A stretch of 40,515 bases of DNA from an uncultured Lachnospiraceae bacterium (lineage in GTDB: Bacteria; Bacillota; Clostridia; Lachnospirales; Lachnospiraceae): positions 1 through 40,515 of the forward strand of contig CALWSC010000032.1 in NCBI GenBank assembly GCA_944384105.1, given 5' to 3'. A model generated the notes under the pieces. That model saw only the letters and a list, made by a program, of their open reading frames with translations. It did not search any database and was not told the DNA's origin. Position numbers and translations under genes: made by a program. Below are positions 1-40,515 of this stretch, one piece after another. Position 1 is the first letter of the stretch. Each line of letters begins with the position of its first letter.

Positions 1-1
1 C

Positions 2-1333
2 CGCTTCTTCGTCGGCTTTCCGGCGGCCGGGCGCACGATTCTGGCGGGAGAACTGGAAAAGATTCTGTTTCAGATCCTGCCGCCGTGCATCGAGAAAAGC
101 TTCTTCTGCCGCAGTCTGCCCGCAAGAGAGATCCGGGATGTCATCTCACTTGCCGAAGACCAATATTTCCTGCGCCGCGAGATCAAAAAGCGCAATCTTG
201 TGGCATTTATTGCGGACGGCTCCGTGCTGCCGCGGGAGAGCGGAGTCTCGGACAAGCCGATGAAGGGCGGCATCGCGTTCACCTCCCCGGAGAGCCTTGC
301 GGTAACCCTTCCGCTTCCGAACCGCGGAGAAACCCGCGGCATGGGCATTCCGAAGGGCATCACGCTGATTGCCGGCGGGGGCTACCACGGAAAATCGACG
401 GTGTTAAAAGCGCTTGAGCGCGGTGTATATAATCATATTGCGGGGGATGGCAGGGAGTATGTCGTGACGGATGATTCCGCCGTGAAGCTGCGCGCGGAAG
501 ACGGGCGAAAGATCACGGACGCCGACATCTCAATGTTCATCCACGATCTCCCCAACAAAAAGGATACCCACCGTTTTTCAACATCGGATGCCAGCGGAAG
601 CACCTCACAGGCAGCCAATATTGTGGAGGCAATGGAAGCCGGCAGCAATCTGTTTCTGATCGACGAGGACACATCTGCCACAAACTTCATGATTCGTGAC
701 GATTTGATGCAGAAAGTAATTGCAAGAGACAAGGAGCCGATTACTCCGTTTCTGGAGAGGGCACGCGACTTGTACGAGCAGGCGGGCATCTCCTCCATTC
801 TCGTCGTCGGAAGCAGCGGGGCTTACTTCTATCTTGCGGACCGCATCATACAGATGGATCAGTACCGCCCCATAGATATTACAGAACAGGTACGAAAGAT
901 CTGCAATTCTGCAGAGTGCCCCTCACTGTACGCGCCGGATTTCCACCTGCCTGACACAAACCGCGGCTTTTCTTTCCTCAGAGGCAGTTCGCGCCCCGCA
1001 TCCCAGGGCGGCCGCAGAGGCGGCGGAAAGCATGAGCACGCCAAGATCAAACTTATGGGCAGCACCGCTTTCTCTCTCGATAAGTCCCAGCTGGATCTGC
1101 GCTATCTTGAGCAGCTTGTTGACTCCGAGCAGACTGCGGCACTCGCTCACCTGCTGCGCTTCGCGATGGAGAATTACAAAGGCAGCACCATGACCTGCTC
1201 CGAGCTGATTCGCCTGCTCGCCGGGCGGCTTGAGAAGGAAGGTCTCTCATTTTTGAGCGGCAGCTCATATACTGCCTCCGGCCTTGCGATGCCGAGAGTG
1301 CAGGAGATCTACGCCTGCTTTTTCAGGTCATAA
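2..1333 (+). CDS. ABC-class P-loop ATPase, 5' end outside window
   Basis: Partial protein of the 'predicted ATPase of the ABC class' family (PF09818 type). The frame is open from base 2, so the true start lies to the left of the window. A Walker A loop reads GGGYHGKST near codon 126, an ABC-like signature ASGSTSQ follows near codon 200, and a Walker B LFLIDEDTSATNFM near codon 220. A glycine/arginine-rich stretch (RGSSRPASQGGRRGGGKHEH) lies in the C-terminal third. There is no membrane segment, so it is a soluble ATPase rather than a transporter subunit. The cellular role of the family is not settled. It ends just before a bidirectional terminator and converges on the KDG kinase operon. Family call is firm, function is open. 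Confidence 0.88.
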   Translation, partial: RFFVGFPAAGRTILAGELEKILFQILPPCIEKSFFCRSLPAREIRDVISLAEDQYFLRREIKKRNLVAFIADGSVLPRESGVSDKPMKGGIAFTSPESLAVTLPLPNRGETRGMGIPKGITLIAGGGYHGKSTVLKALERGVYNHIAGDGREYVVTDDSAVKLRAEDGRKITDADISMFIHDLPNKKDTHRFSTSDASGSTSQAANIVEAMEAGSNLFLIDEDTSATNFMIRDDLMQKVIARDKEPITPFLERARDLYEQAGISSILVVGSSGAYFYLADRIIQMDQYRPIDITEQVRKICNSAECPSLYAPDFHLPDTNRGFSFLRGSSRPASQGGRRGGGKHEHAKIKLMGSTAFSLDKSQLDLRYLEQLVDSEQTAALAHLLRFAMENYKGSTMTCSELIRLLAGRLEKEGLSFLSGSSYTASGLAMPRVQEIYACFFRS

Positions 1334-1337
1334 AAAT

Positions 1338-1372
1338 ACCGCGCGGTACAAAAAGTCCGCGCGGTGTTTTTC
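1338..1372. terminator. Bidirectional intrinsic terminator
   Basis: Perfect 9-bp inverted repeat ACCGCGCGG (1338-1346) / CCGCGCGGT (1357-1365) with a 10-base loop, followed on the plus strand by a T-run and preceded by an A-run that serves the minus strand. It sits between the convergent ATPase gene and the minus-strand PfkB kinase. Confidence 0.85.
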
Positions 1373-1379
1373 TGTAATC

Positions 1380-2414
1380 TTATCTGTCCATCTCCGCAAC
1401 TCTTCCGGTAGCGTGATGTTCTGCGATAATGCGGTCAATTTCTTTTAAGTCTGAGGACGGAAGGTCGCCGGGAATCGTGTTCTTGACAGCTCCGGTGGCG
1501 TTTCCGTACTCCATTGCCTTCTGGCACGAATAGTCGTGTGCCAGCAGTCCGTAAAGCGCGCCCGAAATATAGGCGTCGCCGCTTCCGATACGGTCTACAA
1601 CCTCGATGTTGCGGTACGGCTCCTCCTCGTAAAACTTATCCTCCCATGCGCTGTATATTACGGAGCCGAAGGTATGTACCTTGGGGCTGTGGACGATACG
1701 CTGAGTGGACGCCATGATGGAGATCGGGTATTCACTGGCAAAGCTCTTCATGATCGAGTGCAGGTCGCCCTCTTTCAGGAAGGTCAGCCGCGCTGTATCT
1801 TCGGAGCAGAAGAAAATATCGACATACGGGAGGATGGACTCGATACATTCCTTCGCCTCAGCTCCCGTCCAGAGATTTCCGCGGAAGTTTACATCGAATG
1901 AGATCAGCGCTCCGTGCTCCTTGAAGCGGCGGATCATCTCAATGCCCGTCTTTCTCGCCTGAGGGCTTAAGGCAAGCGTGATGCCGCTGGTGTGAAAGCA
2001 GCGCGTGGAGTCATAGAGACTCTCCGGAAAATCGTTCACATCGATCTTATTGACAGACGTATGTTTTCTGTCATAGACAATGCTCGGCTTTCTCGGATGC
2101 GCTCCGTTCTCATAGATATAGATGCCGAGTCTGGCGTCCTTCTCCGTATCGTACACCAGATAGTCGTCACTGACTCCGCAGAAGCGGATCCTATTCTTTG
2201 CATACGTCCCCAGGCTGTTATCCGGAAGCTTAGAAATGATTCCCGTTCTGAGTCCGAGCAGGGATACACCGGATACAACGTTTAACTCCGCTCCGCCCAC
2301 CTGCTTTTCGAACGTCTCTCCGCGCACAATTCGCTCATTGTTCGGCGGTGAAAGCCGTAATAAAATCTCTCCCAGAGACAGCAAATCAAATTCTTTTTTC
2401 TCATTTTTTTCCAT
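1380..2414 (-). CDS. PfkB-family sugar kinase, second KDG-kinase-like paralogue
   Basis: Ribokinase/PfkB kinase of 344 residues that resembles 2-keto-3-deoxygluconate kinases and the neighbouring kdgK. The N-terminal pattern LLSLGEILLRLSPP and GGAELNVVSGVSLLGL matches the PfkB sugar-binding half. The C-terminal signature DRIGSGDAYISGALYG carries the catalytic aspartate (GSGD). The start ATG at 2414 follows a purine-rich GGGGGA stretch rather than a strong AGGAGG. It is the last gene of the eda-kdgK transcript, separated from kdgK by 113 bases holding a strong stem, and ends at a terminator. Substrate is not certain: KDG, or a related keto-deoxy or hexose acid. Two KDG-type kinases side by side suggest division of substrates. 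Confidence 0.85.
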   Translation of the reverse strand: MEKNEKKEFDLLSLGEILLRLSPPNNERIVRGETFEKQVGGAELNVVSGVSLLGLRTGIISKLPDNSLGTYAKNRIRFCGVSDDYLVYDTEKDARLGIYIYENGAHPRKPSIVYDRKHTSVNKIDVNDFPESLYDSTRCFHTSGITLALSPQARKTGIEMIRRFKEHGALISFDVNFRGNLWTGAEAKECIESILPYVDIFFCSEDTARLTFLKEGDLHSIMKSFASEYPISIMASTQRIVHSPKVHTFGSVIYSAWEDKFYEEEPYRNIEVVDRIGSGDAYISGALYGLLAHDYSCQKAMEYGNATGAVKNTIPGDLPSSDLKEIDRIIAEHHATGRVAEMDR

Positions 2415-2441
2415 AAAAATTTCCCCCGTTTTTGTAATTTT

Positions 2442-2473
2442 GATAAAGGGATGCCCTCAGGCATCCCTTTATC
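2442..2473. repeat. Perfect 14-bp stem-loop between the two kinase genes
   Basis: The 14-base arms GATAAAGGGATGCC (2442-2455) and GGCATCCCTTTATC (2460-2473) pair perfectly around a 4-base loop. On the transcribed minus strand the stem is followed by A-rich, not U-rich, sequence, so it is not a textbook terminator. It may stabilise or process the mRNA between kdgK and the second kinase. Confidence 0.7.
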
Positions 2474-2527
2474 CTATATATTCCCATGGCAAAATAGGAA
2501 ACTATGTTATAACCGGACAGCGCCAGA

Positions 2528-3553
2528 TTATCTCTGGACACGTCCTGATCCGTCGCCGCCTGCCAGCTTTAATACCTCGTCCATGGATACCATGTTGAAA
2601 TCACCCTCGATGGAGTGCTTTAAGCAGGAAGCCGCTACAGCGAACTCAATGATCGCCTGAGAATCGTAACCGTTTAAGGTTGCGCAGATCAGTCCGCCGC
2701 CGAAGGAATCGCCGCCGCCTACGCGGTCAACGATATGCATTTTATATTTCTTGCTGAAGTAGTAATCCTTACCGTCATACAGCATAGCAGACCAGTTATT
2801 GTCATTTGCGGACAGGGACTCACGCAGTGTGATCGCTACCTTCTGGAAACCAAAGCGGTCAGCGAGCTGCTTTGCAACGTCCTTATATCCCTCATGATTT
2901 ACGGTACCGGCTGTTACGTCCGTATCGGCTGCCTTGATGCCGAATACGTCTGCTGCATCCTCCTCGTTTGCAATGCAAACGTCCACATATTTGCACAGCT
3001 CGCCCATAACCTGTCCTGCCTTCTCCTTGGACCACAGTTTATTTCTGTAGTTTAAGTCGCAGGAAATCGTTACGCCTGCCTCTTTTGCAGCCTTGCATGC
3101 CTCCAGGCAGATAGCAGCCACATCATCATTTAACGCCGGTGTGATGCCTGTGAAATGGAACCAGTCAGCACCGTCAAAGATCTCTTTCCAGTTGAAGTCC
3201 TCGCTCTTTGCCAGGGCGATTGCAGAATTTGCGCGGTCGTAAATAACCTTGGACGGTCTCTGGGAAGCGCCTTTTTCCAGATAGTAAATTCCTACACGGT
3301 CACCGCCGCGGGTGATGCAAGAAGTGTCAACGCCGTATTTTCTTAAAGAATTGACAGCAGCCTGTCCAATCTCATGCTTCGGAAGTTTTGTGACAAACTT
3401 CGCATCAAAGCCGTAGTTTGCTAAAGATACGGCAACATTTGCCTCGCCGCCGCCGTAAGTAGCTCCAAAGGAATCCGCCTGTACGAAACGGTAATATCCT
3501 TCCGGTGCCAGTCTTAACATGATCTCTCCAAATGTGATTACTTTCTTAGCCAT
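2528..3553 (-). CDS. kdgK: 2-keto-3-deoxygluconate kinase
   Basis: PfkB-family kinase of 341 residues that phosphorylates 2-keto-3-deoxygluconate to KDPG, the substrate of the aldolase encoded just upstream. Visible marks are the N-terminal VITFGEIMLRLAPEG, the GGGEANVAVSLANYG glycine motif and the C-terminal DRVGGGDSFGGGLI signature with the catalytic aspartate. The start at 3553 has an AAGGAG site ten bases upstream. It lies 29 bases after eda and shares its promoter. Together eda and kdgK form the lower part of uronate/KDG catabolism. Genes for the upper part (uronate isomerase, reductases, dehydratases) are not in this window. Confidence 0.93.
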   Translation of the reverse strand: MAKKVITFGEIMLRLAPEGYYRFVQADSFGATYGGGEANVAVSLANYGFDAKFVTKLPKHEIGQAAVNSLRKYGVDTSCITRGGDRVGIYYLEKGASQRPSKVIYDRANSAIALAKSEDFNWKEIFDGADWFHFTGITPALNDDVAAICLEACKAAKEAGVTISCDLNYRNKLWSKEKAGQVMGELCKYVDVCIANEEDAADVFGIKAADTDVTAGTVNHEGYKDVAKQLADRFGFQKVAITLRESLSANDNNWSAMLYDGKDYYFSKKYKMHIVDRVGGGDSFGGGLICATLNGYDSQAIIEFAVAASCLKHSIEGDFNMVSMDEVLKLAGGDGSGRVQR

Positions 3554-3582
3554 TGTAACTATTCTCCTTGATTCTATTCTAC

Positions 3583-4221
3583 TTAACCTCTGATCTCTGC
3601 TACCAGATCCACAGCCTCTTTTGTCATTGCCTTAATCTTGTCAAATTCGCCTGCTTTTACCAGGTCTCCTTTTACCATCCAGCTTCCGCCGCATGCGAAA
3701 ATCTTATCGCAGCTTAAATATTCCTTCAGGTTCTTAGCGTTAATTCCGCCGGTCGGCATGAACTTCACCATGGGATACGGAGCAGCCATAGCCTTGATCA
3801 TTGCAACGCCGCCTGCCTGCTCTGCCGGGAAGAACTTCACAGTCTTCAGTCCTCTCTTCACAGCCTGTGCAACCTCGGACGGAGTGATACATCCCGGGAA
3901 TACCGGAATATCCTTGCTGATGCAGTAGTCAACAATCTCCGGATCAAAGCCCGGGCTTACGATGAACTTTGCGCCTGCTGCCACCGCTCTGTCTACCTGG
4001 TCAATGGTCAGCACTGTACCTGCTCCAACCAGCATCTGAGGATACTTCTCAGACATGATGCGGATAGATTCTTCGGCAGCATCTGTACGGAACGTTACCT
4101 CTGCACACGGAAGTCCTCCCTCGCAGAGAGCGTCTGCCAGAGGAGCCGCATCCTTTGCATCGTTTAATACAACTACCGGTACTACGCCATATTTTGCAAA
4201 CTGTTCTGCTACTGTGTTCAT
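3583..4221 (-). CDS. eda: KDPG/KHG aldolase
   Basis: Class I aldolase of 212 residues that splits 2-keto-3-deoxy-6-phosphogluconate into pyruvate and glyceraldehyde-3-phosphate (also 4-hydroxy-2-oxoglutarate in the family). The Schiff-base lysine is Lys129 in TVKFFPAE. Conserved Glu41 and Arg45 are seen in AEVTFRTD, and the phosphate loop is MPTGGINAKN. The length is normal for the family. The ATG at 4221 follows an AGGAGG site. It is the first gene of the eda-kdgK-kinase operon, has a consensus promoter at 4286-4313, and has a palindromic operator-like site in its leader. Confidence 0.96.
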   Translation of the reverse strand: MNTVAEQFAKYGVVPVVVLNDAKDAAPLADALCEGGLPCAEVTFRTDAAEESIRIMSEKYPQMLVGAGTVLTIDQVDRAVAAGAKFIVSPGFDPEIVDYCISKDIPVFPGCITPSEVAQAVKRGLKTVKFFPAEQAGGVAMIKAMAAPYPMVKFMPTGGINAKNLKEYLSCDKIFACGGSWMVKGDLVKAGEFDKIKAMTKEAVDLVAEIRG

Positions 4222-4235
4222 ATTTTCCTCCTTGC

Positions 4236-4256
4236 GAGTTCCGTATTATGGAACTC
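4236..4256. promoter_or_regulatory. Candidate IclR/KdgR-type operator in the eda leader
   Basis: A 21-bp near-perfect palindrome: 10-base arms around one central base with a single mismatch, core TTCCGTATTATGGAA. It lies between the -10 box and the ribosome site of eda, a position suited to repression. TTCC...GGAA palindromes are typical of IclR-family operators, and an IclR gene lies at 21790 in this window. The pairing of this regulator with this site is inference. Confidence 0.55.
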
Positions 4257-4285
4257 CGTTTCGTTCTGTGATACTTTATACTTGC

Positions 4286-4313
4286 ATTATACTATCTGCC
4301 GGGCGAATGTCAA
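4286..4313 (-). promoter_or_regulatory. SigmaA promoter of the eda operon
   Basis: On the minus strand the -35 box TTGACA (4308-4313) and -10 box TATAAT (4286-4291) are both consensus, with a 16-base spacer. It is placed about 65 bases before the eda start and would drive eda, kdgK and the second kinase. Confidence 0.85.
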
Positions 4314-4348
4314 GCCTTAAGACCAAAAAAGTAAAAAAAACCACTTTT

Positions 4349-5101
4349 TTACACGATTTTCCGACAACCCATACGGTTGATCTGTGTTGCAATATATCCG
4401 GCTCCGTATCCGTTATCAATATTCACCACGGCAATCCCGTTTGAGCAGGAATTGATCATTGTCAGCAGTGCGGATAAACCGCCGAAGTTCGCACCGTATC
4501 CTATGGATGTCGGGACCGCAATCACAGGTTTGTCAACCAGTCCGCCCAGCACGCTCGCCAGCGCACCCTCCATACCTGCCGCAGCCACGATACAATTTGC
4601 CTTCTGTATAATTTCCAGCCGCGAGAACAGCCTGTGGATACCCGCCACGCCCACATCGTAAATCCGCTCCACATAGGAGCCGAAATATTCTGCTGTCTGG
4701 GCAGCTTCCTCCGCAACCGGAATATCCGCTGTTCCCGCAGTACACACAGCGATACAGCCCTCTTTCTTCTTCCCCTCTTTTTCTATCTTGATAATTCTCG
4801 ACAGGGGGTCATACTGAGTCTGGGGATACTTCTCCTTTACCAGCCCGTACTGATGTTCACTCGCTCTGGTACCGAATACCTCTCCTTCCTCCTCGTACAG
4901 CCGTCCAAATATATGCAGGAAATGCTCATCGCTCTTGCCGCTGCAGTAAATAACCTCCGGAAATCCGGAACGCGTCTTTCTGTGCGTGTCCAGTTTCGCG
5001 TATTCCATCTCCTCAAACGGCTCCCTGCGAAAATACGATTCCGCATCCTCCACCGAAATTTCTCCAGTTTTTACCTTTTCCAATATTTCCCTTGTATCCA
5101 T
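4349..5101 (-). CDS. larB: Nickel-pincer cofactor biosynthesis protein LarB
   Basis: LarB family protein of 250 residues. In the known pathway LarB carboxylates and hydrolyses nicotinic acid adenine dinucleotide to pyridinium-3,5-biscarboxylic acid mononucleotide, the first step to the nickel-pincer nucleotide of LarA-type racemases. The C-terminal PurE-like half is clear: CTAGTADIPVAEEAA, YDVGVAGIHRLF, VAAGMEGALASVLGGLV, VPTSIGYGANFGGLSALL and NIDNGYGAGYIA. The start at 5101 has an AGGAGG site. The usual partners larC and larE and a larA target are absent from the window. The gene sits directly upstream of the eda operon but that operon has its own promoter. An A/T-only weak stem overlaps its stop. 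Confidence 0.93.
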   Translation of the reverse strand: MDTREILEKVKTGEISVEDAESYFRREPFEEMEYAKLDTHRKTRSGFPEVIYCSGKSDEHFLHIFGRLYEEEGEVFGTRASEHQYGLVKEKYPQTQYDPLSRIIKIEKEGKKKEGCIAVCTAGTADIPVAEEAAQTAEYFGSYVERIYDVGVAGIHRLFSRLEIIQKANCIVAAAGMEGALASVLGGLVDKPVIAVPTSIGYGANFGGLSALLTMINSCSNGIAVVNIDNGYGAGYIATQINRMGCRKIV

Positions 5102-5117
5102 ATTTTCCTCCTAAATC

Positions 5118-5147
5118 TGAAAAAGGAGGGTTGTTCCAACCCTCCTT
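5118..5147 (-). terminator. Intrinsic terminator after the GH125 gene
   Basis: An 11-bp perfect stem (AAGGAGGGTTG at 5123-5133, CAACCCTCCTT at 5137-5147) with a 3-base loop. On the minus strand it is followed by a short T-run. It closes the long glycan transcript before larB. Confidence 0.8.
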
Positions 5148-5174
5148 GATCCCTATCTTATTTTACTGCACGTA

Positions 5175-6464
5175 TCATCTCTTAATCTGATAGCCGCAGT
5201 AGTCAAGTACCAGCTCGCTGAACATCGCATTCGCCCAGGAGAACCATTCTCTCGTGTAGTTTTCCGGATTATCCACATCAAATCCTTCATGCATCAGTCC
5301 CTTTCCTCCGTCGGTGTCAGCCAGGAGGTGGAGATAACGCAGCTTCTCCTCGCGGCTCTCGCTTGTGAGTCCTTCCATTGCCAGTGCGATGTGCCAGATA
5401 TAACGCGGCGGGGTGTGCGGGCTTCCGATGCCTGCAGCCTTTGTTCCTGCATAATAATACGGATTTGCCTCACTTAAGATCAGCTTTCTCGTGTTCTCGG
5501 CAACCTTCGGGTCTCTTCCCTCATATCCCAGATACGACATAGACAGAAGGCTCGGCACATTGGCGTCGTCCATCAGATTGTACTGTCCGTAGCCGTCCGT
5601 CTCATAAGCGTACACCTTGCCCACGTTCATCACAGCAGTAATGCCGATTGTCTCAATGCCGTCATAGATCTCTTCTTTAAGCTTTCTCGCCCTGCGGGCA
5701 AGTCCCTTATTCTGCAGAACCTCGTCCGCAATCTCAGCAAGATATCCGAGAACTACAACCGCGAACATATTGGACGGAATCAGATAGCCATACATGCAGG
5801 CATCGTCGCTGGGACGGAATCCGGACCAGGTCATGCCAACACCGGATTTTACGAGAGCTCCCTTGCCGTCTCTGGAAAGCGTATCGGTAAAGAAGGAATT
5901 CCTGCGGATGAACTTGTACGGGGATTCCTCCTCATGATACTGCTCTGTCTCCCATACGTCGAGAATTGTCTCCACACCGTCCAGGAAATCCTGGTCAAAC
6001 TGCTCTGTCATTCCGGTATTCTTCCAGAGCAGATATGCGAGCTGAATCGGGTAGCATAAGGAGTCAACCTCATACTTTCTCTCCCAGAGCCAGTCGTTCA
6101 TCTCCGTCTCATCCTTCTCCCAGCAGTTGCCGTTCGGCGCTTCGTTAAATGCGTTTGCATACGGGTCAATCTTCACAAACTTGAACTGACGGCGCACCAG
6201 CCCTGCGAGCAGCTTCGCGAGCTCCTCATCCTCTCCCGCCGGGATCAGGTATGGCCGAAGCTGCGCCACACTGTCACGAAGCCACATGGCCGGGATATCT
6301 CCCGTGATGACGTATGTAGTTCCATCTTCCAGGACTTTCACCGTCTTGTTCAGGGTATTCGTGTAGCATGTCTCAAACATTTCATACAGTTTCGGCTCAT
6401 TCGCCAGCTTTTCTTTCACCTCTGCCAGCAGGTTCTGTACAGATGCAGGATTTTCCATTTGCAT
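5175..6464 (-). CDS. GH125 exo-alpha-1,6-mannosidase
   Basis: Glycoside hydrolase family 125, 429 residues, full length. The family removes alpha-1,6-linked mannose from the non-reducing end, as found in N-glycan cores and yeast mannan, by an inverting mechanism. The proposed catalytic acid Asp220 lies in FRPSDDACMYG and the general base Glu406 in YTREWFSWANAMFSEL. GDIPAMWLRDSVAQLRPYL near residue 55 is a further family motif. There is no signal peptide, so it should act in the cytoplasm on imported oligosaccharides. The start at 6464 has GGAG eight bases upstream. It is the last gene of the glycan transcript, 24 bases after the CBM9-like gene, and is followed by a terminator. Confidence 0.93.
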   Translation of the reverse strand: MQMENPASVQNLLAEVKEKLANEPKLYEMFETCYTNTLNKTVKVLEDGTTYVITGDIPAMWLRDSVAQLRPYLIPAGEDEELAKLLAGLVRRQFKFVKIDPYANAFNEAPNGNCWEKDETEMNDWLWERKYEVDSLCYPIQLAYLLWKNTGMTEQFDQDFLDGVETILDVWETEQYHEEESPYKFIRRNSFFTDTLSRDGKGALVKSGVGMTWSGFRPSDDACMYGYLIPSNMFAVVVLGYLAEIADEVLQNKGLARRARKLKEEIYDGIETIGITAVMNVGKVYAYETDGYGQYNLMDDANVPSLLSMSYLGYEGRDPKVAENTRKLILSEANPYYYAGTKAAGIGSPHTPPRYIWHIALAMEGLTSESREEKLRYLHLLADTDGGKGLMHEGFDVDNPENYTREWFSWANAMFSELVLDYCGYQIKR

Positions 6465-6488
6465 TGCTTCATCTCCTTGTCTTTTCTA

Positions 6489-7550
6489 TTACATTTCCCA
6501 TTCTTCGGGTGTATATACGGTCAGAAGACCGTCCTCGCGGATCATCAGCCATCTGTCAGCCTCGCGGCAGAACACATATGCTGCAAATCCGCAGGAAGCT
6601 GCCTCTATGCGCACGCCGCGGCTGCAAAGTGCCTGCATCCATGCATCAGCACCCGGATGCCCCGCTGCCAGAGTTTCGATCTCATCCGTGAAGCATCCAT
6701 TGGCATCGCGGTATACCTGCTCATAGTAATACAGCTTTCTCAGCTCCCAGGAAACATACTCTGCCGCCGGGATCTCGTACGTCTCATCTCCCTCTGTGAA
6801 GAATACGAATCCCCACAGCTCGGGATAGTGAATATTGATCACACCGGTCGGAGCCCAGACCCAGTTGTTCTCAGGCAGTACCCTGCCCGACTCGTCGGTG
6901 CGCTTGACATATGCTCCGTCAATCACGTCCACGTCCCACTGTACACGGGAGAAATTCACACGGTAATATTCCCCTGCCTTCGGCGGACGCTTCTGCTGCG
7001 CCATCTCACAGAGAGCGGCAAACGGCATAACCACCTCAACCATCCAGCGCTTATTCTCAGCATTCGGGTTATTCAGCTCACCGTCTATCTTCACGGCTGT
7101 CCTAAGCCCGTGGATATCCCAGCCGTTTAACGGTCTTCCTCCGTCACGGTACGGCTTCGGGAGAAAGAGATCCCACACCGTATTCTTTGCATTCATCTCG
7201 TATTCAAAATAGTGGTGCGTGTCGGAATCCGGGTCAATGAAAATCTCAAAGTCATTGTCATAGAAGATTACGCAGTCGCGCTCCGTCAGATGCCCCCAGA
7301 TCTCGTCGCCCTCCAATACGGCTCCGATATAAAAATTCTCATCGTCCCAGAGCATCTTTGCCCTCGTGCGGCAGCGCGGCGGCTTGACGTCCGCGCCCTC
7401 GATATCCACGAACAGATCCGTGTACGGCGCGTCACTCCAGAACTCCTTATCAAGATTTCCGTCCAGCACGAACGGGCGTGTCGCCCTGCGGCACTGATAA
7501 ACCGGCGGGGCAAAATCGATCCTCGGCAGATCCATGTTCCATTTCTTCAA
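6489..7550 (-). CDS. CBM9-like carbohydrate-binding protein, TTG start
   Basis: Protein of about 353 residues of the family 9-like carbohydrate-binding (DUF1083) group. The first part RPFVLDGNLDKEFWSDAPYTDLFVDIEG and AKMLWDDENFYIGAVLEG matches the CBM9 beta-sandwich opening; the second part carries NFSRVQWDVDV and ENNWVWAPTGVINIHYPE. The start is placed at a TTG at 7550, because GAGGAG stands eight bases before it; a longer reading to 7619 has no ribosome site and runs into a stem-loop. No signal peptide, no catalytic module and no anchor are seen. A stand-alone cytoplasmic glycan-binding protein between GH18 and GH125 is odd; a catalytic role cannot be excluded. Confidence 0.8.
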   Translation of the reverse strand: MKKWNMDLPRIDFAPPVYQCRRATRPFVLDGNLDKEFWSDAPYTDLFVDIEGADVKPPRCRTRAKMLWDDENFYIGAVLEGDEIWGHLTERDCVIFYDNDFEIFIDPDSDTHHYFEYEMNAKNTVWDLFLPKPYRDGGRPLNGWDIHGLRTAVKIDGELNNPNAENKRWMVEVVMPFAALCEMAQQKRPPKAGEYYRVNFSRVQWDVDVIDGAYVKRTDESGRVLPENNWVWAPTGVINIHYPELWGFVFFTEGDETYEIPAAEYVSWELRKLYYYEQVYRDANGCFTDEIETLAAGHPGADAWMQALCSRGVRIEAASCGFAAYVFCREADRWLMIREDGLLTVYTPEEWEM

Positions 7551-7605
7551 TCTTATCACTCCTCGCTGTATTTTTCCAGTAAATTCTTCTTTCTGACGCA
7601 GAAAT

Positions 7606-7650
7606 AGCTGCCGCATCAACCAGACCGCTTGTCTGTTCTTTCTGCGGCAG
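7606..7650 (-). terminator. Stem-loop between GH18 and CBM9-like genes
   Basis: Nine-base arms GCTGCCGCA (7607-7615) and TGCGGCAGC (7642-7650) enclose a second small stem CAGAC/GTCTG. The T-run on the minus strand is poor, so this may attenuate or process the transcript rather than end it. A tandem duplication of CTTTGCAGGTATT lies just beyond (7657-7684). Confidence 0.5.
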
Positions 7651-7694
7651 CCTCTTCTTTGCAGGTATTTCTTTGCAGGTATCTCCTGATTATT

Positions 7695-8717
7695 TTACTC
7701 TTTATTCATAGCTTTTGCAAGAGTCCGCATCAAAGTTCCCGTCTCATCGCTGCTGTATTCCCAGTACATAATGCCTCCGAGTCCCTGCCAGTTTACATAT
7801 TGTACCTTCTCAGTCAGAGACTGTTCGTCGTCGTAACTGATAAAAGTGTCTCCGTCGTAGAGATACGGCGCCTTGGCTTCGTCGTCCCAGTAGCGCACAA
7901 ATCCGTTCTTATTGATATAGGACTCGCAAAGCTCTGTGAAATCCGGTCCGTATCCTCCGGTCGTCTGTGCCATCTGCATCCAGCCGTGGTTCACATCCGG
8001 AACACCCTTCCACATTCTGGAGTAAAACGCGACTCCGACAATCAGCTTCTCGGCCGGCACGCCCGCTTCGAGATAGAGACGCACGCCCTCAGCAGTGCTG
8101 GCATTCGACAGGTCTGCCTGGTTGCTGTACAGGTTTGTATGATGTCCTGTCTGCACGGTAAAGCCGCCGCGCAGGTCGTAAGACATCAGCTGTACATAAT
8201 CAAGATACTGTGAAGCTTCTCCCAGATTGGTGCAGCGCGTATAGTATCCGTCTCCGCCGCCTGCGATACTTAATGTATAGTGACGGTCTCCGATTGCGTC
8301 CAGCGCCCTTCTCGTCTCGGCAAGCAGCAGCGTAAAGTTCTTCTTATCCTCCGGTGAAGCGCCGATTCCCGCAATCGAGATGCACGGGTACTCCCAGTCC
8401 ACATCGATTCCGTCAAGGTGATATTTCTCCACGAGCTTTACTGCCGTATCTGCAAATCGCGCTCTTCCCTCAGCAGTATATGCAGCCTCGGAAAATCCTC
8501 CTGCGCTCCAGCCTCCCACAGAGAGCACGATCCGAAGATTCGGGTTTACAGCGCGAATATGCTCCATCGCCGGGACAGCTTCATCCATATCACACACAAC
8601 AGCTCCGTCCACTACATGCCCGAATGCGAGATTAATTACATCGAGCGCTTTAATATCCTCATCCTTCATCGTGGAAAGCTTCGGAATTCCCACATATCCA
8701 ATTAAAAGTTTGCTCAT
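7695..8717 (-). CDS. GH18 family glycosidase, cytoplasmic
   Basis: Single-domain GH18 (chitinase/endo-hexosaminidase fold) of 340 residues. The active site reads DGIDVDWEYP with the catalytic acid Glu109, the SxGG motif LSVGGWSAGG lies near residue 65, and YVQLMSYDLRGG supplies the conserved Met-Tyr-Asp strand. Both chitin or chitobiose cleavage and N-glycan core cleavage occur in GH18. There is no signal peptide and no chitin-binding module, so secreted chitinase activity is unlikely. Neighbours (GH20, GH2 mannosidase, GH125, GH38) point to GlcNAc-GlcNAc or GlcNAc-containing N-glycan fragments as substrate; this is inference. The start at 8717 has AAGGAG immediately upstream. Confidence 0.88.
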   Translation of the reverse strand: MSKLLIGYVGIPKLSTMKDEDIKALDVINLAFGHVVDGAVVCDMDEAVPAMEHIRAVNPNLRIVLSVGGWSAGGFSEAAYTAEGRARFADTAVKLVEKYHLDGIDVDWEYPCISIAGIGASPEDKKNFTLLLAETRRALDAIGDRHYTLSIAGGGDGYYTRCTNLGEASQYLDYVQLMSYDLRGGFTVQTGHHTNLYSNQADLSNASTAEGVRLYLEAGVPAEKLIVGVAFYSRMWKGVPDVNHGWMQMAQTTGGYGPDFTELCESYINKNGFVRYWDDEAKAPYLYDGDTFISYDDEQSLTEKVQYVNWQGLGGIMYWEYSSDETGTLMRTLAKAMNKE

Positions 8718-8750
8718 TTTCTCCTTCTCCCTGTCATTCTTTCAGAAGCC

Positions 8751-8774
8751 GTCCGCCCTGCGGTCACGGCGGAC
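8751..8774 (-). repeat. Intergenic stem-loop between GH2 and GH18 genes
   Basis: Arms GTCCGCC (8751-8757) and GGCGGAC (8768-8774) with a 10-base loop lie in the 87-base gap between the two genes. There is no T-run on the minus strand, so read-through or mRNA processing is more likely than termination. Confidence 0.45.
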
Positions 8775-8804
8775 AGCTCCCATCGTAAACCTTTATGGTA
8801 ATGA

Positions 8805-11243
8805 TCAGATATCGTATACACTGCGCAGGCGCAGGTTGTCCGGATTTCCGCTGATAATCTTCACGCGGCGCTCTCCGGCATTCATATCAAAATAGTTATC
8901 GTCCAGAATCAGGTCTTCGTTCTCATTGAGGATCTCCACGCTCTTTGCATAAGCGGAAGCCTGTACCACGATCTCGTCGCCCTCCACACGGCAGGTCAGC
9001 TTCGGATCCTCGTATTTGAAATACTTCGGATAAGAGAAGATCACGGTTCCCTGGGAGAACACCTCTCCGTTCTCTTCTGCCTCGTAACTTACATACTCGC
9101 GGAATACATCAATGTCCGGCAGCTCTACCTTATCGAGCCATACGCTTGAAAGTGCGTCCACATGCACGGTCTGCTCTTCCTGACGCAGAATTTCTGCCTT
9201 CTCATTTCTGACAGCCCAGCGCACGAGCACGGTACGATCGTGAAGCGTCTCATTCGTTACGTTCAGCCGGATGGACTTCTCAAACTCAAAGTGCTGACGG
9301 TTCATATTCGCCTCGGTTGTCATCCAGCTTACCTCCTCGCAGGAAAGCATCACCGGAGCGAAGAATCTCTTAGCATAGTAGTGCAGTGCCTTCCATCTGC
9401 CGTAATAGTCAATGGACGACCAGGAAATCACCGGCCAGCAGTCATTTAACTGCCAGTACACGGCTCCCATACATCTGCCCCTGTTGCGGCGGTAGTGCTC
9501 GACGCCGTAGCGGATGCCGTCCGCCTGCAAAAGCTGAGATGCGTACACAAAGTCTGAGAAGTTCATCGGGTAGCGGTACGCGGCCTGCATATAATTGGAA
9601 ATCTTTCCGTTTGCCCCGTAATTTCTCTGATGCTTCTCCATCACATAGGAATACGGGTTTAAATCCTTCTCGTCATCCGTAATCGTCTCAAGCGTCTTTA
9701 CAGACGGGAACGCCTGGAAACCGAATTCGGACAGGTAGCGGAAGAAATTATTTCGATACTGTGAGAACGGCTTGTTGCCGTGCCATACTTCCCAGTTATG
9801 TACATCTCCTCGGGTCGGGTCGTTCGGGAAATCGAAGGATCCGCCTGAAGACGGGCTTGCCGGCCAGTAGAATGTCTCCGGATCATACTCCTTTAACACT
9901 TCCGGAATAATACGCTCGTACATCAGCAGGTAATCGCGCACTTCGGTAGGCTTCGTCACCCAGTTTCCGGATTTCACAAACATCTCCATCTCATTATTAC
10001 CGCACCAGAGAGCCAGAGATGCGTGATGGCGCAGCCTCTTGATATTGTCGACAAATTCAGCGCGGATATTCGCCTCAAATTCCGGTGTCAGCTCATATAC
10101 AGAGCATGCAAACATGAAGTCTTCCCAAACGAGCAGTCCAAACTCGTCGCAGGCGTCAAAGAACCAGTCCTCCGGATAGTAACCGCCGCCCCATACGCGC
10201 ACAGAGTTAAAGTTCGCTCTCTTGCAGTCCAGAAGAAGCTTTCTCGTGCGCTCTGCGGATGTTCTGCCGAGCAGGTGCTCCTCCGGAATATAGTCGGCGC
10301 CCATTGCAAACACCGTCTTGCCGTTTACCTCGTGGGCAAAACTCTCGCCCCACTCGTCTTTTTCGATATGCATCGTCATGGTACGAAGACCGATGCGCTT
10401 CTGCCAGGTATCCAGCAGCTCTCCAGCGCAGTACAGCTCTACCTTTACACGGTACAGAGGCTGATCCCCGAGTCCGTTCGGCCACCACAGCTTCGGATTA
10501 TCGATCTCGATGGTCTCCGGATCTCCCTCATATGTCTGTGACTGTCCGTCCGGATCGGTCACAGTCACTGTGTAGCTGTAATCCGTATCGTCAAGCTCCA
10601 TCAGCTCTGTCTCAACCTCCAGCAGAAGAGTCACTTTCCCCTCCTCGTGGCGCTGGCGGATGTAGACACTGTCAAGGCGCGCTTTCTTCACGCCCAGAAG
10701 GCTGACCGGACGGAAAATACCGGCGTCAGGCAGGCATGCGCCCCAGTCCCAGCCGCTCATGTAGTGCGCTTTTCTCAGGTGCATGAATCCCTCGATCGTA
10801 TCCTCATTTCCTATATTGCCATATTTTTTGAATGCCTCGGCCATGAACTTTAACGGGGAGTGCAGCGTTACGCTTAAAACATTGTCACCGGCTTTTAAGA
10901 TGTTCTTTACTCTATATTCCCAGATGCGGTGCATATTGCAGGGGCTTCCGAGATGCTCGCCGTTTAAGTACACATCCGCCACAGTGTCGATTCCGTCAAA
11001 GTGCAGGAATACCTCGTCACAGTCTGCAAACTCACCGTCCTGTACGGTAAATACGGTGCGGTACTCGTAGTCCTTCTCCATCAGAGCCTTTGTCTGATAC
11101 TCATTATCCTTAAAATAAGGATCCTCAATGCTGCCGCTGCGCAGCAGGTCTGTGTAAACGGTGCCCGGAACGACTGCACTGATCCAGTCCTCATTTTCCG
11201 TGCATCTAAGCTGCCATCCTTCCTGAATTTCTCGTTTTATCAT
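8805..11243 (-). CDS. GH2 beta-mannosidase
   Basis: Beta-mannosidase-type GH2 enzyme of 812 residues. It should release beta-1,4-linked mannose, for example from Man-beta-1,4-GlcNAc, by a retaining mechanism. Domain order: N-terminal jelly-roll (about 1-190, with VPGTVYTDLL and MSGWDWGACLPDAGIF), immunoglobulin-like domain (about 190-300), TIM barrel with acid/base Glu418 in LWCGNNEMEMF and nucleophile Glu506 in YLSEFGFQAFP, then C-terminal beta domains. The WDWG and SEFGFQ motifs separate beta-mannosidases from beta-galactosidases. There is no signal peptide, so it is cytoplasmic. The start at 11243 has AGGAGG six bases upstream and lies 21 bases after the GH20 stop. Confidence 0.93.
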   Translation of the reverse strand: MIKREIQEGWQLRCTENEDWISAVVPGTVYTDLLRSGSIEDPYFKDNEYQTKALMEKDYEYRTVFTVQDGEFADCDEVFLHFDGIDTVADVYLNGEHLGSPCNMHRIWEYRVKNILKAGDNVLSVTLHSPLKFMAEAFKKYGNIGNEDTIEGFMHLRKAHYMSGWDWGACLPDAGIFRPVSLLGVKKARLDSVYIRQRHEEGKVTLLLEVETELMELDDTDYSYTVTVTDPDGQSQTYEGDPETIEIDNPKLWWPNGLGDQPLYRVKVELYCAGELLDTWQKRIGLRTMTMHIEKDEWGESFAHEVNGKTVFAMGADYIPEEHLLGRTSAERTRKLLLDCKRANFNSVRVWGGGYYPEDWFFDACDEFGLLVWEDFMFACSVYELTPEFEANIRAEFVDNIKRLRHHASLALWCGNNEMEMFVKSGNWVTKPTEVRDYLLMYERIIPEVLKEYDPETFYWPASPSSGGSFDFPNDPTRGDVHNWEVWHGNKPFSQYRNNFFRYLSEFGFQAFPSVKTLETITDDEKDLNPYSYVMEKHQRNYGANGKISNYMQAAYRYPMNFSDFVYASQLLQADGIRYGVEHYRRNRGRCMGAVYWQLNDCWPVISWSSIDYYGRWKALHYYAKRFFAPVMLSCEEVSWMTTEANMNRQHFEFEKSIRLNVTNETLHDRTVLVRWAVRNEKAEILRQEEQTVHVDALSSVWLDKVELPDIDVFREYVSYEAEENGEVFSQGTVIFSYPKYFKYEDPKLTCRVEGDEIVVQASAYAKSVEILNENEDLILDDNYFDMNAGERRVKIISGNPDNLRLRSVYDI

Positions 11244-11264
11244 AGTATGCCTCCTGTCAGTAAT

Positions 11265-13112
11265 TTATTTTTCAAGTCCCGCTCTGGTGCGAAGCTCATC
11301 TGCATACCAGCAGATCACGTCTGTAATCTGATAAAGCTCGGACTCCCTGCTCACGCTTCTCCAGAGATTCTTAAAGTGCCAGTACCAGTGTTCAAGTGCA
11401 TCTGCCAGTGCGAGAAGCTGCTCCTTGGAGTACTCCTCCCCGGATACGACAAGCCCTATCTCGTTGAAGATGCGCATACCCTCGGATGCAGTCAGATATG
11501 CTCCGGCATCCTCTCTCGTCTTCGTATCCAGATGCTTCATGCATCCTGCAAGCTCCTGCGCCAGAAGCGGCTGCTTCTCATTGTTTTCTCTCGCTGCCGC
11601 CTTCTTCTTCTCATCGTCCAGCGTAAACTGCAGCGCTTCCTGCGTATGCCCGTCCGCCATCGTCTCCTTATATTTTACAGCTCTCCACCAGCCGAACTCG
11701 GAGAGTACGCCAAGCTGATCCACCACGGAGAGCAGCTTCTCAGAAGAATCTCTGAATTCCACTTTCGAGATTCTGCGGTTCATCTCCTCGAATGGTACTT
11801 CTTTCTGATTCCATGAGAATTCCGCGCCATAGATTATGCCGGGAATACTCATAACCGGATGGTTAATATGGCCGTAGTCGCCCCAGTCTGTATTCAGCAT
11901 GCCGACAGCGTTGTATTTCACGCCGTAGGAACACATGCGCGTGATATTATTATAGGAAGAGTTCAGAAGCGGTATGAACATATTCCATGATCCGACGCCC
12001 GGGCAGACATACTGAACCGCGCCGGCCTGAGCGAGCGCTCTCGTGTTATTCTCCAGCTCGTTCGGAGAATAGCCCCAATTTAAGCAGATCATCTCTTTCG
12101 GAAGCTCTCTGATAAATTCCGGGAAGCCGCAGATCACATCGCCCCAGAACATCGGGATTCTTCCCTTTGAGATCACAAACTCGGCCAGGCGCTTCACATA
12201 GCCGATGTACAGATGATCCACGCCGATCTCATCTGCAGCTGCCTTCGTCGCGCCTTTGCCAAGATCAAAGGTCTCGTCTGCACAGATATTAAAGTGCTTC
12301 GAGCGGAACAGCGGCATGAACTCGCTGATCATACCCTCGATCAGCTCTGCGCTCTCGTCCACAGTTACATTGATCGTATGGTGCGCCATACGGTCATTAA
12401 AACGGAACGGCTCCTTTCTGGGATCTTCCATCTCGCTTAAGTGCTGATACTGCTTTGTACGCAGCAGCTTATACAGGTGACCAAAGCATGACAGCGACGG
12501 CACAAGCTCAATGCCCAGCTTCCAGCAGTAATCATCCAGCTCCATAATGTCCTCCGCAGTCAGAGGAGTGTCATCTCTCCACATCTCGCTTAAATTTTCA
12601 AACAGGTAGGTATGCTCAATGTAGAGCTGCAGCTGATTCATCTTGTAGAAGCTCAGCGTGTCCGCCAGCCGCTTCAGCCAGGAGAGCTTCGGCACCCTGC
12701 TGCGGGTCGCATCGTGATAGAAGCCGCGGTTTTCCATCTGCGGCGCATCCTCAATCTCAAGATACGGCAGCAAAGCGCCCTCCTGGCGGATGATCTGGCG
12801 AAGTGTCTGAACGCCGTAGATCAGTCCTCTTCTATCTGCTCCCGTGATCTTTACTCCGTCCTCTCCGATCGAGAGCATATAGCTTTCCGGCGCTCCCTGT
12901 GCTGTTGACAGTCTAATTCCCGCATTCTTCGATGCTCCTCTCACAATCGAGAGTGTGATTCCCGCGGACTCTTTCAGTTCATCTCTGAGAAGCTGAGCGT
13001 GGAAGAGATTCTCCTGTGCGCAGGAATCGTCAAGGCAGATGGTGTGGGTGAAATTCAGATAATATACACCCTCTCTTGTCTCAAGTTTCTGTGGTTCCGG
13101 TATGATGTACAT
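11265..13112 (-). CDS. GH20 beta-N-acetylhexosaminidase
   Basis: GH20 enzyme of 615 residues that should release terminal beta-linked GlcNAc or GalNAc by substrate-assisted catalysis. The N-terminal GH20b domain spans about 1-125 (GVKITGADRRGLIYGVQTLRQII). The catalytic barrel follows, beginning at ENRGFYHDATRSRVP, with the Asp279-Glu280 pair in NICADETFDLGKG. This replaces the more common GGDE version of the motif, so the subgroup is somewhat divergent. A C-terminal alpha-helical region of about 200 residues follows. No signal peptide is seen. It is the first glycosidase after the transporter genes and is separated from them by a terminator and a candidate internal promoter. Confidence 0.9.
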   Translation of the reverse strand: MYIIPEPQKLETREGVYYLNFTHTICLDDSCAQENLFHAQLLRDELKESAGITLSIVRGASKNAGIRLSTAQGAPESYMLSIGEDGVKITGADRRGLIYGVQTLRQIIRQEGALLPYLEIEDAPQMENRGFYHDATRSRVPKLSWLKRLADTLSFYKMNQLQLYIEHTYLFENLSEMWRDDTPLTAEDIMELDDYCWKLGIELVPSLSCFGHLYKLLRTKQYQHLSEMEDPRKEPFRFNDRMAHHTINVTVDESAELIEGMISEFMPLFRSKHFNICADETFDLGKGATKAAADEIGVDHLYIGYVKRLAEFVISKGRIPMFWGDVICGFPEFIRELPKEMICLNWGYSPNELENNTRALAQAGAVQYVCPGVGSWNMFIPLLNSSYNNITRMCSYGVKYNAVGMLNTDWGDYGHINHPVMSIPGIIYGAEFSWNQKEVPFEEMNRRISKVEFRDSSEKLLSVVDQLGVLSEFGWWRAVKYKETMADGHTQEALQFTLDDEKKKAAARENNEKQPLLAQELAGCMKHLDTKTREDAGAYLTASEGMRIFNEIGLVVSGEEYSKEQLLALADALEHWYWHFKNLWRSVSRESELYQITDVICWYADELRTRAGLEK

Positions 13113-13159
13113 AACTTATCTACCGCCTTTCCTCTATCATTTTCCTTATTAAGCCGGAA

Positions 13160-13197
13160 AAAGGTGGAATACAGAAATACTCCCATATTCCACCTTT
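13160..13197 (-). terminator. Terminator/attenuator after the solute-binding protein gene
   Basis: A 12-bp perfect stem (AAAGGTGGAATA at 13160-13171, TATTCCACCTTT at 13186-13197) is followed on the minus strand by a run of T. Partial termination here would let the transporter genes be expressed above the downstream glycosidases. Confidence 0.8.
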
Positions 13198-13201
13198 CCT
13201 C

Positions 13202-13231
13202 CTTATATTTTCACCGTACGGTGAATGGTAA
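13202..13231 (-). promoter_or_regulatory. Candidate internal promoter with operator before GH20
   Basis: On the minus strand, TTACCA (13226-13231) and TATAAG (13202-13207) are 18 bases apart. The 16-bp perfect palindrome TTCACCGTACGGTGAA (13210-13225) fills the spacer, as expected of a repressor operator. The same core CCGTACGG occurs in the GH38 leader at 20536-20543. A transcript from here would meet the terminator stem at once, so its contribution to GH20 is uncertain. Confidence 0.45.
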
Positions 13232-13240
13232 TCTTAGAAA

Positions 13241-15013
13241 TTATTCAGCAGCCTCATCTGTTGTCTCAGCAGTATCGTCTGTTGTCTCAGCAGACTCATC
13301 TGTTGTTTCAGCAGTATCATCTGTTGTCTCAGTGCTCTCGCCAGCTGCTGCCTGAGCCTCTGCTGCTGTTTCTTTACGCATCTTCACGTAATCTTCCAGA
13401 CCTAAGGTATTTAACTGCTCGCAGTATGCATCCCAGCCGCTGTCAATGTCAGCCTGTCCTGCAATCCACTGAGCTACAGTCTGCTCAATGTACTCCTGAA
13501 TAGCTGTCTGAACTTCGCTCATCTCATCAGCCTGATCAAGCGGAATCCAGTAGGACGGAAGAACACCGGTCAGATGACCTTCATACTTAGCGTCAACCTC
13601 ATCCTTCTCCTGATACGGCTCCGGAGTCGTCTTGATCTCGAATCCAAGCGGAACGTACTTCGGCAGAGCCTGCGGCCACAGGTTAGCCCATGTGTATCTA
13701 TCCTGATCTTCCTGAGACAGAGTTGTTACGTCGATCTTGGTGTACTCGCCGTTGTCATTCTTCTGAACAACTTCCGGAATCGGTCCGTTGATGATCTGGA
13801 TACTGTAATCCGGCTCGAAAACGGTATCCCAGAAACGAACGATAGCGCCAACATCCTCAGGATCTGTCTTGTTTGTGATTACAAGCTGTGTTCTGATTGT
13901 GGAAACACCTTCAGAATCCTGATACCACTTCGGATCGCTGCAGTTCTCGCTGGTAAGAACCGGAAGAGATACCCAGTCCGGAGTCTCACCGTTAGCATAC
14001 GGCATAAAGTCAGAGCTTGCGTAGCACATCGTTGCGCCAAGCTGGTCATTTCCGCCCTTGCTCTCCCAGATAGAGGAATCCTGTGTGAATGCCTCCGGGT
14101 CGATCAGACCTTCGCTGTACAGCTTGTTAAGGAACTTCACGCCCTCTTTGAACTCTTCTGTATTGGCAACGAACTCAACCTCGCCGTCCTTCATGGTCAT
14201 ACCATTCTCATCGCAGGAAGCGCCGAACCATGCCATCATGTAGTTGATGTTCTTGTTGTTCGGGTCAAAGCTTAACGGGATCTCATCGTTCGGGTCACCG
14301 TTTCCGTTGGCATCCTTCTCTTTGAATGCCTTTAATACCTCATAAAACTCGTCTGTCGTTGTCGGCAGCTCCATACCTACGTTCTTCAGCCATCTGGTGT
14401 TGATGGAGATCTGATAATCTACCTTCGGAGCGTCTACCGTATACGGGATTGTATAGATATGTCCGTCCGGAGCCGTCATGGTCTCACGCGCACCCGGTAC
14501 TTCATCCAGGATCTGCTGGATATTCGGAGCATATGCCTCGATGTAGTCCTCCAGAGGTACGAACATTCCCTGGCTTACGCCGTATTTCAGAATATCGGTA
14601 TCTTTCAGCAGCCATCCGCCGATCATCTCGGGATAGTCGCCGGAGCTCAGCGCCAGAGACAGCTTCTCGGTAGCAACCTCGTTTGCGTAATACTCAACGT
14701 TAAAGTCAATACCGGTATCCTCTCTCAGCTTGTCAACCATATACCACTCTCCTGTGGAAGAAGAGTCATCGACGAATACTGTACAGGAAACTTCCTGTCC
14801 GTCTGCTACGATCGGAAGTCCTTCCTTGTTCCATTTGCCGTTGACAACGCCGTTTTCATCGACCTTGTCGTTCTCCGGGCTGTACTTCTCTGCTGTTGCA
14901 TCGCCGCCTGTGCTGGTGCTGGCGCTGTCACCACCACTGCCGCCGCAGCCTGCAAACACGCCTGCCGCCATAACGCCGCTTAACAGAAGTGCCATTAACT
15001 GTTTTTTCTTCAT
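13241..15013 (-). CDS. Sugar ABC transporter solute-binding lipoprotein
   Basis: Extracellular solute-binding protein of the LplA/YtcQ-like group, 590 residues. A lipoprotein signal peptide with lipobox GVFAGC predicts lipidation at Cys22, followed by a Gly/Ser/Thr-rich linker and the two-lobed ligand-binding domain. It should capture oligosaccharides outside the cell and pass them to the two permeases encoded upstream in the same operon. The C-terminus is unusual: after a helical end it carries an acidic tail of about four seven-residue repeats of the type TTDD(T/S)AE, coded by near-identical 21-bp units. The ligand is inferred from the linked mannosidases and hexosaminidase, not from the sequence itself. 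Confidence 0.92.
   Translation of the reverse strand: MKKKQLMALLLSGVMAAGVFAGCGGSGGDSASTSTGGDATAEKYSPENDKVDENGVVNGKWNKEGLPIVADGQEVSCTVFVDDSSSTGEWYMVDKLREDTGIDFNVEYYANEVATEKLSLALSSGDYPEMIGGWLLKDTDILKYGVSQGMFVPLEDYIEAYAPNIQQILDEVPGARETMTAPDGHIYTIPYTVDAPKVDYQISINTRWLKNVGMELPTTTDEFYEVLKAFKEKDANGNGDPNDEIPLSFDPNNKNINYMMAWFGASCDENGMTMKDGEVEFVANTEEFKEGVKFLNKLYSEGLIDPEAFTQDSSIWESKGGNDQLGATMCYASSDFMPYANGETPDWVSLPVLTSENCSDPKWYQDSEGVSTIRTQLVITNKTDPEDVGAIVRFWDTVFEPDYSIQIINGPIPEVVQKNDNGEYTKIDVTTLSQEDQDRYTWANLWPQALPKYVPLGFEIKTTPEPYQEKDEVDAKYEGHLTGVLPSYWIPLDQADEMSEVQTAIQEYIEQTVAQWIAGQADIDSGWDAYCEQLNTLGLEDYVKMRKETAAEAQAAAGESTETTDDTAETTDESAETTDDTAETTDEAAE
13244..13333 (-). repeat. Four 21-bp tandem repeats coding an acidic tail
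   Basis: In-frame tandem units containing TCTGTTGTCTCAGCAGTAT (plus-strand sense) repeat about four times with few changes and code TTDD(T/S)AE heptads at the end of the solute-binding protein. A repeat this regular can change copy number by slippage without breaking the frame. Confidence 0.85.
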
Positions 15014-15093
15014 AAACTTTTCCCTTCCTTTTCTTTATTTCATATCTGCGCCCCGCACGGAGCGCAGAATATGCTCAAAAATCTCTCAAATAA

Positions 15094-16020
15094 TCAACCC
15101 TTTACAGAACCGATCATAACACCCTTTACGAAGTGCTTCTGGATGAACGGATAAAGGATCATTACCGGGATACTGGAAACGATGATCAGAGAGTACTTCA
15201 TCAGGTCTACCAGTGCCTGCTGCTCCTGCAGTGCCTGCTGCATTTCCGGCGTTGTTACAGCCATCGACAGGTTCGCCTCATTGGAAATAAGGATACTTCT
15301 CAGGACGAGCTGCAGAGGATATTTAGACTCTGTCTTCATGTACAGCAATGCGCTGAAGTAGTTATTCCAGTGTCCGATTCCGTAATACAGAACCATGATA
15401 GCGATAATCGCTTTTGACAGCGGCAGCGCAATCTTGAAGAAGAACTTCGTGTGACCGCAGCCGTCCACCGTCGCCGCCTCAAAGAGCTCCTCAGGAAGGC
15501 TGCTCTCGAAGAATGTTCTTGCAACGATCATGTTGTACACACTCATTGCTCCCGGAACGATCAGGGACCACATGGTGTCCAGCATGTGCATATTCTTAAC
15601 AACCAAGTAAGTCGGAATCATACCGCCGCTTACGAACATCGTAACCATGTAGAAGAAAGTTACGAACTTTTTGCCTGCGAACTGACGTCTGGACAGTGTA
15701 TAAGCTGTCGGGATCGTCACGATCAGGTTGATACATGTACCAACCGTGGTGTAAAAGATGGAGTTTACGAAGCTTCGCATAACACGGGTGTCCTTGAACA
15801 CTTCCGCGTATCCATCCAAGCTGAAGCCCACCGGAAGAAATGTCACATCTCCGCCTGATACCGCCTGCGGATCACTGATAGACGCAATAATTACGAAATA
15901 CAGCGGATACGCAACGATAATCAGGATGAGTGTCAGAATAATAAACAGAGTAATATCAAAGGCTTTATCGGCTCTTGATTCTTTTACTTTGTTGCTTACT
16001 TTTGTTTTTGCTTTAGCCAT
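15094..16020 (-). CDS. Sugar ABC transporter permease, LplC/MalG type
   Basis: Inner-membrane permease of 308 residues with six predicted transmembrane segments, the first at about 20-42. The EAA loop that contacts the ATPase reads EAATVDGCGHTKFFFKIALPLSKAIIA. The gene follows the LplB-type permease by 17 bases, and the solute-binding protein gene follows after about 80 bases. The start at 16020 has an AGGAGG about 12 bases upstream, slightly far. There is no ABC ATPase gene in the locus, so a shared MsmK/UgpC-type ATPase encoded elsewhere is expected. Confidence 0.93.
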   Translation of the reverse strand: MAKAKTKVSNKVKESRADKAFDITLFIILTLILIIVAYPLYFVIIASISDPQAVSGGDVTFLPVGFSLDGYAEVFKDTRVMRSFVNSIFYTTVGTCINLIVTIPTAYTLSRRQFAGKKFVTFFYMVTMFVSGGMIPTYLVVKNMHMLDTMWSLIVPGAMSVYNMIVARTFFESSLPEELFEAATVDGCGHTKFFFKIALPLSKAIIAIMVLYYGIGHWNNYFSALLYMKTESKYPLQLVLRSILISNEANLSMAVTTPEMQQALQEQQALVDLMKYSLIIVSSIPVMILYPFIQKHFVKGVMIGSVKG

Positions 16021-16036
16021 ATCTCACTGCCACCTC

Positions 16037-16990
16037 CTAGTACAGACTGATTCCAGCGCCCTTGCTGGCGATCTTGTTAACGATAATCAGCATTACCGCA
16101 TTGACTGCAGAGTTGAACAGACCGATTGCGGACGAGTACGACTGGTTGGCATTTACAATACCGACTTTGTACACGTACGTTGAAATAATCTCGGAAACAC
16201 CTGCATTCAGAGGGTTCTGCAGCAGGAAGGCTTTCTCGAATCCGACGGAGAGGATACTTCCGCAGCTGAGGATCAATAATACGATTGCTGTAGGAAGGAT
16301 ACTCGGGATATCGATGTGGCGGATAACCTGAAGCTTTGTAGCTCCGTCCATGATTGCCGCCTCATGCAGATCCGGGCTTACGTTAGCCAGAGCTGCGAAG
16401 TAAATGATGGAGTTCCATCCCATTGTCTGCCAGATACCTGACCACACATAGATATGGCGCCAGTAACCTGCATTTGCCATGAAGTTGACTGCTTCACCGC
16501 CTAATGACTCGATGATCTTGTTAATGAATCCGCTGCTCGGAGACAGGAACAAGTTCAGCATACCACACATAACTACGACGGAAATGAAGTTCGGTGCGTA
16601 GGTAACGGTCTGGATAACCTTGGTGTAGCGTTTGTGCTTGAACGCGTTCAGTGCCAGCGCCAGCAGGATCGGGATCGGGGTACCGGCGATCAGCGAGTAG
16701 ATACTCAGTATGAACGTGTTGCGAAGCGTGGTGACAAAGTACGGCGACTCGAAGAAGCGTTTGAAGTACTTCATGCCTACCCACGGGCTTCCCATGAATC
16801 CCAGTGTCGGGTTGTAGTCGCGGAATGCGATCTGCACGCCGTACAGCGGTATGTAGGAGAAGATAAACGTGATGATTAATCCCGGAAGGACGAATACCCA
16901 CAGCGGGAAATCGCGCTTGAATATTCTCACCACCCTGCCTTTCCTCTTCGCCGGACTAGTGCCGCCAGCTCCGTTTTTTTGCTTTTTCAT
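16037..16990 (-). CDS. Sugar ABC transporter permease, LplB type
   Basis: Permease of 317 residues of the LplB/MalF-like group with six membrane segments. The first segment FPLWVFVLPGLIITFIFSYI begins near residue 27, and the EAA loop is EAAIMDGATKLQVIRHIDIPSI. The start is placed at 16990: AAAGGAG lies eight bases upstream, whereas the longer reading (to 17032) has no ribosome site. It is the first gene of the transporter operon, with a consensus promoter about 120 bases upstream and a leader rich in inverted repeats. It pairs with the next permease to form the membrane channel. Confidence 0.93.
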   Translation of the reverse strand: MKKQKNGAGGTSPAKRKGRVVRIFKRDFPLWVFVLPGLIITFIFSYIPLYGVQIAFRDYNPTLGFMGSPWVGMKYFKRFFESPYFVTTLRNTFILSIYSLIAGTPIPILLALALNAFKHKRYTKVIQTVTYAPNFISVVVMCGMLNLFLSPSSGFINKIIESLGGEAVNFMANAGYWRHIYVWSGIWQTMGWNSIIYFAALANVSPDLHEAAIMDGATKLQVIRHIDIPSILPTAIVLLILSCGSILSVGFEKAFLLQNPLNAGVSEIISTYVYKVGIVNANQSYSSAIGLFNSAVNAVMLIIVNKIASKGAGISLY

Positions 16991-17019
16991 AGCATCATCT
17001 CCTTTGCTTTTTATAATGT

Positions 17020-17054
17020 AACTTTTTGCCAAAAGTTAAACATTCATTGTTAAC
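17020..17054. promoter_or_regulatory. Overlapping palindromes in the transporter leader
   Basis: Two inverted repeats overlap here: AACTTTT-TGCC-AAAAGTT (17020-17037) and GTTAA-N10-TTAAC (17035-17054). Both lie downstream of the promoter at 17113-17141 and upstream of the ribosome site. They are candidate regulator sites; none matches an operator I can name. Confidence 0.4.
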
Positions 17055-17112
17055 ACTTGTTTACTTGTTTTTCATCGGTGTTTTAGAGATTTTTAATTTT
17101 TAATTTATGGTT

Positions 17113-17141
17113 ATTATATAATATGACGATGCTAATGTCAA
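17113..17141 (-). promoter_or_regulatory. Consensus SigmaA promoter of the transporter/glycosidase operon
   Basis: TTGACA (17136-17141) and TATAAT (17113-17118) are both perfect with a 17-base spacer on the minus strand. The predicted start near 17106 gives a leader of about 115 bases before the LplB-type permease. A perfect promoter of this kind normally needs a repressor or catabolite control. Confidence 0.88.
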
Positions 17142-17327
17142 CATAAGTTCTTGTATTGCAAGCATTTTATTTGATTTCCACAAAATTTTAATGCTAATTT
17201 TGTGAATTATACACAGATACTTTCTATTCACATCCTGTTCACATTTAACATTTTTTAACTTTTTGCGACATTCTGCATCTTTTTCTCTTTTCTGAATCTT
17301 TTTTCTCTTCCTGCGGTTGAACTGAAA
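17142..17327. promoter_or_regulatory. AT-rich regulatory spacer with a 9-bp inverted repeat
   Basis: Part of the 399-base region without genes between the transporter operon and GH38. It is strongly AT-rich. The clearest element is CACAAAATT (17179-17187) / AATTTTGTG (17196-17204), upstream of the -35 box, a position suited to an activator. An 83-codon open frame here has no family likeness and is treated as chance. Confidence 0.4.
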
Positions 17328-17367
17328 AAGCCAGAAAACTGAAGTTTTCACTTTCGTTTTCCGGCTT
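17328..17367 (-). terminator. Terminator of the GH38 gene
   Basis: Twelve-base arms AAGCCAGAAAAC (17328-17339) and GTTTTCCGGCTT (17356-17367), one mismatch, followed on the minus strand by a T-run. It isolates GH38 transcription from the transporter operon. Confidence 0.8.
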
Positions 17368-17389
17368 CCCCATTGAAGCTTTATCTCAG

Positions 17390-20300
17390 TTATTTCTTAT
17401 ATGTAACCTTGTATGTCTTAATCTCATACGGCTTGATAACAATGTCGAATCCGCCGTCTGTCCATGCAAGATCGCGTTCCTCTTCTTCCATGAGGTTGCA
17501 CTCTGCAACGCGCTCCACTTTGGAGAGGTTCACATTTACATGTGCTTTCGTACGTGCATTCTCACTCTCATAAATACGCAGGATCACACCGCTTCCGTCT
17601 TCCGCCTGCTTTACAGCCTCGATTATTACGTTGCGCTTGTCCACGGATACGAAGCTGTAGGACTCCTGAGCTGCTCTTCCTGCCTTAACATATACCGGCA
17701 CGTTCAGCTTGTAGGACTCCTGGATGGTACCGCCGTCACGGAATCCCTCGCCGTGCGGATACAGTGAGTATACCATCACATGCTTCTCCTGGTCTGCTGT
17801 CGGATTCGGATCGTTTCCGGACTTTAAGAGTGTCAGAGCAATATTGCCGTTCTTTACGGAATGACCGTACTTGCAGTCATTAAGCAGGCTGACTCCGTAG
17901 TGTCCCTCGGAAAAGTCCATCCACTTCTGTCCGCAGCTCTCAAATCTTGCTTCTTCCCAGCTTGTGTTCGTGTGAATCTTCCTCGTCACATTTCCAAACT
18001 GTATATCAAATGCCGCCTCGTCAGAATGCACATCCACAGGGAAGTGTACCTTCAGCAGATGCTGACAGTCTTTCCAGTCAATCTTTGTGTCAAAGTCAAT
18101 TCTGCGTGTGTCTGCGTAGAAATAAATCGTCTGGCAGATCTTTGACTTGCTCACGGAACGCTCAATCTGCAGCGCTGCGCGCACCGGCCCGTTCTCGATC
18201 CACTCCATACGGTCTACACCTGTCACATCCCAAAATTTCTCTGTATAGTACATGTCAATGTCCCAGTTATTGTAGTCCATCGGCTTATCCTCGTACATAC
18301 GGATCAGGTTGCCCTTCTCCCCATCCTGGATAATCTCGCGATCGTAATCCTTGTCATAAATGGATGAGAACAGTCCGTTTTCGTCCAGAACTGCACGGTA
18401 GAACGGGGTCTCGATTGTATTTCCGTCGATCACAAAGGAAGTCTTCTTTTCTGCCGGTGCCTGTGCTGCGCGAAATACCTTCCAGCCCTTTGCCGGAATA
18501 TTGCGCACATAGACAGTGCTTCCCTGCTCCGTCTTCTGTACCGGGTAGACGTTGCCCTCGCTGTCACAGAGAGCTTCCGCCTGGATCTTCTCATCGAGTG
18601 TCACAACGTCACTGCGCTCAAATCCAAGCGTATTGAACAGCGTTACGCCCTCTCCCGCCGGAGCCAGCTTCTCCAGCCGTTCTTCGATCAGTGCCTTTGC
18701 CTTCGCGCCGACTTGATCGTACTCCTGCTTTGTCAGCTCATAAACTTCATGAATGGATGTACCCGGAAGAATATCATGGAACTGGTTTCTCAGGATCAGT
18801 TCCCACATCCAGGCGAGATCTTCCGACGGATAGCATCCTGTCAGCACGCTCAGGAACTCGAGATCCATCATTGTGAACTCGCTCTTTCTGTTTGAGCGCT
18901 TGTTTCTTCCCATGGAAGTGTACGTTCCGCGGTGATACTCGAAGTAGAGCTCTCCCTCCCAGGTTGCAAGGCGCTTATTATCCTTTACGCGCTCCTCCAG
19001 TTCCTCAAAATATTTTCTGGAAAACTCCTGGCGCACCATCGGGATACCCTTTACGCCCTTTTCCATACGCATGGAAGTCTCAAGCATCTCCCTCGTCGGG
19101 CCGCCGCCGCCGTCGCCGTATCCGTAGCTGATCAGGATATCATTGTTAATATTCTTATCCTGGTATCTCTCCCAGCCGCCTAAAATTGCATCCGGATGAA
19201 GCATTCCATTGTATGTAGTGAAGAAATTCTTCACATCCTGTCCCACACCAAGCGTGGTGATCAGGTGTGTAAGAACCTCTGTGCCGTCGATACCGCGCCA
19301 CATGAATGTGTCATGAGGGATCTTATTAATCTGATTCCATGCAAGCTTCGTGGTCATAAAGTAGTCGATGCCGCTGCGCTTCATAATCTGAGGCAGCGCT
19401 CCTGAATATCCGAATACATCCGGAAGCCACAGAATACGGTTGTCCACTCCGAACTCATCCTTAAAGAACTTCTTCCCCTTTAAGAACTGGCGAACCAATG
19501 ACTCACCGGAGGTCAGATTACAATCTGCCTCTACCCACATGCCGCCTTCCGGCTCCCAGCGGCCCTCTGCAATGCGCTCTTTTACGCGCTCATAAAGCTT
19601 CGGATAGCGAACCTTTAAGAAATCATAGAGCTGCGGCTGGCTGGACATAAACTTGTAGTTGGGATACTCATCCATCAGCTTTAATACTGTCGCAAAGCTT
19701 CGCCCTGTCTTCTCACGCACCTGCTCTACCGTCCACAGCCATGCCACATCGATGTGTGTGTGTCCGATGCAGGTTGCAATCACATCGCGATAGCCTGCCA
19801 TGTCCTCGTAAAGTGCTTTCTGTATATATGCAGATGCTTCTCTTAAGGAGCGGTAGAAGTCCTCAGAGTACGGTGTTCTCAGATCGAGCAGGTTGATGCA
19901 GGAGTTAAGAATCTCTGTAATCTCCTGTACGGCAGTATCCTCACCCATCTCCTTCATACGCGGGAATGCGCGCAGCGGAACAATCAGATCATAATACAGG
20001 CTCTCAATCTCATGGTCGATCTCCAGGATTTCCGGAATCAGACGGAATTCGCTGTGCAGCGTCCCTGTATAGGACTGCAGTCCGAACTGATACGTCCTTC
20101 CAGCCTCAGCGCTTCTCGTCAGAAGCACTCTTCGGTGATTCATATCCATGCCCTGTACCGGCTCTCCGTCCAGGAACAGTAAGAACTGCGGGTTTCTGGC
20201 ATCGTCCCACTCATCGATCTGGGTTTTAACACCCAGCCAGATCTCTTTGCCCTGCAGCCTCTCCGGAACCGTATATTCCGCTTTGAACCAGTAGTGTTCG

Positions 20301-20488
20301 TCTGTTCCATACCAGTGCATGGTCATACTGTCAAATGCTTCCCACGGCTGCTCTGCCTTCTGCGCATCCTCCGGATAAATAAAGTTTCCCTTCTTATACT
20401 GAAGGTGCTCGATGGTTTCTGTGGAAACTACAGACAGCTTTAATAACTCTCTGCATATTACCCCGACCCGTCGGTCCAAATATCTCAT
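17390..20488 (-). CDS. GH38 alpha-mannosidase
   Basis: Alpha-mannosidase of 1032 residues, full length for the bacterial GH38 group. Order: N-terminal beta domain (about 1-225), GH38 catalytic domain, a three-helix middle domain, and C-terminal beta domains. Zn-binding GHTHIDVAWLW starts near residue 238, and the nucleophile Asp near residue 355 lies in WLPDVFGYSG. GYGDGGGGPT is a further family motif. It is a retaining Zn2+ enzyme that trims alpha-mannose from N-glycans or mannans. There is no signal peptide, so it is cytoplasmic. The start at 20488 is chosen because GGAGG is five bases upstream; a longer reading to 20524 lacks this. It has its own promoter, divergent from the LacI gene. Confidence 0.94.
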   Translation of the reverse strand: MRYLDRRVGVICRELLKLSVVSTETIEHLQYKKGNFIYPEDAQKAEQPWEAFDSMTMHWYGTDEHYWFKAEYTVPERLQGKEIWLGVKTQIDEWDDARNPQFLLFLDGEPVQGMDMNHRRVLLTRSAEAGRTYQFGLQSYTGTLHSEFRLIPEILEIDHEIESLYYDLIVPLRAFPRMKEMGEDTAVQEITEILNSCINLLDLRTPYSEDFYRSLREASAYIQKALYEDMAGYRDVIATCIGHTHIDVAWLWTVEQVREKTGRSFATVLKLMDEYPNYKFMSSQPQLYDFLKVRYPKLYERVKERIAEGRWEPEGGMWVEADCNLTSGESLVRQFLKGKKFFKDEFGVDNRILWLPDVFGYSGALPQIMKRSGIDYFMTTKLAWNQINKIPHDTFMWRGIDGTEVLTHLITTLGVGQDVKNFFTTYNGMLHPDAILGGWERYQDKNINNDILISYGYGDGGGGPTREMLETSMRMEKGVKGIPMVRQEFSRKYFEELEERVKDNKRLATWEGELYFEYHRGTYTSMGRNKRSNRKSEFTMMDLEFLSVLTGCYPSEDLAWMWELILRNQFHDILPGTSIHEVYELTKQEYDQVGAKAKALIEERLEKLAPAGEGVTLFNTLGFERSDVVTLDEKIQAEALCDSEGNVYPVQKTEQGSTVYVRNIPAKGWKVFRAAQAPAEKKTSFVIDGNTIETPFYRAVLDENGLFSSIYDKDYDREIIQDGEKGNLIRMYEDKPMDYNNWDIDMYYTEKFWDVTGVDRMEWIENGPVRAALQIERSVSKSKICQTIYFYADTRRIDFDTKIDWKDCQHLLKVHFPVDVHSDEAAFDIQFGNVTRKIHTNTSWEEARFESCGQKWMDFSEGHYGVSLLNDCKYGHSVKNGNIALTLLKSGNDPNPTADQEKHVMVYSLYPHGEGFRDGGTIQESYKLNVPVYVKAGRAAQESYSFVSVDKRNVIIEAVKQAEDGSGVILRIYESENARTKAHVNVNLSKVERVAECNLMEEEERDLAWTDGGFDIVIKPYEIKTYKVTYKK

Positions 20489-20513
20489 GCGTACCTCCTT
20501 TTGCCGCTTCCTC

Positions 20514-20546
20514 TGTCCGGACATTTTTCTCTGTCCCGTACGGCAG
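20514..20546. promoter_or_regulatory. Two palindromes in the GH38 leader, candidate LacI operators
   Basis: TGTCCGGACA (20514-20523) is a perfect 10-bp palindrome. CTGTCCCGTACGGCAG (20531-20546) holds the perfect core CCGTACGG, which also forms the centre of the palindrome at 13210-13225. Both lie downstream of the predicted GH38 start of transcription. LacI-family operators often have a central CG or similar symmetric core. Assignment to the adjacent LacI protein is inference. Confidence 0.45.
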
Positions 20547-20563
20547 TATTTTGATATACCTGA

Positions 20564-20592
20564 ATATTAGCATCGGTTAAGTCAATTTGCAA
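20564..20592 (-). promoter_or_regulatory. Promoter of the GH38 gene
   Basis: Minus-strand TTGCAA (20587-20592) and TAATAT (20564-20569) with a 17-base spacer and a TG extension before the -10 box. It stands back to back with the LacI promoter, the two -35 boxes being 17 bases apart. Confidence 0.7.
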
Positions 20593-20609
20593 CACTTTTT
20601 TACTTTTTC

Positions 20610-20638
20610 TTGCGCGGTTAGGCGTGATCTGTTAAAAT
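20610..20638 (+). promoter_or_regulatory. Promoter of the LacI-family gene
   Basis: TTGCGC (20610-20615) and TAAAAT (20633-20638) with a 17-base spacer, about 30 bases before the start codon. Confidence 0.65.
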
Positions 20639-20668
20639 ATTGTTATCAATTTATGCGAGGTTTAACGT

Positions 20669-21703
20669 ATGAAAAAGCCAACTATGCAAATGATCGCAGA
20701 TGCTGTGGGAGTGTCCAGAATTACAGTCTGGAAGGTACTGAACAACCGCCCCGGAGTCTCACAGGTGCTGCAGAATCAGATTCTGGAAGCAGCGGTCAGG
20801 ATGGGATACCCTGCACTCGAGACAATTGCCCAGGCTCCGGCTGCTGCATCTGAAGCCAGGAACGCAGACATCTGTACTATCTCTGTCGTCGTGTCCCGTC
20901 CCGATTCCTCCGCTTTCTGGCTGAACATTATCCACGAAATCGCCAAAGTTGCAAGCAAGCAGAGCTGCTCCGTTCTCTACACCTATGTCCCGTCTGAAAT
21001 TACGGAAAGCTACGAGCTTCCGCCCGCGCTGACCACGGGCACTGTACAGGGCATGATTGTCCTGAATATCTATGATTACAATCTTCTGACGCTTCTTAAT
21101 AACCTTCCCATCCCGAAGGTATTTCTCGACTGTGTCAGCAACTTTCCAATCGACGCGCTGACCGGAGATCTCGTTTTGCTCGAAGGAAAGCACAAAATTG
21201 AAGAAATCACAGATATGCTGATTCAAAAAGGCAGGCGCAGGATCGGATTTGTCGGAGACATCCACTACGCACTGACAAACCGAATGCGCTACGACGGTTA
21301 TTTAACCTCTCTGCGGTCACACGGAATTCCGGTGGAAGCCAAATTCTGCTTTACGGATTCCGTCGGTATTCTGAGCCCTGTGACGAAGATTCACGCCTTT
21401 CTGGATCATCTCGACGAGATGCCCGACGCACTTGTCTGCGCCAGTGATTTTGTCGCAAGCTGCGTGTATCAGTATTTGTCTGCTCACGGCTATTCCGTGC
21501 CGGAGGATATCGCACTGTCCGGTTATGACAATACAAAGGAATATCTTGAAATCAGCGACCTGCTTACAACCGTGGACATCAATACGCCTGCTGTGGGTGT
21601 ACGGCTGTTCTATCAGCTCCGTTACCGGATTGAAAATCCCGATGCAAATTATGAAACGATTTATCTGAATCCCGAGATTATTTACCGCGGGTCGACGGGC
21701 TGA
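20669..21703 (+). CDS. LacI-family transcriptional regulator
   Basis: Regulator of 344 residues. The N-terminal helix-turn-helix reads PTMQMIADAVGVSRITVWKV with the hinge LNNRPGVSQVLQNQILEAA, typical of LacI. A periplasmic-binding-protein-like effector domain follows; it includes RRRIGFVGDI, PDALVCASDFVAS and DIALSGYDNTKEY. The effector is probably a sugar or oligosaccharide set free by the linked glycosidases. It is divergent from GH38 and shares a 180-base control region with it, so local control of the glycan locus is the simplest reading. GAGG lies eight bases before the ATG. A weak stem (21695-21724) overlaps its TGA stop and is followed by a T-run. Confidence 0.92.
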   Translation: MKKPTMQMIADAVGVSRITVWKVLNNRPGVSQVLQNQILEAAVRMGYPALETIAQAPAAASEARNADICTISVVVSRPDSSAFWLNIIHEIAKVASKQSCSVLYTYVPSEITESYELPPALTTGTVQGMIVLNIYDYNLLTLLNNLPIPKVFLDCVSNFPIDALTGDLVLLEGKHKIEEITDMLIQKGRRRIGFVGDIHYALTNRMRYDGYLTSLRSHGIPVEAKFCFTDSVGILSPVTKIHAFLDHLDEMPDALVCASDFVASCVYQYLSAHGYSVPEDIALSGYDNTKEYLEISDLLTTVDINTPAVGVRLFYQLRYRIENPDANYETIYLNPEIIYRGSTG

Positions 21704-21726
21704 TTTCTCTGTAACCCGTTTTTCAG

Positions 21727-21755
21727 TTGCCCGGCGTCCGAGAACGTGCTACAAT
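21727..21755 (+). promoter_or_regulatory. Promoter of the IclR-family gene
   Basis: TTGCCC (21727-21732) and TACAAT (21750-21755) with a 17-base spacer and a TG extension. It overlaps the longer reading of the IclR frame and so rules out a start at 21727. Confidence 0.7.
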
Positions 21756-21789
21756 GATTGCTGTACGTATGAAGGAGGAAGTATTATTT

Positions 21790-22542
21790 ATGGAAGAAAA
21801 GAATCCGATTCAGGTCGCCGACCGGCTCTTTCTCGTTCTTGAGACACTGGCAGAAACGGGACCTGTGGGCATGGCTGATCTGAGCAGAATGCTGGAGCTT
21901 CACAAGAGCACTGTGCACCGGCTTTTGACTTCCCTGATCTATATGGGATATGTCCGCCAGGAAGAGGACACCGGACGGTATTTTCTGTCGTTTAAGCTCT
22001 GTGAGCTCTCCAACAAGATTTTAAATAAACTGGATATTCTTGACCTGATACGCCCGTATCTGAAACGGCTCGCGCAGCAGACCGGTGAGACCGTGCATTT
22101 CGTACAGCTTGACGGGGCTGAGGCAGTCTACATATATAAGGAAGAATCCTCTCAGAATTCCGTGCGAATGGTATCCAAAGTCGGAAGCCGGATTCCGCTG
22201 TACTGCTCCGGCGTAGGCAAGGCGATTGCTGCTGACATGACCGAGCATCAGATTCGAAGATTTTGGGAAAAAAGCCGGATTGAAAAGCTCACGGAGCACA
22301 CCATTACGGACTTCAGCGAGTTTCTCGCGGTTATTGAGGATGTCCGACAGAAGGGCTATGCGCTCGACAACGAGGAGAACGAAGTCGGTGTTCGCTGCAT
22401 CGCGGTAAGCCTTCCCGACTACCGCGGAAGGGCAAAGTACGCCTTCAGTATCTCGGCTCCCGTGGGACGTATGACAGATCGAAGGATTGAGGAGCTCGCG
22501 GAACTTCTCTTGAACACAAAGGGAGAGCTTCTCCATTTGTAA
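21790..22542 (+). CDS. IclR-family transcriptional regulator
   Basis: Regulator of 250 residues. The N-terminal winged helix contains VGMADLSRMLELHKSTVHRLLTSLIYMGYV. The C-terminal IclR effector domain carries GETVHFVQLDGAEAVYIYKEES, SRIPLYCSGVGKAIAA and GYALDNEENEVGVRCIAVSL. KdgR, a known member of this family, responds to KDG. The start is placed at 21790, 11 bases after AGGAGG, because the promoter overlaps the longer frame. An IclR-type palindrome precedes eda at 4236, so this protein is a candidate KdgR, although the genes are 17 kb apart. Alternatively it controls something outside the window. Confidence 0.9.
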   Translation: MEEKNPIQVADRLFLVLETLAETGPVGMADLSRMLELHKSTVHRLLTSLIYMGYVRQEEDTGRYFLSFKLCELSNKILNKLDILDLIRPYLKRLAQQTGETVHFVQLDGAEAVYIYKEESSQNSVRMVSKVGSRIPLYCSGVGKAIAADMTEHQIRRFWEKSRIEKLTEHTITDFSEFLAVIEDVRQKGYALDNEENEVGVRCIAVSLPDYRGRAKYAFSISAPVGRMTDRRIEELAELLLNTKGELLHL

Positions 22543-22570
22543 TCCCGCAAAAAAGCGTCACACAGCACAG

Positions 22571-22620
22571 AAATCCCGGTATTCAGGTATTGTTTCCGCC
22601 TGAATACCGGGATTTTCTTC
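22571..22620 (+). terminator. Terminator of the IclR gene
   Basis: A 17-bp perfect stem (22571-22587 and 22599-22615) with an 11-base loop, followed by TTCTTCT. It is one of the strongest stems in the window. Confidence 0.9.
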
Positions 22621-22663
22621 TGTCAGCTTCTCTGCCGCAGCATCGGCGCAAACTTCTACTCTC

Positions 22664-22692
22664 TTGACATTCAGATATCGATGTGATAATAC
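22664..22692 (+). promoter_or_regulatory. Promoter of luxS
   Basis: Consensus TTGACA (22664-22669) and TAATAC (22687-22692) with a 17-base spacer, about 36 bases before the luxS start. Confidence 0.88.
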
Positions 22693-22728
22693 TATGTTCA
22701 TAAACTTCACACATGAGGAGGAATATCA

Positions 22729-23208
22729 ATGGAAAAAATTGCAAGTTTTACAATTGACCATATCAAACTGAAACCGGGCGTTTACGTTTCCCGAAAGGAT
22801 CACATTGGGAATGAGACAATTACTACTTTCGATCTGCGGATGACCTCTCCGAATGATGAGCCTGTCATGAATACCGCAGAAGTGCATACTCTGGAGCATC
22901 TTGGAGCAACGTATCTGCGGAACCATCCGAAATATAAAGACCGCATCATCTATTTCGGTCCAATGGGATGCCGCACAGGCTTTTATCTGCTTCTTGCAGG
23001 CGATTTAACCTCACGCGATATTATTCCCCTGGTTACGGGTATGTACGAATTTGCCCGTGATTTTGAGGGAGAAGTACCGGGTGCTTCGGCAAAAGACTGC
23101 GGGAATTATCTGGACATGAATCTGGGAATGGCAAAATATCTCGCCAAGAAATATCTGGATGAAGTGCTGTATGGCATTGAGGATGACAGACTGGTATATC
23201 CTGAGTAA
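22729..23208 (+). CDS. luxS: S-ribosylhomocysteine lyase LuxS
   Basis: LuxS of 159 residues. It converts S-ribosylhomocysteine to homocysteine and 4,5-dihydroxypentane-2,3-dione, the autoinducer-2 precursor, in the activated methyl cycle. Metal ligands His53 and His57 lie in HTLEH and Cys124 in [11 protein letters not shown]; catalytic Glu56 and Cys81 (GCRTGFY) are present. It is a cytosolic homodimer in the known family. GAGGAGG stands seven bases before the ATG. It is a single-gene unit between a consensus promoter and a strong terminator; no pfs or metabolic partner is adjacent. Confidence 0.98.
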
Positions 23209-23228
23209 ACGCAAGCCGAGGGCATATA

Positions 23229-23263
23229 AAAGCTGCGCCTGTTTCGCTTGCCGGCGCAGCTTT
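23229..23263. terminator. Shared terminator of luxS and the CarD-like gene
   Basis: An 11-bp perfect stem (AAAGCTGCGCC at 23229-23239, GGCGCAGCTTT at 23253-23263) lies between the convergent genes, with a T-run on the plus side and an A-run on the other, so it can serve both strands. Confidence 0.85.
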
Positions 23264-23267
23264 CTTA

Positions 23268-23789
23268 TCATATCATATGCTTCTCCTCTTCCCTCATCTC
23301 TCTGCGAAATCTCGCACGTATGCTGTCCACGGAAGCGTCAAGCACGACGGCAAGTTCACCGCATGCGAGTTTTTCGGCGAATTTCAGGAAGTGCTCGTCT
23401 ACCTGTCCGAACTTCTTGTTGTGAGCCGCTGCTTCAGCGCGCTTGGCGTAGACCTCTTTCATCAGCTCCAGCAGTACCTCCACGTCGTACGTCTCGAGCA
23501 TAGTCTCATAGTGTTCACGAACCTGACGCTGGACGCGTGAGCGAAAGATCCTGGGCTGGATGCCGGGGAAACGGCGGATGCAGTCCTGCGCTTCCTCGCG
23601 GTCTACCACACTGCGCATATGGGCGCAGCCGTCCACGGGAACATAGATAACGTCGCCCCTGGAAAAGACCGGAGAGAGCTTGTAATACCTGTGCGGCTTG
23701 ATGCCCTCCCCGAAAGAGTATTCACCGATATTCTCGATCCGGCATACGCCGGTCTTTCCGTACATCACATAATCACCTGTCTGAAACAT
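23268..23789 (-). CDS. CarD-family transcriptional regulator
   Basis: Protein of 173 residues with an N-terminal CarD/TRCF RNA-polymerase-interaction domain: MFQTGDYVMYGKTGVCRIENIG, then YYKLSPVF and DVIYVPVD. A helical C-terminal half follows (YETMLETYDVEVLLELMKEVYAKR and a basic end). Such proteins bind RNA polymerase beta and change promoter opening. The start is placed at 23789 (GAGGTG six bases upstream) because CarD proteins begin at the MF-x-GD motif. A GTG at 23861 with AGGAG five bases upstream would add 24 residues and cannot be excluded. It is a single gene, convergent with luxS. Confidence 0.87.
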   Translation of the reverse strand: MFQTGDYVMYGKTGVCRIENIGEYSFGEGIKPHRYYKLSPVFSRGDVIYVPVDGCAHMRSVVDREEAQDCIRRFPGIQPRIFRSRVQRQVREHYETMLETYDVEVLLELMKEVYAKRAEAAAHNKKFGQVDEHFLKFAEKLACGELAVVLDASVDSIRARFRREMREEEKHMI

Positions 23790-23861
23790 TTTATTCACCT
23801 CTTTTTTCTGAAACCGAATGGTCTGTCTGTAGTGTTGCCATTTTTTCTCAAATTCAATCAC

Positions 23862-24008
23862 AGCGTCTCCTGCGGCGTCCGGTTTTACCGTCTGATGTCA
23901 TACTTTTTATGCAGGCATGTAACACACGGCCGTTTGCCCCTGGTATTATTCTATCATAATTCAGCAAAATGTTTCAAAGGAGATTATGCACAATTTTTTC
24001 CGTTCCAC
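23862..24008. other. Intergenic spacer upstream of the CarD-like gene
   Basis: No gene is seen in this stretch. It must contain the promoter of the CarD-like gene, but no -35/-10 pair stands out. A bulged stem around CAGGGGCA/TGCCCTG (24009-24028) overlaps the MATE stop codon without a T-run. Confidence 0.4.
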
Positions 24009-24027
24009 ACAGGGGCAATCTGCCCTG

Positions 24028-25440
24028 TTATGAGCTTGCGGAAGCAGTTTTTCCCTCATCTCCCGGTTCTTTGAGCTTTCTCCACACGGTTGCCATCATG
24101 GTTCCAAAGCTCACCAGACCTCCGACAAAGTTCGATATCGGCTCCGCGAGAAAGACTCCCATTACGCCCAATCCGGCAATTCCCGGCAAAATCAGCGTCA
24201 GCGGCACGACGATGATCACCTTACGGAAGATTGAGAAAAAGATCGCCTGCTTTGATTTTCCCAGCGCCACAAAGGTCGACTGTCCCGAGAACTGGAACGA
24301 CATCATAAAGAATCCGAAAAAATAAATATGAAGCGGAGTCACTCCGTTTGCCAGCAGTTCGGGATCACTGTTGAAGATATGTATAAACTGTCTCGGAAAT
24401 ACAAACAAGACCGCCCACACGATCAGCATATATACCATTCCGGAGATCGTCATAAACATTATGCCGCTGCGCACCCTCCGATACGCCCTGGCACCGTAGT
24501 TATATCCCAGCACAGGCTGTGCCGCATTCGTAAGGCCGGAGATCGGCATGCTCACAATCTCGCGCACAGAATTTACCACCGTCATGATTCCGATATACAA
24601 ATCCCCGCCGTAGATCTGCAGTGTGGCATTACACACCACCTGTACGATGCTGTTCGTCACAGACATGATAAACCCTGACATCCCCAGCCCCACAATATCC
24701 TTCAGCATCTTGCAGCGCACCTTCAAATACCTGCGCTTTAAGTGCAGGAGCGCCTGCTTTCCGGTCAGGAATTTCAGAACCCATGCCGCTGAGACAAACT
24801 GGGAAATAACGGTGGCTGCTGCTGCACCGCGCACGCCCAGATCCAGCACAAAAATAAAGACCGGATCGAGAATAATATTGAGCACCGCTCCGATCAGCAC
24901 CGTGAGCATACCCTTTCTCGCAAACCCCTGCGCATTGATAAATCCGTTCATGCCCAGGCTTATCATCACAAAAATGCTGCCGCACAGATAGATGCTCAGA
25001 TAATCGTCAGCATATGAAATCGTGGCGTTGCTGGCTCCAAACAGATAGAGCACCGGCCGCTTGAGGCACAGCCCCAGAATCGTCAGGACAATACCGGTGA
25101 GAATCAGCATGGAAAATGTATTTCCCATAATCTCCTCCGCCCGGTGCGACTGCTTCTTGCCCCTGGCAATGGAAAAGAGCGGCGCGCCGCCCATACCAAA
25201 CAGATTGGAAAACGCTGTGATGATCGTCAGGATCGGAAACGTAAGTCCCAGCCCCGTCAGAGCCAGCGTTGAGTTCTCCGGGAGATGTCCGATGTACATA
25301 CGGTCAATAATATTGTAGAGCAGGCTGACAAGCTGCGCCATCGTCATCGGGATGGCAAGCCTCAGTATAGCGGAGCGGACGCTTCCCTTTGTAAAGTCCG
25401 CCTGTTCCTGTGCATTTGGTTTTATTTTTTTACTTTCCAT
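24028..25440 (-). CDS. MATE-family multidrug exporter
   Basis: Membrane protein of 470 residues with about 12 transmembrane segments, of the MATE/DinF-like group. The opening SVRSAILRLAIPMTMAQLVSLLYNIIDRMYIGHL and the internal repeat LKDIVGLGMSGFIMSVTNSIVQVVCN are typical of the two halves. Such transporters expel cationic drugs or metabolites using Na+ or H+. The start at 25440 has only a weak GGGA ribosome site and lies 14 bases after the aldehyde dehydrogenase stop, so translation is probably coupled. Substrate cannot be told. Confidence 0.93.
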   Translation of the reverse strand: MESKKIKPNAQEQADFTKGSVRSAILRLAIPMTMAQLVSLLYNIIDRMYIGHLPENSTLALTGLGLTFPILTIITAFSNLFGMGGAPLFSIARGKKQSHRAEEIMGNTFSMLILTGIVLTILGLCLKRPVLYLFGASNATISYADDYLSIYLCGSIFVMISLGMNGFINAQGFARKGMLTVLIGAVLNIILDPVFIFVLDLGVRGAAAATVISQFVSAAWVLKFLTGKQALLHLKRRYLKVRCKMLKDIVGLGMSGFIMSVTNSIVQVVCNATLQIYGGDLYIGIMTVVNSVREIVSMPISGLTNAAQPVLGYNYGARAYRRVRSGIMFMTISGMVYMLIVWAVLFVFPRQFIHIFNSDPELLANGVTPLHIYFFGFFMMSFQFSGQSTFVALGKSKQAIFFSIFRKVIIVVPLTLILPGIAGLGVMGVFLAEPISNFVGGLVSFGTMMATVWRKLKEPGDEGKTASASS

Positions 25441-25454
25441 ACCGCTTCATTCCC

Positions 25455-26822
25455 TTATAAGATTTTTTTGAGTATCCACTCTTTGAAGGGTGTGTACGGC
25501 CGATAGCGAACCGGAGGCTCCAGCGGGCAGAACTTGGCAACTATACTTTTCTCGTGCGTAAATGTCTCGAACGATTTTCTGCCGTGATAGCTTCCCATGC
25601 CGCTCTCTCCTACACCTCCAAAGCCCATTGCAGACGCTGCAAGGTGAATGATCGTATCGTTGACGCATCCGCCTCCAAACGGCACGGAATGTATAATATC
25701 CCCTGCGAGCGCCCGGTCAGAGGTAAAGAGATAGAGGGCAAGCGGTTTAGGTCTGGAAATAATCTCGCGCTTCACCTCCCGGATATCCGTAAATGAGAGC
25801 ACCGGGAGCACAGGTCCGAAGATTTCCTCCTGCATTACAGGACTATCCCATGTGATTTTTGTCAGCACTGTGGGAGCAATTTTCAAAGTTTCCCCGTCTC
25901 CCTGTCCGCCGCAGACGATATGCTCATCCCTGATCAGTCCCAGTACGCGGTCGAAATGCTTCCGGTTGATCATCTTGGGATAATCCCCGCATTTCTGCGC
26001 GTTGTCCCCGTACATTTTATGGATCCATTTCTTCAGATAAGAGAGAAAGCGCTCCCTGACGCACTCCTCCACATATACATAGTCAGGAGCCACGCACGTC
26101 TGCCCGCTGTTCAGGAACTTTCCAAACACGATGCGCTTTGCCGCGATATTCAGATTTGCGCTTTTTTCCACTATGCACGGACTCTTTCCGCCCAGCTCCA
26201 GCGTTACCGGCGTCAGGTGCTGTGCCGCTTTCTCCATCACAAGTTTCCCCACGCTAACGCCTCCGGTAAAGAAAATATAGTCAAACTTCTGCTCGAGCAA
26301 AGCGGTATTTTCCGCTCTTCCGCCCTCTGCCACCGCAGCATAATATTCCGGAAATGCTTCTTCCACAACGAGACGGATCGCTGCTGACACTGCGGGAGCA
26401 TACGCTGACGGCTTTACCACACAGCAGTTTCCGCCCGCGATCGCACCGATCAGGGGTTCCATGGACAGCATAAACGGATAATTCCACGGCGCCATCACCA
26501 GCGTCACGCCGTACGGCTCCCGGACAGAAAAGCACCGCGCCGGAAGCTGCCCCAGGGCAGGCAGGTGCGGCTGCGGACGCATCCACGCTTTTAAGTGACT
26601 CCTTACATAAGAAATCTCCGAGTATACCATGCCGATTTCCGTCATGTATCCCTCAAATGAAGATTTTGCGAGATCTTTTTTCAGGGCTGTCTGAACGCTT
26701 TCCTCGTGCAGACGCACTGCACGCTCCAGCCGGTTCAGCATGTGCATTCGAAATTCATAACTCAGCGTTCTGCCCGTGCGGTAGAATGCTCTTTGTTTCT
26801 TTACAAGTTCTTCCATATCCAT
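25455..26822 (-). CDS. Class 3-type aldehyde dehydrogenase
   Basis: NAD(P)-dependent aldehyde dehydrogenase of 455 residues, ALDH3 length and pattern. Motifs in order: APWNYPFMLSMEPLIGAIAGGN near residue 110, FFTGGVSVGK (nucleotide binding), LELGGKSP with the general-base Glu, and FLNSGQTCVAPDYV with the catalytic Cys. It oxidises medium or long aldehydes to acids in the family. The start has AGGAGG seven bases upstream. It lies after the 86-residue gene and before the MATE gene on the same strand, forming a likely operon. The C-terminus ends in a hydrophobic RPYTPFKEWILKKIL tail, perhaps membrane-associating. Confidence 0.93.
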   Translation of the reverse strand: MDMEELVKKQRAFYRTGRTLSYEFRMHMLNRLERAVRLHEESVQTALKKDLAKSSFEGYMTEIGMVYSEISYVRSHLKAWMRPQPHLPALGQLPARCFSVREPYGVTLVMAPWNYPFMLSMEPLIGAIAGGNCCVVKPSAYAPAVSAAIRLVVEEAFPEYYAAVAEGGRAENTALLEQKFDYIFFTGGVSVGKLVMEKAAQHLTPVTLELGGKSPCIVEKSANLNIAAKRIVFGKFLNSGQTCVAPDYVYVEECVRERFLSYLKKWIHKMYGDNAQKCGDYPKMINRKHFDRVLGLIRDEHIVCGGQGDGETLKIAPTVLTKITWDSPVMQEEIFGPVLPVLSFTDIREVKREIISRPKPLALYLFTSDRALAGDIIHSVPFGGGCVNDTIIHLAASAMGFGGVGESGMGSYHGRKSFETFTHEKSIVAKFCPLEPPVRYRPYTPFKEWILKKIL

Positions 26823-26847
26823 TTTGATCCCTCCTAATATGACAGCG

Positions 26848-26871
26848 GGGATACTGAATCTACAGTATCCC
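26848..26871 (-). repeat. 9-bp stem-loop before the aldehyde dehydrogenase gene
   Basis: Perfect arms GGGATACTG (26848-26856) and CAGTATCCC (26863-26871) around a 6-base loop. The minus-strand flank lacks a T-run, so it may be an inefficient terminator or a processing site between the small gene and the dehydrogenase. Confidence 0.5.
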
Positions 26872-26881
26872 TCGCCCGGAC

Positions 26882-27142
26882 TTATCCCTCTACAATCAGA
26901 AACGTGCCATCCTCCAGAGAAAACACCTCGCTGGCATCCAACAGCTCCTCATCGCTCATGCCCTCTACATCCATTCCGCTCTCGTCGAGATAGCGGCGTA
27001 CCTCCTGTATGGAATTTACTTCCACTGCCAGGCAGTCCTCGAGCACTTCCTCCGCTTCCTCATAAGACGCAGCCACCGGCTCATCGAATAACTGTCCCTG
27101 GTTCTTTAAAAATGTTTCCACGCTTTCTTTTTTGTATGCCAT
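26882..27142 (-). CDS. Small acidic conserved-type protein, unknown function
   Basis: An 86-residue acidic, soluble protein without membrane segment or cysteine cluster. The middle part YEEAEEVLEDCLAVEVNSIQEVRRYLDESGMDV looks helical and the end reads SEVFSLEDGTFLIVEG. I do not recognise a family with confidence. The ATG at 27142 has GGGAGGAAG upstream (good ribosome site), and it is 13 bases after the Cof-like HAD gene, so it is real and probably co-transcribed with it. No function is proposed. Confidence 0.75.
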   Translation of the reverse strand: MAYKKESVETFLKNQGQLFDEPVAASYEEAEEVLEDCLAVEVNSIQEVRRYLDESGMDVEGMSDEELLDASEVFSLEDGTFLIVEG

Positions 27143-27155
27143 ATTTTCTTCCTCC

Positions 27156-27935
27156 CTATATTCGTGAGATTAATTCTTTTAAAGACTGCTCTACCTGTGC
27201 CGTATGGTACGGGCACATCGCATAGATCTCAGGCTTGGCATTATCCATCGCCACCGGAAAACCCACACTTTCGAGCAGTTCCCTGTCATTATAATTATCC
27301 CCGAAAGCCATGCACTCGTCGGGTGCTATTCCCAGATGCTCCTGCAGCACTTTGAGAGCCCGCCCTTTATGTACGCCCTTGGGGGTGAAATCAAGCCATT
27401 CCAGTCCGGAGACAACCGCCTGGACCCGGTCGCCGAAACGCTCTTCCCAATAGCTGCTTATCGCATCGACTCCCGTTTTCTGATAAATCGAAATTTTAAA
27501 ATATTCTTCCTCAACTGCAAAGATATCATCCACAACTGTGACATTATTTTTGACTATATCCCGTATGCGGTGCAGATAGGACTCCTCCTTAGGCATCAGA
27601 TAGCTCGTATTGACACCGGAGAGCAGAATCTCTGCCCCTTCCGTCTCCCAGATCGCATGAAGCAGCTCCTGCCCTGTCGCCCGGTCCATCACATCCTTAT
27701 GCAGCAGCTCTCCCTGAAAAAAGGAAAGGCAGCCATTCTCACAGATATAGCCCAGCCGGTCTGCGATCGGTGCGAACAGCCGCTGCAGATTGGCGTACTG
27801 TCTGCCGCTTGCCGGTACAAAAATGATTCCTTTTTCCATCAGCTTTTCGATCAGCCCGCACGTCTCATCGTTAAGCTTCTGGCTTCCGTTCTGTAAGAGC
27901 GTACCGTCCAGGTCGCTCGCGATAAGCTTAATCAT
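27156..27935 (-). CDS. Cof-type HAD-superfamily phosphatase
   Basis: HAD phosphatase of 259 residues of the Cof/YbiV type, acting on sugar phosphates or flavin-type phosphates. Motif I is LIASDLDGTLLQNG (nucleophile Asp in DLDGT), motif II VPASGRQY, motif III lysine in KGRALKVLQEHLGI, and motif IV FGDNYNDRELL. A C2-type cap lies between motifs II and III. The start is placed at 27935, where ATG overlaps the TGA of the upstream HAD gene in an ATGA, giving coupled translation; the longer reading to 28109 runs inside that gene and adds an arginine-rich segment foreign to the family. Confidence 0.93.
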   Translation of the reverse strand: MIKLIASDLDGTLLQNGSQKLNDETCGLIEKLMEKGIIFVPASGRQYANLQRLFAPIADRLGYICENGCLSFFQGELLHKDVMDRATGQELLHAIWETEGAEILLSGVNTSYLMPKEESYLHRIRDIVKNNVTVVDDIFAVEEEYFKISIYQKTGVDAISSYWEERFGDRVQAVVSGLEWLDFTPKGVHKGRALKVLQEHLGIAPDECMAFGDNYNDRELLESVGFPVAMDNAKPEIYAMCPYHTAQVEQSLKELISRI

Positions 27936-28594
27936 CGCCTTTCTCCCTCCTGCAGCGCAAGAAAATCTCCCGGGCTTTCTATGATTGTATCCGCGTGGTT
28001 TTTCTCCAGTTCTTCTCTTGTGCGGAAACCCCAGAGCACGCCGACGGTATACATGCCTGCCGCCTTTCCGGTCTGCATATCGGTATTTGTGTCGCCTGCG
28101 TAAATACATTCTTCCGGCTTTACGCCGAAGCGTCCGGCAATCAGAAGCGGTGCATCCGGCGCGGGCTTTCGCGGAATCTCAGGTTTTTGTCCGAGTATAA
28201 CGTCAAAGAGCTCCGTGCCGAACAGCCCCTCCACACATCCGACTGCCGCCTCATGCGGCTTATTCGAGCACACTGCAAGCTTCACGCCTCTGCGCTTAAG
28301 CTCCTTAAGCGTCTCTGTCATTCCTTCAAACGGTTTTACATGGTACAGCGGGTCTTTGCGGAACACATCGCGGTACATCTGCTGTGCTTCTTTTAAGTTC
28401 TCCGCCTTGCCGTGCGCGGCAGCAAAGCACCGCTCCATCAGTGCATCCGCCCCGTCCCCGGCAAAGTATTTAAACTTCTCCACCGGCTGCGGTTTCATAT
28501 GAAAGTGTTCAAGAACCTGGTTAGATACATGCGCAATCGACTCCAGCGTATCCGCAATCGTCCCGTCCAGATCAAATATACAAGCTTTATACAA
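27932..28594 (-). CDS. HAD-superfamily phosphoglycolate phosphatase-like protein, TTG start
   Basis: HAD phosphatase of 220 residues with a C1 cap, of the Gph/PGMB-like group. Motif I ACIFDLDGTIADT opens the protein, motif II is LAVCSNKP, the lysine lies in PEIPRKPAPDAPLL, and motif IV is YAGDTNTDMQTGKAAG. The start is a TTG at 28594 with AAAGGAG about ten bases upstream; the longer reading to 28822 runs through the promoter and adds a non-family segment. Substrate could be phosphoglycolate or another small phosphate ester. It is the first gene of the operon running through the Cof-like phosphatase. Confidence 0.9.
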   Translation of the reverse strand: MYKACIFDLDGTIADTLESIAHVSNQVLEHFHMKPQPVEKFKYFAGDGADALMERCFAAAHGKAENLKEAQQMYRDVFRKDPLYHVKPFEGMTETLKELKRRGVKLAVCSNKPHEAAVGCVEGLFGTELFDVILGQKPEIPRKPAPDAPLLIAGRFGVKPEECIYAGDTNTDMQTGKAAGMYTVGVLWGFRTREELEKNHADTIIESPGDFLALQEGERR

Positions 28595-28625
28595 CCTTTG
28601 TCTCTCCTTTGTAAGCAGTATTGAG

Positions 28626-28691
28626 GCGCGCTTTTGTCCGAATTGCGCGCGCTCTTCTATATAGTATAACTTTTTCTTGGCAGTGCCGCAA
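28626..28691 (-). promoter_or_regulatory. Promoter and GC-rich leader stem of the Gph-like gene
   Basis: Minus-strand TTGCGG (28686-28691) and TATACT (28663-28668) are 17 bases apart. The transcript leader then folds a GCGCGC (28645-28650) / GCGCGC (28626-28631) stem about 30 bases before the TTG start, which might slow ribosome access. Confidence 0.7.
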
Positions 28692-28754
28692 GATAAAACA
28701 GACGGATTCCAACTTTTTATGCGAATAAGCCTTTTCTTTTCCCTAAAAAAGCAG

Positions 28755-28760
28755 TATAAT
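28755..28760 (+). promoter_or_regulatory. -10 box before the small acidic protein gene
   Basis: A perfect TATAAT lies 92 bases before the start codon. The -35 region (28732-28737, TTTTCT) is poor, so this promoter may need an activator. Confidence 0.45.
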
Positions 28761-28851
28761 AGGTTCAGCTTTCCACTTGACAGCAGAAAGTCCCTGTTTT
28801 TTGGGAATACTGTCTGTATCATTATTATGTTCCGAAAGGAGTATTGAGATT

Positions 28852-29181
28852 ATGTCTAAGAAATTTGGTAAAATATTGGGGATTACCGCTGTAGTTGCAG
28901 CGGCGGGAGCTGCAGCGGCGGCTTTTCTTACAAGGGACAGACGCAGCAGAAGCAGGCTTGAGGATGACTTTGAGGATTTCACAGATGAATTTGAGGATGA
29001 CGAGGAGTGTGCCTCCTGCGCGAAAGCGGAGCGGACATACACGACACTTCCGAAGGATGCCGTGAAGAAGGCTGAGGAAGAGGCTTCTTCTGACGAGGCT
29101 GAGGAAAAAGACGGCGGGGAAGAGCCGGAGGATACCGAAGAGACTTCTGCGGACGAAGAAGACGACGATGACGAAGAATAA
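28852..29181 (+). CDS. Small single-span membrane protein with acidic tail
   Basis: A 109-residue protein of unknown family. Residues about 7-26 form an Ala/Gly-rich hydrophobic segment (ILGITAVVAAAGAAAAAFL), then RDRRSRSR (positive-inside stop), then a tail made mostly of Glu and Asp with a CASC pair near residue 45. This predicts either a membrane-anchored protein with an acidic domain or a small exported one. AAAGGAG precedes the ATG at 28852 by ten bases. The composition resembles YtxH-like envelope proteins but I cannot show homology. It is a single gene with its own terminator. Confidence 0.75.
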   Translation: MSKKFGKILGITAVVAAAGAAAAAFLTRDRRSRSRLEDDFEDFTDEFEDDEECASCAKAERTYTTLPKDAVKKAEEEASSDEAEEKDGGEEPEDTEETSADEEDDDDEE

Positions 29182-29200
29182 GCAGCCGCATATCTGCGGC

Positions 29201-29232
29201 AAAGGGGGCTGTGAAGTACAGCCCCCCTTTTT
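29201..29232 (+). terminator. Terminator of the small acidic protein gene
   Basis: Stem GGGGGCTGT (29204-29212) / ACAGCCCCC (29218-29226) followed by a run of T. A smaller GCCGCA/TGCGGC stem stands just before it. The T-run is good on the plus strand and poor on the minus strand. Confidence 0.85.
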
Positions 29233-30648
29233 TCATACCTTTTTGTTATCGCTCCATGCCTGTTCAAGCGCATCCGCTGCTCTCTCCAGCTCATCCAGCC
29301 TGAGGGTGGAGTAGCCAAGCAGAACCGCCTCACCCTCGTACCGCTTCTGCCCCTCCATACGATAGCGGCTGATGCCGTACACGCGGATACCGCTCCCGGC
29401 GGCACGCCGCACTGCCTCCTGCTCAGTCATTCCATTTACAAAATGCACCACGAGATGAACGCCCGCCTGTTCGCCGGATACGCGGCAAATCTTCTCCATT
29501 TTCCGCAGTCTGCCAAGCATGAGATCGTGTTTTGCCTTGTACACGGCGCGCATCCTATTCAGATGGCGCTCAAAATGCCCTCCGCGCAGGAACTCCTCCA
29601 TAATCTTCTGATCCACCCGGGAGACAGTGACAGAAAAAAGTATGCCCTTTCTCCGGTAGATCTCCAGAAGCCCCATCGGCAGTACCATATAGCTGATACG
29701 GATAGACGGGGCAATAGATTTTGAAAATGTCCCAAGATAGATCACCCGCCCGGCAGTGTCAAAACCCTGAAGTGCCGGGATCGGCTTGCCCTTGTAGCGA
29801 AATTCGCTGTCGTAGTCGTCCTCGATGATATACCGGTCCTCCGCCTTCGCTGCCCAGGACAGCAGCTTCATCCTGCGGCGCAGCGGCATCACAATTCCCG
29901 TCGGGAATTGATGAGACGGCATCACATACGCCACATCTGCGCCCGATTTCTCAAGCTCCTCCACGAGCATTCCGCTCTCATCCATTCCCACGCTGATGAC
30001 GTCGCAGCCCATCGCCTCCAGGCAGTGCCCTGCTGTGCAGTACGTCGGATTTTCCATTGCGATCCTGCTGCTCCCGTTCATGAGCACATGCAGAAGCAAA
30101 AGCAGGTAATCGTTTCCCGCGCCCACAACGATCTGCTCGGGCGTACAGTTTACGCCGCGGGCATAATGCAGATAATCCGAGAGCGCCTCACGGAATCCCG
30201 GCTCTCCCTGCGGCTCTCCAAGCTGAAAGAGCTGCGGATCCTCCTCGGACAAAACTTCCCTGGATATCTTCCTCCAGATATTGTACGGAAAGCCGTCCGG
30301 GTCTATACCGCTTACCGCGAAATCATACCGGTACCGCTCCTCCCGGCTCTGTCTGCGCTCCTTCTTCTCCGGCTCCTTAAATTCCATATGGCACAGACCC
30401 TCAAGACTGCACACATAATACCCCTTGTACGGCACAGATTCAATATATCCCTCAGACAAAAGCTGCTCATACGCCAGATCCACCGTACTTCGGCTGACCT
30501 GCAGATTCGCACTCATTCTCCGCGACGACGGCAGCTTTTCCCCTGCGGGAATCCTTCCGTTTTGAATTTCCTCCCGGATGTGCTGGTAAATCTGCTCATA
30601 CAGCGGCTTATGAGACTTTGTATTCAGACTGATCGCCAATTCCTGCAT
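29233..30648 (-). CDS. MocR-type GntR/aminotransferase regulator
   Basis: PLP-dependent regulator of 471 residues. The N-terminal GntR winged helix runs about 10-75 (PLYEQIYQHIREEIQNGRIPAGEKLPSSR, then VSRSTVDLAYEQLLSEGYI). The aminotransferase-I-like domain follows, with DDYDSEFRY and the PLP lysine in YLGTFSKSIAPSIRISYM. MocR proteins such as PdxR and GabR sense PLP or PLP-amine adducts. The start is at 30648, one base after the glnS stop with a poor ribosome site, so it is probably translated by coupling to glnS. The target genes are not apparent; no pdxST or gab genes are near. Confidence 0.92.
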   Translation of the reverse strand: MQELAISLNTKSHKPLYEQIYQHIREEIQNGRIPAGEKLPSSRRMSANLQVSRSTVDLAYEQLLSEGYIESVPYKGYYVCSLEGLCHMEFKEPEKKERRQSREERYRYDFAVSGIDPDGFPYNIWRKISREVLSEEDPQLFQLGEPQGEPGFREALSDYLHYARGVNCTPEQIVVGAGNDYLLLLLHVLMNGSSRIAMENPTYCTAGHCLEAMGCDVISVGMDESGMLVEELEKSGADVAYVMPSHQFPTGIVMPLRRRMKLLSWAAKAEDRYIIEDDYDSEFRYKGKPIPALQGFDTAGRVIYLGTFSKSIAPSIRISYMVLPMGLLEIYRRKGILFSVTVSRVDQKIMEEFLRGGHFERHLNRMRAVYKAKHDLMLGRLRKMEKICRVSGEQAGVHLVVHFVNGMTEQEAVRRAAGSGIRVYGISRYRMEGQKRYEGEAVLLGYSTLRLDELERAADALEQAWSDNKKV

Positions 30649-30649
30649 C

Positions 30650-32335
30650 TTATTTCGGAAGCTTAAAGGAGCTCTTGAGCGATACAATTCTGTTGAACAC
30701 CAGCGCGTCCGGTCTGGAATCGCGGGAATCCACGCAGAAAAATCCGTTCCGCACGAACTGGAAGCTGTCGTAAGCTTCTGCTCCAGCGAAGTTCGACTCC
30801 ACATAGCAGTTCTTTAAGACGGTCAGAGAATTCGGGTTTAAATTGAGAGATCCGTCCTCATTGTAAACCCCCTTCTCCTCATCGATGATATTTTCATACA
30901 GGCGGCACTCTGCTTTAAGCGCTTTCTCCGCGCATACCCAGTGAATGGTACCCTTTACCTTTCTGCCGTCCGGGGCGTTGCCGCCGCGGGTCTGCGGGTC
31001 ATAGGTACAGTGTACAACTGTGATATTGCCGTCCTCATCCTTCTCAAATCCGGTGCATGTCACAAGGTAAGCATTCATCAGGCGCACCTCATTGCCCGGG
31101 AACATACGAAAATACTTTCTCGGAGGAATCTCCATGAAATCCTCTCTCTCGATATACAGCTCTCTTCCGAAAGGAATCTTACGGCTACCAAGGCTCTCAT
31201 TTTCCAGATTGTTCGGCGCGTCCAGATACTCGATTTCACCCTCCGGATAATTATCTATCACAAGCTTGACAGGATCCAGTACAGCCATCATACGCGGTTT
31301 CTTGAGCTTTAAATCCTCGCGGATACAGTACTCGAGCATTGCGTAATCCACAGAGCTGTTTGCCTTGGAAACGCCGCACAGCTCCACAAATCTGCGGATA
31401 GATTCCGGCGTAAATCCGCGGCGCCGCAGTGCTGCGATGGATACCAGGCGCGGGTCATCCCAGCCATCCACAATGCCTTCCTCCACGAGCTTTTTGATAT
31501 ATCTCTTTCCAGTCACCACGTTTGTCAGGTACAATTTGGCAAACTCAATCTGCTTCGGAGGATGCGAGTACTCCAGCTCCCTTACAACCCAGTCGTACAG
31601 CGGGCGGTGATCCTCAAACTCCAGCGTACAGATGGAATGCGTCACGCCCTCGATGGCATCTTCAATCGGATGCGCAAAATCGTACATCGGGTAAATGCAC
31701 CATTTATCTCCCGTTCTGTGATGTTCCATATGAGCCACGCGATAAATCACCGGGTCACGCATATTAATGTTCGGGGATGCCATATCGATCTTCGCGCGCA
31801 GAACTCTCGTGCCGTCCTCAAACTCGCCGTTCTTCATGCGCTCAAACAGATCCAGATTCTCCTCCACACTGCGGTTTCTGTACGGGCTGTCTTTGCCCGG
31901 CTCCGTCAGCGTACCGCGGTACTCGCGGATCTGATCCGCCGTCAGATCACAGACGTAAGCTTTTCCCTTTTTGATCAGCTTAACCGCCGCCTCATACATC
32001 TGATCAAAATAGTCAGACGCAAAAAACAGCCTGTCCTCCCAGTCTGCACCAAGCCAGCGTACATCCGCCTCGATGGATTCTACGAATTCCAGCTTCTCCT
32101 TTGTCGGGTTCGTATCGTCAAAACGCAGGTTAAACTGTCCGTGATACTCCTGGGACAGTCCGTAATTCAGTAAAATAGATTTCGCATGTCCGATATGCAG
32201 ATACCCGTTCGGCTCCGGCGGGAAACGGGTGCAGATTTTGTCGTATGCACCCTCTGCGAGATCCTTCTCAATAATCTGCTCAATAAAATTTTTGGAAACA
32301 ACTTCTTTTTCTTTGGAAACGATTTCTGGTTCCAT
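30650..32335 (-). CDS. glnS: Glutaminyl-tRNA synthetase
   Basis: GlnRS of 561 residues that charges tRNA-Gln directly. The class I HIGH motif is [15 protein letters not shown] near residue 40. The family block [26 protein letters not shown] and [24 protein letters not shown] are clear. The KMSKS position reads VVTGKRY, a divergent form. The C-terminal beta-barrel anticodon domain ends at the normal place. Many Firmicutes lack GlnRS and use the GatCAB route, so its presence is a lineage marker for groups such as Lachnospiraceae. The start at 32335 has a strong GAGGAGGAG site. Confidence 0.96.
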
Positions 32336-32385
32336 GCCTCTCCTCCTCGTATTTATTATAAATAGAAGTTTTTAGACTATGTTAC

Positions 32386-32413
32386 ATGATACCATAAAAT
32401 ACGCGGTTTTCAA
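32386..32413 (-). promoter_or_regulatory. Promoter of glnS
   Basis: Minus-strand TTGAAA (32408-32413) and TATCAT (32386-32391) with a 16-base spacer and a TG extension. The leader of about 45 bases is too short for a T-box. Confidence 0.65.
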
Positions 32414-32454
32414 AGGATTTTTTTCTGCGGAAGGCTGATTCCCAAAGCCGCCTG

Positions 32455-32757
32455 TCACTCTTCCTCCAGCAGCTCCAGAAATTCCTCCCTGCTCATGCTT
32501 CCGATATTTCCGGCAGCTCCGTCCATTACCTTCTGCGCCAGGCTTGCCTTGGTCTCCTGAAGTTTCTGAATCTTTTCTTCAATCGAATTTTTCACAATCA
32601 GTTTATATACTGTGACCTTCTTCGTCTGGCCAATCCGGTGGGTACGGTCGGCTGCCTGATTCTGCGCCGCCTGATTCCACCGCGGATCATAATGAATTAC
32701 CACATCCGCTCCGGTCAGATTCAGGCCCACGCCGCCTGCCTTGAGGGAGATTAAATA
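32455..32757 (-). pseudogene. C-terminal remnant of a SNF2-family helicase
   Basis: About 100 codons that match only the end of a SNF2/SWI2 helicase: [20 protein letters not shown] (motif V), [11 protein letters not shown] (motif VI) and a C-terminal [30 protein letters not shown] full protein has around 1000 residues, and motifs I-IV are missing. Likeness stops abruptly near 32757, where base composition turns AT-rich and another small frame overlaps. I read this as a 5'-truncated pseudogene. Confidence 0.88.
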
Positions 32758-32903
32758 TCGTATTTTTTGTTGAGTTTCTGCTCTGTCAATATATTTACCA
32801 GCCGAAACGAGTTATCTTGCTCTTTTCCATCTTCAGTCAGTTTGGTACGCAATTTTTCGCGATCGTCTTCCGTTAGATATACTCCGTCCAAAAACAATTC
32901 CAT
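32751..32903 (-). CDS. 50-codon open frame at the SNF2 junction, doubtful
   Basis: An ATG-to-TAA frame of 50 residues, hydrophilic and charged (begins [19 protein letters not shown]). It overlaps the SNF2 remnant by a few bases in another frame, is AT-rich, and has no ribosome site. I do not recognise it. It may be the visible end of foreign DNA joined to the helicase gene. Confidence 0.25.
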
Positions 32904-32958
32904 TTTATGGTATAAAATAATTGTTCACGGATAAAAAATGGCGATTTTCCGAGGGCAA

Positions 32959-33192
32959 TCATGATCTTTCCAACGGATATAGGGTCTCCCCAAACGGCAT
33001 AGCAGGACGATGTCCTGCATCGCCAGTCAATTCTCCAGTCTCTTCTACATGAGCAGCTATCTTCCTGCGAAATCCTACAGCGAATAACGATGTATCAAGA
33101 ACTGTTTCATGAATCTGCTGCAGTTCCCGCAAAGTGAATTTCTCCGGCAAAAGCGGAAAAGCAATATGCGTATCTGTGATCCACTTGCAAAG
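32959..33192 (-). pseudogene. C-terminal remnant of an NrtR-like NUDIX regulator
   Basis: The frame reads HIAFPLLPEKFTLRELQQIHETVLD, then FRRKIAAHVEETGELTGDAGHRPA. This is the winged-helix block found after the NUDIX domain in NrtR-type ADP-ribose-responsive regulators (LPxKFTLxELQ ... NFRRK ... TGE). The NUDIX box is absent, a stop codon stands just upstream (33193-33195), and the end after GHRPA looks frame-shifted. It is a decayed fragment. Confidence 0.65.
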
Positions 33193-33230
33193 TTAAGATA
33201 TATTAAGCTGCCAAAACCATTTTATAGAGT

Positions 33231-33350
33231 TTACGCCATCACCACCATGCACTCTTTTTCACAGAAAGCTATGCCATATTTGATGATCTTTTTCGTACCT
33301 CGGCGCTTCAGCCCTTCCGCGTACTTCTTTTCTTCAAAAGTTCCGTTACC
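33231..33350 (-). pseudogene. C-terminal remnant of a PD-(D/E)XK nuclease-type protein
   Basis: About 39 codons ending in a stop read EEKKYAEGLKRRGTKKII, then KYGIAFCEKECMVVMA. This matches the tail of the AAA-ATPase/PD-(D/E)XK nuclease proteins (PDDEXK_9 type) that are abundant in gut anaerobes (YAExLK..G..KIIKYGIAF.). The rest, including the ATPase domain, is missing and a stop codon lies just upstream in frame. Call made from motif memory only. Confidence 0.6.
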
Positions 33351-33527
33351 TCATCTTCCGTAAATCAAAAACTATCACAGAAATAAGGATCTGATACAGT
33401 CATCACATTCAGACTGTTAAGTCCTGTGCAGATCCTACCTCTGTCGGCTGGGCATAAGCTTTTTTGTCCAGAGTCCCTGCTTTTCTGTTTTTCTCCGCAA
33501 TTTCTCTATTTTTTTCCTGTTCAGATG
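33351..33527. other. Non-coding stretch between gene remnants and the PHP phosphatase
   Basis: No gene can be supported here. A frame of about 38 codons on the minus strand ends near 33410 but has no start site or family likeness. The stretch probably belongs to the same decayed patch as 32455-33350. Confidence 0.4.
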
Positions 33528-34250
33528 CTAAACCAGTTCATCCCGCACCATTTTCTCAGCGTTTTCCCAGAGAATTTCCCTCAGATAGTCTTCCTCCAGA
33601 TGGCGTTCCATCCATTCCAGCGCTTTCCCTAGCTCCGGGCGGCGGCTTCCAAGGTTGTGCATATCGCTGCCCAGGAAATGAATTCTGCCGCCGGTAAGCT
33701 GGCGTCTGCACCAGCGCGTGGTTCCATTCAGGCAGGAAGCGCCGATACTGGAAAAATTTATCTGCAGATAAGCGCCGCTCTCCGAAAGTTCCTCCGTGCA
33801 GTCGCTCTCTCTGAGGCAGCGATAGCGCTCAATATGTGCCAGAATGGGACGGTACCGCGCCCATACCAGCTCGCGCACCGCGCTGTACAGCTCACGATAG
33901 GAAATTGAGTAGGGAAATTCTGTCAAAACGTAGGAGGTGCCGGTCATGGGCAGCAGCTTCCCGTTGTTCAGATGTTCTATGCATCCTCTGGAATAAAAGA
34001 TTTCCTCCCCAAGATAGAGCTTCAAATCAGGAAATTTCTGCTGTGCCTGCTCCTGTACCTTCTCCAGCAGGCTGCGGCATTGCGTAGGACTGACACGGCT
34101 CGCAGAACCGTGCGGCGTAGCCATAACAGCGCGGACCCCCTGGTTGTACGCCATTTTGAGCATTCCCATGGTGGTCTTCATACTGTCTGACCCGTCATCC
34201 ACGCCTGGCAGAATATGCGTATGTATATCGAAGATTTTTCTCTGCTTCAT
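33528..34250 (-). CDS. CpsB/YwqE-type PHP tyrosine-protein phosphatase
   Basis: PHP-fold phosphatase of 240 residues. Metal-binding motifs in order: FDIHTHILPGVDDGS, MATPHG, YLGEEIFY, LAHIERYR and FLGSDMHN. In Gram-positive capsule and exopolysaccharide systems such enzymes dephosphorylate a BY-kinase (CpsD/YwqD). No kinase or polysaccharide gene is adjacent, which is unusual. The start at 34250 has AAAAGG close upstream; a promoter stands at 34331-34360. The 3' side opens into the decayed patch, so former downstream capsule genes may have been lost. Confidence 0.9.
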   Translation of the reverse strand: MKQRKIFDIHTHILPGVDDGSDSMKTTMGMLKMAYNQGVRAVMATPHGSASRVSPTQCRSLLEKVQEQAQQKFPDLKLYLGEEIFYSRGCIEHLNNGKLLPMTGTSYVLTEFPYSISYRELYSAVRELVWARYRPILAHIERYRCLRESDCTEELSESGAYLQINFSSIGASCLNGTTRWCRRQLTGGRIHFLGSDMHNLGSRRPELGKALEWMERHLEEDYLREILWENAEKMVRDELV

Positions 34251-34330
34251 CCTTTTCCGCCTTCCATTCGTTGATGTTTTTTGGTTACAATTACCATTTA
34301 TTTTACCAGCGTGTCACTTTTTCCTTCAAT

Positions 34331-34360
34331 ATTTTACTCCTGACGCTCTGCTCTTGTCAA
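34331..34360 (-). promoter_or_regulatory. Promoter of the PHP phosphatase gene
   Basis: Minus-strand TTGACA (34355-34360) and TAAAAT (34331-34336) with an 18-base spacer, about 80 bases before the start. Confidence 0.75.
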
Positions 34361-34369
34361 TCGCATAAA

Positions 34370-34418
34370 AATCCCCGCTGCCCGGCTACCTTTATTCTTC
34401 AGCCAGGTGGCGGGGATT
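34370..34418 (-). terminator. Terminator of the bioY-DUF1284 operon
   Basis: Arms AATCCCCGC (34370-34378) and GCGGGGATT (34410-34418), with a further partial stem inside, followed on the minus strand by TTTTT. It lies just after the DUF1284 stop. Confidence 0.8.
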
Positions 34419-34425
34419 CAGCAGA

Positions 34426-34845
34426 TCACTCTCTGCTGTCCTGCAAGGTATTTTCATGTATTGTTCCGTCTTCATTCTTCCGACAGATTTCATCCCACGC
34501 GCAGTCTCCGCAGATCTGTCTGCGTTTCCCGCAGTTTAAGATCTTTTCCTCCGTCAGATTTCTCAGGCTTTTCCAGTCTGAACAGCCTTCCTCTTCGATT
34601 TCCAGAAGCCTCAGCACTTCCCTGTCATAGCGCATAACCTTCTCCTGCGTGCGGCACGCATTTCCCACTCGGTTGGGACACGCCCGGCACACTTCGTCCG
34701 CGCAGCATTGCAGCGTAATTCCGGGATTCTGAAGCGTCAGCTCCTTGATCTGCTCCATGCTCCTGCTGAAGCTGTCACTGTAGCCCTTCCCCTCAAAGTA
34801 TCCGACGCACAGAAGATGATGCGGACGCAGTTTAATCCCGCTCAT
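34426..34845 (-). CDS. DUF1284 cysteine-rich protein
   Basis: Protein of 139 residues of the DUF1284 family, opening with IKLRPHHLLCVGYFEGKGYS. Nine or more cysteines are seen, grouped as CCADEVCRACPNRVGNAC and later CGKRRQICGDCAWDEIC, which suggests Fe-S or Zn binding. The start at 34845 overlaps the bioY stop as ATGA, so the two are translationally coupled; a longer frame to 35325 is only a shadow of bioY. The function of the family is unknown. Coupling to a biotin transporter hints at a link with biotin synthesis or another Fe-S process, but this is inference. Confidence 0.88.
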   Translation of the reverse strand: MSGIKLRPHHLLCVGYFEGKGYSDSFSRSMEQIKELTLQNPGITLQCCADEVCRACPNRVGNACRTQEKVMRYDREVLRLLEIEEEGCSDWKSLRNLTEEKILNCGKRRQICGDCAWDEICRKNEDGTIHENTLQDSRE

Positions 34846-35402
34846 GCCAGATTCCTCAGGATTTTCTTCAGATTTCTTCCCACAGTGAACGCTGCGGCCA
34901 GTTTGATCAGATCCGGAATAACAAACGGAATCACACACCAGCCCAGCACGGTCGCAAGACCGACGCTTCCGGAATTTCCCGCGTACACAATCATAAACCA
35001 GATGGTTCCGAATGCATAGCAGACCGCCAGCCCCAGCCCCATAGAGAAAAGCTGCAGCCATACTCTGCCGCGCGCCGGCTTCTCCAGCGCCCAGATGATC
35101 AGCGCCATGGCCAGAAAGCCAACAATGTATCCGCCTGTATTGGTAGCCAGGATCCCGATTCCCCCGGTAAATCCTGCAAATACCGGAACGCCGGCACATC
35201 CCAGCAAAATGTAAACCAAAACCGCCAGAGTTCCGAACTTTCCTCCGAGCACGCTCACTGCCAGAAATACTCCGAACGTCTGCAGGGTAAAGGGCACTGC
35301 CGTCGGGATCGATATCCACGAGCATATCGCTATGAGCACGGCAAATACTGCGGTCATGGTCATCATGCGGGTTTTCATGAAAGAGTTTGTTGCTGTATTC
35401 AT
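34842..35402 (-). CDS. bioY: Biotin ECF transporter S component BioY
   Basis: Integral membrane protein of 186 residues with about six segments, the substrate-binding subunit of the biotin energy-coupling-factor transporter. Typical BioY pieces are IPTAVPFTLQTFGVFLAVSVLGGKFGTLAVLVYILLG, GFTGGIGILATNTGGYIVGF and the C-terminal PDLIKLAAAFTVGR. The EcfAAT module is not nearby and is probably shared. The start at 35402 has GGAG upstream. A BirA-type operator overlaps its -35 box, so biotin-dependent repression is expected. Confidence 0.95.
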   Translation of the reverse strand: MNTATNSFMKTRMMTMTAVFAVLIAICSWISIPTAVPFTLQTFGVFLAVSVLGGKFGTLAVLVYILLGCAGVPVFAGFTGGIGILATNTGGYIVGFLAMALIIWALEKPARGRVWLQLFSMGLGLAVCYAFGTIWFMIVYAGNSGSVGLATVLGWCVIPFVIPDLIKLAAAFTVGRNLKKILRNLA

Positions 35403-35458
35403 GTTCTGTATTCTCCTTTTCCGCCGGAGCGTTTCAGACGCGCTCCGCTTTCCTGTCT

Positions 35459-35511
35459 ACCTTATCATGCCGAAGAGCAATTGTCAACTTAATTAATTTT
35501 TAGGTTTACAT
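35459..35511 (-). promoter_or_regulatory. BirA-type operator overlapping the bioY promoter
   Basis: Half-sites TTGTCAAC (35481-35488) and GGTTTACA (35503-35510) form an inverted repeat with a 14-base AT-rich spacer, close to the BirA consensus TTGTnAAC...GTTnACAA. The minus-strand -35 box TTGACA (35482-35487) lies inside one half-site; a weaker -10 (TAAGGT, 35459-35464) follows at 17 bases. Binding would block RNA polymerase. Confidence 0.7.
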
Positions 35512-35521
35512 TTTTCCAAAG

Positions 35522-35548
35522 AAAAAGGCGGAGCACCGGGCTCCGCCT
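35522..35548 (-). terminator. Terminator of nifJ
   Basis: Arms AGGCGGAGC (35526-35534) and GCTCCGCCT (35540-35548), 5-base loop, followed on the minus strand by a T-run. Confidence 0.85.
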
Positions 35549-35560
35549 CTCAATCCTGAA

Positions 35561-38500
35561 TTATTCCTGATTTCCGTAAAGGGTTACCAGTTTGTTCAGG
35601 TATTCATATCTTTCTTTTGCCTGCTTCTCGTTCAGCGCGAACAGCTTCTCTGCCTTCTCCGGATTGGAGCGTTTCAGAGAGTTGTAACGTACCTCGCCGT
35701 CCAGGAACTCCTGGTAATCTCCGCTCGGAGCCTTGGAATCCAGGGTGAACTTGTTCTCAGCCTGCGGATTGAAGCGGAAGTTGTGCCAATATCCGCACTT
35801 AACTGCCAGCTCTTCCTCTGTCTGAGCCTTGCTCATGCCCTTCTTGATACCATGGTTGATACACGGAGCGTAAGCGATGATCAGGGACGGTCACGGATAT
35901 GCCTCAGCCTCAGCCAGTGCCTTTACAGTCTGGTTGAAGTCAGCGCCCATAGCGATCTGTGCAACGTATACATAGCCGTAGCTCATAGCGATGGAAGCAA
36001 GGTCTTTCTTCTTCACTTCTTTACCGCCTGCAGCGAACTGTGCAATCGCACCGGTCGGGGTAGCCTTGGAGGACTGTCCGCCTGTGTTGGAGTAAACCTC
36101 AGTATCGAATACCATTACGTTGATATCCTGTCCGGAAGCTAATACATGGTCAACACCGCCGAATCCGATGTCGTAAGCCCATCCGTCGCCGCCGAATACC
36201 CACTGGGATTTCTTAGCCAGGAAATCTTTATTATTTACAATGTCACGGCATACATCGCAGTCAACGCCGGAGAGAACCTCTACCAGCTTGTCTGTAGCTG
36301 CTCCGTTGGTAGCGCCGCAGGAGAAGGTATCGATCCACTCCTGGCAGGCTGCTTTTACTTCCTCGGAAGCATTCTCATTTACCATAACAGTCTCTACTTT
36401 TGTCTTTAAGCCGTTGCGGATTGCATTCTGTGCCAGAAGCATACCGTAACCGAACTCTGCGTTATCCTCGAACAGAGAGTTGGACCATGCCGGACCCTGT
36501 CCCTTAGCGTTAACCGTGTACGGTGTGGACGGTGAGGAGTTACCCCAGATAGAAGAGCATCCTGTAGCGTTCGCAATGTACATTCTGTCGCCGAAGAGCT
36601 GTGTGATCAGCTTAGCATACGGTGTCTCACCGCATCCTGCACATGCTCCGGAGAACTCAAGCAGCGGTTTCTTGAACTGGCTTCCCTTTACGGTAGCCTC
36701 TTTGAACTTCGCTACAACGTCTGCTTTCTCCGGCAGAGCAGCTGCGTAATCGAAAGCTTTCTGCTTCGGAAGCTGCTCTTCCATGTTCTGCATAACGAGT
36801 GCCTTTGCACCCTTCTTGCCCGGGCAGACATTTGCGCAGGAACCGCATCCTGTACAATCCAGGGTGGAGATTACCATTGCAAACTTGTACTCCTTCATAC
36901 CGGTCATATCTACAGTTACCAGCTCTTCCGGTGCGTTAGCCACTTCCTCAGCGGTCAGGGCTACCGGACGGATAACTGCGTGCGGACATACATAAGAGCA
37001 GCGGTTACACTGGATACAGTTCTCCGGCTGCCATACCGGCACGTTTACTGCGATACCGCGCTTCTCGTATGCGGAAGTACCGGACGGAGTAGATCCGTCT
37101 ACATACTCGCTGAATGCGGATACAGGCAGTGAATTTCCTTCCTGTGCGGAAACCTTGCTCTGGATGTTGTTTACGAAATCTACAGCATCCTGACGTCCGC
37201 TCTCTGCGTGTGTCATATCCAGACCTTCGTCTGCTGCGTCTTTCCAGCTCTCCGGTACCTGAATCTCAACAACCTGCTTAGCGCCCTCTTCGATAGCTGC
37301 CCAGTTCTTCTGAACAACGTCATCGCCCTTGCGTCCGTAGGTTGCCTTTGCAGCAGCCTTCATCAGCTCGATTGCCTGATCCTCCGGAATGATTGCAGCC
37401 AGCTTGAAGAATGCGGACTGTAAAATTGTGTTGATACGTGTCGGACCCATGCCGGTCTCGATACCGATCTTCACACCGTCAATCACATAGAATTTGATGT
37501 TATGGTTAGCGATGAATGCCTTTACCTGTCCCGGTAAGTGCTTCTCCAGCGCTTCCATATCCCACGGGCAGTTCAGCAGGAATGTACCGCCGTCTACCAG
37601 CTCCTGTACCATGTTGTACTTTCTTACATAAGAAGGATTATGACATGCAACAAAGTTTGCCTTGTGGATCAGGTATGTAGACTTGATCGGGCTCTTTCCG
37701 AAACGCAGGTGGGACATGGTAACGCCGCCTGATTTCTTGGAGTCGTAATCGAAGTACGCCTGAGCATACATGTCTGTGTTGTCACCGATAATCTTGATGG
37801 AGTTCTTGTTGGCTCCTACCGTACCGTCTGCGCCAAGTCCCCAGAACTTGCAGTTGATGGTTCCTTCCGGAGTTGTAACGAGCGGAGCTCCCTCCTCCAG
37901 AGACAGATTGGTAACGTCATCTACGATACCGATGGTGAATTTCTCTTTCTCTGTGTTCTTATAAACAGCAACGATCTGCGCCGGTGTGGTATCCTTGGAA
38001 CCTAAGCCGTAGCGTCCGGTCAGAATCTTCACTGCGTCAAATTTTGTTCCCTTTAATGCTGCTACTACATCCAGATACAGCGGCTCTCCGAGTGCTCCCG
38101 GCTCTTTTGTTCTGTCCAGAACGGAGATAACCTTAACGGAATCCGGAATAGCATCGATTAATGCCTGAGCGCAGAACGGTCTGTACAGACGTACTTTGAC
38201 AACGCCGACTTTCTCGCCTGCTGCCATCAGGTAGTCAATGGTCTCCTCGATGGTCTCGCAAACGGAACCCATAGCGATGATAACGTGCTCAGCATCAGCA
38301 GCTCCGTAATAGTTGAACAGCTTATAGTCTGTTCCGATCTTCTCATTGACTTTGTCCATGTACTCCTGTACGATTCCCGGAAGGGCATCGTAATACGGAT
38401 TACATGCCTCTCTTGCCTGGAAGAAGATATCCGGGTTCTGTGCGGAACCTCTCTGGCACGGATGGTTCGGATTTAACGCATGCTTTCTGAATGCCTCTAC

Positions 38501-39097
38501 CGCGTCCATATCTACCAGATCCTTTAAGTCCTCATAGTCCCATGTCTCGATCTTCTGGATCTCATGAGAGGTACGGAATCCGTCGAAGAAGTTGATAAAC
38601 GGAACTTTACCCTTGATTGCTGCGCAGTGAGCAACCGGTGTCAGGTCCATAACTTCCTGTACGGAAGATTCACACAGCATAGCTGCGCCGGTCTGACGGC
38701 ATGCATATACGTCGGAATGGTCACCGAAAATGGAAAGTGCGTGGCTTGCCAGTGCACGTGCAGATACGTTGAATACACCCGGTAACTGCTCGCCGGCGAT
38801 CTTGTACAGGTTCGGGATCATCAGAAGAAGTCCCTGGGAAGCGGTGTAGGTTGTGGTCAGAGCGCCCGCTGCAAGGGAACCGTGAACAGCACCTGCTGCA
38901 CCTGCCTCGGACTGCATCTCAGTTACCTGAACTTCCTGTCCGAAGATATTCTTCCTTCCCTGTGTCGCCCATTCGTCTGTAGCTTCCGCCATAACAGAGG
39001 ATGGAGTGATAGGATAGATCGCAGCTACATCGGAATACGCATAGGACGCATGAGCGGCTGCATGATTACCATCCATGGTTTTCATTTTTCTAGCCAT
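35561..39097 (-). pseudogene. nifJ: Pyruvate:ferredoxin (flavodoxin) oxidoreductase with in-frame UGA
   Basis: Single-chain PFOR, 1178 codons if read through, the family's usual length. It oxidises pyruvate with CoA to acetyl-CoA and CO2 and reduces ferredoxin. Seen in order: N-terminal AIYPITPSS pyruvate domain, two 4Fe-4S motifs CIQCNRCSYVCP (about 692) and CTGCGSCANVCP (about 746), and the TPP domain with CAGCGETPYAKL (about 814) and NATGCSSIWG (about 845). Codon 1069 (35891-35893) is TGA where relatives have Gly (EAYP-G-PSLIIAYAPC). The frame continues unbroken for 109 codons to a normal end, so this is one base change, not a frameshift. The lost part contains the Cys of AYAPCINHG, a ligand of the proximal cluster in known PFOR. 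The start at 39097 has AAGGAGG. Confidence 0.93.
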
Positions 39098-39145
39098 TAT
39101 GTTTTCCTCCTTAAAAGTACTTAATAATTCTTTAAGCTGTTCTAT

Positions 39146-39174
39146 ATTATAACACTGATTAGCGCTGATGTCCA
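39146..39174 (-). promoter_or_regulatory. Promoter of nifJ
   Basis: Minus-strand TGGACA (39169-39174) and TATAAT (39146-39151) with a 17-base spacer, about 50 bases before the start codon. A strong, intact promoter argues against long-standing loss of the gene. Confidence 0.8.
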
Positions 39175-39213
39175 TGTTTCCTTAAAAATTCACGCGATGT
39201 TTTCGTTAAAATA

Positions 39214-39241
39214 CAAAAAGCTCCGGCTTATACCGAAGCTT
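39214..39241 (-). terminator. Terminator of the ABC-F gene
   Basis: Arms AAGCTCCGG (39218-39226) and CCGAAGCTT (39233-39241), one mismatch, followed on the minus strand by TTTTTGTATTTT. Confidence 0.8.
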
Positions 39242-39269
39242 CCTGCGTTTTTCGACAGCCTGGGCTGTA

Positions 39270-40515
39270 TTAATTGTCCTCTTCCTGCATGGTGTAAACC
39301 TGGCGTTTTCTCGCCATCTCATCGCTTGCGAGGTACTCGTCGTACGTTGTAATCTTATCGATGAGTGAGCCGCCCGGCACGATTTCCATGATGCGGTTTG
39401 CCGTCGTCTGCACGAACTGATGATCGTGAGACGCAAAGAGGATAACGCCCGGGAACTTGATTAATCCGTTGTTCAGAGCCGTGATGGACTCCATATCCAG
39501 ATGGTTCGTCGGCTCGTCAAGAATCAGGATGTTGGCGCCTGAAATCATCATCTTCGAGAGCAGGCAGCGCACCTTCTCTCCTCCTGAGAGCACGCGGACG
39601 CGCTTTACGCCGTCCTCGCCCGCAAAGAGCATACGTCCCAGGAATCCGCGCACATATGTGGCGTCCTTAATCTCAGAGTACTGAGTCAGCCAGTCCGCAA
39701 TCGTAAGGTCAGAGTCAAACTCCTTCGTATTATCCTTCGGGAAATACGCCTGAGTCGTTGTCACACCCCACTTGTACGTACCCTCGTCGGGCTCCATCTC
39801 GCCTACGAGAATCTTGAACAGTGTCGTGATCGCCTGCTCATTTCCGCCTACAAACGCTACTTTATCCTCGCGGCCCAGCGTAAATGAAATATTATCGAGA
39901 ACCTTCACGCCGTCGATCGTCTTGCTTAAGCCCTCCACCATCAGGACTTCATTTCCGATCTCACGGTTCGGGCGGAAGTCGATGTACGGATACTTGCGGC
40001 TGGACGGGCGCATCTCGTCGAGCTGAATCTTTTCCAGCGCTCTCTTTCTGGATGTCGCCTGTTTGGACTTGGAGGCGTTGGCGCTGAATCGGGAGATGAA
40101 TTCCTGCAGTTCCTTGATCTTCTCCTCTTTCTTCTTATTCGCTTCCTTCATCTGCTTGATCAGAAGCTGGCTGGACTGGAACCAGAAGTCATAGTTTCCG
40201 GCATAGAGCTGGATTTTTCCGTAGTCAATATCCGCAGTCTGCGTGCAGACTTTATTTAAGAAGTAACGGTCATGGGATACCACGATCACGGTATTGTCAA
40301 AGTTGATCAGGAACTCTTCGAGCCATGCGATGGCGTCGAGATCCAGGTGGTTCGTCGGCTCGTCAAGCAGCAGAATGTCCGGATTTCCAAACAGTGCCTG
40401 CGCAAGCAGGACTTTGACCTTCTGGCTTCCGGTCAGATTTGCCATCTGCTCATAGTGCAGCTCTGTCTCACTACCGAGTCCGTTGAATAGCTGTGCCGCG
40501 TCCGTCTCAGCCTCC
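39270..40515 (-). CDS. ABC-F family ATPase, 5' end outside window
   Basis: C-terminal 414 codons of a two-ABC-domain ABC-F protein (YbiT-like group), which act on ribosomes in translation or antibiotic protection and have no membrane domain. The first domain's end is seen (signature NLTGSQKVKVLLAQAL, Walker B ILLLDEPTNHLDLDAI, SHDRYFLN). Next comes the charged interdomain linker (MKEANKKKEEKIKELQEFISRFSANASKSKQATSRKRALEK) and the second domain. In that domain the Walker A loop reads VGGNEQAITTL, with Ile in place of the usual Lys, while its signature LSGGEKVRCLL and Walker B ILILDEPTNHLDMES are intact. The frame is open to the right edge, so the start and first Walker A are missing. Confidence 0.93.
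   Translation of the reverse strand, partial: EAETDAAQLFNGLGSETELHYEQMANLTGSQKVKVLLAQALFGNPDILLLDEPTNHLDLDAIAWLEEFLINFDNTVIVVSHDRYFLNKVCTQTADIDYGKIQLYAGNYDFWFQSSQLLIKQMKEANKKKEEKIKELQEFISRFSANASKSKQATSRKRALEKIQLDEMRPSSRKYPYIDFRPNREIGNEVLMVEGLSKTIDGVKVLDNISFTLGREDKVAFVGGNEQAITTLFKILVGEMEPDEGTYKWGVTTTQAYFPKDNTKEFDSDLTIADWLTQYSEIKDATYVRGFLGRMLFAGEDGVKRVRVLSGGEKVRCLLSKMMISGANILILDEPTNHLDMESITALNNGLIKFPGVILFASHDHQFVQTTANRIMEIVPGGSLIDKITTYDEYLASDEMARKRQVYTMQEEDN

Follow-up and report, generated by a model that had tools for sequence, protein, structure and literature searches.

The window analysed here, the whole stretch of 40,515 nucleotides, is contig C32 of an assembly of 2.93 Mb in 123 contigs that is 78% complete (genome G000). 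Between positions 5175 and 20524 it carries a colinear run of open reading frames, all on the minus strand. In the direction of transcription, these encode a predicted GH38 α-mannosidase (17390–20524; GH38N, 316 bits), an LplB-like ABC permease (16037–17032; TTG start, with an internal ATG possible) and an LplC-like ABC permease (15094–16020), both matching PF00528 with BPD_transp_1 scores of 36 and 56 bits for the two, a lipoprotein solute-binding protein (SBP) of the FusA/AlgQ group (13241–15013; SBP_bac_8, 42 bits) and a predicted GH20 β-N-acetylhexosaminidase (11265–13112; PF02838, GH20b, 83 bits; PF00728, GH20, 52 bits). There follow a predicted GH2 exo-β-mannosidase (8805–11243), a GH18 protein predicted to be a cytoplasmic chitobiose-core or GlcNAc-releasing enzyme (7695–8717; PF00704, 235 bits), a CBM9-like protein, CBM9L (6489–7619; PF06452, 41.5 bits), and a GH125 protein whose family predicts an exo-α-1,6-mannosidase (5175–6464; PF06824, 522 bits). 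A LacI-family regulator, identified with Pfam, is encoded divergently from GH38 on the plus strand (20669–21703). The Pfam scores of the named genes exceed the cut-off, so that the five glycosidase families and the LplABC-type importer listed in the preliminary description are indeed present. The GH38 start given there, at 20488, is an internal Met of a frame that reaches 20524.

The gaps between the genes from LplB to GH125 are 16–128 bp and GH38 is separated from LplB by 357 bp; two transcripts are therefore likely, starting at LplB and at GH38. Signal peptides were judged by the simple hydropathy of the first 40 residues. By this measure the SBP, with a peak of 2.28, is the only soluble protein with a signal-like N-terminus; for the five enzymes and CBM9L the peak is 1.56 or less and no signal peptide is seen, in keeping with the earlier statement that the enzymes lack them. 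Neither Rfam nor a tRNA scan gave a match in the window. At 32455–32730, a short frame matches the end of Helicase_C only, and with many stops elsewhere in 32400–33520, in the frame translated, it looks like a gene remnant.

Enzymes of the operon

The α-mannosidases that cytoplasmic trimming of an N-glycan calls for, GH38 together with GH125 or GH92, are represented here by GH38 and GH125, cytoplasmic by hydropathy only. The closest solved relatives of the GH38 protein are of the Ams1 class (6lz1, 497 bits; 7ufr–7ufu, 376–390 bits), and it is distant from 2wyh (67 bits) and from the lysosomal enzyme 1o7d (31 bits). We take it that 7ufr–7ufu may be Bifidobacterium longum GH38 enzymes. Three more GH38 matches, two of them strong, occur elsewhere in the genome, on contigs C117 (locus L116), C23 (L117) and C34 (L004).

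For the Man-β-1,4-GlcNAc linkage, which may be met by GH2, GH5_18 or GH130, the operon supplies the predicted GH2 β-mannosidase. This protein has a Glyco_hydro_2_N2 domain (168 bits) and two mannosidase Ig domains in Pfam, and its closest solved relatives are exo-β-mannosidases, 2vjx (504 bits) followed by 6bye, 5n6u and 6ddt. The GH18 protein consists of one 340-residue domain in which the acid motif DGIDVDWE is kept. The solved protein best matched over the full length is 6inx, an N-acetylglucosaminidase (406 bits); ahead of this stand only two chitinase entries, each matched twice over part of its length. With the NCBIfam EndoH model the GH18 protein reaches 20.8 bits, where the cut-off is 300. 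Because 6inx is the closest full-length relative and the EndoH model falls below its cut-off, a chitobiose-core or GlcNAc-releasing role appears more likely than that of a classical endoglycosidase.

The same α-mannosidases bear on a different food source. GH38 and GH125 also serve the breakdown of yeast α-mannan, according to the available part of one report (PMC10154615), and the locus might accordingly be read as digesting yeast α-mannan or mannoprotein fragments instead of host or plant N-glycans. The removal of mannan side chains does not call for GH2, GH18 or GH20, even if the N-glycan cores of mannoproteins would need them, and a Pfam scan of 30 proteins from the window turned up no GH76, GH92 or GH99; we consider this origin of the substrate quite improbable.

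The importer

A dedicated SBP and two permeases lie within the operon, and the SBP begins with a lipobox-like FAGC. No ATPase gene is present in the operon, as had been remarked at the outset. Two matches above the curated cut-off of NF008653, presumably the UgpC/MsmX-type ATPase, were found elsewhere in the genome, on other contigs.

The best solved relatives of the SBP in a PDB sequence search are FusA and AlgQ1/2. The S. pneumoniae N-glycan-binding protein NgtS (entries 5suo, 5swa, 5swb and 5mlt) was absent from the 14 matches given by this search and by one with a profile built from 15 SBPs, in a PDB set that may not include these entries; the SBP was thus not placed in the NgtS group, that of the S. 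pneumoniae-type importer. Entry 5g5y, its best solved relative, was considered as a possible NgtS structure and rejected, since the accessible text of PMC5287374 gives it as FusA. Judged from its sequence, the SBP family tells us nothing firm about the ligand and gives no evidence for N-glycans.

Related loci

Relatives were gathered by means of CBM9L, which yielded 71 loci from named genomes, 29 from Bacillota (L033–L060 and L085) and 42 others. The latter include L102, titled Oscillospiraceae, and L101–L103 have no CBM9L match in a stricter search. Fusicatenibacter saccharivorans and Eisenbergiella porci are among the sources, with L052 and L053. These named loci overlap with the other sets, in that L052 and L051 have sequence in common with L126 and L129 and L034 corresponds in position to contig 13 of genome G093. 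In the 29 Bacillota loci, a GH18 of the present kind occurs in 22, GH29 in 21, an SBP (at any identity) in 18 and a protein with a transglutaminase core in 18; LacI is found in 15, GH20 in 12, GH130 in 11 and an M17 aminopeptidase in 10, and GH38 (5), GH3 (4), GH125 (3) and GH2 (2) are rarer. These counts are lower bounds, many stretches ending at contig ends. CBM9L, which had been singled out as an oddity, thus recurs in Bacillota beside this GH18 (22/29) and GH29 (21/29). One locus (L059, 3.2 kb) holds CBM9L alone; of the seven loci without GH18, four span 3–11 kb and three (L051, L056 and L060) 18–21 kb.

A comparison of gene order, which had been suggested as a check, was carried out in Lachnospiraceae and beyond. 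The order from LplB to GH125 recurs in the same-genus locus L034, and a Blautia MAG (L035) has the part from SBP to GH125 with two GH29 fucosidases; across the wider set GH2 and GH125 are found in only 2/29 and 3/29 loci, so that the enzyme set of the window is that of a small subgroup. Genome G179 (L122) carries LplB-LplC-SBP-GH29-GH20-GH2-GH18-GH29 and has no CBM9L match in the genome; because of this we conclude from the gene content that CBM9L is dispensable for such an operon. The added GH29 genes in L035 and L122 are as would be expected for core-fucosylated N-glycans. Three of the genes 3′ of the operon, those for a LarB-like AIRC protein, a KDPG aldolase and the first of two PfkB kinases, are matched in L033 and L034, and the last kinase only in L034; none has a match in the 27 remaining Bacillota loci, and we do not count them as part of the N-glycan locus. 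The AIRC-domain protein, which we take to be of LarB size, lies directly after the operon at 4349–5101.

Among the 42 other loci, 12 have at least one N-glycan-type enzyme (GH92 in 10, GH130 in 6, GH29 in 5, GH20 in 4) and 30 gave no match to the query enzymes. GH92 is added in some Bacteroidota loci, as GH29 and GH130 are in those of relatives; in Leeuwenhoekiella, CBM9L stands beside GH92, GH130, a sodium symporter and GH20. CBM9L appears from these neighbourhoods to accompany enzymes of the N-glycan type in two phyla or more.

These neighbourhoods also bear on the use of chitin oligosaccharides or plant β-mannan, with the α-mannosidases as passengers. The GH18 protein is closest to chitinases and a GlcNAcase, and GH2 β-mannosidases also act on plant mannans. 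On the other hand, mannosidases and fucosidases cluster with GH18 across the relatives, and the LplB-to-GH125 operon is continuous, with gaps no wider than 128 bp; we regard such a diet as very improbable.

Linkage was also assessed in 250 genomes of the family, a sample of nearly one genome per genus. Any GH18 match is common (158/250). CBM9L and a close GH18 (E of 2.9e-93 or better) are each found in 8 genomes, and in 7 of these together (hypergeometric probability 5.7e-12, for a pair chosen post hoc and ignoring shared descent).

The CBM9-like protein

The match of CBM9L to PF06452 (cut-off 23.4 bits) covers 93 of the 185 profile positions, in the first half only, and no solved homologue was found at E below 0.9. 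Reducing-end sugar binding is a trait of CBM9. In L034 a stop codon parts the N-terminal stretch that is matched from the conserved remainder of the protein, so that the TTG start at 7619 is probably wrong and the true start is at or near the ATG at 7535.

A hydrophobic, signal-like start is present in 26/30 CBM9L frames outside the Bacillota set versus 1/27 within it, the sole exception (L048) having an over-long start. Outside the Bacillota set, GH92 frames have a hydrophobic start in 14/14 cases and GH130 frames in none. Because the signal-like starts are common outside the Bacillota set and almost lacking within it, CBM9L seems to reside in the compartment in which digestion would take place; this speaks against a role in capture at the cell surface.

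Among the 42 loci that are not in the Bacillota set, 10 have CBM9L directly followed by a member of a family of approximately 370 residues (for example L063:10999–12117); the member scanned has no Pfam match, and several have a lipoprotein- or Tat-like start.

The regulator and a proposed pathway

LacI matches in the 15 Bacillota CBM9L loci show 43–49% identity in 13 of them and 27% in L038 and L085. The word ATTAGCATCG has only two exact copies in the window, one at each of the two promoters: upstream of the permease gene (17127–17136, minus strand) and between GH38 and lacI (20566–20575, plus strand). With up to one mismatch allowed, 5 occurrences are found in the window against 3.19 expected, no more than chance, and the word was not found in L034, which extends 412 bp upstream of its LplB match. 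ATTAGCATCG is therefore a weak candidate for the LacI operator.

We propose that the locus serves to import N-glycan core oligosaccharides and to digest them. To this reading we attach a probability of roughly 0.72, because the full family-level set of core activities is present in one gene run and because the loci of relatives add GH29, GH130 and GH92, all compatible with N-glycans as substrate. As first suggested, breakdown of the N-glycan core inside the cell, with a dedicated importer and LacI regulator, remains the best account of the genes. The sequence provides the gene set directly; from it we infer what is digested, in which order the linkages are cut, the sharing of an ATPase, the part played by CBM9L and the control by LacI. 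The lipoprotein SBP would capture the oligosaccharide outside the cell, and the two permeases would import it, powered by a shared ATPase. GH38 and GH125 would then strip the α-mannose, GH2 would remove the β-mannose, and GH18 and GH20 would cut the GlcNAc-GlcNAc core. CBM9L would be a soluble partner in core processing, possibly holding the reducing end, and LacI may sense a product and control the GH38 and transporter promoters. Counting against N-glycans as substrate are the placing of the SBP in the FusA/AlgQ group and the relatives of GH18, of which the best full-length one is a GlcNAcase and others are chitinases, not ENGases.

Relationship to known systems

In eukaryotes, N-glycan breakdown employs an Ams1-class GH38, a GH2 β-mannosidase and GH20, with a GH18 chitobiase in the lysosome. 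The likeness of the window to this cytosolic and lysosomal breakdown is an analogy of roles and is not evidence of descent as a set.

Among bacteria, import followed by intracellular digestion of N-glycans has already been published or proposed for Streptococcus pneumoniae (PMC5215778, in part) and Cutibacterium acnes (PMC6160142, in part). The C. acnes locus comprises cytoplasmic GH38, GH5_18, GH20 and GH18 enzymes with an ABC transporter (PMC6160142), and resembles the window in its cytoplasmic whole-core enzymes, in the nearby SBP and permeases and in a GH18 without a secretion signal. It differs in having GH5_18 instead of GH2 and GH125 in a second locus; an ATP-binding protein is given in its legend, and the accessible portion of the paper notes no CBM9-like protein. 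The same portion reports that no PNGase F was identified and proposes that the glycan is released by another microbe, the authors suggesting a different skin bacterium as a possible source of the releasing enzyme (PMC6160142). The claim that reliance on fragments freed by neighbours is an undescribed uptake strategy is consequently not supported.

In S. pneumoniae, EndoD and the NgtS-P1-P2 transporter act with GH92 and GH125, so that an SBP with two permeases and N-glycan α-mannosidases are shared with the window; NgtS binds Man1GlcNAc and Man5GlcNAc, which have one reducing GlcNAc, as made by EndoD (PMC5215778, in part). The window differs in that its SBP is of the FusA/AlgQ group, in that GH18 and GH20 are available for a GlcNAc2 core and in that no GH85 was found. 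An N-glycan operon of B. longum, known to us by its description as cited in PMC10154615, has three GH38 enzymes and GH125 and acts on high-mannose N-glycans; set beside the window by this description, it likewise has GH38 and GH125 in one operon.

A search for releasing enzymes elsewhere in the genome found no GH85 in the 78% complete assembly, and because of this completeness the missing GH85 is weak evidence for the lack of such an enzyme. The only other GH18 match in this assembly is a 593-aa frame on contig C37. GH85 was matched in 2 of the 9 genomes searched, strongly in G003 and weakly in G016, both of which have CBM9L. PNGase F-type (PF09113) and Asparaginase_2 searches gave no matches in the 9 genomes, a result of little weight as the PNGase control was also silent.

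N-glycan use and the form of its uptake seem little charted in gut Clostridia compared with Bacteroidota, and the recurrent GH18–CBM9L locus offers a candidate gene marker for N-glycan-eating gut Clostridia.

A transglutaminase-core protein and glycopeptide import

What appears from these comparisons to be new is that CBM9L travels with this GH18 and with the transglutaminase-core protein, often with M17 nearby. In the literature searched we found no description of CBM9L as a mark of N-glycan loci, of its fusions or of the transglutaminase-core/M17 link in such loci. All 8 genomes with CBM9L among the 250, and all 8 with the close GH18, have the transglutaminase-core protein, which is present in 30 overall (hypergeometric probability 1.7e-8 each, with the same reservations as above). 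Fusions of CBM9L occur with the transglutaminase-core protein in L038, L085 and G003 and with GH18 in L040, a single MAG in which an indel is possible. All 10 Bacillota CBM9L loci with M17 also have the transglutaminase-core protein, and in the 9 genomes searched, 4 of the 5 M17 matches are no more than 2.5 kb away from a transglutaminase-core gene. Linkage and fusions of this kind, with M17 nearby, point to intracellular glycopeptide processing.

These observations bear on a further reading, that the food consists of short N-glycopeptides or glyco-asparagine and that the glycan is freed from Asn in the cytoplasm. The prevalence of the transglutaminase-core protein (18/29) and M17 (10/29) in the Bacillota CBM9L loci speaks for it, as do the fusions, the spacing of the M17 genes and the two transglutaminase-core genes of the present genome, each of which adjoins a GH29. 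The window operon itself has neither gene, no M17 was found in the 78% complete assembly and only 3 of the 9 genomes have an M17 match. As a substrate, glycopeptides are thus possible, if on balance doubtful, and we are equally tentative about the releasing step, which in the relatives might fall to a transglutaminase-core amidase and in the species of the window perhaps to GH18, acting as an endoglycosidase. More ambitiously, the window locus might be one form of a widespread N-glycopeptide import in Clostridia, in which a transglutaminase-core amidase of a new kind would free the glycan from Asn in the cytoplasm, working with CBM9L, GH29 and M17. We think this somewhat less probable still; if true, bacteria would have an equivalent of the cytosolic route of eukaryotes. 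With the linked transglutaminase-core/M17 pair, the idea that glycopeptides and not free glycans are imported becomes testable. Import of core oligosaccharides remains our preferred reading for the window.

In the named Bacillota loci, unfused full-length transglutaminase-core proteins have 784–866 residues and no clear signal stretch by hydropathy; in L072, the sole copy from Prevotellaceae, the N-terminus is signal-like. A Transglut_core domain is present in both copies scanned with Pfam. A profile of 14 of the proteins gave six PDB matches at E up to 10: a transglutaminase-family Ig domain (1e-22), a thioredoxin-like protein (5e-4), a putative cysteine protease (0.045) and three PNGase sequences (0.29, 0.32 and 1.5). 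Cys160, His193 and Glu211 are invariant in 38/38 alignment rows, representing 33 distinct sequences. In 33/33 of the latter, the Cys and His of the PNGase fold occur in the context GRCGE...H.W, as aligned to 1x3w and 3esw at E of approximately 0.3, and in 33/33 the position that we take to be that of the catalytic Asp of PNGase is Gly. With the Asp missing and the profile score weak, we reject a plain bacterial PNGase, and both points tell against release of whole N-glycans from peptides. An amidase or peptidase acting on imported glycopeptides is the role we favour; PNGase activity would be a guess.

The copies from CBM9L loci do not form one clade in a FastTree phylogeny with midpoint root (38 rows, five being the same gene fetched twice). 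The present genome has two distant copies, both outside the window. One, on contig C107 (with its GH29 at C107:9442–16841, in L115), has an SBP and two permeases alongside; the other (with its GH29 at C37:24737–28256, in L114) lies near CutC and a sulfatase and may serve other glycopeptides, which weakens the tie to N-glycopeptides. Both loci look like other glycopeptide loci, and because of the surroundings of the C37 copy the transglutaminase-core protein would appear not to be tied to N-glycans alone. The C-terminal domain of the protein resembles the thioredoxin-like structure 2m72 and carries the motif EPTEH or EPTNH (alignment A1).
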